Assembly: GCA_022925895.1 (NCBI GenBank)
Contig: JAKSYS010000182.1
Location: forward strand, 1 to 64,000
Direction of reading: 5' to 3'
DNA: 64,000 nt
DNA from: Fragilaria crotonensis
Lineage: Eukaryota; Bacillariophyta; Fragilariophyceae; Fragilariales; Fragilariaceae
The notes under the pieces: generated by a model
Seen by the model: only the letters and a program-made list of their open reading frames with translations
Databases searched by the model: none
Told to the model about the DNA's origin: nothing
Position numbers and translations under genes: made by a program
Shown here: positions 1 through 64,000 of the stretch, piece by piece
Layout of the letters: the number at the start of each line of letters is the position of its first letter
How positions within the stretch are numbered: the stretch's first letter is position 1

Positions 1-1410
1 CAGCATGACTGCACCTTAGATACTATTATCATTCGAACGCTGCAATCTACAACCATTTTTTGGTTCCTTGCAACATGTGGGGTGGTGGTGAGACTCGTTA
101 TACTGTGCACTCCAACCTGGCCTTTCGTTGAGATGACGCGACTGCTGCAGAGCACCAACTGTGTAACTCCAGGAAGAACGTGACGGAGAAAACAACCATT
201 TTGATAATGTGTCGTTCAAGCATTGCCACAAGCACTGGAGCGAATGAAAGGTGGAACTCAGCTACATGAAAGGCGGGGAAAATGGTTGGGTCTCATTGAT
301 GGCAGCCACCTTGGCGGATAGCTAGTTCAGGACGAGCAATGTCGCTACGTTGTACTTGCGAAAGAAAAAAAACGAAGAACTGTTGGGAGTCACCACGAGC
401 CGGTGTAGAGAGGTGAAGAACCCAATCATCGCCACGGTTCAAACAGATCACAATTGCATGGTTCCCCGTTTTGCGCAGTTGTATTGAAGACCCGCTCGTT
501 GGTGATTACTCATTCGCCTTCAGCCTTGTATTGATGAAACGACGTCTTATTCCCCGACATGGAATCCATCATTTCACTAATAAGTGACGAGATGGTGACC
601 AGGATCCAACAGTCCTCCAGGCCCCATGGCCATTATTCTATCAGCCTACGGCGAACGAGGGAGACGTACTTCCGCTCTTGCCCGGATAATCTGCATTAGC
701 GTCGTCCTCGTCGTGTTTCATGAAAGCCTCGTCATCAAAATTGTTAAAGCCAGCCACACATTTCGGTCATTTGTGCCGTTGCTATCGTCGCCACCGGTTG
801 TTGTTGTGATAATTGTGAGATGGGAGCGACTTTAGGAGGATACCGATACGGATACTTGCATTACTACAAGGGAGTGTGTCACTGGCAAATGTTGCCGCTG
901 GCCAAGAAGAAATGTGATCAGCAGCCACTGTGACCAATCCATTTGTATTCGTATCATGCTGTAAAACCTTAGTGAGAGTCGTCGTGAGTACTCCGGAGTA
1001 CAACGATATAGCTGTCACTGGAACCTGGAAGTTGAAATGGTCACCGAAAGATGGGCAATTCCCAAGGACGAGGTGCAGCCGAGCTAACTCTGCCTCCATT
1101 CGGACCTGAGTGTATGAGCCTACTCGAGTTAATGTTTTCAAGAAATGAGCTTACTCCCGTAGAAAAGTAAAAACTGTATGATGGTGAAGCATGCATAATG
1201 GCTTGGATAAACGTGTAATTTCCTCTTTGTTGGAATGTATACATATTGACGATTACCATGTGGGACGTGCGTAGTAAGCACTGTTCCAAGCTAAAGTGCA
1301 CAAATACACTCAAGGGCTCAACAGGTTGCAGTGCTGGGACTCTGATGTATACAAGGTACAAGAATCTGGTGGTACTTGGATCCTTCACATTTGACATGCA
1401 CATCAGGTGT
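1..1410. other. No supported gene
   Basis: I see no recognisable protein family, RNA gene or terminal repeat in this stretch. Open frames are short, lie on both strands and overlap one another without a family motif. It lies 3' of the minus-strand receptor-kinase pseudogene and could hold its downstream flank. Confidence 0.5.
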
Positions 1411-4400
1411 TCACACTTCATAATGACCCTCATAACACCTCTTCACCCAAATGGGTGTTCCATTGTGACGACAGACAGGAACCATATGGGCTTTCCAATT
1501 TGTATTCGCTCTGGCTTTTTCTGCGATGAATTTGAATGAATCTCCTGCTACTGTCTGAACTTGGCGGTACGTTTCGATTGACATGGTGCCATTCTCAAGG
1601 AGACCCTCACAGTGTGCCACGACTGCAATCGATGCGTTTTCAACAACAGAATCAAGAAATGTCTTCATCATTTCGTATTGCTCATGCAATCGGAGGTTTG
1701 GGATTGGGAAGGGAAGACCTTGCGAGGTGGCAAATACTTTGATTACCTTGAGGCACAATTTCAGCCACGGCGCAATCTTCACAATCCATCTTCGAGGCGC
1801 CTCGATGTCAAAAGGTTCGTGCCCTGGCTCACCCGAGTGTGCACAGATGAAGACGACGCTGAATTTTTGCAACACCTTGTCCCTGATCCACTTCAATGGG
1901 GTGTTCCAGTCTTCCTTCTCTACCGAGATGGGAGTCAACCAGACGAGAGTCGGGCACTCCTTGAACTGATTTGCTGACAGAAGCGCCAATGCCGCCAAGG
2001 ACCGGTTATATCCCTTGGCCAACGTCTGTAGCATCTGCTGCTGCTTCTGTAGCAACTCGTTTGTGTGTTCAACACCAACATGATCGACATATAAATCAGA
2101 TCTCACCAGATACAGTAGGCGGAGACATTCATCCAACTTCGTTTGGTCGTCTCGCTTTTTACTGTACTGATCGTACCTCTCGTGAGGAATGCGTTGACAA
2201 AGATCCTTGTCTTGAATTTTGCTGGAGCACTCCTTGATCAGGCACAAAAGTTGGCATCCGTTGTCATCGCCGAGCTTGTTCACGATACAAGCTGTGCACA
2301 GCGCATGGCCTTCGCTGCACTTGATATCTGTACGATATTCGTTACAAATAAGACAGCGCGGACCGCTCTTTATAGCGCGCCCCGCTTCGGGATGCTGAAT
2401 GACTGCATTATTATTCAAAAGGATTGCATCGCTCAGCGTATCGAGGAGGTCCTTCGTGCTCAACCGTTCTTCAGGAAAAGGATCCATACACAACACTGAA
2501 TAGCAGCCTTTCATGCTATTTCAAGAGCGTCTGGATTCCACATAACGGTGGGATCTGCGTCACCCATGAGCTTTTTCCATCCATCGACAATCCGATGATA
2601 TCTACGCTCTTCTTGGACGTACTTCTCAAACACATCAAAAAATTGAGAGTCATTCGAATAAGTTAAGCGTCCAAGAATCAGCTCCACCAAGACGACGCCA
2701 ATGGAATATACATCATAGGCTGCGATATAGGGACATGGAAGCCCTCTCAACTTCTTTCCGAAATACTCTGGACAAATGTACCCAGGAGTTCCATGTGCAC
2801 ATCCGCCAGTTATGCTCTGCAAAGTGACTGGGAACGACTCCGGAGTAACGCTGGAGTTGTCGTCTTGTACAAATATGGCGAGTCCACAATCAATCAGTCG
2901 GGGGGTGAAGTCGTCCGCCAGCCAAACATTGGCACTCTTGATATCGCGATGAAACACGTTCCAACCCTTGCCTGCCACCTTGCACCCACCCGTGTGTAAG
3001 AAGTGAACCGCTCTCACCAATTGGAACATGACGGACAATCGAACGTCTGACGACAAGCGGGCTCTGTTACCATCATCAGTAAAGAAGTCCGCGAGGGAGC
3101 CGTTCGCAGCGTATTCATACACCACGCACTGCTGTGTACTGTTAGCATTTTAACTGTAGGCATACAAGACAATAATGTTGGGATGCCGGAATCGCTTTAG
3201 AGTCTGGTAATGTTGTACAAAGTGTGCTGTTAGAAATACTTGTTTTTGAAAGGGATGATTACTCCCTGTGCGTAAAGATAACACTCGATGTAGAACTTAC
3301 CGACAGTTCTCTCCGAAAGCTTCTGCGCATTTCCTCAATGGTATCCTGATCACATAGCGTTGGACTAATCATTTTCACTGCGAACTTCTTTGTCAGACGA
3401 CTATCTTCTGCCAAGTACACGTCGCCAAATGCCCCAACTGCAAAGAGAACAACCAGCATAGTGGCAATGACTGCAATGACCCAAATCTCGACAGCTTTTG
3501 CTGGGACAGGATATTGGTCCGAGGGAATTTCCTTGAGATTGCAACCCGTCACGGCGAAGCAAGTTTTGGTACGGTTTGGCGTTGCCCAAGTAGCCCCGGC
3601 AGGCCCAACGTCAACCCATTGTCTTGAGCCGTTAATGATCTGCATATTGAATATTGTGTAGAGAGGATCAAGTCGGTCGCCCTCTGGTGTGAAGCTAACG
3701 TTGCCACTCACACCTTGGAACGTCAGATTTCGGAGTTTCGAAGTGACCAGAGTTCCGTTCCGACGTGAAATGGCAGGGACCGATGAATGCGCTGTCAGCA
3801 GTGCAAGAATTGAGTCAATCAAGAACTCAGCAGTGTAGTCTGGCAGTTCGCCTGTCAAATCAAGTCCATTGATTAACTGCATCAATTGGAGCCGTTCCAA
3901 ATATTTCAGATACTTATCATCTCTGTTTCTGAAGGGGGTCAAGCCCAAGTATCCCGGAATGTCAGGCATGGCGAACACAGTGCCGTTGGTTGGCATGCGA
4001 CCGACCCAGCTTTGAGGTCCAACCCAGATTGTGTCAGGTTGAAAGCGTTGGTCACCGGCTATTTGTAGAATGGGGTAAGCCTCGCTGACATCGGCGACAA
4101 GCAATATCACTCATGAATTCTTGCTGGGATCATCGGTTGGAACCCCCTTCAAGGCCATCGTTACTGAATCTGCATCGACTTTCTTCTCCGCATTAAAAGT
4201 GATTGTGGACGAGTACGCTATCGTTCCTGTCCATGGCTCATTGTCATCGTGTCGGTGTTCTCCCTTCCAAAGCTCTTCAAATGCAGTCGTGTAATCCTTT
4301 GCATACACTGTGTCCGTGGCAAGAATCGTAACACGGTCCCAGCCAAATGATCGCAGCATAGCAATCATTGCCCCAACTTCTCCATTCGAGTCGTCGGCAC

Positions 4401-5019
4401 CAACAAGGCGCGAAAAGAGGGGAAAGTCGTCTTTGTCACCCAATTTTGGCGACGTGGAACTTGGGGAGATCTGAGTAACGTCATCCAAGTTTGTGATCCG
4501 TCCGACGGCGATAGATGCACCTGAGTACCGACACCCTACCACACCGTGAACGATTCCGCCCCACTCGTTTCGAATGTCCCAATAGGCCCTGGTGGCATTC
4601 GTCTCATCACAAGCTGGGTCAGCGATGCTGTAATTGATGATTGTACCATCATTGAAGATCTCGTCATGCCAGCCATCCGTGTGATCATTGATCAAGGCGA
4701 AGGTTAAATCGATGATTTGTCTTGCCCAATCGAAAGTGTTGGCGGTGTCGAAGAGCACGGCGACGTTCACGACGCTCTGGTTGGACGCAGTTTGCAGCTC
4801 TCGAGCATCGTAGCCTCCAAAAGTCACCTCGTTATCCAGAGCACTGATTCCAAGTGTGGCACCATTGCTCGTTTCGGCACTTGCAAAAAGGAATGTCACA
4901 CACCACCTCGACACCAAGATGTAACTCATCAATGTTGCAGGACGGCTTCCGCGACGGTATCCCATACTTCGACGACTGGCAATATTTGCTTTGGGAGTTA
5001 GTGTTGGTGTTAGGGACAT
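1411..5019 (-). pseudogene. Receptor pseudogene: ANF-type ectodomain, membrane span, kinase, RING-like tail
   Basis: Reading leftward, the order is a signal peptide (best start at the methionine at 4965, matching the paralogue at 23825), an ANF/periplasmic-binding type I ligand domain (QISPSSTSPKLGDK, WDRVTILATD) and one membrane helix (VIAVIATMLVVLFAV). A protein kinase follows: glycine loop GAFGDVYLAE, lysine in FAVKMI, a 97-bp intron (3204-3300, GTAAGT...CCAG), then RFRHPNII, HRDIKSANVW, DCG in place of DFG, and GTPGYICPEY. After the kinase C-lobe come a RING-like cluster (CLIC, C, GHALCTACI) and an unrecognised C-terminal domain (LVWLTP, FVFICAHSGEPG-like core, RRWIVKIAPWLKL). The gene is broken: TGA at 4111-4113 replaces the arginine codon of the paralogues, TAA lies at 3150-3152, and a frame change lies at 2511-2514. 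The ectodomain is closest to the PARP receptor at 23.8 kb. The glycine loop directly abuts the membrane helix, which suggests a deletion or fusion junction. Sequencing error is the alternative for single breaks, but three breaks favour a pseudogene. Confidence 0.82.
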
Positions 5020-5539
5020 AAGTTAATGTGAAATTTAGGATGCGATCACATGATGTCTACTAGTGTTGTAGTTACACAAATCAGAAGTACTTTATGTTCT
5101 GAGCTTGTCAGTTGCACTATAACAACCCTAGCATTGACTTTCGTTGCTGGAGCTTCTGTAAATGAGACTCAGGCATTTGATGATGGAGAAAATGCCCAGT
5201 TTTTGATGTTTTAAAAATCCAAAATCCATTGAGTATTGATCATTTTTGTCTATTTTTGTGTTCGCATTTTGGTATCATAATTGAATCTTCAAGAAGTCAA
5301 TGAGCAAAAAAGGTTAAAAGGATCTCAGGATGCCATCAATACAATCCATACACACTCAACAAAATACAACAGTACAATTCTGCGGAATATTAATGTCTGA
5401 CTGCAGAATATTCATTAATCAAAAAACCCTGTATCTGCAATTGTGGCAAATTACCCACTGAATTGCACACTAGTCAATGGGTATATATACCCACTCCAAT
5501 CAAAGGATGCCGTCAGTATCATCAATGCAAACTTGACAA
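5020..5539. other. Upstream flank of receptor pseudogene, no gene
   Basis: AT-rich non-coding sequence 5' of the receptor pseudogene. Nothing coding is supported. The promoter of the former gene would lie here, but no specific element can be named. Confidence 0.4.
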
Positions 5540-6000
5540 ACTCTGGCAGAACATTATTTCTGCATCTTTCATTCAGCCCTCAGATTTTGCATTACAAAGG
5601 GGTTCCCGCACCCTATATTTGGGGCTTGTGCACTAACTTGTCTTTCAACCAATAAGTAAGCTCACTACAAAAAAAACCTAGGGTGTCAAAAACATTTCTG
5701 ATACACCCTTAACAATCCTTGACAGAAGATTTGTTCTGCATCTCCAATGCAGCCCTCAGATTTTGCATTACAATGGGGACCCTGCACCCTGTATATTTGG
5801 GACTTGTGCACTGACTTGCCTTTCAACCAACAAGTAAGCTCACTACAAAAATCCTAGGGTGTCAAAAACATTTCTGATACACTTTCAACATTCTTTGACA
5901 GAAGGTTTGTTCTGCATCTCCAATGCAGCCCTCAGATTTTTCATTACAGCCAATGGGGACCCTGCACCCTGTATATTTGGGGCTTTTGCATTGACTGTCA
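5540..6000. repeat. Tandem repeat, about 176-bp unit, about 2.6 copies
   Basis: The landmark CAGCCCTCAGATTTT starts at 5574, 5750 and 5926, giving a 176-bp period twice. Each unit also carries a TGCACCCTGTATATTTGGG-like core, CAACAAGTAAGCTCACTAC and CTAGGGTGTCAAAAACATTT. The copies differ by scattered substitutions and small indels and the third is truncated. No coding capacity is supported. Confidence 0.85.
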
Positions 6001-6556
6001 TACTAGCTAGTCAGCATTGAATAAAGGGATACAAAAATCCATGGGTAGAACAGTGAGAAAACCTTTAAGAATTATGTTTTGTATCTCTAACTCAGACTTC
6101 AGATTATGAATGAAAGCAACGTGTAGTAAAAAGACTGTGTACTGGTTACTGGTGTACTGAAATCGCTGAACACCGGAGGTAGACTAAGGTGCTACGGTAG
6201 TACACCAAGTACAATGATTACGATTTGCCGACAACTGAGTAAATTGATTTGACTTTACAACAATAAGAAATTGTACAAACACCAGGACCATTTTGTAGTA
6301 GTAACTGAGAAGCCCTGATGGCATTAGATGTATTGCTACTACTAGCTACTAGTATGCAAAGTTTAGTACCTAGTACTACATAGATAGGATGGGGGATCGG
6401 GAAGAGCACTGCCAAGTTCTAGTATACCTGCTGCTACCATAATGATTTTACTGTACTTCCATCAAATACATTTAGCTGCTGTTTTTCTCTCTCTGTCTGC
6501 CAAAGCCAAGATATCTTCATCAGCAATCATGTCGACTCCACCAGTCAGATTCCGCG
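6001..6556. other. Non-coding, no gene seen
   Basis: Contains GTACTAGT-like short motifs and AT-rich sequence but no ORF with family features. It separates the tandem repeat from the hAT-like relic. Confidence 0.4.
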
Positions 6557-7632
6557 TCAGGCATTGTCATCGTTCTCCTCTTCAATCATCAGGTTCTGGC
6601 ATGCAAGATTGTCTTCAGCAGCAGCCAGCAAGAAATGGAGATCCAAGATGTTGCAGCCACCACTTGCAGAATTGAGAACTTCTTGTTGTGTCCATTTTAC
6701 GGAGAAGAAGAAGGTGCTTTGCATTAAAATGTATCGCAGTCCCTGTCTCAACCTTTGCAGCACCTAACCGGGCACACAAGCGACTGTGCACATGTTTTGG
6801 CGACTTGTGGTTTCTCTCTCCCCCACTTCTTGCTCCAGCTACATTGCGGTGTACTGCAGACAGCAGGTGTTTGATTGAACTGTAGTCAGAGTCGTCGGAC
6901 AACATCCGCAGCTCTGACGGTTTCATCATTGTATCCTTGAAGTTGCAAAACATCTCTTCATTTGAATTGTCATGCTTGGACCTTGTAATGTAAGTGGCAA
7001 ACTCACCGAACATTTTCTGATGACGGTCATCATTGCCATTTGCAAGACAAGCGAGAGCAATCTTGGCTTGTTGATTAATTGACGGCTTCCCCAGTTGAAG
7101 GAACTCTTCTCCGAATTCACCTGCAGTCCTTGTCCGCCTCTCAGTATACATTGGATGAGTTACAAAGGCAAGTGCATGTGCTTCTGTGTAGATGGTTGCA
7201 AGACAATGGTCTGTTAGTATTGTCATTCAAAACAATATCATCATTATTCAGGTTCAAGCCTTACTTGACAGCACCATCAAGCTTCTTCAGGTGATATTTT
7301 ATTGCAACAAAGCAAGCATAAACAGACAAGGCATAAGGTAGCATCCTTGCCTTCAAAATAGGTGGGACAGGAACTGATTGTTCGAAAAAGGACTTCGAAA
7401 GCGGCGACGCCCTTCCAATACGCCGGATCTGCGACAAGCTGCTTCAGCTTGTGCAGCTTGTCACACATGTCGATGTCAAGAGAGGGGAGTAAGGGGGTGC
7501 TGTTTGATGGACAGCACGTGCAAAAGCATGTTTAACTTCTGCATTTCGTCTGCCTTGAGAGAATCAAAGTGTTGCCAACCGCCAAAAAGAATGATGAAAT
7601 ATTATACAGGTGTTGTAAACAGCGTGTATTAA
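6557..7632 (-). pseudogene. hAT-like transposase relic
   Basis: Several minus-strand frames together resemble the C-terminal half of a hAT-superfamily transposase. The order is a segment ending in a YFEGKDATLCLV-like stretch (about 7280-7400), a central helical region (AHALAFVTHPMYTE, FGEEFLQLGK, FGEFATYITRSK, about 6900-7226), and a GGERNHKSPKHVHSRLCARLG-like segment near 6790. That last segment recalls the SxERxFS dimerisation block. The longest open piece is 203 residues (6615-7226). Frame changes and stops separate the pieces and no N-terminal zinc finger or terminal repeats were found. The family call rests on remembered motif spacing and is moderate; a domesticated fragment is unlikely because the frame is broken. 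Confidence 0.45.
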
Positions 7633-7724
7633 ACAGCAATTAAACAAACACATCCATAGTTATAGTTCACGGAGTGCGTACTACAGTGTGCTCTCGTGTT
7701 GTGTCGAACAGGGACTTTTACGCG

Positions 7725-7870
7725 CGGACAACGGGTAATGGGTAATGGGTGGGTATGGGTACGACCTAGTGGGCGTGGGTGGGTAATGGGTGGTCCGAGC
7801 TCGACCGTGCGAAGAGTGGGTGGGTCATGGGTGGTCCAAGCCTGCGTACCGGCTGCTTTGGGTACCCATG
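7725..7870. repeat. Degenerate GGGTGGGTAATGGGT-type G/T-rich repeat
   Basis: Imperfect repeats of GTGGGTGGGT, GGGTAATGGGT and GGGTGGTCC, with runs of three G that could fold as G-quadruplex on the + strand. It is short and imperfect and lies in intergenic sequence, so it reads as a minisatellite rather than a telomeric tract. Confidence 0.5.
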
Positions 7871-8610
7871 GGCACAGGCGTCATACCCAGTGCAGGACTC
7901 TGATGCATACTCCCTATGAATAAACTATGAAGTGCCGGAGAAAAGTATGCACTTTTTGTATACCCAAGCACAGTACTAGTAACCAGTAGCCAGTACTCGA
8001 GGAGCTCCCGCAATTCGCAGCACAGTAAAATGATCTCCAGTACTCAGAGCACTGCTACAGTACGCAGGTGCATTCAGAAACCAGTACATACAAGTACAAG
8101 TACAAGTCGGACTACAGGTACTGATAGATTCGGTTTCGATTAGAAATTAGAATGCAAGGAAATGACGTCAATCCGTACCAATCAGGACACTCGTAATACC
8201 CCGGAGTGTGTGTAACTTCTATAGGATTCGCAATACCAACTCCTGTTAAGAGGATGTTCCGGAACCTCCTGGCATGAAGGGGATGAACTGGAGGTGACTC
8301 CAAATTGGATGCCCGTACTATGCGATTTCTACCGTATCGTCACCGAGAGAACAATGTTAAACCGAGGACGGCGAGGTTGGTGTGCAATCGATAGTAGAGC
8401 AGAGAATTATAAAATTCACGACGTGGCCGTTATTCACGAGTGTCGGATACATATTTACGCCCCATCGTGGTTACGTCATAACTCATAACTACTAGCTAGG
8501 CGTATACGAGTACACTATACAGTCAATTGATGTGTGCGACTGAACCACGACTGAAACAGAGGTAGCATAACGAGCGTTAAGTATTATATTGAAACAGTAT
8601 TCCGTAGTAC
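7871..8610. other. Intergenic, no gene seen
   Basis: Enriched in AGTAC/GTACT words, as are other intergenic parts of the window. No supported ORF, RNA gene or terminal repeat before the MULE target duplication. Confidence 0.4.
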
Positions 8611-8619
8611 GGTAACTTC
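8611..8619 (+). repeat. MULE target site duplication, left copy
   Basis: ATATATCAT directly precedes the left terminal inverted repeat and recurs exactly after the right one at 14067-14075. A 9-bp duplication is the usual size for Mutator-like elements. Confidence 0.85.
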
Positions 8620-9077
8620 TATATATCATATAGGGGGGAAATTGCAATTTAGTCCATAAATAAGTTTAAAGATTATAAAGTACAATGACCCTCTATCTAG
8701 TTTTGTATGGTATTGCAATATAGTACATTATGATTTCTAAATTGCATTGTAGTACACATCTTTTGGCCATGTTTGCTATCTAGTACATTTGTCTATTATA
8801 TAATCCATTTCTCAAATGCAGCGCCTGCCACTCCAAGCTTTCACAGAAGATATCGTACCCCGTCCTGTAGACTAAACAAAAATCAACCATGTTCACCACG
8901 CTTCTTTGGAGCCGTTCTTCGTCATTTATCTTCCCATGATAGCATCGATGGGTGCAAACCATTTCATTCTGATCCTGTCCATCAACCTCAACATTGGTCA
9001 TAATTCACTTAGGTGCAATACTCTTGTCATATTGCATGATATCCATGGTGTGTCAAATTTCCTTGGAAAAACAATTT
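8620..9077 (+). repeat. MULE left terminal inverted repeat (458 bp)
   Basis: Reverse-complement match to 13620-14066, with near identity from the GGGGAAATTGCAATTT-like tip to the inner end TTGGAAAAACAATTT. ORFs seen in this arm recur on the opposite strand in the other arm and are only repeat sequence. Confidence 0.92.
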
Positions 9078-9366
9078 GTGCGCGCTATCAGTACTTGGCC
9101 GTATACACTTATGTAGAGGTATACTACGGCGCCTCCTCAATTTCCCTCCACTACTATACATCATCATCCAGCCAAAATCCATTTGACACTCACCACTTCA
9201 AACAACAAGAAAGAACATTCAGCTCTTTTCCTTTCTTTTGTCCTTTGTCCTACCACGGTCCACCATTGTCGTATTGTCTGATAGGGTACTACCATCCAGT
9301 AGCTACGTATCGACAAGAAAGCAGCAAAGAACTGTGACAGGTGTGGTGTGACAGGAGAAGCAATTA

Positions 9367-10478
9367 TTGTATCTTCGCACACGTGGCCGCCAAATGTCCA
9401 GTATGAATGTTGAACAACCTTATGGCGGTCATTTTTCTGGTGATCCTCGCGTCCTTGGCTATTTGTTGACTCCCACTGAAGATGACATCATTGCTTTGAA
9501 ACGTGATCAATGGCTCAGCACTCATCTTCTTGATGTAATCGTTCAACGTGCTGGAATACGGCCGGACATTGATGTGGATCCATTTGCACCACTTCTTGGA
9601 AGTTTGGGTGCAGAGACATACATATCCTCCATGAATCTCACGGCATCACTAAAGAGGGCTCAAGTCAAGAAGATAAAGGTGTGGAAGAGTAATCAGGAGT
9701 CCATCAAGCAACTTCGAGAAAAGCTAAAATTTGTGATGGAACAGCCGGCTTCAACTAATGGGAAATCATATCGTCTCATTGTTCCATTGGTGAATCCGCC
9801 TGGTGAAGTGGGCCACTTTGTGGGTTGTTTTGATTTTCTATGCATTGCTCGAGTTTCTTTACTCATGTTTCTTCTATGATTCCTTGGGCGAAATGCGAGG
9901 AGGTTGTTCGTGGCAGCACTGCAGCCAAACTGGTGCAGAAGGTCAATACCTTTGTTAATAACTTTGTTCTGCACCGACCTGAGCACCATCATCTACAGCA
10001 ATCAGACGGTGCTGTACTTCGAACTGTGTTTTACCAATCATGCCCGGAACAACAAAACGGATTTGACTGTGGGCTATTTGCTGTGGCTGTGTGTTTGCAT
10101 CTTGCGGAACAAAAGCCTGTTGACCCAAACTCCTTTGCACAATGCAATGTCACAGAAGCAAGGAGATTATTGTCGCATTGTCTTGGTGTCAATACGGTCA
10201 TCGATGTTGACAATGAAGAGCTGGAGACCACCAGCACATACTTCAGGGGGTGCTTTCCGCTTCTTTCTTCCTCAGGCAAGTTCGAGAATAGTGCTCAAGG
10301 TGTTCCGCCTCGCATGGCAACCACAAGAAAATCTACACCCTCGAAAACAAGAAACATCCAAGCAGCAGAAGGATCACAGAAAAAGAAGATTGCTGTGAAG
10401 AAGGTCAAACAGGAGTTGAAGGTCAAGACAAATTCTGACGCCGACATTGTTGTTGATAAAATGGCACAACCGAGGTGA
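9367..10478 (+). pseudogene. Ulp1-like cysteine protease gene of the MULE
   Basis: Two overlapping frames (9367-9879, 9840-10478) together give a Ulp1/SENP (C48) type peptidase. The catalytic histidine region is seen as GHFVGCFDF near 9810-9835. The cysteine region is QQNGFDCGLFAV near 10050-10080, the diagnostic Q...DCG block of C48 enzymes. The N-terminal part (DDIIALKRDQWLSTHLLDVI) matches the substrate-facing segment before the protease core. A lysine-rich tail follows (KKKIAVKKVKQELKVK). One frame change lies between the His and Cys blocks at about 9840-9880, where an unnoticed intron is less likely because no good donor is seen. Such proteases cleave SUMO or related modifiers; their role in MULEs is unknown. 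Confidence 0.68.
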
Positions 10479-10671
10479 AGCTGACCGAGGTTGTCCCGAA
10501 GAGCCCCATCAGGAAAGCCGTTGAAGAAGAAGACAATGAGTGTGAAGAAGACAATGAGTGTGACAATGCGTCCATAGATAGTCTCGCCTCCGAAGAGATG
10601 CAGGTTCTTTTGCAGCAAGCCGTCGAACGGCTTATTGTGAGGGGTTTCCGTTTCCGCAGGGTGCCGTCGCG

Positions 10672-12657
10672 ATGAGGAGGAATGACTCTGACTCCGAGGT
10701 GTCGAAAGAGTCAAAAGAAAATGACTCTGACTCCGAGGAGTCCGAAGAGATGATGACAACGAATGACTCTGACTCCGAGGTGTCCAAAGAGTCCAAAGAC
10801 ATGGCGGATGCCGTTGACCAGGTTACTATCGAGGCACAACAACTTCCCAACGAGGTTTCAAATGAGCTTCTTGTCATCAACACCATGTCCACTTCTTCCA
10901 AAACCGAGGATAGCAGTGCTCTAACAGGTGCATCATCGGACACAACCTTCTACAAGGTGATGGCGGAAGCCAAAATTGACTCCTTTGCAGAGATGGATCA
11001 CATCAACCCTCTTGTGGAAATCTATGAACAAAGAACTGGCAACCACTTGCGCATCAAGCGTTCTATCAATGGAAAATTTCGTGTGTACCAATGTAGGGAA
11101 CACATCAACTGTCCATTTGAGATTCGTTTCTCGAGGCGCAGGAGTGATGGTATGTACACTGTCTCTAGGATGAAGACACGCCACGCTGAAGTTCGTCGTC
11201 CCCCACTCGCGGCCGATGGTAGGAAATGGAAGACACGTTATTCCTCCAAGATGTTAACTGATGCGATAACTAAAGTCCTCAAAAATAAGCATGTTGCTCC
11301 CACGGCCCGTGACGTTGTGAAAACACTGGCAAACAGAAAGAACGATTCCCAAGTTGTTTCGTACAACACAGCATGGCGTGCCGTCAACCGTGACACCATG
11401 GTAACAAAAGGTTGGGGTACAAGAGCTTTCAGCTGGTCGGACCCTACACCGAGGAGCTTGCGAGAACAAATCCGGGGTCGGTGCTTGGGTTCTTACGTTT
11501 GCCAACCTTCGAGCTTCAGAGCGTTCACTTCTTTCCTGGATTCATGAATAATGCTCTTAAGTTTGTGAGACCGGTGATTTCCTTGATGCTGCCCACCTTC
11601 GAGCGAATTCAAGGAACCTTGTATGTTGCATCTGTTCTGACTGGGAACAACGATGTATTCCCCATTGGTTTCATGATTGCAGCCGGCAATGAGGATGGGA
11701 AACGTGGATTCAGATGTTGACATATCTAAAGGAAGCGTGCCCCATTATTTGTCAGCAGGGAGGAGCGCACAAGCCATGGCTGATGACAATTCTCAACTTC
11801 GTGAAACACCATTTGTCTTTGTGTCTGATCGGGACAAAGGTCTCAAGGAGGCGGTGAAACGAGTGTTTCCTACAAGTATAGAATTCAGTTGTGCACAGCA
11901 CATACGAGCAAATGTGACGCAGAGGTTTGGAAGAAACGCTTCCAAATATGTTATGGCAATTGCCAAAACATACTCTGCCCGATACGTGGAGTTGCTAATG
12001 GACAAAACAAAACGAGTGAAACCGCAGGCTGCAAAGTACATCCAAGATATTGAGGAAGGTGGTGTCCTGTGGAAGTCATCCCAGTGGCTCAGTCGGCAGC
12101 ATCAGTATCCACCTCGATTTGGGATAGTGACAAGCAACACAAGCGAATCGGTTAACAGTATGTTCACAGGGGCTCGTGACCTTCCGTGGATGGGTGCATT
12201 TGAGCACTTGGTCAATCTTCTGTCAAGTCGTATCTGCAGGCTGAGAACGGTGTATTCCAAGCATGACGGTGGTGATGTTGTGCCAAGAGTGAAAAAGCTT
12301 CTCAAGGCAAGATGGGAGAAAGCAGCCTCAATGACAGTGCTAGAAGTCGAGGAGGACTGTGGACATTTTGAAGTTGTGTCGCCGGAGTATGGAGATCCTG
12401 AGGATGCTGATATTGGTGATATAATTGTTGGTGTCGATGTGCCAAATGTGCAACTTAACTTGCACATGGTGAAACCAGAACAACGATGGTGCTCATGTGG
12501 TGCATGGCAGGACTGCATGATTCCTTGCCGACATGCAATGGCGGTGTATCGGCTTCACAAAGGCTACGACTTGACCTATATACAATCAGAGCTTGTGGGT
12601 GATTATCATAAGTTTGGGTACGTGCAAAAACGCTCAAGCAGAACGTTTATCCGGTAA
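10672..12657 (+). pseudogene. MULE transposase with SWIM zinc finger, frameshifted
   Basis: Domains in order: an acidic Ser/Asp repeat (DSDSEVSKESKE, from 10675); a GCM1/FLYWCH-like zinc-finger segment (YQCREHINCPFEIRFSRR, near 11085-11135); the MULE DDE core with LDAAHLRA in one frame near 11595, GTLYVASVLTGNNDVFPIGFM near 11615 and FVFVSDRDKGLKEAV near 11815; a helical region; and a SWIM finger CSCGAWQDCMIPCRHA near 12490-12540. The reading switches frame at least four times between 11400 and 11770, so the catalytic core is interrupted. Motif order and spacing match MURA-type transposases. The upstream segment 10475-10675 is acidic and may be the N-terminal tail or a linker. Confidence 0.82.
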
Positions 12658-12678
12658 GCACCGACTCTTTGAAATCTG

Positions 12679-13033
12679 ATGGCATTACGCTGCCGCCAAT
12701 TGTTAAAGCGTGGAGCTGGGCGCCCCAAAACCAAGAGAATTCGTCATCGAAGTGAATACCGAATGGGCGAAGATTCTCCAATCATCTGTTCGAACTGCAG
12801 CCGCCGAGGTCATAATAAGAGGACTTGTCCAAATCCAAAAACGCCTACCGAGAGATTGCTTCCTGAGGAGAAGACCGAGGAAAACAACAACAACGACGAT
12901 GAGGAGCGTGGCAAAGAAATGCAACGTGAAAACGAAGAAGACGAGGAAAGAAAGGAGGAGCAATACGAATTATAAAAACGAAATAGATGCAGAAGACGCA
13001 CTTGACATGCAAGAGGAAACACAAGACGAGTAA
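12679..13033 (+). pseudogene. MULE transposase tail: CCHC zinc knuckle and charged end
   Basis: GRPKTKRIRH followed by CSNCSRRGHNKRTCPNP is the GRPKKKR plus CCHC knuckle found at the C-terminus of many MULE transposases. A strongly acidic/basic tail rich in Glu, Asn and Arg follows. It was probably continuous with the upstream transposase: an alternate frame between 12650 and 12720 reads VSTDSLKSDGITLPPIVK, which fits the usual linker. The stop at 12655-12657 and a frame change separate it in this copy. Confidence 0.65.
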
Positions 13034-13129
13034 CCACAGCATGGTAGTTGCTTGATGAAGGTAACAAAAATAGTTCTACTACTAGACTATGAGTTACTTC
13101 ATTTCTTGTCATGTCCTGCATCTAGGTTA

Positions 13130-13522
13130 CTAATTGTTGCCTGTCGTATCATCTTCTCCTGTTTTCTTGAAGCGGCATTCCACGTCAACAATGCCACCAT
13201 TTTCATCGTGACTGCGAATGAACTCTACCTCGTTGCGAGGTACCTTGAGACGGAAATCCACCGAAATAACTCTCCCAGTGCTGTCCCTGGTGTAGATGTA
13301 CTCGATTGGGTTGTCATCAGTGTTTGGAAAGACTTCTGCCATGTCAACCTTGCCATAGTCCTCGTCGTCCTCGATGATGTAGTTTTCATCAGGGTTCTTG
13401 GAATTGGCTTCATTGGAATTCTCATGAACAATTTGTTCATCAGCAGACTTGTCCTTATTTAAATCATTACGTTCATCGCCAGTATTCTTCATGGTGGTCG
13501 TGGATGAGGTGTTAATGTCCAC
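13130..13522 (-). CDS. Small acidic ORF on the opposite strand of the MULE
   Basis: A 130-residue frame beginning MDINTSSTTTMKNTGDERN, rich in Asp, Glu and Asn, ending with VEFIRSHDENGGIVDVECRF and KKTGEDDTTGNN. It lies convergent to the transposase, with its start just inside the right terminal repeat, so the repeat could supply its promoter. I recognise no family. It is one of the few uninterrupted frames of this size in the element, which makes it a candidate accessory gene, but a chance frame is possible. Confidence 0.4.
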   Translation of the reverse strand: MDINTSSTTTMKNTGDERNDLNKDKSADEQIVHENSNEANSKNPDENYIIEDDEDYGKVDMAEVFPNTDDNPIEYIYTRDSTGRVISVDFRLKVPRNEVEFIRSHDENGGIVDVECRFKKTGEDDTTGNN

Positions 13523-13619
13523 TTGGGTTTAATTGCCATTGTGTGGCAGCTTTCGAACATGAAGATCTCCTCCACTATACTGTGTACAAGCATTTGTGTA
13601 CAACACTGTTTCGAAACTG

Positions 13620-14066
13620 AAATTGTTTTTCCAAGGAAATTTGACACACCATGGATATCATTCAATATGACAAGAGTATTGCACCTAAGTGAATTATGAC
13701 CAATGTTGAGGTTGATGGACAGGATCAGAATGAAATGGTTTGCACCCATCGATGCTATCATGGGAAGATAAATGACGAAGAACGGCTCCAAAGAAGCGTG
13801 GTGAACATGGTTGATTTTTGTTTAGTCTACAGGACGGGGTACGATATCTTCTGTGAAAGCTTGGAGTGGCAGGCGCTGCATTTGAGAAATGGATTATATA
13901 ATAGACAAATGTACTAGATAGCAAACATGGCCAAAAGATGTGTACTACAATGCAATTTAGAAATCATAATGTACTATATTGCAATACCGTACAAAACTAG
14001 ATAGAGGGTCATTGTACTTTATAATCTTTAAACTTATTTATGGACTAAATTGCAAATTCCCCTATC
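13620..14066 (-). repeat. MULE right terminal inverted repeat (447 bp)
   Basis: Reverse complement of 8620-9077. Differences are few (for example a small indel at the G-rich tip), which suggests the two ends diverged little since insertion while the coding part lost frame. Confidence 0.92.
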
Positions 14067-14075
14067 ATATATCAT
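14067..14075 (+). repeat. MULE target site duplication, right copy
   Basis: ATATATCAT, identical to 8611-8619. Confidence 0.85.
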
Positions 14076-14470
14076 CACAGTACGTACTAGAAACGAGCGA
14101 TACTGTGGCATCGAGGTGTACAGGTCTGATGGCCTTGATCCGCAAGCACCATTCGCGATGCTGGAGAGAGTTGGGACATCCGATTGACGCCGATCGAGTC
14201 GCGAAGCAACGATTGGCGAATTACTTCGTACTTGAATTATTGGTTATCCACTGCAACACTGGACATTGGATTATGGCGCGCCATGTCCTATGTACTCTAG
14301 TGCATTGCGCTTTCTACAAAGGATCAATGCCCAACGAAATTGTCACCATCTGTGAAAGCAGCTGGGCTTTCATTTGAAGAATATGCGTACCTGACAAGAT
14401 CATGTTTCAGGAGTCTAGATGCTGGAGTCGACAAAGTAGAGGATAATCAAACTGATTTTTCCACTCCAAA
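14076..14470. other. Intergenic between MULE and CLC gene
   Basis: An open frame crosses from the MULE terminal repeat into this stretch but has no family features. It is the 3' flank of the minus-strand CLC gene and probably holds its 3' UTR and polyadenylation signals. Confidence 0.4.
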
Positions 14471-16198
14471 CTACCACATTGCACTCGCACTGCCAAAGAC
14501 AGCATTACGAATTTCGCGCGCACGCTCCTCTTCGTACTCGTTGGGTTCCTCGTCTTGGGCTTCATATTGAAAGATGACCTCGTCATCGTCCACTTCCCCT
14601 CGTAACCGTTGCGATTGTCGCAGAGACTCCACAGGGGCGACATAGCCCAAGCTTTGCTCCCCAAGGCTCTTAATGAGACCAATACCCCCAACAAAACTAA
14701 AGGCGACGAAGCTTGCGACAAAGACCGGGCCGATCTGGTTTATCGACAATGACATGGAGAAGGTGATGTACATCACCAGCGTGAATGGGATCGGAACGAT
14801 GGAACCCACAGTGGCACATGTGAAGCATGGAACAGCCAAGGCGATTGGAAGAAGAGGTGTCGCGGACATACCCAGACACAAGCCAACAAACATCATTGGG
14901 AACATTGGTCCTCCAAGGAGCCCGAAACCAATACAAGCCGACATGGAAAAAAGCTTGGCAAAAGCTGTCGCGACGATCCAAGAAACGTCACGAGCAGTCA
15001 CTTCTTCTTGAACCAATCGACTGATGAACTGCATACCGCTTCCAACTAGCAAGGGGTTCCAGACAGACATGCAACCGTGTATTGCTCCACCGATGGAACT
15101 AAAGAACAGGATTCCAATCCACTGCGGTACTTTGTACGTATCATGCAGATAGCCGCAAATCGATGAACGAACCCACTGCAACATGCCAATCAAGCCGAGC
15201 GCGAGTGTACCAACACCCCCGCATAGTATCCCAATGGGTACGGCCGCGGCGAAATGCCAAAGCTCAAACGTATCTTCCCCCAGATCCAACATTTGAATCC
15301 ATTCCGATGAAGCGTGCGGTGATAGCAAACGTACGACAACATAAACGCTGGTTGCAGCAGTGCCTCCCAACGTGATTTGCTCCATCCAATCGTGATCAAG
15401 AGGTGCTATGCGATCCCTTCCAAGTCCAATTTCGGAACGAGTCAACGAATCCAACAACACGTCGGTGGGTCGGCCAGTCACCGACATCTCCTGCAAAACC
15501 GTAACCCCCAGTATCGGTGACAGCAATAGAGCTCCTAGCGACCCCGCCAGCCCTGCCTGCACTAAGCTTGCTTCACTTCGTCGGTCAACCTTGAACAAGC
15601 TTGACACCAGTGATGCGAGACCGCTCCCCAACGAACCCAGGGCGAGTTCAGGTCCCAGAGGAGCTCCTGTTGCCATGACGATTAGACTTGACGCTACCAC
15701 AAAGGGGGTCTCACCAACATGCCCTTTTAGATCACACACGTCGTGGAATATTGTTCGGATCCCTCCGTACCTGGGTGCTCCCGGCGAAATGAGGATCAAT
15801 CCGGTGAGGAACCCTCCGACAGTCGTGATGACAAGCCACCAGATTTCACCGTGGCTTCGCAAACCAGGATCAGAATACCAACGGTCCAAGAGGCAGTGAA
15901 CCGCCATGAAGAAGCCCCCAATACAAAGTCCCAGAAGTGATCCCAGTACTAAAGACAATGGCCATGCTCGTGTCCAAAATTCTTTGTTTGCCGCATATGG
16001 TCTACCAAGAATTCTCAACGGCACAAGCTGGTTCTCCGTATCATCGTTGTAGACGACGTCACCTGATCTCTCCCCTTCCGTGATCTGTGACGCCGTCAAC
16101 AACGATCCATGCTGTTCGATGGGAGTGAGTGGAATTGGAAGATTCAAGAGAGGCTCCTCTGCATCCACGTCCGACATGTCCATCGCTGTGATGAGCAT
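14471..16198 (-). CDS. CLC-type chloride channel or Cl-/H+ antiporter
   Basis: An uninterrupted 575-residue frame with about ten or more hydrophobic helices. CLC signature segments are in order: GAPRYGGI near residue 140; GAPLGPELALGSLGSGLASL near residue 180, the selectivity-filter region carrying the Gly/Glu of the gate; LLSPILGVTVLQEMS near residue 226; and GLLGGPMFPMMFVGLCLG near residue 440, the GxFxP filter. The N-terminus is soluble and starts MLITAMDMSDVDAEEPLL; methionines at 6 and 8 are alternative starts. The acidic tail has no CBS domains, so the protein is the short, prokaryote-like or organelle type. It would move chloride (or nitrate) across an internal or plasma membrane. No intron is needed to read it and no defect is seen. 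Confidence 0.9.
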   Translation of the reverse strand: MLITAMDMSDVDAEEPLLNLPIPLTPIEQHGSLLTASQITEGERSGDVVYNDDTENQLVPLRILGRPYAANKEFWTRAWPLSLVLGSLLGLCIGGFFMAVHCLLDRWYSDPGLRSHGEIWWLVITTVGGFLTGLILISPGAPRYGGIRTIFHDVCDLKGHVGETPFVVASSLIVMATGAPLGPELALGSLGSGLASLVSSLFKVDRRSEASLVQAGLAGSLGALLLSPILGVTVLQEMSVTGRPTDVLLDSLTRSEIGLGRDRIAPLDHDWMEQITLGGTAATSVYVVVRLLSPHASSEWIQMLDLGEDTFELWHFAAAVPIGILCGGVGTLALGLIGMLQWVRSSICGYLHDTYKVPQWIGILFFSSIGGAIHGCMSVWNPLLVGSGMQFISRLVQEEVTARDVSWIVATAFAKLFSMSACIGFGLLGGPMFPMMFVGLCLGMSATPLLPIALAVPCFTCATVGSIVPIPFTLVMYITFSMSLSINQIGPVFVASFVAFSFVGGIGLIKSLGEQSLGYVAPVESLRQSQRLRGEVDDDEVIFQYEAQDEEPNEYEEERAREIRNAVFGSASAMW

Positions 16199-16592
16199 GT
16201 GTCAAGGTCAAAATCCGAATGAAGATTTTCTATGAATTTACGAAGATACTGAAGTACTCAATGCTACGGAGTACAAGTACCAGCGTATGTACTATGCTAT
16301 TCTCTCGCAATCCGAGTACCACCTACAACACTCCGCGATATTTCTTGTCGACTGAAATGCACGTATCACATCACCACTGCGACCGCTATGAACCATAAAT
16401 GCAAGCACACCACAGACCGGTGTGAAAGCGACGTACTTGGTACTCCTACTGATTGATGTACTGTACTACGGATAGCTATAATTTCAAGGCTGCTTGCCAA
16501 ATGGGTGAACTCGAGTGTCAAGTGGGAGGAATGAGGTTATATATAGTTGACTGGTGATCGTCGAAAAGCCCATAATACATCTCTGAACGCCA
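16199..16592. other. Intergenic between CLC gene and first PARP receptor
   Basis: Contains the CLC 5' flank and the 3' flank of the PARP receptor; both genes are on the minus strand. TATATATAG at about 16537-16545 is only a generic AT motif. No gene is supported. Confidence 0.4.
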
Positions 16593-19500
16593 TCACAGAT
16601 TGGAATGTAACTTCTGGATATCGCGACACAAATGAATCAGAAGTCGGATACTCGGAGTACCGGACTTAAGAGGCCTCCAGTGCAAGAGGGTTGTGTGTTG
16701 TGTGTAATGAATGAGTGCAAACGTGTTACATATAACGGGAATCAATGCATCGACAAATTGGGAAAATCTCATACAAAGTTTTGACGAAGGCAATCGGCGA
16801 CGGTCCGCTCGCGTCAACAAGATCCGATCACACAGTCCTTGAGTCATTCTTCGGCCGTCTCGGACAGAACGCTGTCGGTGACTGGGATGCTGGATATTCC
16901 GCTGCTCCATGGCACCAAAATCAACTTCGTATTCCCAATCTCCAGCACTTATTCGCACTATGCTGGATGATGAAGCATTACTGTCCGTGTAATACTGAAA
17001 TGCGGAATTCAGTATCACCTGATGATGGTCGGCATATGGTTTCCAACTGTTATCGTCAAAAAACTCCCAGGTGCATTCGACAGAGTTTCCCATCTCAATG
17101 TCAGGTGCAACTTCTTGGGATTGTCGTTTCTTCATTCTTTTCTTTACGGGCTTCTTTATGGCCTCGCCTTCGTTCTCAAAGGGAGTGCGACTTTGATCAC
17201 GTGAGCCCCGATAGTATCGAACTAAGTAGTCCGGATAGGCACGACCATTCTCGTAAACCACCCAAACTTGCGATCCAGCTGAGTAGCCGGTCACAGTGTT
17301 GTACTTTAAGTTCGTCGCGGGGTCGACAGGCGGAATGATTAGTTTCTTGCACTCAGCAGCTTTCTGTGGGCTCTCATCTCGATCCATCAGAACTTCCTTG
17401 CCCACCAGAAGCTTGGTCAAGAACATCTCTCGTTCTTCGTCAACTGCTCCAGCTCGTGGGGAGGAAGAGAGCAGGAACCCCGCAGCGCCAAGCCAAGGCT
17501 GGTACGAGTAGCTATACGAGTAGCTACTCTTTTCCGCAAAATAGATCCCACGCCTGCGGAGAATCGTCAACAGAATTAGACTTCTGAAACATGAGACGCA
17601 GGCGACACCGATTTCACGATCCAACTTACCCCCACAATCCACTTTGAGAGTATTGCATCATGAATCCATCCTGGCGGTCGTTGTAGATTGCGCTTGGGTC
17701 CACACTCGACGTTCCGTGCCATACAGACTTTTCGTTGTGATCAACTCCATTCATTGCAAGCCGATCCCTGTGAAACGAATAGTACGTCCAAAGCGAGTTG
17801 TTTTGGATCCTCCACAGCTTGGATATGTGCGCATCACTCATGTCTGCTTGTAGTCGTGTGCAAACCTCCCAGTATTGCGGGTCATTGGGCAAGACTTCCA
17901 CGAGGATTTCATTCGAGGCAGACCACGTATCTGGCTTTTCTATCAACGCGGCACGCTTCTGCATGAGTGTCGCTTGACGTCGCTTTGCTGCTTCGACTTT
18001 GTCGTCGATATCAAGGATTTCGTCGTCAATCTCTTGCATCGCCTTAATTTTCTTCTCGATTTCGGACATGCTGGATTGAAGAGCAAGCGTCTTCCTTCGC
18101 TTCTGCTCGTATTTGAGCCCAACCGCAACGAGAACAGCCATCATTGCGGTTATGAGAACAACAACCCAAAGTTCAACAGCTTGCGGTGGCACTGGATAAC
18201 TGCTCGACGGAATTTCCTCAAGATTGCAACCCGCCACGGCGAAGCAAATGCTGCTATTATCTGGCTCTGCCCAAGTAGTCTCGGCACTCCCAACCTCAAC
18301 CCATTTTGGCACGCCCTTATGGACCTGCATGTTGACTATTGTGTAATGAGGATCAAGACGGTCTCCTTCTGGTGTGAAGCTAACGTTGCCGCTTACACCT
18401 TGGAACGTCAGATTTCGGAGTTTCGAAGTGACCAGAGTCCCGTCGCGACGTGAAATGGCAGGATACTTAGGGATCGAAGAGAGTGCTTTCACGAGCGCAA
18501 GAATTGAATCAACCAGATACTCAGCAGTGTAGTCTGGCAACTTGTCCATCACATCAAGGCCATTGGCAAACCGCGTTCCATTGAGGCGTTCTAGGAATGT
18601 GGGATTTGCAACATCTTGGTTCCTGACTGGGATCAAGCCCAGGTATCCTGGAAAGTCAGACATATTGAACGTGGCGCCTTCGGGTGGCATGCGACCGACC
18701 CAGCTTTGGGATCCAACCCAGATTGTGTCAGGTTGAAAGCCTTGCTCACCGGCTATTTGTAGAATAGGGTAAGCCTCGCTGACATCGGCGACAAGCAGTA
18801 TCACTCGAGAATTCCTGTTGGGATCATTGGTTGGGACCTCACCCAAGGCCGTTGCTACTGAATGAGCATCGACATTTCCCTCGGCATCAAAAGTAATGAT
18901 GGACGAGTACGCTACAGTTCCCCTCCATTGCTCACCGTTGTCACTTTGGTGTTGTCCCTTCCAAAGCTCTTCAAATCCAGTCGTGTAGTCCCTTGCATAC
19001 TGTGTGTCCATGGCGAAAATCGCAACACGGTCCCAGCCAAACGATCGCAGCATGGCAACCATTGCCCCGACTTCGCCCTCAGAGCTGGAGGGGCCAACAA
19101 GGCGCGAGAAGAGGGGAAAGTCACCTTTGTCACCCAACTTCTGCGACGTGGAACTTGGAGAGATCTGAGTAACTTGATCCAGGCTTGTGATGCGTCCGAC
19201 GGCCATGGATGCACCTGAGCACCGACATCCTACCACACCGTGCACGATTCCGCCCCACTCGTTTCGAATGTCCCAATAGGCCTTGGCGGCAGCCGTCTCG
19301 TTGCAGACTGTGTCAATAATGCGGTAATTGATGATTGTACCATCATTGAAGATCTCGTCATGCCAGCCATCCGCGCGGTTATTGATCAACGTGAAGGTGA
19401 AATCGATGATTTCCTTGACCCACGCGAAGGCCTTGGTAGTGTCGAAGAGCACGGCGATGTTCACGACACTCTGGTTGGATGCAGTTTGCAGCGCTCGTGC

Positions 19501-19650
19501 TTGCGCGTCGTCGCCGCCGCAGACCACCTCCTTGTCACAAGGGCAGGTCCCAGCTTCGCCGCTAGTCGTATTGGCACTTGCAACATACCCGCTCGACAAC
19601 ACGATGCAATGCAAGAGTATTGCAAGACGGCTTCCGTAAAGGAGCCTCAT
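16593..19650 (-). CDS. Receptor-type PARP, copy A (ectodomain, membrane span, ADP-ribosyltransferase, WWE)
   Basis: Two exons (19650-17630 and 17553-16593) with a 76-bp GTAAGT...CGCAG intron give about 993 residues. Layout: signal peptide 1-27; Cys-rich linker; ANF/periplasmic-binding type I ligand domain about 55-480 (VVGCRCSG, QISPSSTSQKLGDK, GWDRVAIFAMD, SQSWVGRMP) with NxS/T sites; one membrane helix about 493-513, followed by basic KYEQKRRK; coiled coil about 528-572; PARP catalytic domain about 580-790 with WHGTSS (His645), RGIYFAE (Tyr678) and WVVYENGRAYPDYL; basic KKPVKKRMKKR; WWE domain about 832-905 (TWEFFDDNSWKPY, WEYEVDFGAM). The intron falls inside the GRGIYFAE motif, and splicing restores it. 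The position equal to PARP1 Glu988 is Val770, which predicts mono-ADP-ribosylation. Relative to copy B, a frame change after the WWE adds an unrelated tail of roughly 88 residues; the paralogous stop (KNDSRTV, TGA 16828-16830) lies in another frame. The ligand is unknown. Confidence 0.88.
17554..17629 (-). other. Intron of PARP receptor copy A
   Basis: GTAAGT donor directly after a TGGGG end of exon 1 and a TTCTCCGCAG acceptor. It is paired in position and phase with the 71-bp intron of copy B, with the same pyrimidine-rich end. It interrupts the codon for glycine just before RGIYFAE. Confidence 0.85.
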
Positions 19651-20997
19651 CCTCTTATCTCGTTCCTATGATGTCAATTGATTTCCCGGGATATTGTGAG
19701 AATGCGAATGTTCCATGAGTTTGAGAAGATCTCAAATCTCAAGGCTTGGTACTGTACCGATTGTGCGAGTCGTGCATTACGACATGGCTCGGGTTCTGCT
19801 CGCGAATCAGAACATTGTCATCAAGACAAAGATTCAAACGCAGATTCGTCTTCAGAGCAAGGGCTACAAGTGCCCTTGCTCAATGTGGTGCCAAGTGCCA
19901 AGTGCCGAAGTGACACTTGGCGTGAGCATATCTTGTTCGTGCTTTTGTACTACAAGTACAAATACAAGTACCAGGCGCACAACAGGTACACCGGTACGGT
20001 AGCAAGACGTGTATGATACCGTACGATATCTCAAAGTTTGGTGTCGGACTGCCCGAGTACTGCAGTGATGTATGCACTCACTATACACTGATTGCACAAC
20101 ACGAGGTACGATGTACTCGCATATGATACTACCAGTACAAGTACATAGCACAAGTTCGGCGAGGGTCGAATCAAAGCATGATGGTCAAGCTTAAATGACG
20201 AAGATTTAACGCAGATTCGTTTTCAGGAAGCACCAGGCACCAGGTACTCGTACGGAAGAACTGTCCTCTCTGCGCGGGTTGTGGGTTGTGGCCCAGTGGG
20301 CCAGATAAGCCCTGTATCATACATAAAGTAGGAGGTACTAGTACTTGTATCATACCAGATATGCCGGTATGCCTGATGCGTTGTACCTGGTATGAACATA
20401 CATGGTAGATGGTACCACAGTACGCCCAAACACGCGCTTGTCCTCAGTCCTCACATGTCATACGTCATACCAGTACTGTTGTATTGATGCACGCGTCTCT
20501 GCGCTTGATCGACCCAAGAAACCTGTCATTACCATTTTCTTGATGACTACAATGTACATGCAGTAGAACGTTATGTTTGCTTTGGCAGGACTTATCCAAA
20601 CGTTCACCGAAAGGATCATCTGGACGAGACTGGTTGGAATGTCTTCCGAGTCACAATGACAGATTCCCCGCTGTGCCATCTCCGCTTGCCACAATGGCAA
20701 AGCACGGAGCACCGAAGAACCCCAATGCAGTGACGTTGTGGGACAATGAGGCAGAGGCGAGAAGTACAAAAGAAAGCAGACTACTAGCACACCAGAAGGA
20801 ATACAGGTCCATTCACAAGTTTGTGACCCATGTTGGAAGACGCTACCGGTAGTTATTGGGCTACAACCAAGCGGACAAATATGAAGAGTAATCATGACAT
20901 GCCCATCCAAGGCAACGGCGCTTGTAATTTGAACCGAGTGCTCATCCTCGATTCGTGCTCAAATTCTGATCTTGGTGGCCTCTGATGAGTTCATCAA
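19651..20997. other. Intergenic between the two PARP receptors
   Basis: About 1.35 kb with many GTAC-containing words and a local CCAAGTGCCAAGTGCC repeat near 19890. It is the 5' flank of copy A and the 3' flank of copy B. Short open frames on both strands have no family features. No terminal repeats were found, so a plain tandem duplication spacer is likely. Confidence 0.4.
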
Positions 20998-23825
20998 TTA
21001 TACGGTTTTCGTCGGGTCGTCCTTCAGTCTTCTGCGCACAGCACGTTGTCGGTTGTTATGATGCTGGATATTTCTCTGCACCATTGCAGCAAAATCAACT
21101 TCGTATTCCCACGCACCAGCACTTATTCGTACTATACTGGATGATGAAGCATTATTGACGGTGTAGAACTGAAACGCCGTTTCAAGCAACACCTGATGAT
21201 GGTCGGCGTATGCTTTCCAGTCATCATCACCTTCGTACTCCCAAATGGAGGCAGCGACGTTTCCCATCTCGAGGTCTGGTGCACATTCTAGGGGTTCTCC
21301 TTTCTTCATTCTTGTCTTTACAGACTTCTTCATGGCCTCGTGTTCGTTCTCAAATGGAGTGCGCTTGCGATCACGCGAACCCCGATAGTATCGAACTAAG
21401 TAGTCCGGATAGGCGCGACCGTTTTCGTAGACCACCCAAACTTGTGATCCAGCTGTGTTGCCGGTGACAGTGTTGTACTTCAAGTTTGTCACGGGATCGA
21501 CAGGTGGAATGATTAGTTTCTTGCACTCGGCGGCTTTCTGTGGGCTCTCTTCTCGATTCATCAGAACTTCCTTGCCCACCAGAAGCTTAGTCAAGAACAT
21601 CTCTCGCTCGCCGTCAACTGCTCTAGGTCGTTGCAAGGACGTGGACGGCAACCCTGCAGTACCAAGAAATGGCTGGTACGAGTAGCTATAAGAGTAGCTA
21701 CTCTTTTCCGCGAAATAGATCCCACGCCTGCGAAGAATCGTCAACAGAATCAGATATCTATGAGGCGCATGCGACACCGATTTTACATTCCAACTTACCC
21801 CCAATACCCACTTTGCGAGTATTGCATCATGAAGCCATCCTGGCGGTCGTTGTAGATAACGCTCGGGTCGACACTCGACGTTCCGTGCCATACAGACGTT
21901 TCGTTGTGATCAACTCCATTCATTTCAAGTCGATCCCTATGAAACGAGTAGTACGTCCATAGTGAGTTGTTTTGGATCCTCCACAGCTTGGATATGTGCG
22001 CATCACTCATGTCTTCTTGTAGTCGGTTACACACCGCCCAGTATTGCGGGTCATCAGGGGCGACTTCCACGAGGATGTCATTCGAGGCAGACCACGTATC
22101 TGGCTTTTCTATCAACGCTGCTCGCTTTTGCATGAGTGTTGCTTGACGTCGCTTTGCTGCTTCGACTTTGTCGTCGATATCAAGGAGTTCGTCGTCAATA
22201 TCGTGCATCTCCTTCATTTTCTTCTCGATTTCGGACATGCTGGACTTGAGAGCTTTCTTCTTCGTATGACTCCTCCAGTATTTGAGCATAACCGCTATGA
22301 GGAGAACCAGCATAACGGCAATGACAGCAATAACCCAAATTTCAACAGCTCTTGCTGGCACAGGGTATTGATCCGAGGGAATTTCGTCAAGATTGCAACC
22401 CGTCACGGCGAAGCAAATGCTCTGAAGTTCTGGCTCTGCCCCAGTAGCCCCAGCACGCCCAACGTCAACCCATTGTCTTGAGCCGTTTATGATCTGCATA
22501 TTGAAGATTGTGTAGAGAGGATCAAGACGGTCGCCCTCTGGTGTGAAGCTTACATTGCCACTCACACCTTGGAAGGTCAGATTTCGGAGTTTCGAAGTGA
22601 CGAGAGCCCCGGTGCGGCGTGAAATGGCAGGGTATCTAGGGACCAAAGAAAGCGCTTTCACGAGCGCAAGAATGGAGTCAATCAGAAACTCCGCAGTATA
22701 ATCTGGCAGTTCGGTCATGACGTCAAGTCCATTGGCACGCTGCATCTCTTGGAGTCGTGCTAGGTATGTCTGATATTTTACATCTCTGTTTCTGAAGGGG
22801 GTCAAGCCCAAGTATCCCGGAATGCCAGACATTGCGAACGGGGTGCCATCTGGTGGCATGCGACCAACCCAGCTTTGAGGTCCTACCCAAATGGAGTCAG
22901 GTTGAAAGCCTTGCTCACCAGCTTGTTGTAGAATAGGGTAGGCTTCACTGGCATCGGCGACAAGCAATATCACTCGAGAATTCTTGGTGGGATCATCGGT
23001 TGGGACGCCCTTCAAGGCCTTTGTTACTGAATCAGCATCGACTTTTCCCTCGGCATCAAAAGTAATTGTGGACGAGTATGCCACCTTTCCTTCCCATTGC
23101 TCGTTGCCATCATTTTGGTGTTGTCCCTTCCAAAGCTCTTCAAATGCAGTCGTGTAATCCTTTGCGTACTGTGTGTCCGTGGCGAGAATCGTGACGCGGT
23201 CCCAGCCAAACGATCGTAGCATGGCAACCATTGCCCCGACTTCGCCCTCAGAGCTGGAGGGGCCAACAAGGCGCGAGAAGAGGGGAAAGTCACCTTTGTC
23301 ACCCAACTTCTGCGACGTGGAACTTGGGGAGATCTGAGTAACGTTATCCAGGTTTGTGATGCGTCCGACAGCGATAGATGCACCTGAGCACCGACACCCT
23401 ACCACACCGTGAACGATTCCGCCCCACTCATTTCGAACGTCCCAATAGGCCTTGGCGGCAGCCGTCTCGTCGCAGACTGGGTCAGCAATGCGGTAATCGA
23501 TCCTTGTACCATCAGCGAAGACCTCGTCGTGCCAGCCATCCGTGTGATCATTGATCAAGGCGAAGGTGAAATCGATAATTTGTCTTGCCCAATCAAAAGT
23601 GTTGGCGGTGTCGAAGAGCACGGCGATGTTCACGACGCTCTGGTTGGACGCAGTTTGCAGCACTCGAGCATCGTAGCCTCCGAAAGTCACCTCGTTTCCC
23701 AGTGCGCTGGCTCCCAGTGTGGCACCATTACCTTCGGCACTTGCAAGAAGGAATGAAACGCACCAGCTCGACACCAAGATGCATCTCATCAACGTTGCAG
23801 GACGGCTTCCGCGACGGTATCCCAT
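20998..23825 (-). CDS. Receptor-type PARP, copy B (ectodomain, membrane span, ADP-ribosyltransferase, WWE)
   Basis: Two exons (23825-21799 and 21727-20998) with a 71-bp intron (GTAAGT...TTCGCAG) give 918 residues. The start MGYRRGSRPATLM is followed by a hydrophobic signal (CILVSSWCVSFLLASA). Domains match copy A: ANF-type ligand domain about 60-480; membrane helix VIAVIAVMLVLLIAVML; coiled coil SEIEKKMKEMHDIDDELLDIDDK; PARP with WHGTSS, RGIYFAE, WVVYENGRAYPDYL; and WWE with IWEYEGDDDWKAY, WEYEVDFAAM and RAVRRRL. It ends KDDPTKTV. No internal stop or frame change is seen. The ectodomain is closer to the receptor-kinase pseudogene at 1.4-5.0 kb than to copy A in its N-terminus, while the intracellular half matches copy A. 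Predicted topology is type I, with the PARP and WWE domains in the cytosol. Confidence 0.92.
21728..21798 (-). other. Intron of PARP receptor copy B
   Basis: GTAAGT donor and TTCTTCGCAG acceptor. Removing it joins ...SGYWG to RGIYFAEKSS, rebuilding the PARP GxGIYFA motif, which is strong support for the splice model. Confidence 0.88.
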
Positions 23826-24410
23826 ACTTTGACGACTGATCTGATGTTATTACTGGAGTAGAGTTTGCTTGGATACTCAGATACTCAGCTCAGATACTCA
23901 GTATTTTATTTTTATGAGTTCTCCAATCTCGACTCTCGACCAGCAATTCTCAAATCTTTGCCTACCTCCGAGTACAAGTTTATGTAAGATGGTTTTACGG
24001 CAGCTGTTGGGTGCTATTATCTAGTGCAGACTGGTACTAATTTTTCGTACGTATACCTGGTACAACATCCCAGTCGTTGAAGCTCGGGAGGAATTCCCAG
24101 TCGTGCTTTGTTGGAATTTCCCGCCAGGGCACGAGCTCACCCAGCATGAAGCCGTATCATGGTATGATGTGCATACTCGTGCGCGGAAGATGTCCGTAGC
24201 CTTCGTACTAAAATCATATGAGACATAATATGTACTGCGTACCTGGCATACATAAAAAAGTAACTCTTGCAAGCATTCCGGTACGTATGCGCACATTCGC
24301 ATATAGAGAGTCTGCATAGATCGAATAAAATGTGTCACATGCCAGCTGCCAACACAAGCAAATATGCATCTCATGGTCTACTCTAGTAGAAGGTAGAAGG
24401 TGCTGCGATC
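23826..24410. other. 5' flank of PARP receptor copy B
   Basis: Includes a short GATACTCAGAT-type direct repeat at about 23872-23902. No gene is supported. The minus-strand promoter of copy B should lie at the left end. Confidence 0.4.
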
Positions 24411-26068
24411 CAATTTGCGGAATGCAGAGTACACTTGCCTGTGCGCGATGAGAAGCGACTTGCCGCGGTAGTTGTTGACGTTTCTGACCGTGCACCTCTC
24501 GTCAGGAGCCACCAAGACGACCACACTGTCACGTCCAACAACTCACCGCACATCAACTCGTCGTCCAACGACAGATGAATTCAATCAGTGCACTACCACT
24601 GATGATTGTTGCAATGGTCTGGAGTCTGGACACTGTCTACGATCTGAACGTCAACGAATTTTCGCGGGAACGCACAATTCATTTGCGTCTCGAGTTGAAG
24701 GCTTCCTATTCGTGTTTCCAAGTCAAATCATCAAGGTGGAAGACCAAATGGATGCTGGATATCGTGCCATCAATCTCGACTTTTGTGGCTGCAACAACAA
24801 GCTGGTTGTGTGCCGCAACAATTGCTTCATGACCAGGATCCCGAACGAGGCATTCATTGGAATGGTATCGTTTGTAAGATAACAATCCAACCGAAGTATT
24901 GCTCGTCTCGCTGGAACTCAACTCCGATTTGGACCAAGCAGTCAATTTGTACGATGTCTACGCGGGAATGCAAGCTGTTACAGGTTCTGTCGGCAACCTC
25001 TTTGCTCACTCAAGCTTGTCAACGACATGGTCGAAGCTGCGCGAGCTCAAGGAGGCTGGCGTAGTAAGAGATTTATGATGTTGACGCATTTCCGACGCTT
25101 TATAGGTGATTCATCGCTAACTTGAAACTTGAAGCAGCCCACAGTGTCATTCAGATGACCCATGTCCCAAGGCCTGCGCTCCTGGTTTTCCTATGCCTAT
25201 GAAACGAAGTATAGTTTCGGCAATGTCGATGCCATCACTTCTGACTACACTGCCTGTGGCAGCTCTTTCGGCGTGTCCCACTTTCTCACTCTTCCAAACG
25301 CCAATGCTGCCAAAGAATTGGGGACGATTTCCATCTTAGAAGAACGCATCAAAAGGTTTTCGGCTGTCAACAGTGATTAACCTGTTAATGCCATTCTGGT
25401 GGACTTCGCCTCCAAAACCAGTTTGCTGGAGGTGACGCAGGTTCGAAACAAGGCTTTCGCCAGTCGTCGTGCAGCGCAAACTGACCGAATGCCACTGTCC
25501 ACTGTGTATCGAAGCATGCATAGCGTTTCATATTCTGATGTGGATCGCGGCTTTGGAGAGTGTAGTATGGAGCAGTTCGGTCCGTGATCCTGCTTGCACA
25601 CATTTTCTTATTCCAGGTTTGATACACCATGGTCGGAGTAGTCGTAGGTCGTAGGTATCACTTGTATACCATCTGCTCTACTAAAAGGGCAACGGTACGT
25701 GTAGTTTGTTGTCCAGGACTCCGAGCATACCTGGTTATTTACGCGGGTACGCGGGGTGGCTCCAGAATGATGAGGGAGTTCACCCGACAACCGACATGAG
25801 ACATGAGACATGAATGATGTGCCTATTGTCTATGCAATGAACTACCAGTACATCTTGTTCATGAATACAACTACCAGTACAAGAATGCTGATATGATAGT
25901 TACTGGTTCACGCATTCAATTGAGAACGGACTGCAGTACTCTGCAGTACGTGCAGTTCCTGTAACAGTACAGTCTTTTTACAGTTCTACGGTAGAGTACA
26001 AATGTAGAGGCAAACAATGTGTCGGCATGTCTTGTGTTTGTGCAGGATGCAGGAATTCCATCGTGTGA
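24411..26068 (+). repeat. Segmental duplication, copy 1 of PI-PLC-X locus
   Basis: Aligns with 43381-45236 in direct orientation: the PI-PLC-X gene, its 3' region (CACCATGGTCGGAGTAGTCG) and the intergenic stretch up to CAGGAATTCCATCG, just 5' of the PPR gene. The main length difference is the (RPTT)n minisatellite, which is nearly absent here. Confidence 0.85.
24448..25455 (+). pseudogene. PI-PLC-X-like protein pseudogene (copy of 43396-44656)
   Basis: Homologous throughout to the intact copy: [35 protein letters not shown], then, after the former intron, [12 protein letters not shown] and [14 protein letters not shown]. It is disabled: the aligned ATG at 24448 is followed by an in-frame TAG; a block between GLESGH and FAGTHNS is out of frame through two compensating indels; an extra base near VSF at about 24873 shifts frame; and CAA became TAA at 25378-25380. 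The RPTT linker is reduced to about two units. The intron (GTAAGA...GAAGCAG) remains recognisable near 25061-25136. Confidence 0.85.
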
Positions 26069-26314
26069 GGCCGGTGCTTGCAGCGAACGAAACGTCCCGC
26101 AAAACAGAACGCCGCGTCTATTCTGGGGAATCAGGGGGACAATAGTACAAGGTGACAAAAAAGCGAGTGACAACTTCGTCAGCAGCGCAAATAGCACGTA
26201 ACACACATAAATGAAAGTAGAACAATCAGCCAAGCAACATAGCTACTAGTTGAAGCAAGTCGTCGTAGTGTGTTTTGATGTAAACACAATATGAACTATC
26301 TCGTCGTGACCGCG
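26069..26314. other. Spacer before Harbinger relic
   Basis: Short non-coding spacer; no feature is supported. Confidence 0.4.
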
Positions 26315-28117
26315 CTACAAAGTAGTTGCAGGTGGCTCTTTTCTTGCCAAACAACGTGGCCATTGAACCTCGTTCCTCTTGAAGGCTATGTCAAAATGAT
26401 GCACAAGCTTTGACTGGAAGAAAGGTAGAGTCAGATTTTGAACAACGTGGATGCCACCCACAGTCCTTACTGCTGACGCGCCTTCATCTCCAGTCCATTC
26501 GTCCTCCACATCCTCCACATCCTCCAAAGCAAGCTGAGTAGCAGGAGCAGGATCATGTCCACCGAGGTTGGCACGTTGTGCGACTTGATTAAGAAGACGG
26601 TAAATTGCATCTGGCAATGCACCGTCTCTGCTCATACTAGTACTCGTCGCTTTGCCACTGCCTTCAACATCACTAGGAGGTATCGCAAAAGGAACCACCG
26701 CAGTCAAATGATCCTCTGGAACATCCCCAATCTCACCCTCCCAATCGCTTGGAACTCCATGCCTCCATTCTTTATCAAGGCCACCAATCTCCAAAAGCCA
26801 GTTGTGCAAAGCACACCATGTTAAAAAGATATCGTCAGCACATTCAACTCCCGACAGTCGTATCCCTGACTTCAGAATTCGCCATCTCCCCTTAAAAATC
26901 CCGAACGTGCACTCTACGTCCTTTCTCATCGACTCCAGCCATGAAGAAAAACAAATCTCGCTCGTTTTAGTGGTTGCTTTGATTGGAGGAACTGTGGTTG
27001 CCCAAGAGTGATACCCGTTATCCACTAAAAGCCAAGCACCGCAATATGTTTGCTTGATCACCGCCTTGCTTGAACTTTCATCGTCATCGTCGTAGTCATA
27101 TAATTCAACAACTCGTCGTTCAAAATTGTACCATCGTTGATTTTCTGCATAAAATCATCAAATGTTGCGAGAGTTTTATCATTCCACCTTGCCGGATGCC
27201 CCTTTGTTGTACTCAAAATTCGTCATCGTTGATTGACAGTCACGTTGTACGTTCTTGCCGTATGTGACAACTTGAACCCGATGTGAGACTGACGAAACCT
27301 TGCTTGCAAACGTTCAATCAGTATGTGTGTGGCATCTGTCGACCCCACCGCACCTGCTGGGAACCCTGCAAGCTTGTACTCTCCTCCTGTGTGCTGCAAA
27401 GCACCTTGATGAGTCACCGGCGAATGCACGTATTTGTTTTAAAGCACTGTGCTCCCATACTTTACAAACTTGTGAAAAACACTCGTATCACATCAGCGTT
27501 ACACCACGTTCCCTCTTCCAAATAATCAAATGTGAGTCCGCGTCCCAAATATCGAAGCGCCGTCAATACGAGCAAAGCAAGGCAGTGGTGCTGATTGCAC
27601 TCGGGAGACATTGACACGGTTGCTGTGCCAGCGCTTGAAGCAATCATCATGCTCCAATGATTTTGCAAGCTCCTCAAATTGGTTGTATGCTGGTAGGCGA
27701 AATCGAAGTCGGAATTTTTTCAGAAATCTTGGGTCGTCTCGTGCTGAATATGCAATATATGCCTTGTACCAGTAGGAATTTCGCGGAACAAGCAACTCGA
27801 AGGTTCTATCAGGGTTTGTCCACCGCGCCAATCTCCCCCTTGATATCCTGCGTCGTTTCTCCTTCGACGAATGATGCGGAAACCATCACTGCTTCCGATT
27901 CATCAGGATCATCTCAATCTCCTTCATGGCAAGACACGATGAAGTTCCTCGTCACGCTAATCATGGATAGAATTTCATCATCAATCTCATTGGCGCACGT
28001 TCGTTCTGCGGACTCGGACCTTCCAGAACCGGCAGTAGCAGTGCCAAAACTGCTCTCATCAGCACCATGGGGAGTGAACAATCCTGGAAATGTTGTGACC
28101 TTGAAAGGGCATGACAT
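26315..28117 (-). pseudogene. PIF/Harbinger-like (DDE_Tnp_4) transposase relic
   Basis: Reading leftward, pieces of a PIF/Harbinger (HARBI1-like) transposase appear in order: an N-terminal acidic/Ser segment (27914-28117); NSYWYKAYIAYSARDD and RFRLPAYNQFEEL (about 27640-27790); LTALRYLGRGLTFDYLEE (about 27530-27590); AVGSTDATHI, the first catalytic Asp region (about 27320-27350); LLVDNGYHSW; and the final block MRKDVECTFGIFKGRWRILKSG with CALHNWLLE (about 26800-27030). At least four frame changes separate them. The last 248 residues (26315-27061) are open. Terminal repeats were not identified. Confidence 0.72.
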
Positions 28118-28379
28118 TCTTGTTCTCGTCCTTGATTATGATGAGGCAGGGTAGCAAGTGAAGTGTTGGAATGAATTTATGTACTTGCTTGTACTACGCT
28201 ATGCTTTATGCTGAACTATCAAGCTATCTCAAGCTCGAGTCTGCCGGTTCGGGTAAAATGCGCAGTGACACACAAGGGAATCAAGAATCCTAGTGATCTA
28301 ATTTGGTTTCTGGTGGCCAAATTCGTTTCTGTTGCTATTTCCAAGAATGGGGCGCATCTTATCATAAACCGTTTCATTA

Positions 28380-29344
28380 GGGAGATCCGGGTAGAGTCGT
28401 GATTCCACTAAGTTTCCCTTGTCATAAGGGAGCCTTAGTGGAAGGGAAAATCCAGAATTAGAGATCCGGGTTGACATGAGGCAACTGAAATTTCTACTAA
28501 ATTCCTGGACGAGGATTCCTACAGAACGTCAAGCAAGATTCCGCTGAGAGGTTCTTTTTCTTGTACAACCTGTTGGTGCTATGTTCTCGGCAGATTTGGA
28601 TTGTTGATCACTGTCGTTTCTACCGTTGGATTATACGTATCAATATTAGTCAACAAGCAACGCAATACTTGGTGGTTCAGGCGCCTCATCACCGGCATTG
28701 CAATCGTCGACATGGCAGATTAATTATATTTGGGAGCGCACCAAACCGTGCGCGAAAAATCCACGAAGTTCGAGGAGAAGGATTCCTCCGCCATGTCAAA
28801 TAAGATTCCGTGCTGGGGTCACTTGGTTGTCTATACTCTGTTGGTGCTTCGTTCTTGACAGATATAAATCTTTGACAACTGTCGTTTGTTCTGATGGATC
28901 TGCCGCTTCAACATTGATCAACATGCGATTCTTCGTCTGTGGTTCAGGTGCCACATCACCGGCTTTGCAATCGTCGTCATGATGGGAGAGATTTGACAAT
29001 GTTTTTTGGTTGCGTGCGCACAATCAAAGCGCGGCTGCCGACTAATTCGAACGCTTTTGTTGACAGCTTTGTCTTCAAATACGACGTCCTGCTTTGGCCT
29101 ACACAAATGTAGTGCAACGTGGAATTGAAAAGGCGAAAAATGAACACGTGTAACGGAATCTTGATAACACAAAACGTAGTGGAATGAAGCAGCTCGAAAC
29201 TTCCACTAAAGGCCTGAAGATCGACCTTTATCGGCAATCGCGAAACAAGACTCACTATTTCAGATCCGTTATTGTGTCTCATAACCGGTTCTGAGTCCAA
29301 TTAACAGAAACGTTAGCGGAAACACGACTCTACCCGGATCTCCC
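28380..29344 (+). mobile_element. Non-autonomous inverted-repeat transposon (MITE-like), 965 bp
   Basis: Left end GGGAGATCCGGGTAGAGTCGTG and right end CACGACTCTACCCGGATCTCCC are perfect reverse complements, flanked by TA on both sides, which suggests a TA target duplication (Tc1/mariner-like cut-and-paste). The interior has no coding family. It contains a diverged tandem duplication of about 245 bp, with related units near 28540-28790 and 28800-29040 (CTGTTGGTGCT, CAACTGTCGTTT/CACTGTCGTTT). Confidence 0.75.
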
Positions 29345-29376
29345 TATTGTTGCAATATGTGTATGGTTTATGCTCT

Positions 29377-30636
29377 CTAGTGTCTACCCACCCGGGGCCA
29401 TGGGGTTAATTAACCCCGTCATTTGCCTTAATTAACCCCATCATTTTCGTACGTGTGCAAGACGCTTTTCTGTTCATTTTATACTGCGGTCCACTGAAAA
29501 AGATGTTCCAATTGCATTCACGAAGTGAAACGAATTACTCAACTTATCAGTGTTCATTTGGTCCATTTTCAATTTCTTCATCTTCAGTGGAAGTCACTGA
29601 TCTGAAGAAAAGCTCGATACTTGAGTTTTTCGTCCCCAAGCAGTCTCCGACAAAAGGGATGCAATTTTGCGTGGAGTGTGGTACATGTTCTACGTATGGT
29701 CAAAACAGTTTTTAATTTTTTGTAGTCCATTTTCATTCATTTATGCTCTTCCTAATTGAGATATCCAAGCAAACATCCTGAGTGACCGATGACCGACCGC
29801 TTATCGAAGTATATGGCAACCTCACTCGTTAAGTATTGTGTGGCGAAATCATCTTCTGACAGTTCATACAAAACCTGTCGAAGTAGTGAATTTTTTCGAA
29901 AAGCTTGGTATATATTCTACACAACTTCTGTCTAGAAATTGTCCGCTGGGGCTCCTCTTTCATATCAATTTTCCACGGTGAATACTTAAAGCTGGTCAGA
30001 TATGCGGCATGCTGCATAACCATTCGAAGTATACTGAAGATGATGATAACATAAGTTGTTTCAATCTTAAGAAGCATACGATCTAAAAGAATGGGGACAG
30101 AAATCAATTCATCCACCGTAGACTACAGTATATATTCTACACGATTCTTCTACGTAGTTTTCTTCTGATTTGATGTCTCTCTATAATTGAGTACTGTCGC
30201 TTGAATAAAGAAAATTAGGACAAGTTTCACGTTTAGAAACAATACTCCAATCTATTTGAAACACAATGGTCACCTTACTTTTGTTTGAATTTTTCGAGAA
30301 CATGATCAAAACGAAGGCCTTCACGGTGGGTTAGAATCGAGGGTTTCACGTAGAATCTGGTATTACTTCTACAGCTGGACAAAATCAGAAATGACGTGAA
30401 AAAATTCGAGGGTACAGAAAAATGATGCCGAAAAGCTCTTGTTTCTCAATGACAAACATTATTCAGATACTGTGCCTTGAAACCATACACATTCATACAG
30501 TTCTTGAGCCACTGCCCAAATTTCTAGTCCAGCGGACAACTTGCAAGTAATAGCGAGCAGTTTCTGTAATGAGCAAATACGGGGTTAATTAACCCCAAAT
30601 GGGGTTAATTAACCCCGTCGGGTGAGTAGACACTAG
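29377..30636 (+). mobile_element. Inverted-repeat element with TTAATTAA palindromes, 1.26 kb
   Basis: Ends are CTAGTGTCTACCCACCC and GGGTGAGTAGACACTAG, each next to copies of the palindrome GGGGTTAATTAACCCC (about 29404 and 29430 on the left, 30583 and 30601 on the right). TCT flanks both ends, a possible 3-bp target duplication. No transposase is encoded, so it is a non-autonomous element, perhaps Harbinger-like by target size. Superfamily is uncertain. Confidence 0.6.
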
Positions 30637-30977
30637 TCTACCGTAGTCTAAGGCCCAATCTTAGCGAGGTGTGTTTGTGCACAAACGCCAAGAGTTTCTC
30701 CGAAAAAACGGATTTGTGTCTGTGTCTGTATCCTTAACGACGAAAAAATGGGACACAAGAAATACAGCGATTTTGTGTTTGTGTTCGAGTTTGGGCACAG
30801 CATTTTTGCATTTGTGCCCACTATTCCCCGGACACAAACTCAAAAATGCTGTGCCCAAACTCAAACACAACTAGAATTTCTTATCCAATAGAATTAATTC
30901 CTTTTAATTTGACGCATGAACATCCCTCCGCGCTCCTTTTTAAAATTCCATTCTAGATTTCTAGGGTAGCACGTTCG

Positions 30978-32667
30978 ATGGTGTCAAAGAATTGCACTCC
31001 TGCTTGGCTGCTCGTCCTCCACAACGACGATGGTCGTTTTGGAACCCAATGCCGTGCCTCCCCCCCACCGCCAAAGAATCCATCCATGTTCTCTTCCCTC
31101 ATGAAGACCTTCAAAGCACAATCTGCTGCAATCATGCACTTCCTATGGGGGGACAATGAGGAGGACGTACTACCCCACGACGACGACAACAACAACCGCC
31201 GATCTCATATTGCTGAGGATGGTGACGGAGGAGGAGATCTCCTACGATGGGTCCTTGTTGCCCCGCGTCAATCTGCTCGTCATCAAAATGCAAACTCTGT
31301 TGACAATCGTCAACGATCACATGGACAACGACTACGTCCCACCAAGACCAAGCAAAAGAGAACCAAGTATCCTCGCATGAACCAGAAGGATAGTTTGTGG
31401 TGGAAAATGTTTTTGGTAGCGCCAAAGCGCAACGAAGTGACGGCAGAACCAAACGGTAGACTCGCGGCAAAATTTCGAAAACTCTTCCATGTTCCTTTCC
31501 AGGTCTTCCTTGAATTGAGGAATGTTGCGAATGAAGAGTTTTGGACCGAATGGACAGAGGATAGGAAATGTCGCGCGGGAAAACTTGTTTCCAATCTGGA
31601 GCTTAAGATTTTGGGTGCCCTTTTTGTTTTGGCAACTGGTGCCTCGCACTTTATGTGCAGCACATGCTCCAACATCAGTGAAGAGGTCCATCGGTCTTTT
31701 TTTTAAATGGATTTTCAATATGGCATCCATAAAGGAGCGCTACATATACATGCCACTTGACGACGCGTCCTATCGAAAGGTCGTTGGAGAATACACCGCG
31801 CGAGGTCTTCCTGGTTGCATTAGAAGTGTGGACTGCGTTCACATTGGGTGGGACCGTTGTCCCGTCCAATATACAAACATGTATAAAGGTAAGGAGGGGT
31901 ACACCTTGATCGCATATGAGGTAATCTGTACCTGCCGCAAATTTATCCAGAGTGTCTCGGTCGGCCATCCTGGGACCCGAAATGATAAGCACATCTCTCG
32001 CACCGACGATTCGGTGACCGACTTGTTGGTGCCAAATTTGTGGCTTTCGTCAAAGATCTGGCAATGTCTTGGTCCAAATGGACAGAAGCGCAATTTCTTT
32101 GGCGCTTACCTGATTTGTGACGGAGGCTATCATAAGTGGCCATGCCTTATCTTTCCGTGGAAAAAAGGATTACCTGACTGTCCGGTCATGAAGTTCTCAA
32201 AGAAATTGGAATCTGTGCGCAAGGACATTGAAGGCGTCTTTGGAATTTTGAAAGTCAGGTTCCGATTCCTCAAGACATTCAACCTTCTGCGCCGTCAGGA
32301 CTCGATTGACAATGCCTTCGTCACGTGTTGTATTTTGCATAATATCATGCTTCGTCACGACGGATACTTGGCAGAAGACCTTACTCCGTATCCTGGAGGA
32401 TTGGAGGAAGCACTTGCGAAACAGTATGGCGGGATTAGATGGAATGGCTCGGAAGGCATGTGGGTTCGCGATGGAAGTGACCAACAAGAAGCATCAGCTG
32501 CTTCCTATGAAAACCTGCCACCGCTAGTGACTACTCCGTTTCCTCGCGTACATACGGAAGCGGAGACGAGGAGGCTAAGGGCACAGTGGGAGAGAGTGAT
32601 GTATGCACTAGTCGATCATCATGAGTACTACCAAAGAAGGAGCGATGGTTGTCATGACATCGAGTAG
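30978..32667 (+). pseudogene. PIF/Harbinger transposase of element 1, one frame change
   Basis: The N-terminal half (30978-31706) includes a basic region (RLRPTKTKQKRTKYPR) and a helical segment (KFRKLFHVPFQVFLEL). The C-terminal half continues in another frame to 32667 with the DDE_Tnp_4 core: CIRSVDCVHIGWDRCP (first Asp), HPGTRNDKHISR (second Asp), DGGYHKWPCL and RKDIEGVFGILKVRFRFLK (Glu). The frame changes at an eight-T run (31697-31704): one T fewer would join ...SEEVHRSFF to KWIFNMASIKERY. That could be a real mutation, polymerase slippage or a sequencing error. All catalytic blocks are present, so this element is young or recently decayed. Confidence 0.85.
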
Positions 32668-32893
32668 TTGTAGTATCTAGTTACATGCATTGCTTCAAAA
32701 GAATGATTCACGTACTATGCTTGCTTACTCCTACTACCTTTCGTTCACAACTGCTGGCGGTGGTCACATTTGTAGTATGAATCTCATGAGGTTGCTCGTC
32801 ACGTTTGTTTAAATCTCATGACGTCCTTCGTCTTGCTTCTTAACTAAACAATCAATCCTAAACCTGTTTTCTTCCGTTCCTCCTCCTCGTCCC

Positions 32894-34717
32894 TCAAGCC
32901 TTCTTCCTGTGGTGCTCCTTTGCGACAACAGCCTCATGATGTGGAACTCGTCCTCGTGCAATGTTCTTCAAGAAAACGGCGTCGCCGAGACTTGTCATCT
33001 TACCAGTTTCGTCGACGATAGGATAGTGTTCATCATCGGTGTCGAACCTATCCATGAAGTTCTCCCACAAATAGCGCATAGGACGTCCATCTGGCGTTGT
33101 CTTTTTCCCATCCTTGAAGGAATACTTCATGCCTATCATTTTGCCATTCCTATCAACGATCGGAAACAAATCCTTGTCTTCACAATCCCAGAAATTGTCG
33201 TTGCCATTGGTGTCGTCAGAACCAAGCACTACTGGTGGTCCGTGAAGAGACTCCTCGGAACTATCAGACGACGATTCGTCATCGACGCAATCGTTGTTGT
33301 TGTCACAATTGTCCTGTTTCTCGTTGTCATGTTCACTACCGCATATGTTGATGCTGGCTGCATCGCCGTCATCATCGTCGAGAACAACCTCCTCGTCTAG
33401 TACAGACTTGGTCTTCTTCATCACGGTGGTGTCGTGGCGTCGATGCACATCGTCATCATTAGTATCGTCGTTGTTGCAAACCCTTGTCCTCTTGTTACTA
33501 CGACCATTACAAGCAGTCGAAGGATCACAAACGTCGGTCTCATAAGTGTCAAAAACAGGAAGAGAGGCGAAGGCACTACGCATTTTTTCGGCATACAGGT
33601 GTGCTGGAATGTACGGTTTCATCTTTTCCAACGCAGCCATTGTTCTCTCGATCTCGTCCAGCTTCCCCATTCGCCTGTTCAGCAAGTGTTGGTTTGCGTG
33701 GGTTGTGGAAATCAGGATCTTGGCATCGTTCACCCTCTTCTCCTCTTCCTCTGCTGCTGAGTCAGCAAATTCAGAGCCGCCACTGACATTTGCTGCAGCT
33801 TTCAGTCCTCCACCACGACCAACACTGGAAGTAGACAGACACGACAAAGATGACGACGTTTTGGTGGCGTTTGAAATGTTTATAGAACGTGGCGGACCCC
33901 TGTTCTCCTTGTTCTTATCTCGTTTCTTCTTCAAGAGGCTGACCTGTTTCTGGTGCCTGAGTTCTGCGCGCGAGGCAGGAGTGTTGGCAGGATCAGACAT
34001 GACAGAAGCAACATGCAACGCAAGCTGTGGATCGCGACGAAAATCTTTGACCAATAAACCAAAGTGCCATGGGGATTTAGTGTACTCCCAGTGGTGAGGG
34101 GGGTGCATCTCCTCAATTTCCTCGGCAGTGTACTTTGGGGCACCACCTCTAGTCTTGCATCTTCCCATTTCAGACCGGTACGCCTTGACATAAACGTCAT
34201 TGCAGCTTTCATGAAACCCGCGACCAGACTTCATTGTCACCAAGTCTTTTGGAAAGTACTGCAACACCTCCCTGCGAATTTTGGCCCGTGAGTCGTAGTA
34301 ATACCGCCAGAGAGAGTGTGCCGGCATAGGTTCACCTTTCTTCTGGAAAGAGTGACAAAAAAATTCACGAGCATCCTTGTTGAAATGTTCCACATCAAGT
34401 TCCTCGATTGCATTGTAGTAAATCTCCAAGCACTCCCTCTCCATCTCCGGTTTCTTTGATGACTTTAACTTGCTGACTCTTGATCCAGCATAGAAGGCAA
34501 GCACAGCCTTGCACGCACTCCAACGTACTTGTAAAATTTGTCCTCCGCAGTAATGTACCATCTTCTCCGAGAGACTGAAATCATCATTATCGCCAAGCGT
34601 CAGGTCGTAGTTGTCCACAAATTCTCCTTCTTGTTCGTCCTCTACGTTGACAAGAGAAGCAGAAGAATCCCCCTGATGGACAGGGGAAATGGATTTGTCA
34701 GCACCGTCCGTCGTCAT
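32894..34717 (-). CDS. Partner protein of Harbinger element 1, unknown family
   Basis: An uninterrupted 607-residue frame, convergent with the transposase. The N-terminal half is a globular region (HYCGGQILQVRWSACKAVL, SLWRYYYDSRAKIRREVLQYFPKDLVTMKSG) ending in a helical basic segment (KKKRDKNKENRG). A low-complexity acidic middle and two related C-terminal motifs follow (FPIVDRNGKMIG and YPIVDETGKMTS). PIF/Harbinger elements usually pair the transposase with a Myb/SANT-like DNA-binding protein; I do not see a clear SANT motif here, so it may be a different DNA-binding partner. No break is seen. Confidence 0.65.
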   Translation of the reverse strand: MTTDGADKSISPVHQGDSSASLVNVEDEQEGEFVDNYDLTLGDNDDFSLSEKMVHYCGGQILQVRWSACKAVLAFYAGSRVSKLKSSKKPEMERECLEIYYNAIEELDVEHFNKDAREFFCHSFQKKGEPMPAHSLWRYYYDSRAKIRREVLQYFPKDLVTMKSGRGFHESCNDVYVKAYRSEMGRCKTRGGAPKYTAEEIEEMHPPHHWEYTKSPWHFGLLVKDFRRDPQLALHVASVMSDPANTPASRAELRHQKQVSLLKKKRDKNKENRGPPRSINISNATKTSSSLSCLSTSSVGRGGGLKAAANVSGGSEFADSAAEEEEKRVNDAKILISTTHANQHLLNRRMGKLDEIERTMAALEKMKPYIPAHLYAEKMRSAFASLPVFDTYETDVCDPSTACNGRSNKRTRVCNNDDTNDDDVHRRHDTTVMKKTKSVLDEEVVLDDDDGDAASINICGSEHDNEKQDNCDNNNDCVDDESSSDSSEESLHGPPVVLGSDDTNGNDNFWDCEDKDLFPIVDRNGKMIGMKYSFKDGKKTTPDGRPMRYLWENFMDRFDTDDEHYPIVDETGKMTSLGDAVFLKNIARGRVPHHEAVVAKEHHRKKA

Positions 34718-35242
34718 CTTGAGGGTTCTTGTAACCTTTCACTTGTTGATTGGAATCCAAATGCGTAGGATGTATTCATAGACAAGAATGCTGCGATCCT
34801 ATGCATACTACAGTACTACACTATACGATGCTATAAACTCCGCTGTGTCTGACAGAAATACAAATTCAAAAAGTGGGCGCCAATATGCGCAAAGGGACCA
34901 GTTACAAATGCCGATCCGTGATTTGACGTCATGTGTTCGTATAGGTGTTTGCTGTGTCTGCTTCAGACACAAACGGACCTTCGCTAAGATTACGTCTAAG
35001 TAGTAGAGGGTGGTGATTTTGGAAAACGAAAACAAATTTGTTATATGTTGTAATAATTGGTTCATGGACAACTTCCTATTTCCCATACATGACATACATG
35101 CGTGGATGTGTGTCATGCTGTCTGCATGGAAGCGGGGTCTACTAGTAGAGTACTACCTGGTAGAGCTTCTACCGGTAGTACAGTAGCGTTAGAGCATGTC
35201 TTATCGTTGGGGGTATAAAAGTCAAATTTTATACCCCGGGTA

Positions 35243-35251
35243 TAAAATTTA
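35243..35251 (+). repeat. MITE target site duplication, left copy
   Basis: TAAAATTTA, repeated at 36070-36078 on the other side of the MITE. The 9-bp size points to MULE transposition. Confidence 0.8.
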
Positions 35252-36069
35252 GGGGAAATTACAATATCACGCATTTTTTTGCCACTTTGCAATATAGTAC
35301 AATGACTTACTATCCACAAATTCGTATTTAACTATATACTACATTTGCGTTTGTATTTTACAATATCACGCATTCTTTCGTCAACATTTTTTAAATCACG
35401 AATTCCTACAGGTCTTCCATAAGCAACCGCAATTTGCCTATTATTAGGAATTCAATTTTATCAATGACCCGGAATGTCTTAAAAATGAAATTCCAATCGG
35501 TGTCACATTTCTTAAAAGCAAAGTTCCAAAGGGTGTCACATTTCAGGATTCTGTCTGGTGTTTGAGAAATAAAATTCCCATTGATGTCGCACTGCATACG
35601 GGAAATTTGTGTAGAATACTGTCATCTTGCAACAAGCACATCATCAAGAGGTGTTGTATTCATGAGCAAACATTGATGATGTGCCTCTAAACCAAATTAT
35701 GACCGCTATGCAGGGTTAGATATGAGGAAGTTCCAAGCAGATGATGGCTTGGGAGTAAAAGCATTGGACGTGAAATGAAAGAGAAAGCAACCATGATGCA
35801 ACAATCATCAGTTGTAATTTTTTATGTGCGTTACAAGACGGTGTACCATGCTGTCCGTGGAGGTCGAGCATGGCAGGCGACAAAAGCGTGATACTATAGT
35901 AAAAGATGGCAAAAGAATGCGCGATATTGTAAATGCTTCTTTTCAAAATGCGTGATATTGTAAAATACAAACGCAAATGTAGTATATAGTTAAATACGAA
36001 TTTGTGGATAGTAAGTCATTGTACTATATTGCAAAGTGGCAAAAAAATGCGTGATATTGTAATTTCCCC
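35252..36069 (+). mobile_element. MULE-type MITE nested in Harbinger element 2, 818 bp
   Basis: Terminal inverted repeats of 123 bp (35252-35374 and 35947-36069) read identical by eye and are bounded by the exact 9-bp duplication TAAAATTTA. The tip GGGGAAATTACAATAT resembles the GGGGAAATTGCAATTT tip of the 5.4-kb MULE at 8620, and both share TTGCAATATAGTAC and GTACAATGAC just inside. It has no transposase. The perfect arms suggest recent insertion, later than the host Harbinger element. Confidence 0.88.
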
Positions 36070-36078
36070 TAAAATTTA
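36070..36078 (+). repeat. MITE target site duplication, right copy
   Basis: TAAAATTTA, identical to 35243-35251. Confidence 0.8.
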
Positions 36079-36233
36079 GACCCTCGTAAAAAAATAAAAA
36101 TACGCAATTCTTATCGTAACCGCCGTATACCCGGACGTTACCACAAAATAATATCTATGTCATCGTCACACTACTATGCCTTCACATCAATCGAACACTC
36201 CTTTCATTCTTGAGCAGACAATCATCATTCACA

Positions 36234-37778
36234 ATGGATAATGATGGCAGTGATAATAATGATATGGATGAGGTTCTTGATTGGGATGATGATGATGACT
36301 CTGAAATGATGGCTGCGGCGGTGTTGGTAGTGGTGAACAACAACGTAGCAATCATGAATATGATGATCAAGACCAAATGCGGATGATTAATGACGTCATT
36401 ACGCCAAATCAAGACTACAGACGGCAGCCAAGACAGGCCAAAGCTTTATTCCGTCACAATGAAGCTGTCTGGTGCATTCAAAGGGATTTCCTCGGTATTC
36501 CAGGTGATCCGACGACACCTATTTTCAAAGACAGCAGTTTCGAGATGTTCTTCCGATTGTCGCGGACCCGAGTTCAGAGAATTTTTGAAGACGTCATGCG
36601 TGCTGGTCTTCCCTTTTATGCACATCAAGTAGATGCTACTGGCAGGAAGGGGGCATCACTGGAATCGAAAATCCTCTTGCCACTGAAAATGTTTGCGTAT
36701 GGAACTGCCGAACATGCGTTTTCGGACTACTTTCAAATGTCGAAGGCTCTGGCATCAAAATGTTGCGAAGAATTTGCGAACATGATGCGATGTATTTATA
36801 GTGAAGAGTACCTTCGAATCCCAGATGCAAATGACTTGAAAAGTATAACAAAGCTACACCAGGAAGTTCATGGAGTTCGTGGTATGTTCGGTTCCCTTGA
36901 CTGCATGCACACGCGATGGAAGAATTGTCCTAAGGCATGGCAGCAATCATTCAAGTCCGGAAAAGAAAGTGGTGGTCCGACAGTTGTGCTTGAGGCATTG
37001 TCAGACTATCATTTGTGGTTCTGGCAATGCCTCTTTTGGATATGCCGGTTCATTGAATGATCTCAACATTTTGAACCTGTCGCCACTGTTGGAGTCATTG
37101 GTGGACGGCACTTTCACATCACTTGAAGAGACAGCAAATCTTGTTCCGTTTGAAGTTGATGGTGAGGCATTCAATAGATTGTATGCTCTTGTGGATGGGA
37201 TATATCCTCCGTATTCCCGGTTTGTGAAAGGGATTCAGGTTCCAGTCAGTGCTTCGGAAAAGGCGTTCACTGCATGGCAGGAGGCTGCACGAAAGGACAT
37301 TGAAAGAGCGTTTGGAGTGCTTCAGTGTCGCTTTCAGGTAATGGCTCGACCTTTTCATGCTCATTCCCTTGTCAAAATGAGCAACACCGTGTCGGCCTGT
37401 TTGATTATGCATAACATGTGCGTGTCGGATAGGGTGATGGATGGAAATGTGTATGCAGTTTATGATCCGTCGGCGCACAACGATAACGATGAACAAATAA
37501 CAATATGTGATGTTTTTGATGCCATTGCCAACGAAAACTTGGACTATCGTCGTCGTCAACGACACGAGGCTGAGGCTGCTGAGGAGACTGAAAACTACTA
37601 CGAGGAAATGGTGCAGGCTCGTATTGGACTTGCAAATGCTGGAAACGAATTCGTTGTGCAACATATGCTTGCTCGACAAGCTAATTGGAAGGAACTGAAT
37701 GACAGGTACGAACATGGTCGTCTTCATGCTGCGCTAAAGCGATTGAAAGGACAAGAATCATACTACGACGACCAGTAG
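36234..37778 (+). pseudogene. PIF/Harbinger transposase of element 2, frameshifted
   Basis: An acidic N-terminus begins at 36234 (MDNDGSDNNDMDEVLDWD) in one frame and the main body starts at 36377 in another. The body carries FEMFFRLSRTRVQRIFEDVM, ESKILLPLKMFAYG, GMFGSLDCMHTRWKNCP (first Asp), FGYAGSLNDLNILNLSP (second Asp) and ARKDIERAFGVLQCRFQVM (Glu), ending LMIMHNMCV-like and an acidic/coiled tail. An extra C near 37025 moves VVLEALSDYHLWFW out of frame with NASFGYAGSLND. So at least two frame changes are present, although the catalytic triad is conserved. Confidence 0.85.
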
Positions 37779-37830
37779 CACTAGTAGTAGTAGTTACGTT
37801 TCGTTTCTAAAATTGTTGAAACACCTACAT

Positions 37831-39189
37831 TTAATCACCATTACTGTTACTGCTGCTGTCGTCGTCCTCCGAACCTTTCTTGTTGTTGCTTTTCTTTTGA
37901 CGTGCTGCTGGCGCATTTGTATCCATCACCTCAATCGCTGAGTACATTTCGGACGATGCATCGAGCACGTCGATTGATGAGGGTGGTACGTTATCAGCAG
38001 GAGGACGTGCAATCATACTACCCTCCTCCATACGAGCGAGAAGTGCAAGGCCCTTTTCCTTCTCACCATTGGCGAAGTACATTTCCGCCATCCGCATCCA
38101 TTTGTCCTCCGTTTTGGCTTGTAGTACCCGCTGCTTGAGGTCCGCGTTTGCCTTGAAGGCAGCAACCAGATCCTGGGTCACTCCCATAATGCTCTCGGTG
38201 GCGGCGGCAAAAGTCCCTGGCATTGAAGCAACACTAGCACTCTGCTTATTCGTTCTTGCTGTCTCTACTTCCAATTTCGCCAATTTCTTGGCTTTCTTCA
38301 TTCCAATCGGTCTGGCCATGTTACTGCCTTGTGCTGCTGGTGCATCATTGTTGACTCTCTTCTTCTTTGTTCGTCCTTCCTGCTGCTGGTGCTTGCTTAC
38401 ACCCGTCGGAGGAGTCGTAGCTACCACAGCATTACTCTGGCAACCCATGCTGCTGCTGTCATCATCTGCTGCGGCACCGACGCCCAAGTAAGAGGAAGGT
38501 GATGAGTCATTCAGCACAAGCATGGGATCGAATTTTGGTAACTTGTGCAATATTGGAACACACTTGGCATACTTAAATGGTTCGCCAACTTCCTCCTTGT
38601 ACAAGTTACCAGCTTCCTCGATGTAGTTGTCTTCGTTCCATCCGCTTCGTTTCACTGACTTCAATTGCCGGTAAAACTTGTTCCAAATCTGGACCGATTT
38701 GCTTATCGTCTTCTTCCACCGCTGCTCAATGGAATCCTTGTTCCGAACAGGAATCTCCACACCATTGTCGGCAAGGTACTTTTCGGAGAGGATGACATAC
38801 TTCTCGAGAACTCGGGTCCAGAAGGCGTCTGCCTTCTGACCAACACCCTTAATTGGATCGACCGAAACATTGACGTATGCGCATGCGATAAGATAATCTT
38901 CGTCCTCAGAGTAATTTGCTTGCCTCTTTGTTGCTCCAGCAGCACCACCAGCATGCGGGGCAGCGGACAACAAGGCCTTCGAGGTCTTTGTCTTCGTTTT
39001 CTTCGTCGTCGCGGATGTGCTCGTTTTATGAGTACTCGAAGGTGCTGCTCTCTTTTTGTCATTAACCCCTCCTGTTGCACCACTTTCCTTTTCATTTGCT
39101 ACAATGCGTGGCGAGCGCCTAGGTGAAAAAGGGACATGAGGAGTGGTGGTGCCTTCTTGATGAGGATTTCCTGGTGGACTTGTTGCCAT
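37831..39189 (-). CDS. Myb/SANT-like DNA-binding partner of Harbinger element 2
   Basis: An uninterrupted 452-residue frame convergent with the transposase. A trihelix/SANT-like region lies at about residues 90-200 (NYSEDEDYLIACAYVNVSVDPIKGVGQKADAFWTRV, IEQRWKKTISKSVQIWNKFYRQL). It is preceded by Ser/Thr/Lys-rich low complexity and followed by a coiled-coil segment (MKKAKKLAKLEVE, EMYFANGEKEKGLALLARM). Such proteins bind element ends and bring the PIF transposase into the nucleus. No break seen. Confidence 0.78.
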   Translation of the reverse strand: MATSPPGNPHQEGTTTPHVPFSPRRSPRIVANEKESGATGGVNDKKRAAPSSTHKTSTSATTKKTKTKTSKALLSAAPHAGGAAGATKRQANYSEDEDYLIACAYVNVSVDPIKGVGQKADAFWTRVLEKYVILSEKYLADNGVEIPVRNKDSIEQRWKKTISKSVQIWNKFYRQLKSVKRSGWNEDNYIEEAGNLYKEEVGEPFKYAKCVPILHKLPKFDPMLVLNDSSPSSYLGVGAAADDDSSSMGCQSNAVVATTPPTGVSKHQQQEGRTKKKRVNNDAPAAQGSNMARPIGMKKAKKLAKLEVETARTNKQSASVASMPGTFAAATESIMGVTQDLVAAFKANADLKQRVLQAKTEDKWMRMAEMYFANGEKEKGLALLARMEEGSMIARPPADNVPPSSIDVLDASSEMYSAIEVMDTNAPAARQKKSNNKKGSEDDDSSSNSNGD

Positions 39190-39677
39190 AGTAGTAGTGG
39201 TTGTGCATTCCTGTTGTGATTGAATGTGATGAATCTTTCAGAACGAAATCTTGACGACAAGCAATCTCTGGTATACAGATGGTGTGAAAATTCAAGTAGA
39301 AACTGTTCATTTTACCACCGGAGCCAATGATACAGTATTATACCCCGAGGGTGCAAAAATTTATACCTAGGTATAAATTTCGAGAATTTATACCTAGGTA
39401 TAAAAAAAAGTCTAAAATTTGACCCCCCCGAAATCCTTATACCCCCCTCATAAGAATTGCGTTTTTGAAATTTTTTCGAAACACGATTGACTTATACCCA
39501 TGATAAGACTTGCTCTTTAGGATCATATTTCATATTTTATGCATACTGTTTGTGCTGTACTCCAGTAGTTTGTATGACGTAATTGTAGACATGTACAGAG
39601 AAGTGTGCGACCTAAAAAGCATATGTTCATACATGTACAATTCTATGCAGACTGTCCCTTCGGTTCTAAACACGGTA

Positions 39678-42600
39678 TGGCTGGATGCAGGTTTTGTGAA
39701 TTTAGGGTAGCCTGAGTAGAGCCGGTACGCTATTTATTTAGTTGATCGCCAACATGCATGGCTTCATCTCGCCGATTGTCACACTTCATTGTTGTCAATC
39801 TTTACAATTCATTATCTCGTGATCCATTGTGTCTCCCGCGTGCACTAATATCTCTAAAGCTTCGTTACGAGCACGATGAGTGGTAGCAGCGTCGGTGCAC
39901 GCGGCAAACGCAACGGATCAGTTTTTATATTATCTTGCGTTCGAAGGGTTTTCTGTGATCGGGCACTTCATGGGCGATGGTTGCCAGCAGAACAACTGTG
40001 CACGTACATGCACATGAAGTTCAATGTTGGCGAGGATATCAAGTTCACCTTACCCACAATGATGCGAGTAATAAACAAGGTCTTTCCTCTCACAAGTTCG
40101 TTGGAGCCAAACATCATTGAAGGTGCTTCTGGTGAAGTGCAGCTCCAAGTTTTCCGACATACATTTCAAAACCGAACTCGGCGCTATTTCTTCTGGGTGA
40201 CAGCACAGGTTGGAGTGGTACCGTCTCTGCCTTCACAGCTTAGTGCCACAGTGTGGGAACAAGATCATGTTTTAACAAGGCTGCTTGCAGGCAGTCGCGA
40301 GCAGCCATTGGAGATCAACATGAGCATAGAGCCAGAACCGAAGCGACAGAAGGGTTTGTTGCCGGTGGCTATGGCAAGTTCTCTTGACACTGTTACAACT
40401 GATAATGCATCACCAGCACCTCTTCATACTAACACCGCTGAATCTGTTCTGTTGACAGAAGTGACAGCAAATTGGTGGGACTCCGGCGATGCTCGACGTC
40501 TTTTTGCACCATGCACTATCCTCTATGGGACTGATTGCGATGTGAAAGAAATTGTCATGGAACGCATCGAAATATTGGAGTCTGTGAATCGTGCAGCCAG
40601 TAACTGGAAGAATGTTGTTGATACAAGGATGGGCGGTACATTCAAGAGCCACTACTCTGAGGCCGATGTGTTCTCACTACGATACAGGAGTATGTATTTG
40701 GCGCTGGCACTTAAGCAATTTGTGCTGAATGTCACCGGGGACTTGAGAATTCAGTGGACTTGGAAGCGCTGCCTGAATTATGCCATTGAAGCCATGAACG
40801 ACATCGGAGTTGAGTTCTATTCAAGCTTCTCAACACTGTCAAGATGGCACAGAAAGTTTGCTCGCCATCGGTATTACTTCTACAAGGTACCAGAGGCTAA
40901 GACAGTCTGCCCACGCTTCTTTGTTGACAATCCAGATGCGATGGAGGCATTCAAGAATCATGGAATCGCTAACATTAAAGACTTACGGGTTGAAATGATG
41001 CTTGAGTATGTTCATAATGAGCTTGTTCCGAAGCTGATGGTGAAACGCGATGGGTGTTTGTTGAACGATGATGGTGATCACCGCGATGCTGTTTTAGGAG
41101 AAGAAGTAGAAGCCGTAACTCCTTCAACTAAAGAAGCATTTTTACAATCATATGGTTTGTCAAGCTTAAGCATTACAACTATGGCTCGGTGGATGCATGC
41201 TTGCGGCTTTAGGTATAAGAAGCGCGAGAAGCATTACTTTGTCGATGGTCATGAAAGACCAGAAACAATTGCATACAGACCCGTGTTCACGATTAAGTAC
41301 CTTAGTTATGAGATACGAGCTCATCGCTGGCTACAGATGACATTGACGGAGTCAAAAGAATTAGAATCAAAAGGAAGTATCACAAAAAACTGTGGTTTTA
41401 ACTACATTGGCGACGATGGCATCGATATGGTTGAATACCACATTGATGCATCCTATGAATTCGAGGAGCGACTGCAGTTTCTTCCATTTGGAGGCAATCT
41501 TAGCGTCCGCAAGCCCATTGGCTCTAAAACAGTTATTGTATTGGGTCAGGACGAAGCAATCTTTAAACAGTTTTTATTTGTTACAAAGATGTGGGTGGGT
41601 CCTAGCGGTGAGCGTCCACTTCTCCCAAAAGATGAAGGAACTGAACCATGATCTCAACATTCGTATGTCGAGAACATGGACTCATCAGAGAGATAAGTGC
41701 TGAGATCCTAGATGAAGTGAATACTCAACGAGCAGGCCAGCATTATGCTGATCCAGAGGCAGCCATCGAGATCCTCGGAAACTCACACAAAAGACCACTA
41801 ACACCAGACAAGTCTCCGTTTCTTCTCTTCTTCGAGTACGGCGAGAACCGAGAAGGATATTGGGCATACAACAACATGGTGCTCCAGTTTGAGGATGTTA
41901 TTGACGTCCTCAAAGTGATGCATCCAGCATACGACTTCGTCTTCTTATTCGACCATAGTGCTGGCCACGCAAAACAGAGACCAGACGGTCTTAATCAGCA
42001 CCGAATGAATAGATCCTTCGGAGGAAAGGCTGCTCCAATGCGCAGTACCATTATTCTTCGGGAACAGGGATATCTCGGAACGTTTCCTCGGATTCTGGAG
42101 CCCGGCGACACCCAGGATCTTGTATACTCTTCCACAGATCCTGGTCCCTTTTGGATGTCTAGTAGCGAGAGGGAAGAAAGTCGACTCGACCAACAACTTG
42201 GAACTGTCACAGTTGTCAAGCTGAAGACACCGGAGTTAATAGCAAAGTTGTCAGAGCATGGTGTTGCGGACGATACGGTTGGAAAAAATACAAGGCAGTT
42301 GAAGGACCTTTGTGCTCAGCATGGAATCGCAACTGTCAAAACAGTGTCGAATTCATTGGAGCGAAACCGATCTGAATTGGAGATTGAACTTAGAGGAAGG
42401 GGAGTGGTCACAAAAGGAAAGAACAAACGCGAGTTAGTTCAATTATGCGAGCAACATCAAATTGCAATAATGAAAACAGTCGACAAAATCAAGGAAGGAT
42501 GGGAGGGAAAAACAAAAGGATTGTTGCAGATCCTTTGGGAACGCGGCTTGCTCGATGCTTCCAATTTAAAACACTATTCTCTCACCGGTAAGAAGGATGA

Positions 42601-43281
42601 CCTCGGGACCATTGATAACACAACAAGCTTGAGGCATATAATGGGCATGTGCGATGATTTCCTCAATGAGGAGGGAATGCTGCAGCACATCGCAAACAAT
42701 CTTGGAGTGACAGTCCTCTTGACACCAAAGTGTCATGCCGAGCTCGCAGGCGAGGGTGTGGAGTATATCTGCCTGTGCAAAGGGCGCCTACAGAAACATG
42801 AGCCTCAAACAGAAAAGAGGCAAGGACAATTTCAAGGCTAGCGTTAGATTCTGCCTGTCAGAAGAAGTTATCACAAAGGTGAGAATTAGAAAATTTGCGA
42901 GGCGAGCAAGGCAATACCTGATGGCGTATCATGCAATCGATACGTACCAAGTGGACGAACAAACACAACAGGACTGCACAACCCACGGCCCAGTTGCACT
43001 AACGAAGCTGATCTGTCAGTTCAAGACTCACCGTTGCACATTCGACTTCGATCACAAGTTCATTATGGATGCATGATGAAGAAGCTCATAATGAAGTGCG
43101 TTTGTTCTTGAGTTGTTTGTTCTTTTTGTTGCGACGAACAACAAAAGATATCATGTATATAAATATACATCATCGTAGGTAGTGGAAGTACACATCATTA
43201 ATCGATTTTTAGATTACTAAATTAATTTCATACCAGAGGTACTGCGGGCTACCCGAAAGACTATTTTCCTGCATCCGGCCA
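39678..43281 (+). mobile_element. Tc1/mariner-like DNA transposon, 3.6 kb
   Basis: Inverted ends TGGCTGGATGCAGG (left) and CCTGCATCCGGCCA (right) extend imperfectly through GGGTAGCC, each flanked by TA (39676-39677 and 43282-43283), the target duplication of IS630/Tc1/mariner elements. One long transposase, read in three frames, fills the element on the + strand. Confidence 0.8.
39876..43076 (+). pseudogene. Large Tc1/mariner-like transposase with SAP-like repeats, two frame changes
   Basis: Frame 1 (39876-41651) holds an N-terminal DNA-binding-like region, a helix-turn-helix-like middle (TLSRWHRKFARHR, TTMARWMHACGFRYKK) and VLGQDEAIF, the first catalytic Asp. Frame 2 (41648-42841) continues with REHGL, GENREGYW, FLFDHSAGHAK (second Asp, residue 102 of this frame), then about 270 residues including tandem SAP-like motifs (ELIAKLSEHGV..GKNTRQLKDLC, ELEIELRGRGV..GKNKRELVQLC), then TPKCHAELAGEGVEY (Glu). 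Frame 3 (to 43076) ends RNMSLKQKRGKDNF and RKFARRARQYL. Frame changes lie near 41645 and 42775. It belongs to the large DDE endonuclease group also seen in fungi and algae. Confidence 0.82.
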
Positions 43282-43395
43282 TATAGAGTATGCATACAAA
43301 TACAATGGACGACGTAGGTCGAGTACAGGAGCTGCCTTCAGATTTCAGATACAGTTCTCGCTGTCATCATACTGAGAACGCTGAATGCTGAGCAC

Positions 43396-44656
43396 ATGTG
43401 CATGAACGCGATGAGAGTATTGTCACGGTTCTTGTTGACGTTTCTGACCGTGCACCTTTCGTCAGGAGGCACCAGGACGCCCACGCTGCCACGTCCAGCA
43501 ACTCGCCGCCCAACAACTCGTCGTCCAACAACTCGTCGTCCAACAACCCGTCGTCCAACAACTCGTCGTCCAACAACCCGTCGTCCAACAACACGCCGTC
43601 CAACAACACGCCGCCCAACAACACGCCGCCCAACAACACGCCGTCCAACAACACGCCGCCCAACAACGCGCCGCCCAACAACTCGCCGTCCAACAACATT
43701 TAAATTCAATCAGTGCACAACCACTGATGACTGTTGCAATGGGCTAGACACTATCTGCGATTTGAATGTCAACGAAGTGCTCTTCGCTGGAACGCACAAT
43801 TCATATGCGTCTCAAGATGAAGGCTTTCAATTCCTGTATGCTAATCAAGTCACAAAGGTGGAAGACCAAATGGATGCTGGATATCGTGCCATCAATCTCG
43901 ACATCTGTAGCTGCAGCAACGCGCTGGTTTTGTGCCACAACAGTTGTTTCATGACCAGGAGCACCACCGAAGTATTCACAGGAATGGTATCGTTTTTAGA
44001 CAACAATCCAACCGAAATCTTGCTCGTCACGTTGGAACTCAACCCCGATATGGATCAACCAGTCGATTTGTACGATGTCTACGCGGAAATGCAAGGTGTT
44101 ACTGGCTTTGTCGAGTACCTCTACGTTCACTCAAGCTCGTCGACAACTTGGCCGACGTTGCGCGAGCTGAAGGAGGCTGGAAAGGTAAGAGATTATAAAT
44201 GTTAACGCATTGCCGGCGCTTCATAGGTGATTTATCGCTAACCTGAGGTTCCGGCAGAGAATGTTGGTCTTTCACTACAGAGGCCCGCAGTGTTTTTCAG
44301 CTGACCCATGTCCTGATGGCCTGCACTACTGGTTTTCCTATGCCTATGAAACGATGTATGCCTTCGACACTGTCGATGCCATAACGTCGGACTACACTGC
44401 CAGTTGCAGCCCCGATCGCGGCGCCGATGGCACGAAAGCTTTCTACGGCATCAACCACTTTCTCAGTCTTCCAAACAGCGACGCCGCGAAAGAATTGGGA
44501 ACAGTATCCATGTTAAACCAACGCATCAAAAAGTGTTCGGCTGTCAACAATAATCAACCTGTTAGTGCCATTCTGGTGGACTTCGCCTCCAAAACCAGTT
44601 TGCTGGAGGTGACACAGGTTCACAACAAAGCATTAGCCAGTCGTCGTGCTGCGTAA
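43396..44656 (+). CDS. Secreted PI-PLC X-domain-like protein with (RPTT)n linker
   Basis: Exons 43396-44184 and 44258-44656 (73-bp intron, GTAAGA...CGGCAG, phase 0) give 395 residues. Start at 43396, or the methionine at 43411 directly before the signal peptide [19 protein letters not shown] Thr/Arg/Pro linker of about 14 TRRPT units follows. A short Cys motif (CTTTDDCC) precedes the PLC-like phosphodiesterase domain: GTHNSYAS (first catalytic His), [22 protein letters not shown] (second His region), [11 protein letters not shown], and after the intron [18 protein letters not shown]. It likely acts outside the cell or at the wall on phosphoinositide- or GPI-like substrates, as inferred from the PLCXD family. 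The linker could be O-glycosylated. The frame is intact. Confidence 0.85.
43491..43700 (+). repeat. 15-bp minisatellite encoding TRRPT
   Basis: About 14 imperfect units of CGTCCAACAACTCGC/T. The 15-bp period keeps frame, and all registers are stop-free on both strands, which explains the long shadow frames here. The broken copy at 24.5 kb has about two units, so unit number has changed since duplication. Confidence 0.9.
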
Positions 44657-45346
44657 ACCGACCCAATGTCACTGCGTATCGAAGCACGCAAAGCGTTTCA
44701 CAATCTGATGTGGATTGCGGCTATGGAGGGTGTAGTATGGAGCAGTTCAGTCCGTGATCCTGCTTGCACACATTTTCTTATTCCAGGTTTGATACACCAT
44801 GGTCGGAGTAGTCGTAGGTCGTAGGTATCACTTGTATACCATCTGCTCTACTAAAAGGGCAACGGTACGTGTAGTTTGTTGTCCAAGGACTCCGAGCATA
44901 CCTGGTAATTTACGCGGGTACGCGGGGTGGCTCCAGAATGACGAGGGAGTTCACCCGACAGCCGATATGAGACATGAATGATGTGTCTATGAACATCTGC
45001 AATGAACTATAAAGTATGCATACATCTCATTCATGAATGATACAGCTACAAGGAATGCTGGTATGATAGGTAATGGTACTCGCATGCAATTGACAACGGA
45101 CTGCAGTACGGCAGTACGTGCAGTTCCTGTAACAGTACAGTTTGGTACAGTCCTACGGTAGAGTACAAAATCTAACTATGCAATACGGAATACGGTAGAG
45201 GCATGTTGTGTTGGCGCAGGAATTCCATCGCGAGAGATCCATCACACAACCAGAAACTCAACATTCCCTCTGGCGCCATCTCACTGGCAACTGACGACCA
45301 CGCGGTGGCTCGACGACGGGGAGCATTTGCTCTAAACTTCACCAAC
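44657..45346. other. Intergenic between PI-PLC-X gene and PPR gene
   Basis: Shared with 25456-26068 through the segmental duplication up to about 45236. It holds the PLC 3' UTR and the PPR 5' region. A frame upstream of the chosen PPR start is open but lacks a signal peptide at its own start, so I treat it as leader. Confidence 0.5.
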
Positions 45347-48300
45347 ATGCGACTACTCCTGCTATGGTTGTTTCTATCTGATTCGACAAGAGCATTTACA
45401 AGTGCTCCCAAGGGATGGAGATTGCAGCTGACGAATTGTAAGGCTCGGTTGAAGCAAGTCGCTGAGTCGGCCGGTGCCGATGAGGCGAGCTCAGTAGCCA
45501 CAACAAAGTCTGCTGCCAAGAAATTTAACGAGGTTGTGACCAAAAATAGACCCAACGTTGTGAGGAAGAAGACGGCGTGGGAACACGCATGGGTTCCTAA
45601 TGGCGAACGACGAGAAAAAGTCAAGTCCCTAATCAAAGAGATGCAACGAGAGCATCTCCGTTCATATCACAAAGATACAAAGGACTGGGAGGATGTCAAG
45701 GTTTTTCTCGAAGATGGAATGGATATCCTTGTGCAGTGGGCTCAGCTTGGTGAAGGCGCACGATGTGAAACGTTGGCTAATGAGATGCTAGATCGATGCG
45801 CAAGCTGGATGACGAATTGGTTGGAGTACTATGATTTGCAGGTGAAAATTCGACGCCGTGTTTTACATGCCTATTACAACCAGCTACAAAGGATTACCTG
45901 GAATGGCACATCCAAGAAACCAAAATTTCAGCTGTCAAGTAGTGAAGCTATGTTGGGTCGAGAAGTTCTGGAGAAAGCAGATGCGGCTCTTCAGCTAATG
46001 GAGCGCCTCTCGCTTGACTATGTCATGAAAGCTCGCGACCAAAGCAAAAATATGCGACCGCTGTTGGATGCCAGTGATTACGCGCCACTGATATTGGGCT
46101 ACAATCAAGTCGGTGGAAAAGCAGTGCCTGCCTTACATGCTCTACGACGGCTCACGAATCTCTTCGACCGAAGCGATCACCTCGAGAGGCTAGCACCATC
46201 AACATCGCTCTACTTGGCAGTCTGCAAGGCGATTTTCAACTACAGTGACGCACAAGACTGGCAAAATCGCGTGGGCAAGAGCCAAACCGAAATGGTCGAC
46301 CTTTTGTGCAAGGAATGCGTCGAATATTCCCGCCAATTTCCTAGCCTTTTGCAATCCAACATAAATCTGTACAACGTTGCACTTGATGGCTGGAGCAAGG
46401 CTTTGCCTCCAATTACACGGGAACGTGGTATAGCGTCTTCTTCAAGAGTGTTTGGCAACAATGATAATCAAAGCAAGATTGATCAAGTGGCGAACAGTGT
46501 GTCAGACTTGTATTGTATGCTTCACGAAGACGGTTTAATCCCCAACGCGAAAACGTTTACAAGTCTCATTTACGCCTTCACAAAAAGTGGTAAAATTGAC
46601 GAAGCCTATGTACTGAAGGAAAAGCTGGTTGCTAGGTTGTCGGCAGATCCTGAAATTAAGGAAAAGTTGATGGGCGAGCCCTGCGCATGCTTGCGACGGG
46701 TCTGGCTCGAAGCATTCCCTCTACCGCGGATGAATCATTGAGAGTGGCAAAGGCTGAACAGGTTGAAAATATTGTTGATGCTCTTTGGAACCTTGACAAT
46801 GCTGGATATTCCGACGTGGCACCTGATGTCTTCCTCTACACCACTGCGGCTGACGCCTGGGCTTCTGCGCAATCAAGTCAATCGTCCTTGCGAGCACAGA
46901 TGCTGCTGGATGACTTGAATGCAAGGTACGAATCTAGTGGAAAAGTGGAGACCTTGCAACCAGATATTGGGGTCTACAACGCCGTGATCAAAGCTATCGC
47001 AATCCAGCCTGGCCTTATTGGTGCTGCTGAAAAGGCTGGCTCCATCGTCAAAACTTTGGAGGATGAGCGCAACATCCGTCCTGACGTCAACACTTATAAT
47101 GCTCTTGTGCAAGCTTGTGTTGCGTCTCCAGCGGATATCGTCAAAGCTGAGCAAACACTGGATCGGATGATACTCACGGGAAGACCGGCTCCAAATGAGC
47201 GAACATATTCTATCATCATTCACGCTCTTTTGGCTACACTCGGCGGCACGGCACGCGCGGAGGCCATTTTGGATCGCATGGAGCAACAATTCCTACCTCG
47301 CGCATCCTTGTATGAACAGATTATTGCCTCGTGGTGCGAGGAGGCGGGGATGGCTTCGCGAGCACGACAACTGCTGGAACGCATGGAGGTGATGTTCCTG
47401 ACACAAGGTAATAACGAAAGCTTGCGCCCTAATCGTTCACTGTACAACATGGTGATTCAAGCCTTGGAGGACCAACTTGAAACGGCGGCAGCTGCAATTG
47501 TGAGAACTAAGCGCGAAGAAATGTTCGGCAATGCCATACTTTACCGAAAGATACGATCAAACAATCAGGTTTTCGCAACTTTAAAGGAAGTTGGTGCTAA
47601 TTTGTCGGGAATCGGAGGTGCTCCATCCGGGAACACCTCTAACTTTAATTATGTACTGGCCCAACTTGCCGACTGCGGCAAAATATGGGCTGGACTTCGT
47701 GCTGAGGATATCCTGAACTACATGCTTGAGCTCACCTTTAAGCGCAAGAATCGTGATGCTGCGCCCAACATAATCACATTCAACACTGTTATGGCTGCCT
47801 GGGCGAAAAGCGAACATGCACTTGCAGGAGAGAAAGCCTCCGAGTTGATGAAAAAGCTTGACGACTTGCACGACATGGGTCTTCTAGAAGACGTTGTTGC
47901 TGACCGTGTAACGTACAACACATTGATGAATGCTTATGCGAAATCATCAGACGTTCCAGATTCTGGTCCCAAAGCTCAGGAATGCTTCGAAAAGCTTCGC
48001 CGACTTTATGAGGAAACTGGCGACGAGATGTACAAGCCAGATCTGATCAGTTACTCAACATTGCTCAGTGCTTGGGCAAGAAGCGACGATGTCGGCGCGG
48101 CCAAGACCGCAGAGGGAATACTTTTGAGAATGCACGCGGATTATACCGCGGACGACGCAAACCCTAAACCCAACACTGCCTGCTTCAACGAAGTTCTGTA
48201 CGCTTGGGCACGTTCTCGAGACGCCAATGCCTCGGAGCGTGCTGAAATGGTGCTGCATTTGATGGAGGATATGAAGAATTCCGGCAACTCTGACGTCGTC

Positions 48301-49407
48301 CCAAGTACTCGAACGTACAATATTGTGCTGTTGGCGCTTTCGAATAGCCCAGATCAGGATTCACCAATACGTGCAATGAAATTACTTGACGAAATGAAAA
48401 GGATGAGCGGATCCAAACCCGACGCTGTGAGTTACAACACTGCCATCTCAGCCTTCACGAAGAAAGGCTTGGTAAATGCAGCGCTACAAATGCTTGAGGA
48501 ATTATTCGTTCGAAAAGATGTCGTCCTCGACAGCAAGTTCTTTTCAACCTTGATATATTCTCTCGCTCAGACTCAAGCCTCAGATGCACCAATAGTTGCC
48601 GAACGTATTCTCTCAGATCTGCTGGAGAGGCAACACATCGAGGTCACCACGGAGATTTGCAATGCCCTTATCAACTGTTGGGGCCGAAGCAGCTCCTCTG
48701 ATCCATACAGCCGCGCGCTCCGAGCGGAAGAGATTTTGACTGAAATGCTTCAGGGCAAGTTTTCGCTTTCAGCTCCACCAGACGAAGTCACCTTTACTTC
48801 AGTAATTGACATTTGGGCCAAGAGCGGAGATCCCGAGGCAGCCGATCGAGCCGAAGGTGTTCTCAGTAAAATGGATGGCATCGCCAAACCAAATGTGAAG
48901 ACGTATACAGCTACTATTCAAGCCTACGCTCGAAGCCAGGATCGCGACAAAGCGAAACGCGCTCAAGAGTTGTTGCAGCGCATGAAACGCGACTTCATTA
49001 GCGGCAACCAAGACGCCGAGCCGAACATTTATGTATACAACGCTGTCTTGAATGCGGCTGAGTTCACTGTTGGCAACGAAGCGGAGTTGGAAGTCGCCTT
49101 CCAGGTAGCATGCGAAACGTTTGATGAAGTGCGATCCTCGGAAGGCTTGAAACCAGATCACGTCACGTACGGCACCTTTATGGGTGTGATCTCTCAACTC
49201 ATGCCTGAAAGTGATATTCGCAACGACATGGTGCAACTGGTCTTCCGTAGATGTTGTGCGGATGGACAACTTGCCCCGGTGGTAATGAAGAAATTCAAGG
49301 AGGCCGCCGACACAACACAGTTCGTATCACTGGTGGGTAAGGGGAACATCACTGAAGCCAACCTCCCGAAGGAATGGACATGTAACGTACGAGGTGCTCG
49401 ACAGTAA
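45347..49407 (+). CDS. Plastid-targeted pentatricopeptide repeat (PPR) protein, one frame change
   Basis: The start at 45347 is chosen because it opens a signal peptide (MRLLLLWLFLSDSTRA) followed by FTSAPKGWRLQ, the A|F junction of diatom bipartite plastid targeting. Next come a helical N-terminal region and about 15-20 PPR-type repeats with clear YN/FN-x-x-x-x-A-(W/Y)-A-K/R-S motifs: TFTSLIYAFTKSG, VYNAVIKAIA, TYNALVQACV, TFNTVMAAWAKSE, TYNTLMNAYAKSS, SYSTLLSAWARSD, TYNIVLLALSNS, SYNTAISAFTKKG, TFTSVIDIWAKSG, TYTATIQAYARSQ. Total about 1,350 residues. The frame changes between about 46680 and 46740 (first frame ends at 46741, second is open from 46687), within one repeat linker; no canonical intron fits, so it is a real mutation or a sequence error. 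PPR proteins bind organellar RNA for processing or stability. Confidence 0.85.
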
Positions 49408-50799
49408 TGCAGAACACTGGTTTGGGGTGTTCGCGTTTCACGCTCACGACCTGCGCTTAGATTTTCCAACGAAGCGCTTCGTCTTCAATCGATGAGCGAT
49501 TGAAGTAAGCAAAGGCAAAATGACCTCATAACGAATGTCTCTCAGACAGAATGGTTTGTCAATGCTCATTTCGAGGAAGGTTTTGATCGGGTGGAACAAC
49601 ACCTGCAGAATGGTTGGTCGTCAACACGTCAAAATCTGACGAATGTCGTACTTGTACGCTTTGTCCGGTAATCAAACTTCGCGCAACATCGATTGTTTAG
49701 CGAAGCAACTGACAAGGACCATGGCAAAATAGTTGTCCGAAAGTATCGAGAATGAAACAAGCATGACCAAACTCTTAGAAAACTGAGACGTAGCTGTACT
49801 CTGGTATTGTACAGCTCCTCGTAAACCGTTGCTGCGATTCGAGCGAACTCGAAACAAGCGATGTTTGTAACACTTTAGCGTGGTATTCTTCAGGCCACGT
49901 GCACTTGTCATAGTATGTTAGCAGACATCTATTGTTGCTGTGCTTCGTGAGATCTGAAAGCGACTTTATGTTGGCCGGTTTTAAGTATCCGACCACTCGA
50001 TAACAGCTGGATGGAACGTCGCAGTAGCATAGCGCTGGACTTGGCAATCAACTGGCCAACTTTCAAGAGTCGATCCCTGGAACTACCAAGACACCGAAAG
50101 AAAATGCGGCGAATCAGAACCGTCCGACGCGACAACTCTGAAAGCCTTCGCCTGTGCGTTCTTGTTTTTTCCATGTCGGATGCGATGTATCGCCACAAGC
50201 ATTCTGACACCAATTGCAACCACAAGGAGGGCAGCAATAAAAAAGTTTCGATTCCTACAGGAGTGACCTCTAGTTGGGCGCTTCTACCAAAATGTCATCC
50301 ATTGGTGTTGATTAAACGAAAGGTCCAATGGAGGGAGCGCCATCTTCGTTCGCGACGTGAGCATTCTAAGCAGAAGCGTGCAGCTTCTTTGGCGGAGACC
50401 GCAGTCGAGACAGCGGCGTTACCTTGCCATCTAACGACCGATCATCGAAGCACACACCACCAAATTCTGAGAACAAAAAATTACCTACTTTAACTTGAGG
50501 CCTCTCAGGATGGTGTCTTCCTAGTGGTGTGAACTTTCGCTTTCGCAAATTCGACGCCATTTTGACTCTCGATTCTTGCGCTCAGATACTGGAAAAGTAT
50601 CTGGATATTCACCACCAAGGATGTAGCCCGTCCTGCCTGAACTGACTTCATTGAAACCCAAACTCTGAACCAAAGTCGTAAGTCGCTAGCCATGAGCTGA
50701 TCTGATAATTCCTGCGCCGCTCTCAATATCAATTACCGTTTTAGTAGGGACACTTAAGTCGTAGCGCACGAGTAGGGCGAGAAAACTTGACCGTTATCG
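49408..50799. other. Intergenic between PPR gene and Ala/Glu-rich membrane protein
   Basis: 1.4 kb separating two convergent genes. A 160-residue + frame (50011-50493) and short - frames overlap here, rich in Arg/Ser without family features. Nothing is supported as a gene. Confidence 0.45.
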
Positions 50800-52649
50800 T
50801 CAACGCCGACGGGCCGACGACCAAACTATCACACCAACAAGTAAAAGGTATACAACAGCGACTACGGGAATCACCCACTCGAATCCGATAATCCAATGTC
50901 GAAGGAGCGGCCAAAGAACCTTAGCATGAGAAAAGCAGGAAAGCATAATGGGAATCATACAAGACAAGAGCAAGCCTTCCAAAGGAATGAGGAGGTCTTT
51001 CCACGAATACCGTGGTGTCGAAGTCCTCTTCGCCATTCTCGTAGAAAAATGATTGGGATGCGATTCGAGCAGTGATGCCCTTTCGTCGATGGTACGCTCG
51101 CGCTCACAGTCAACGATTTCGTCATTTTTATCGAAAGGTTCCGAAATCTGGTCAACAACGCGAAAAGCACAAAAGTGAAGAACGGAGAACACACCCAAGA
51201 AGACCCAAAGAAGGAACAAAGGAACCTGATGAATAACAGAGAGCGCGCTTGATCCGATGGACGTTCCCCGCAGAGTGACCAACAGTATTAGCGCTTCCAA
51301 AATGAAGAGAACCAACATGAACACATAGAGGGCAACCCAATCGCAAATTGGGTAGTGGCGCCTGATCACATCGGGCAGAACGTGAAGCACCGAGCAATGA
51401 GCTGTGGCACCAATCAATCCGAAAATCAGCAGCAACCCCCCTTGCGATCTGGTGTCGTAAGCATCTGATCCATCAAGTATATGCAAGGCCTCAAGATGAC
51501 TCATGGCTGATCCTGTTGTTGACAAGAAAACCAACACGTGAACGATGCTGTAACTCAGATCACGCAAGCGATTTGGTGGACAGCAACAGCTATACCAGGA
51601 TTCCTTTGATTTGCCGATTGTTTCAGAAGCAATAGTTGCAACGAAGGAAGCCAAACCACCAAGAACTCTTGTCACACACTTAATTCCAAAATACGAAAGT
51701 GCACAAAGTCCAGCGGCACTCGACAGAATCGCCTGTTGCGCTGCTGACAAGCCATGCTGAGCCGCTTTCTCAAGGGATGCATCTGCACTGGCTTCCTCCT
51801 CCTCTGCATTCATTTGCATTTCATTCGCCAAAGCTTCTTGCTCTTCGGCCTCGATGTGCAATGCTATCGACTCCGCCTCATCTCGCTCTGCCTCTTGGTG
51901 ATCTGACAGCGCATCCTCTTCGGCGAGCTTTGCTTTAGTGTTCAGAACAACAGCGGCCTCTTCATCAGATGTGGCTAAAGCCTCAGATTCGGCAGCGTTT
52001 GCCACAGCAAGTCGTTCATCTTCGCGAGCCGCGGCTGCAGCACTTGTGGCCGCTACAGCCTCGGCAACTTCGGCCGCTGCTGCAGTAGCAAGTGACACTT
52101 CCGCAATGCCCCCAACAACATCACAAACAACATCTAATAGTGGGAGAAATTCGCATACTACCACGGCGGATCCATCACTAACTTCCTCAGCTTCGTAACG
52201 GGATGCAGCCACAGCAGCTTCTTCAGCAACGGCGCCTTCTGCATCTGCAACTTCTTCATCGGCAGCTGCTCGTATGGCATCAGTTTCTGCGGCAATCTGC
52301 TCTTCTCTGGCCTTGAGATTCAACGCCTTGGAGCCTTCTTCTTCGTTGGCAGCCGATACCTCCAACGCCTCAGCTTCTCCCTCCAACACTGCTGCACGAC
52401 TTTTCAACGATTGGCTTTCGCTTTCGTCTGCGGTCGCTTGAGCCGATTCCGCAGCTGCCTCACTAGCATCCGCGACAGCTGATGTTTGCAGAAAAACTGC
52501 TTCGGAGGACAATCTGGTCATTTCATCCACATGATGTTGCATAGAGGATTGAAATCGACCGGATTGAACTGCCATGCCCACAAGGGCACCATAGGACGCA
52601 GCGGCACTGCAAGCAGGACACTCAAATTGTGAACACTTAGTGCACACGT
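50800..52649 (-). CDS. Ala/Glu-rich coiled-coil protein with about seven membrane spans
   Basis: A 615-residue open frame that begins with a non-ATG codon, so it is probably a downstream exon rather than the full gene. The N-terminus CTKCSQFECPACSAAAS is Cys-rich. Residues about 40-310 are Ala/Glu/Ser-rich, mostly helical (EAEALEVSAANEEE, AEEEEASADASLEKAA). The second half carries hydrophobic helices (AILSSAAGLCALSYFGIK, IVHVLVFLSTTG, LLLIFGLIGATAH, WVALYVFMLVLFILEALILL, LFLLWVFLGVFSVLHF, LLLSCMIPIMLSCF, WVIPVVAVVYLLLVGVIVW) and a basic C-terminus SSARRR. No known family recognised. A probable upstream exon is seen at 52685-52787 and the Copia element starts right behind it. Confidence 0.65.
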
Positions 52650-52684
52650 CTTCTTTCCTTCATGTCAGACCAAATACTTACCGC

Positions 52685-52787
52685 GCACTTGGCCACATAC
52701 GACTCGTAAGCCACGTTATATGCCTGAGTGAGTCCAATTGTTGTCAACAATCCAGCGACTGGTCTATCAAAAGAAGAGAGGATCCAC
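52685..52787 (-). CDS. Probable upstream exon of the membrane protein, cut by the Copia insertion
   Basis: Reading leftward, this stretch is open as ...FDRPVAGLLTTIGLTQAYNVAYESYVAKCA and then meets GTAAGT at 52684-52679. An in-phase acceptor (CACTAAG) near 52638 would join it to CSQFECPACS with a short 47-bp intron. The exon's 5' side ends at the retrotransposon boundary (52788). Beyond the element (from 59076) the continuation meets a stop quickly, so the original 5' end or another intron there is unresolved. The splice model is tentative. Confidence 0.4.
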
Positions 52788-53166
52788 TGTTGGAGAAGGA
52801 CGATCTGGAGAACATGGATACATTGCTACTGGAGTAATCGGTACAAGTACGGTTCCTGGAGGCGACTGTAAGGCCGAAGACGTGACGAAACCAACTTGGG
52901 CGGATATAGTACGTAAACCTGCGGTTGCGGGTAACGGGAAGAGCGTACCGGTGGTTTTAAGTAAGAGAACTGCCGGTAGCGATAAACGTACCAAGAGTAT
53001 GAGTGTTTTGATGAGATCATTCTCTCAAAACAATCCAGTTAATAGAATCAAGGTTTGATTGACTTTGATCTCTGTTTCCAATTTACTTTGAGCGTTTACG
53101 GCATTGAGAATTGAGACACTTGGTTCAAGGCCTACTGTGTTGTCGTGAATACTAGAGAAAACAACA
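52788..53166 (+). repeat. Copia 5' LTR (379 bp)
   Basis: Direct repeat of 58693-59075, beginning TGTTGGAGAAGG and ending GAAAACAACA. Confidence 0.92.
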
Positions 53167-53217
53167 TTGTTTTGAGAGAAAACACATTTTCTAACATACC
53201 CTAAGTTTCGTTAACCT

Positions 53218-53598
53218 ATGGACAGAAGCAACAAAATTGAAGAATTGACGACGCAACTACGAAACATATCACTCCGACTGGCGCAGCTGGAAGCCGCAAC
53301 AAGTCGTGAGAGCAATCGGAGCAGCGCTGAAACAGCAGCAGCACCGAGCAGCACCAGCGCTGAAACAGCAGCAGCAACAAGCAGCGCTACGAGAGCAGCA
53401 GCACCCATCATCCAAAAGGGTGACCGACTGAACATCCTCAACAAGGTGAACAAACCACAGAACTGGACCGGAGAGTGGGACCAGGCCAAAGCACAGAAGG
53501 CGACAGTAACACACTTCTACAGAGGCCAGGTACACTTCGTCACCGACAACGGCATACGCACGTGGCGCGCAGTTAACAACCTCTCAAAGGCAGAATGA
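53218..53598 (+). other. Copia part: small ORF upstream of Gag
   Basis: A short frame of about 126 residues with an N-terminal coiled coil (KIEELTTQLRNISLRLAQLE), an Ala/Ser-rich middle and a small globular end (GDRLNILNKV, VHFVTDNGIRTWRAVNNL). I do not recognise a family. Its place between the LTR and Gag suggests an accessory ORF of this CoDi-like lineage. Confidence 0.5.
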
Positions 53599-53799
53599 GT
53601 GCCCACCCGGACACAACAGCCAGTGGGGGAAGTACAGCGGGCAGTCGAAGCAACACCAGCACGGGACGCAACGGAACGAACCGTCCTCGCGGGAACCGAG
53701 GAGGCACCACCAACCGACAAACTAACGCAGGAGGCGCGGCGCAACAGGCGCCAGCGACCCGCAATCGCCCCATCTTCAAGGGCAACACCGAAGGGATGT

Positions 53800-56700
53800 G
53801 TGGACACGTCTTCGAGTGTTTCGAAGAGCAAGACGACCGCCGACAGTACGGAAAAACGGTCGAGGCCCTGGATGCATACGCCCGAAAGACGCTCTCCTAC
53901 AGCGCAGATTTGGCCCCACTCTTGCCTCCAACATGGCGGCGCCAACCATCGAGCGACCTGACAACATCGTCGAGGCCGCAGACAAGCTCAAGGAAATGAT
54001 CTTTGCTGAGGAAGTGAAGGAATACGTCAAGCGCACCAGGACACTCAAAAGCAACCTGGCCACCATCTTCGCAGTCGCGTGGGGACAGTGTAGCGAGGCC
54101 ATGAAAGCCCGCGTGAAGACCCACAACGGCTACGACGCAATGGCCCTGGCAAACGACTGCGTTTGGCTCCTCAAGCAAATCCGCAGCGTGACGCTGCAGT
54201 TCCACGACAACAAGGACAGCTTCATGTCCCTCTTGGACGCCCAATTTGGCTTCCTGTCCTGCAAACAGAAGCCGAACGAAAGCGCTGACGAGTACGCAGA
54301 AAACCTGATCGGCTGGTCCGATACCATCGAGACACATGGTGGCACAGTCGCCGTGAACTTCAAGCTGATTAGCGAGACGGCAGACGACGGTTCAGTCCGC
54401 AGCGACAAGACGCGACAAGAGATGGCCAGGGAGCGAACAATCGCTACGTGCCTTGTCCGAAACGCCGACCCGTCCAGGTACGGCACGCTCATCACCAAAC
54501 TGGCCAACCAATTTGTGGGGCAAAAGGACAACTACCCAAAGGACATCACATCGGCCAAGAGCTTGCTGATCATGTACAGGACACCCGCGAACGCAGCGGG
54601 CACCCCAAGGAACAGCAACCAGCAGCGACAACAGCAACAGCGGTCAACAACAAATAGTGACCCATTGCACGGTCTAACCTTGGCACAACGCACCGCCATC
54701 GCGGTTGCCGGAACCGACAGTCAGCATCGCCCGAACGTCACGTGCTACGGATGTGGCCTACCTGGGCACATGGCTGGCGAGTGCCCGACGGCCGCCACGG
54801 CGACCACGCCCGCCGTCACACTTACCCAATACGCGTACGTCCTCGCGCAAGCGGCGCAAGAAGGCGAACACGAGATCGATCCTGATTGGATCCTCCTCGA
54901 TTCACAGTCCACCATCTCCGTTTTTAAGAACGCGAGTATGTTGACGAACATTCGTAACAGTGGCCGCGTGTTGCGTGCCATCACGAACGGCGGCCACCAG
55001 GATTCGACCTTGGTGGGCGATTTCCCCAACCTTGGGGAAGTGTGGTTCAACCGCAACTCCATCGCAAACATTCTGTCGCTTGCTGAGGTCAGGAAGGTTT
55101 GCCGCATCACCATGGACACCCTCGACGAGCCCGCACTGATCGTGCACCGCATCGACGGTTCAATCATGAAGTTCGTCGAACACCCGTCGGGCCTTTACAT
55201 CTACCAGGGTAACTCTACTAACATCCCAGTGACCGGTTACCCCTCGTATACAATGGTGTCAACAGTAGCCGCGCAGAAGCAACTGTTCTCGCGCAGAGAA
55301 ATTAATTCGGCAGACGTAGCCCGCGAACTGTATCGCAAAATCGGTCGGCCTGCCGAGGCCGAGTTCCAGCGCATCTTGAAACAGCACCTCATCACGAACC
55401 GTCCGGTCACCCCCGATGACGCCAAGCGGGCGCTCATTATCTATGGTCCCGACATCGCGGTGATCAAGGGCAAAACCACACGGTCCGTTGCTGCACCACG
55501 GGCGCCGACGTTCGTGGCCGAGCCGATCCCGCCGCCCATTCTAGAGCACCACCGCAACGTCACTTTATGCGCGGATTTCTCCTTCGTCCAAGGATTGCCT
55601 TTCTTCCACACAATCTCACGCGGCATTGGTTTCCGCACCGCGGACCCAGTACCCGACCGTACGAAGGCCACCATCCTCAAGAAACTCCGATCCATCATCA
55701 ATCGCTACACAACGCGAGGCCTCGTCGTTCGCGACGTGCACGCTGACAACGAGCTCGAATGCACGCGAGCCTCCCTCCTACCCATTGCGCTCAACGTTGT
55801 TCCCGCCGACAGTCACGTCGGCGAGGTTGAGCGCTCCATACAAACCGTCAAAGAACGCCTGCGCTCAAGTGCTCACGGTCTTCCGTTCAAGCGTCTTCCA
55901 CGGATCATGGTCGCGCACATGGTGTCCGATACTGTGCGCTGCCTCAACCAGTTCCCGTGGCCGAACAGCATTTCTGCCACGATGAGCCCCACCAGCATCG
56001 TCACCGGCGCTACGGTGCCCGACTACAACCATATGCGCCTCGAATTTGGCACATACGTGCAACTGTTTGAAGACAACACGCCTTCGAACACACTCAAGTC
56101 GCGCTCCGTCGGTGCCATCACGCTGTCCCCCACCGGCAACGCCCAAGGGGACTATTTCTTCATGTCCCTTGCCACCGGCAAGAAGCTTTCCCGCGCCTCA
56201 TGGACGGTGTTGCCCATGACGGACACAGCCATCGCTCGGGTTGAAGCCATCGCCCTACACCAACACCAACCCCTCCTCCAGGCATCCGGTTTGGTCGTCG
56301 AGTGGCGCCCGGATCAGCCCATCGATGATTCGGAGTACGATGTTGACTACGCACCACCTGACCACGTCCAACACGTTGGCTTCGCCAACGCCGACTACGA
56401 CGCCATTGACGATGACAAAGTAGCCGATCTCCTCGCCGACGGCCCCCATCCTTTTTATGACCCACAAGCGGACCAAGGAGCGATTTCGGATGACGACAAC
56501 GACGACGACAGTATCATTGCAAATGACGACGACGACTTCTACGGCGACGACGACGACGCGGACGGCAACGAGGACGACAAGGAGCGCACCGCAACCAAGG
56601 AGCGCAAGGAGCGCACCGCAACCAAGGAGCGCAAGGAGCGCACGACGACGATGACGCTGACGGCGACTTCGACGACAACTCGTTCGTCGATGACGAGGTC
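53800..56700 (+). other. Copia part: Gag, protease and integrase region
   Basis: Gag-like helical region, then zinc knuckle CYGCGLPGHMAGECP, an aspartic-protease-like block (WILLDSQSTISVF), and an integrase-like region (DFSFVQGLPFFHT, VRDVHADNELE, HVGEVERSIQTVKERLR). An acidic Asp/Glu-rich linker closes the region. Coordinates are approximate domain bounds. Confidence 0.8.
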
Positions 56701-56709
56701 ACTGAAGTG

Positions 56710-58620
56710 CCCACCATATGCAACGCGCCCGTCGAGGCTCCTGCAGAACCTGCGACCGTCGAGGCTACGGAACAAGGAGCGCAAGTCGACATTCCGAACG
56801 CGCCCGTCGAGGCTGCAGAACAAGGAGCGCCCGTCGAGGCAGCCCCGCACTACAACCTACGACCACGCAACAACGCACCAAACGCGTTCCAAGCGGCAAT
56901 AGATACACCGCATGACGGAAAATCATATTTCCCACCGAGGCAACTGGCGCAAACTGGTTTCACGCTCACGCAGAGTGGTGCCGAGCGTTTCTCGCTAACG
57001 GCACCGAGCGACTTCAACAAATCAGTCTTTGGCTACATCATGAACCAGATGACAGCACAAGCCGGCATCAAAAAACACGGAAAGGCAGCCGAGGCCGCAC
57101 TAATGAACGAGTTTGCTCAGTTGGAAGAGTTAGAGGTATACGAATCAGTCGACCCGAATACACTGACCTGGGAACAGCGCAAGGCTGCCCTCAAGGCCAT
57201 CAACTTGATAAAGGAGAAGCGCGACGGAACACTGAAGGGCCGCACTGTTGCCGACGGAAGGCGACAGCGGTCACTATACGATAAATCCGAAACGGCATCA
57301 CCAACAGTGTCGAAGGACGCGCTGATGTTGTCCATTCTAATCGACGCATACGAAAATCGTGACGTCGGAACCGCCGACGTCGTCGGAGCGTACTATCTTA
57401 AGGCGTATATGGACGACTACGTGCTGATGAAATTCGTGGGAGCCTCCGTGGACATTCTATGCGAAATGAACCCGGAACACGTTAAGAACGTGGCCATTGA
57501 GAACGGAGTCAAGGTACTGTACGTACGACTGGTAAAGGCCATCTACGGATGCGTGAAGTCGCTTCTATTGTGGTATGACTTGTTCTATAGTGAACTTAAG
57601 GACATGGGCTTCGTGCTAAATCCATACGACTCTTGCATTGCGAACTGCGAAATCAAAGGCAAACAGTGTACCATTGCCTGGTACGTGGATGACATGAAGA
57701 TATCGCACGTGGACCCCGCCGTGGTAACGTCGATTATCGACCGACTTGAGGCGCGTTTTGACAAGATGACTGTGACACGCGGATTGAAGCACTCGTTCCT
57801 TGGAATGAAAATTCGGTACACGGGAAAAGGAACGGCGGTCATTACAATGAAACAGTACCTTGAGGAGGCGCTGTTGGAGTGTGGCATGGATATCGTGCGC
57901 GAGGTCACGACACCTGCACAACGAAATCTTTTTGACGTCGACGAAAATTCGCCACCCCTGAGCAAGGCCGAAGGAATCACGTTCCATAGCGTGTGCGCGA
58001 AGTTGTTGTACGTTTCCCTACGCGCTCGTGTGGACATACTCCTGCCAATTGCTTTTCTATGCACTACCGGTAGAGTGGCAAAAAGTACACAGCAGGATCG
58101 GTCCAAGTTGAAGCGGGTCCTGGAGTATCTCAAGGGACGCATGGACGATGAATACGTTCTTGGTGCCGACGACATAACAAAGCTGCGCACGTGGGTGGAT
58201 GCCGCCTTCGCGGTACACCCCGACATGAAGAGCCACACCGGTGGCGTTATCTCGTTTGGACGAGGAGGTCTTGCCTGTAAGTCAGGCAAACAAAAACTCG
58301 TGACGAAGAGTTCCACGGAAGCTGAGACGGTTGGCGCTAGTGACTATCTACCCAACACTCTATGGGTGCAAATGTTCCTTGAGGCACAGGGCTACAACAT
58401 ACAAGAGAGTAATTTCGAGCAGGATAACGAGAGCGCCATTAAACTTGAGAAGAATGGGCGAATCTCCGCAGGGGCCGAAATCTCGGCACATCAACATTCG
58501 ATATTTTTGGATCAAGGACCGCTCGAAGGACGCAAACATCAACATACGACACTGCCCGACCCTTGCTATGCTTGCGGATTTCTTCACAAAACCACTTCAG
58601 GGACATTTGTTCCGTAAGTT
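56710..58620 (+). other. Copia part: reverse transcriptase and RNase H region
   Basis: Reverse transcriptase is recognised by DVVGAYYLKAYMDDY and the catalytic YVDDMK box, with LVKAIYGCVKSLLLWYD before it. RNase H is recognised by SHTGGVISFGRG and KSSTEAETVGASD, the usual Copia end of Pol. Coordinates are approximate domain bounds. Confidence 0.85.
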
Positions 58621-58692
58621 TAAAGCCGTGCTACTAGGTCACGCCCACGTCGGTACACTTGCATTGAATCCCACGGCTCCAGTCGAGGAGCG

Positions 58693-59075
58693 TGTTGGAG
58701 AAGGACGATCTGGAGAACATGGATACATTGCTACTGGAGTAATCGGTACAAGTACGGTTCCTGGAGGCGACTGTAAGGCCGAAGACGTGACGAAACCAAC
58801 TTGGGCGGATATAGTACGTAAACCTGCGGTTGCGGGTAACGGGAAGAGCGTACCGGTGGTTTTAAGTAAGAGAACTGCCGGTAGCGATAAACGTACCAAG
58901 AGTATGAGTGTTTTGATGAGATCATTCTCTCAAAACAATCCAGTTAATAGAATCAAGGTTTGATTGACTTTGATCTCTGCTGGTTTCCAATTTACTTTGA
59001 GCGTTTACGGCATTGAGAATTGAGACACTTGGTTCAAGGCCTACTGTGTTGTCGTGAATACTAGAGAAAACAACA
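58693..59075 (+). repeat. Copia 3' LTR (383 bp)
   Basis: Near-identical to the 5' LTR; the few-base length difference is the main change seen. Confidence 0.92.
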
Positions 59076-59767
59076 TCAACTTCTCTGGTTACGGGTTACA
59101 TTGTAGACCTACTATGCTTCTCTTCATTCATCATTCAGATACACTCTACCGGTAGATCTATCCATAACAAATAAATGCTACAGTACTGAAGTACTGTAGT
59201 ACTACGCAAAAACGCGATTCATACTGGACTATACACCTAGTACTACAGTACAAGCAATCGAACTGCCGACTGCCAGTCATCGAACGCAGAAACCGGAGAC
59301 TCCCGTCGTCCACCCAACATCCGAACGTCGGACAAGAAGACGCGACACAACACACCTGAAAAACGAAAACCTACACAACCGACTCCACATGTCAAGATAT
59401 GTATCATCATATCATCATGTATCCCATAGAGAGTACAACCAACCAGGTACAGTACTTGTACCACCTGCCTTGTAATAGGAACACAGGACGTGAAGTAGGT
59501 ATGACACACGATGTACGATTTTATGCATCTGGAATCTGGAGTTCTTCCATGTCCCCTCAGTTGCTAGCTAGAAGTGTACGGGAGTACGGTCGTCTACTGG
59601 CAATTGGTACGGAGTCGAGAATCGAAGGTGAATGGTGAGGGATGAGAGCGACGTGTGATGTCATTTGTACCGAGGTATTTCTTAGACTACTTTAAAATAT
59701 TATGAGTCTTTGTATAGGATTTTATACACGAAAAGTTTTTCTCCACACTTGTGGTCTCGTGCAAAAT
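59076..59767. other. Right flank of Copia insertion, no gene seen
   Basis: This is the continuation of the host gene's 5' side beyond the insertion. Short GTACTACAGTAC-type words are frequent. No exon with a clear splice site could be assigned. Confidence 0.4.
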
Positions 59768-59855
59768 TTGCTGCACCCACACTGCACCCACACTGCCCCC
59801 CCGCTGCACCCATGCTGCACCCAACTGCACCCAACTGCACCCAACTGCACTGAAG
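59768..59855 (+). repeat. CTGCACCCA-type short tandem repeat
   Basis: About eight imperfect units of CTGCACCCA(AC/CA). The same motif recurs twice, in the same orientation, at about 62428-62450 on the far side of the Crypton. It may be the end of that element or a coincidental simple repeat. Confidence 0.6.
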
Positions 59856-59996
59856 TGCGCAGTCAAGGCGCATTCAGGTGGTGTGTTTGTAATTGAAAGT
59901 CTTAGTACACATAGATATGAATACAAAAATAACAGTTACAGTTAATTCTCCTACATAAATTAATTACGAACGACTATATCTTTACATTGTCTGACA

Positions 59997-62140
59997 TTGT
60001 CACAAAATAGAACGAGAATTGGCATTGTGCACCTTTCCAACATTGGACGAATCACAAGTTTCACGATGGGTAAGCATGACAGTGATCGAAGGTCATTGAC
60101 AAACCGTAAGGATAAGGAAGAGACGACTTCAATATCTGGGAGGAGGGTTGGCTTACTGTCAGATTATGTCAAGGGCAAGATTGAGAACGGCAAAGAAAGG
60201 GCGTTGAAACGGTGGAAACTCAAGTATGGTCCGAGATCAGGTCCCAGAACTGGTGACAGGCAGGGTCCTAAACAGGTGAACAAAGGTATCCTATGATGTT
60301 CACTTCAAAGGCATTGTGACGTTTTGCTACCTTATTGGTGACTATGATTCTAGTCTCATACTGGATCCTTTCTGTCCCAAGTTTGCACCTTCAATGAAGG
60401 TTGCGACACTTGTGTCGTATCTACAGTACAAGTTCCAAGAGTCCCATGAGTTCCTCACTGACACAAATGGCCTGGCTACCCATCCTTGATGTTGAAGGAA
60501 AGCATATTTACTGCACTTCATCTTGGAATGACCCTGGGAATGCAGACCATTTCCGCGCTGCAGTGAATGCAGTACATGAGGCAAGGGGCAGCCGAGGTGA
60601 GTACATGGAGCCATGTGATGATTGCTGTGAATTGGACAGTTCCAATCGGTATAAAGGCTGTCCAAATCACGCTCGACGTCCAGAGTATTCTTGAAAGGGG
60701 AACCCAACGAATGATCCTGCATTTAGAAATGCAATTAAGCATGTCAAGAAGAATGGGGAGACGTACAAGATCCATGGATGTGACCAATTGATGCCGGGTG
60801 AAGTCCGACAAATTGCTACTTACTTGCGGTCTTCCAACAATTTGAAGCACCTTCAGACACTGCTGGTTATTTTATTATCAATCAAGACGTTTCTTCGGGG
60901 TGATGATTTAGGAATCAAAGTTGAAGATGTTGAGACTGACCTCTGTCAAGTTAACGAGACTGGCCCTATAAATCTCTGCTTCAATGTGAAGGGGAAGTCG
61001 GACCATGAACTTGTCTATCTATATGTCTGGTCTGATGATGATTGCCCTGACTTCTGTACTCTGCGCGTCCTACTTGTTTACGTATTTCTTACGGGGATTG
61101 AGAGTGGGCCATTGTTTTTTACTGATAAGGAGTCCTGTGCCAGCAGGAAGGACAAAGCATGCAAGGTCAAGACTACACAGATCTCGTATGAAACTGTGAA
61201 GACAAGACTCCAGTTCCTGTTCAATAAGATCCTTCAGAACTTTGATAAGTGCTTGGGTGTCCATACTCTGCAAAAGACAGCTTATTTGTTTGCCATGTTT
61301 GGTCATGCAGACCTGTCTGATACCATGTCTGCAGCAAGACATAAGAATATTGCGAACGCAATGAAGTACGAAGAAGACTGTGGCCTTCACCGTGACATTT
61401 TGGAGGCCCAGCCAGATCCATTGCAGTGTGTGTCAAAGTTCAAGGTGGTGAGATGCTTGGAGCCTAAAGCAGCTAAGAGTGTCAACTTACGCAACAAGAT
61501 ATACTTGAAGTCACTGCCCCTGCTGGCATTTGATTTTGTACATGTTCAACTCAAGATTGATCATGATGACCCTAAGTTGAACCAACCAAGATATTTAATG
61601 GACAAGGCCCTAATTTGGCGTCGTGATGATGACGCATTGGGATCATTCAATAAGTTGATGGGCGAATTGAACATTACCAACCAAGATTGCCGTGACCGTC
61701 TGGTGAGAGCTGCTGATAGCATGTCTGAGGAGCGTCTCAGGACACTGAGCATTGTCCAACCTGTAGCAACAATTACAGTAAAGGCTGGTACTAGTATTCT
61801 TGAAGGCCCTACAGATTCGGAAATGCAGGATGCAATGGGATCAACATCTCGCAAGAGGGGCACTGGGTCACAGGATCTTGAAGGGAGACTTCAAGTTGCC
61901 CATGCAAAGACCACTCTAGACAAAATCAATATCATGTTAGGACTCCAGCACCTGATTTCGAATGAACCAGAGAAGTGTCTGACGTCCGGTGCACTTACTT
62001 TCTACAAAAAGTATATGAGGAAACTGCATGCTTGCTTGGATTCTCATTTCACTAATGGCGATGTCATAGATCTTAACGGATTCGGTAACAAGTATCCAAA
62101 CTACTCACACACCAAGTGGACCTGTACTTGCAGAGTTTGA
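59997..62140 (+). pseudogene. Crypton tyrosine-recombinase transposon gene
   Basis: Three stretches in order: a basic N-terminal part (59997-60296, KRWKLKYGPRSGPRTGDRQG); a Cys/His segment (about 60470-60690, DVEGKHIYCTSSWNDPGN, EPCDDCC, GCPNH); and the main 450-residue frame (60788-62140) with KGNPTNDPAF just upstream, GEVRQIATYLRSSNN, KTFLRGDDLG (first catalytic Arg), GVHTLQKTAYLFAMFG, and SAARHKNIANAMKYEED (candidate nucleophilic Tyr). This is the plan of Crypton YR recombinases, which move as circles and lack inverted repeats. One frame change lies between 60296 and 60470 and an in-frame TGA at 60692-60694. The HxxR motif reads HTLQ, so the second Arg is replaced by Gln. It is therefore likely inactive. 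Confidence 0.75.
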
Positions 62141-62852
62141 ATGAACTCAGGTGTCCCATCGTGAATAAAAGTGTTATAGAGATACACAGTTACTTATTTT
62201 GCATATGATGTCCAAAATACTACATCCACCATATTATTAATAATTGTTGTATCAAAGCTTTAAGTATTTCGTGATGCGTTGGATGCAGGCTACCGGTATT
62301 AAGTGCAACACTGTAGCCCAGTATCCCATGCTCCGTGCTAGTGTAGAGTGTAGTGACACGTGACGTCATATTTGAAAATTTCGATGCACATGAATTCGAG
62401 TTCTCATCTTTGTATGGCCTCCTCGCTGCACCCACTGCACCCAACGCCAATAGCTTCTTTCTTTTTTTAGAAAGTTCAATCAGCTCAATTTATAGGGGAC
62501 ATTCACCGGCTCATTGACGTTGTACAGTTCGTACTCCGAACTCCGAATTATGCATATGTATTATTCACCTGAATGCAACGGCGATGGACTCCTTCGGTAA
62601 CCTCCTCCTCCACCTCGGTCCGGGCCTCGGTTGGTTGGATGATACGGGCCGCCTCCTCATCCTTGTGATGGCGCGTCATCGTTACCACGCGGGTCCGATT
62701 CCGACGGGGGAGCACCGCCAGTCATGTTGTAGTGGTCTGGTACTAGCAAGCACAGTAATCATACTGCAAACAATAAAGTGCTTTGGGTTGAGAGAGCGGG
62801 GAGATAACTTTTGGATTTGGTGCCCGCTGCTTGATGCCCGCTCACTTTTTAA
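62141..62852. other. Flank between Crypton and Harbinger derivative
   Basis: Contains two CTGCACCCA motifs (about 62428-62450). A short + frame from 62584 has no family features. No gene is supported. Confidence 0.4.
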
Positions 62853-63660
62853 GAGCATCCCCACCCGATACGCTATTTTTCATAAATGGTCTTGTGCGAC
62901 ACCGAATGGACAAAAAATACTCCCACCGACGTCACCCTCGGACATATGAATATTTTTTTTGTCCGAAGTGAAGCGCTACTTTCGGGTTGACGCGCTATTC
63001 TCAGTACAAAAAGAATGGGCGTACGGAAAGTAGCGTGTCTGGACCAGTTGATTGCCGTTCCGTTCGATTCAACTCCCAGACTCATTTCTTCACGAGCGTT
63101 TGGAGCGTTTGCTCGATCCCTTTTGTAATTGTCACCTTTCGCGAATTATGGCGCGGCTTTTTGTCGCATCTACAAATATCGACAATCTACCTGAAGATGA
63201 TGAACGTTGTGGTGGATGACGATGACTACGTGATCTACGATGCGGTTATGCTCCTCTATTCAGAGGAGGAGCATGTCAATGATGCTATTGTTGACGAAGA
63301 GGACGTTGCTCCGCCAAGACGTCGAGGACAATCTAAACCCGGCAAGGCTCCGAACATCGATCGTCGTCGTTTGTTTTATGGGAAACTTTTACATGAAGAC
63401 TTTTGGGGGCCAACAACCAACAACAGATGATAAACACTGAGGCGTAGAAAGGCACGGATTAAATTATGGAGCACCAATTTGGGGCTCCATATATTCGAAA
63501 AGTGTGCCACGTGTACAATTTGTTTCTCAACCGGTGGGGAAAGGATATACTGGAAGATTGACCAATTGCACAATTTGTCTGAAAGAGGTTTTTAAAGCGT
63601 TAACCTGTGTCACATCGTTGTCTCATGTGGCAAAATGTAGCGTATCGGGTGGGGATGCTG
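62853..63660 (+). mobile_element. Internally deleted PIF/Harbinger derivative, 808 bp
   Basis: Ends GAGCATCCCCACCCGATACGCTA and TAGCGTATCGGGTGGGGATGCTG are inverted copies flanked by TAA on both sides (62850-62852, 63661-63663), the PIF/Harbinger 3-bp target size. Inside, a frame at 62987-63430 ends GKAPNIDRRRLFYGKLLHEDFWGP, which resembles the N-terminal segment (basic, then Y-x-LL-x-DFFGP-like) of stramenopile Harbinger transposases. The DDE core is missing, so the element is non-autonomous. Confidence 0.75.
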
Positions 63661-63663
63661 TAA

Positions 63664-64000
63664 TGCAGCGTACTCCGAGTATATTAATCGCACACACATA
63701 CAGTACATCTCGTACCTTCGTGCTTTTCGTTAAGGGTAGCATGGTATGGCTTGTTTCACCATGAGGCAATATATGGTAGGAGCACGTAGACTCAGTATTC
63801 TAAAATTTTAGTTGAACTGAGAAACTGCCTCCAATCCTCCGGCAGTCTCCTCAAAATAGAACAAGAATTCGGTATGATCCATAAATCTATATCTTCGACA
63901 ATCTGTTTCATTCGCATCTATTTGCACTACGAGGCCGAAACGATGAAGAAGCAACGAGAATAATTGAAGGTGAGCTGCACGTTGAACAGATTCGTCTTTA
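63664..64000. other. Terminal stretch, no gene seen
   Basis: No family match, terminal repeat or RNA gene could be recognised up to the window edge. Confidence 0.4.

Follow-up and report, generated by a model that had tools for sequence, protein, structure and literature searches.

Candidate ligand-gated receptor ADP-ribosyltransferases with an ANF ectodomain, a PARP and a WWE domain in the diatom Fragilaria crotonensis

Natriuretic-peptide receptor guanylyl cyclases combine an ANF ectodomain, one transmembrane helix, a helical linker and a cytoplasmic enzyme. Class C GPCRs such as mGluR and GABA-B use the same ectodomain family, and both groups of receptors act at the cell surface. To our knowledge, single-pass receptors with an enzyme on the inside are known only with kinases, cyclases or phosphatases. 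ADP-ribosylation is a mark associated above all with DNA damage, immunity and stress. Diatoms, too, have class C GPCRs with PBP ectodomains (PMC3727952). PARPs that carry a membrane helix have also been described, namely PARP16, a sponge PARP12-like protein and Clade 3 PARPs of Rhizaria, and the available text of these sources mentions no ANF/PBP ectodomain for them (PMC4245714, PMC10450202). Of these, PARP16 belongs to Clade 6 and has its helix at the C-terminus, unlike the proteins described below. The Rhizaria Clade 3 PARPs include an H_lectin domain, although the available text leaves unstated whether it shares one protein with the membrane helix (Perina 2014, PMC4245714). With respect to diatoms, two sequenced species were reported to be without PARP and another to have at least two (PMC2964712, PMC4245714).

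We analyzed a window of 64,000 nucleotides (contig JAKSYS010000182.1, positions 1 to 64,000, assembly GCA_022925895.1). The first-pass annotation of this window had proposed two adjacent genes, here A and B, for single-pass receptors with an intracellular PARP domain. Its coordinates, strand, introns and motifs were all confirmed by the reading frames and by an enumeration of splice options. The genes are laid out as follows.

20998..23825, reverse strand: gene B coding span, 918 aa spliced; signal-peptide-like start, ANF domain, membrane helix, heptad linker, PARP, WWE
21799..23825, reverse strand: gene B exon 1, ATG at 23825; single open frame up to the first PARP half, ending ...QSGYWG
21728..21798, reverse strand: gene B intron, 71 nt, GT-AG (GTAAGT...CGCAG), between catalytic His and Tyr
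20998..21727, reverse strand: gene B exon 2, second PARP half (GRGIYFAE...YPDYL), WWE and stop
16593..19650, reverse strand: gene A coding span, 993 aa spliced; architecture as in gene B, with a longer, unalignable C-tail beyond the WWE domain
17630..19650, reverse strand: gene A exon 1, ATG at 19650
17554..17629, reverse strand: gene A intron, 76 nt, GT-AG (GTAAGT...CGCAG)
16593..17553, reverse strand: gene A exon 2

In both genes one unbroken exon runs from the start codon through the membrane helix to the middle of the PARP domain. The fusion of ectodomain and PARP is therefore not an artefact of joining neighbouring genes, and we rejected this explanation for A and B. The introns split the PARP core, so that exon 1 encodes the catalytic His and exon 2 the catalytic Tyr. 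Several of the splice options enumerated in this core keep a long frame (among the best 12 per gene). We chose 17629-17554 and 21798-21728, since these rebuild WGRGIYFAE, the counterpart of GKGTYFA in PARP14. Restoration of a GxGIYFA motif by intron removal had been anticipated from the raw sequence, and GRGIYFAE is indeed found in both spliced proteins. The other options that keep a long frame include a donor at 17635 in A, shifted upstream by 6 nt, and one at 21807 in B, shifted by 9 nt; their use would cost 2 and 3 residues, respectively.

The Pfam search that had been recommended for the spliced proteins recovered ANF_receptor, PARP and WWE above cut-offs in both. These domains and the segments between them map to the following positions.

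22494..23513, reverse strand: gene B ANF_receptor domain, aa 105-444 (Pfam, 2.9e-42), mGluR8-like (5.6e-15)
18325..19347, reverse strand: gene A ANF_receptor domain, aa 102-442 (Pfam, 1.9e-39)
22284..22346, reverse strand: gene B single membrane helix, about aa 494-514, positive charges toward the PARP side
18115..18177, reverse strand: gene A membrane helix, about aa 492-512
22104..22241, reverse strand: gene B heptad (coiled-coil-like) linker, about aa 529-574
21385..22094, reverse strand: gene B PARP catalytic domain, about aa 578-790 (Pfam 608-789, 3.4e-12; PARP14 4e-17), intron-split
17211..17925, reverse strand: gene A PARP catalytic domain, about aa 576-788 (Pfam 606-787, 1.6e-13), intron-split
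21031..21246, reverse strand: gene B WWE domain, aa 837-908 (Pfam, 2.1e-12)
16860..17072, reverse strand: gene A WWE domain, aa 835-905 (Pfam, 1.8e-9)

The match to ANF_receptor (PF01094) covers nearly the whole domain (profile positions 20-351 in A and 21-351 in B, of 353). The best relative of solved structure is mGluR8, and the ectodomain of the ANP clearance receptor was matched as well (4.5e-6), while NCBIfam gave a weak match only, to a bacterial branched-chain amino acid binding protein. S147, T170 and Y220 of gene B are identical to the aligned residues of mGluR8, which we take to be ligand contacts; two acidic residues of mGluR8, presumably amine-binding, are replaced by S190 and Q317. 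The A and B proteins differ from class C GPCRs in having one membrane helix instead of seven and an enzyme on the inside. Indeed, the class C seven-helix domain gave no Pfam match in either protein, and a single strong membrane helix was found. From the natriuretic receptor guanylyl cyclases they differ in their output, which is PARP plus WWE; neither a kinase nor a cyclase domain was matched in Pfam at E up to 0.1.

The PARP profile (PF00644) is matched from position 22 to 197 of 199 in both proteins, and HGTS, GRGIYFAE and YENGRAYPDYL occur in both. In the alignment with PARP14, the closest solved relative of this domain, the catalytic His and Tyr are kept in B as H647 of HGTS and Y680 of GRGIYFAE, and the motifs are identical in A. 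The position that we take to be the third of the catalytic triad holds V, facing L of PARP14/15, which gives the triad H-Y-V. The Glu that marks chain-forming poly-ADP-ribose polymerases at this position is absent. Furthermore, no PARP regulatory domain was matched in either protein (Pfam, E up to 0.1). Thus A and B share with PARP14, PARP15, PARP10 and other Clade 3 PARPs the catalytic domain, the aliphatic third residue and the lack of a regulatory domain, the combination that characterizes the mono-ADP-ribosylating members of this clade. An aliphatic third residue goes with mono-ADP-ribosyltransferase activity (Citarelli 2010, PMC2964712). From the H-Y-V triad we therefore predict that the PARP domains of A and B are Clade-3-like mono-ADP-ribosyltransferases.

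Alternatively, the domain might be a pseudo-PARP, a non-catalytic NAD+/ADP-ribose binder or scaffold, so that the receptor recruits partners via PARP and WWE. PARP13 is inactive. V is the third triad residue named for PARP13 (Citarelli 2010, PMC2964712) and Clade 3 includes the inactive PARP9, which would fit such a role (PMC2964712). However, A and B retain both the catalytic His and Tyr, in HGTS and GRGIYFAE, whereas PARP9 has no His (Q-Y/S-T/S), and PARP10, 14 and 15 are proven mono-transferases with an altered third residue (PMC2964712). PARP13 likewise lacks the catalytic His. We consider a non-catalytic role unlikely and favor an active mono-transferase.

WWE domains are also present in some Clade 3 members, where they precede the PARP domain, in contrast to A and B, where WWE follows it (PMC2964712, PMC10450202). 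A further difference from the Clade 3 PARPs is that A and B are membrane receptors. When the WWE domain of gene A was searched alone against solved structures, no relative was found below E 0.4; the best WWE protein was HUWE1 (0.41).

Both proteins start with a hydrophobic, signal-peptide-like N-terminus. Beside the membrane helix, K/R residues number 5 and 6 per 20 residues on the PARP side of the two proteins and 0 and 1 per 15 on the opposite side. N-glycosylation motifs favor the ectodomain in A (8 vs 2) and hardly so in B (5 vs 3). Of 13 large hydrophobic residues in the linker of gene B, 8 fall on a/d positions, a modest signal (shuffle P 0.029). A low-confidence AlphaFold model of exon 1 contains a helix at 491-572 of gene B, and with mean pLDDT values of 35.5 (exon 1) and 54.8 (WWE) the models are too poor for use. 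The receptor might instead lie in an internal membrane, such as that of the ER or of endosomes, where its PBP domain would sense a compound of the lumen while the PARP domain faces the cytosol. The ectodomain family is, however, that of the class C GPCRs and natriuretic receptors, which argues for the cell surface. A diatom plastid-import signal, which we take to require an aromatic residue at an ASA-type cleavage site, was not seen either, since the residue after the ASA close to the predicted cleavage site is E or N. In favor of an internal membrane, the membrane helix of PARP16 directs ER targeting (PMC10450202). An internal location is, in our view, quite improbable, and we prefer a receptor at the cell surface.

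A third, related gene lies in the same window.

1414..4965, reverse strand: paralogue C; start, ANF ectodomain and membrane helix as in B, with a protein-kinase domain replacing linker, PARP and WWE

Paralogue C shares 86% DNA identity with B across 1552 aligned bases. It is probably broken, since its reading frame is interrupted by a TGA (4111-4113) and the frame of the kinase by a TAA (3150-3152). Its kinase output suggests that the shared ectodomain serves as an input module. A DDE transposase is encoded nearby, and further transposon genes were recognized by eye in the vicinity.

Comparison of A and B revealed that ectodomain (dN/dS 0.39, 95% 0.285-0.542), PARP (0.207, 95% 0.118-0.348) and WWE (0.184, 95% 0.089-0.350; 982/1000 resamplings usable) are under purifying selection. 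The membrane helix is not demonstrably so (1.03, 21 codons). Juxtamembrane region and linker gave 0.53 (62 codons); combined with the helix, the value is 0.64 and its interval of 0.33-1.41 spans 1, so that constraint does not show coupling of ectodomain to enzyme. The alignment of A and B is free of indels over about 850 codons, which start at aa 59 and reach the end of WWE, whereas the intron differs by a 5-nt indel. We rejected pseudogene status of A and B on the basis of the intact frames, the lack of indels in this stretch and the low dN/dS. These features also speak against the idea that A and B are chimeras without present function, decaying or not expressed, within repeat-rich DNA. The transposon genes close by, the stops in sister gene C and the unalignable C-tail of A would agree with decay, but two copies with intact frames and a constrained catalytic part make it highly unlikely. 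The Pfam E-values, the presence of two copies and the selection on ectodomain, PARP and WWE argue that the architecture did not arise by chance. Domain profiles, structure matches to PARP14 and mGluR8, the continuous exon and the selection on PARP and WWE together uphold the initial proposal, and we regard the architecture of a single-pass receptor with PARP and WWE as near certain.

We put the probability that A and B are ligand-gated, single-pass receptor mono-ADP-ribosyltransferases at roughly 60%, judging from their sequences. The ectodomains would pair, like those of other ANF receptors, and the two-lobed PBP-I domain would close upon a small outside ligand. Lobe movement might then be passed through membrane helix and linker, so that both PARP domains are moved or rotated into an active geometry. 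With NAD+ as donor, they could attach single ADP-ribose units to the partner chain as well as to targets in the cytoplasm, and the WWE domain may bind the ADP-ribosylated product and retain modified partners at the receptor. The mode of action would resemble that of receptor kinases and receptor guanylyl cyclases, with another enzyme on the inside. Whether A and B found a new class of receptor enzymes, receptor ADP-ribosyltransferases, in which a ligand switches a mono-PARP at the inner face, WWE reads the mark and the ectodomain family swaps outputs (PARP/kinase), is in our estimate an even bet.

If true, this candidate ligand-gated ADP-ribosylation system would couple an extracellular ligand in a single step to the consumption of NAD+ and the ADP-ribosylation of proteins. 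Cells would then have a new means of converting external signals into protein marks. PARP biology would gain a member activated by a small outside ligand, and the union of sensor and enzyme in one molecule makes the system easily testable. A receptor PARP is noteworthy in a diatom, given the PARP absence reported for two sequenced species (PMC2964712, PMC4245714). The first-pass annotation knew of no ANF-type receptor with a PARP, and this agrees with our search of part of the literature: among the matches listed in open-access papers (title and start of abstract), no receptor-PARP combination was found. ANF ectodomain, membrane helix and PARP in one protein are thus a candidate for a combination without previous description. 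We also scanned bacterial, archaeal and viral contigs with the exon-1 and exon-2 alignments, and none of the 565, 34, 137 and 30 pattern matches was confirmed as a relative. Because the scans relied on two short peptide patterns each, this indicates only the absence of a close relative in these collections.

Finally, retention of the gene B intron leads to an immediate stop, formed by the donor itself. Intron retention could hence yield a decoy version of the receptor that lacks catalytic capacity.

The two adjacent minus-strand genes A and B each encode an ANF ectodomain, a membrane helix, a heptad linker, a PARP domain and a WWE domain, and a third copy, paralogue C, joins the same ectodomain and helix to a protein kinase. 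The gene models are as follows:

23825-20998, minus strand: gene B; long exon 1, one short intron, exon 2
19650-16593, minus strand: gene A; long exon 1, one short intron, exon 2
4965-3436, minus strand: start, ectodomain and helix of paralogue C; 83% identity to B (513 residues), DNA 86% (1552 bases)
3149-2514, minus strand: protein kinase of paralogue C, directly after the helix; Pkinase, 1.3e-19
4965-1414, minus strand: paralogue C as a whole, with the tail beyond the kinase

Splicing yields products of 918 (B) and 993 (A) residues, which are 76.7% identical over 904 aligned codons. A Pfam search recovered the three domains named by the first-pass annotation in both spliced proteins, above the curated cut-offs: ANF_receptor (A 1.9e-39, B 2.9e-42), PARP (A 1.6e-13, B 3.4e-12) and WWE (A 1.8e-9, B 2.1e-12). 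Past WWE, gene A continues for about 80 residues (16593-16843, minus strand) without clear similarity to the B C-terminus; this stretch may represent a genuine tail, or it may reflect a frame change or an intron that escaped recognition.

A join of neighbouring genes, which the first-pass annotation had also rejected, is ruled out by the exon structure. In both genes one open frame fills exon 1 (673 whole codons in A, 675 in B): it begins at the start codon, covers ectodomain, helix and linker, and reaches WG within the PARP domain. Splicing is needed only in the middle of the PARP domain; each intron there opens with the donor GTAAGT and closes with the acceptor CGCAG. Removing the intron restores the GxGIYFA motif in both genes as WGRGIYFAE, which aligns with GKGTYFA of PARP14. 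Alternative donors 6 and 9 nt upstream also preserve the frame, at a cost of 2 and 3 residues. The two introns differ by a 5-nt indel, whereas the coding alignment between residue 59 and the WWE end, roughly 850 codons, is free of indels. A retained intron would introduce a stop directly past WG, and an unspliced message would therefore encode a receptor without the catalytic Tyr.

After the hydrophobic start, the sole strong membrane helix of both proteins lies between ANF and PARP (hydropathy peaks for the windows that start at 494, A, and 496, B). Lesser hydropathy windows lie near residues 377 (B ectodomain) and 937 (A C-tail). The PARP side of the helix carries 5 and 6 K/R per 20 residues, the opposite side 0 and 1 per 15. 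N-glycosylation motifs in A number 8 on the ectodomain side versus 2 on the other, and in B they hardly favour the ectodomain (5 versus 3).

Searched alone against solved structures, the PARP domain was nearest to human PARP14 (4e-17), followed by PARP15, PARP12 and tankyrases; the PARP14 match is carried by the first half, the second half alone being weak (domain E about 0.5). Both the His in HGTS and the Tyr in GIYFA are kept. At the column that we take to be the third position of the H-Y-E triad, V faces L of PARP14 and PARP15 in the structure-search alignments. One PARP, PARP13, is inactive. According to Citarelli 2010 (PMC2964712), the third triad residue of PARP13 is V, and in most Clade 3 PARPs this position is I, V, M or L; Clade 3 members are described as probably unable to form chains, and PARP10, 14 and 15 are demonstrated mono-ADP-ribosyltransferases. 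Pfam gave no match to the PARP regulatory domain in either protein. WWE is C-terminal of PARP in A and B, whereas it lies ahead of PARP in the descriptions contained in the accessible parts of PMC2964712 and PMC10450202. Structure models had mean pLDDT values of 35.5 (exon 1) and 54.8 (WWE), too low for use.

Selection between A and B was estimated as dN/dS by Nei-Gojobori counts, with gap columns excluded and bootstrap intervals. The best conserved parts are those expected to do chemistry, with values of 0.207 for PARP (213 codons; 0.118-0.348) and 0.184 for WWE (78 codons; 0.089-0.350; 982/1000 resamplings usable). The ectodomain gave 0.39 (412 codons; 0.285-0.542). The coupling parts are without demonstrable constraint: the membrane helix gave 1.03 (21 codons) and juxtamembrane plus linker 0.53 (62 codons), and helix and linker pooled (0.64; 83 codons; 0.33-1.41) are not separable from neutral. 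Values were 0.58 for the stretch between PARP and WWE (40 codons) and 0.93 for the N-terminus (54 codons). The parts, their order, the topology signs and the conservation of ectodomain and enzyme are shown for both genes.

Among solved structures, the ectodomain is nearest to mGluR8, 6, 7 and 4; the matches to GABA-B and to the natriuretic-peptide clearance receptor are weaker. B shares S147, T170 and Y220 with mGluR8 at aligned positions that we take to be ligand contacts, and S190 and Q317 replace two acidic, presumably amine-binding residues. The putative ligand may, as a reasonable guess and no more, be a carboxylate-bearing small molecule other than a plain amino acid. Port 2013 (PMC3727952) reports PBP-type ectodomains on seven putative diatom class C GPCRs, so that the input module would not be foreign to its host if the source is a diatom.

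Judging from sequence, A and B most likely encode receptors in which a ligand would shut the ectodomain and paired chains would relay the signal via helix and heptad linker. The PARP domains would then put single ADP-ribose units on one another and on nearby proteins, and WWE would bind the ADP-ribosylated product. Pairing, gating, activity, targets, ligand and cellular place are what we infer for these receptors.

DNA similarity between B and paralogue C goes no further than the inner side of the helix (22290 in B, 3436 in C), and ectodomain dN/dS for this pair is 0.295. Beyond the kinase, the tail had no Pfam match at E up to 0.01. Paralogue C is probably broken, because it contains in-frame stops (TGA 4111-4113, TAA 3150-3152) and frame changes, which may be introns or damage; its function as a kinase receptor is therefore only putative. 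The DNA at the helix-kinase border, CTCTTTGCAG/TT, resembles a splice acceptor. We read the three copies as one candidate ectodomain family with at least two kinds of output, PARP and kinase, attached to its members.

According to the accessible part of Perina 2014 (PMC4245714), Thalassiosira oceanica has at least two PARPs and T. pseudonana seemingly has none. PARPs with a TM domain are described there from a sponge and from Rhizaria, with an H_lectin domain also listed for the latter; the same text makes no mention of an ANF/PBP ectodomain on PARPs. A 2023 domain survey takes in 17 human PARPs and, in its available text, names "transmembrane" once, for PARP16 (PMC10450202). No receptor-PARP is mentioned in the accessible passages of two papers on Seminavis robusta, one on its genome (PMC7335047) and one on its pheromone (PMC4726125). 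We found no description of an ANF-receptor-plus-PARP protein in the open-access papers searched; one may exist elsewhere. Scans with two short patterns each gave 565 and 34 pattern matches in bacterial and archaeal contigs and 137 and 30 in viral contigs, with 0 confirmed relatives.

Gene A adjoins a CLC-type chloride channel/transporter gene (14474-16201, minus strand; PF00654, 4.3e-26). The plus-strand stretches 24532-26002 and 43657-45169 are 81% identical to each other; a long TRRP repeat lies close to where the second begins, and the span scanned for this stretch (43318-44202) is PI-PLC-X-like at 22.6 bits versus a Pfam cut-off of 23.1. A DDE_Tnp_4 transposon gene lies at 26318-27154 (Pfam 3.8e-13), and 31519-32664, 36305-37775 and 53726-58960 hold Harbinger transposases and a copia retroelement, judged by eye only. 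Inverted repeats (8621-9077 and 13620-14072; 98% identical) enclose an Ulp1-like frame (Pfam 0.0003) and, by eye, a MULE-like frame. The copia-like element is flanked by 99% identical direct repeats (52788-53167 and 58693-59076), which are likely LTRs.
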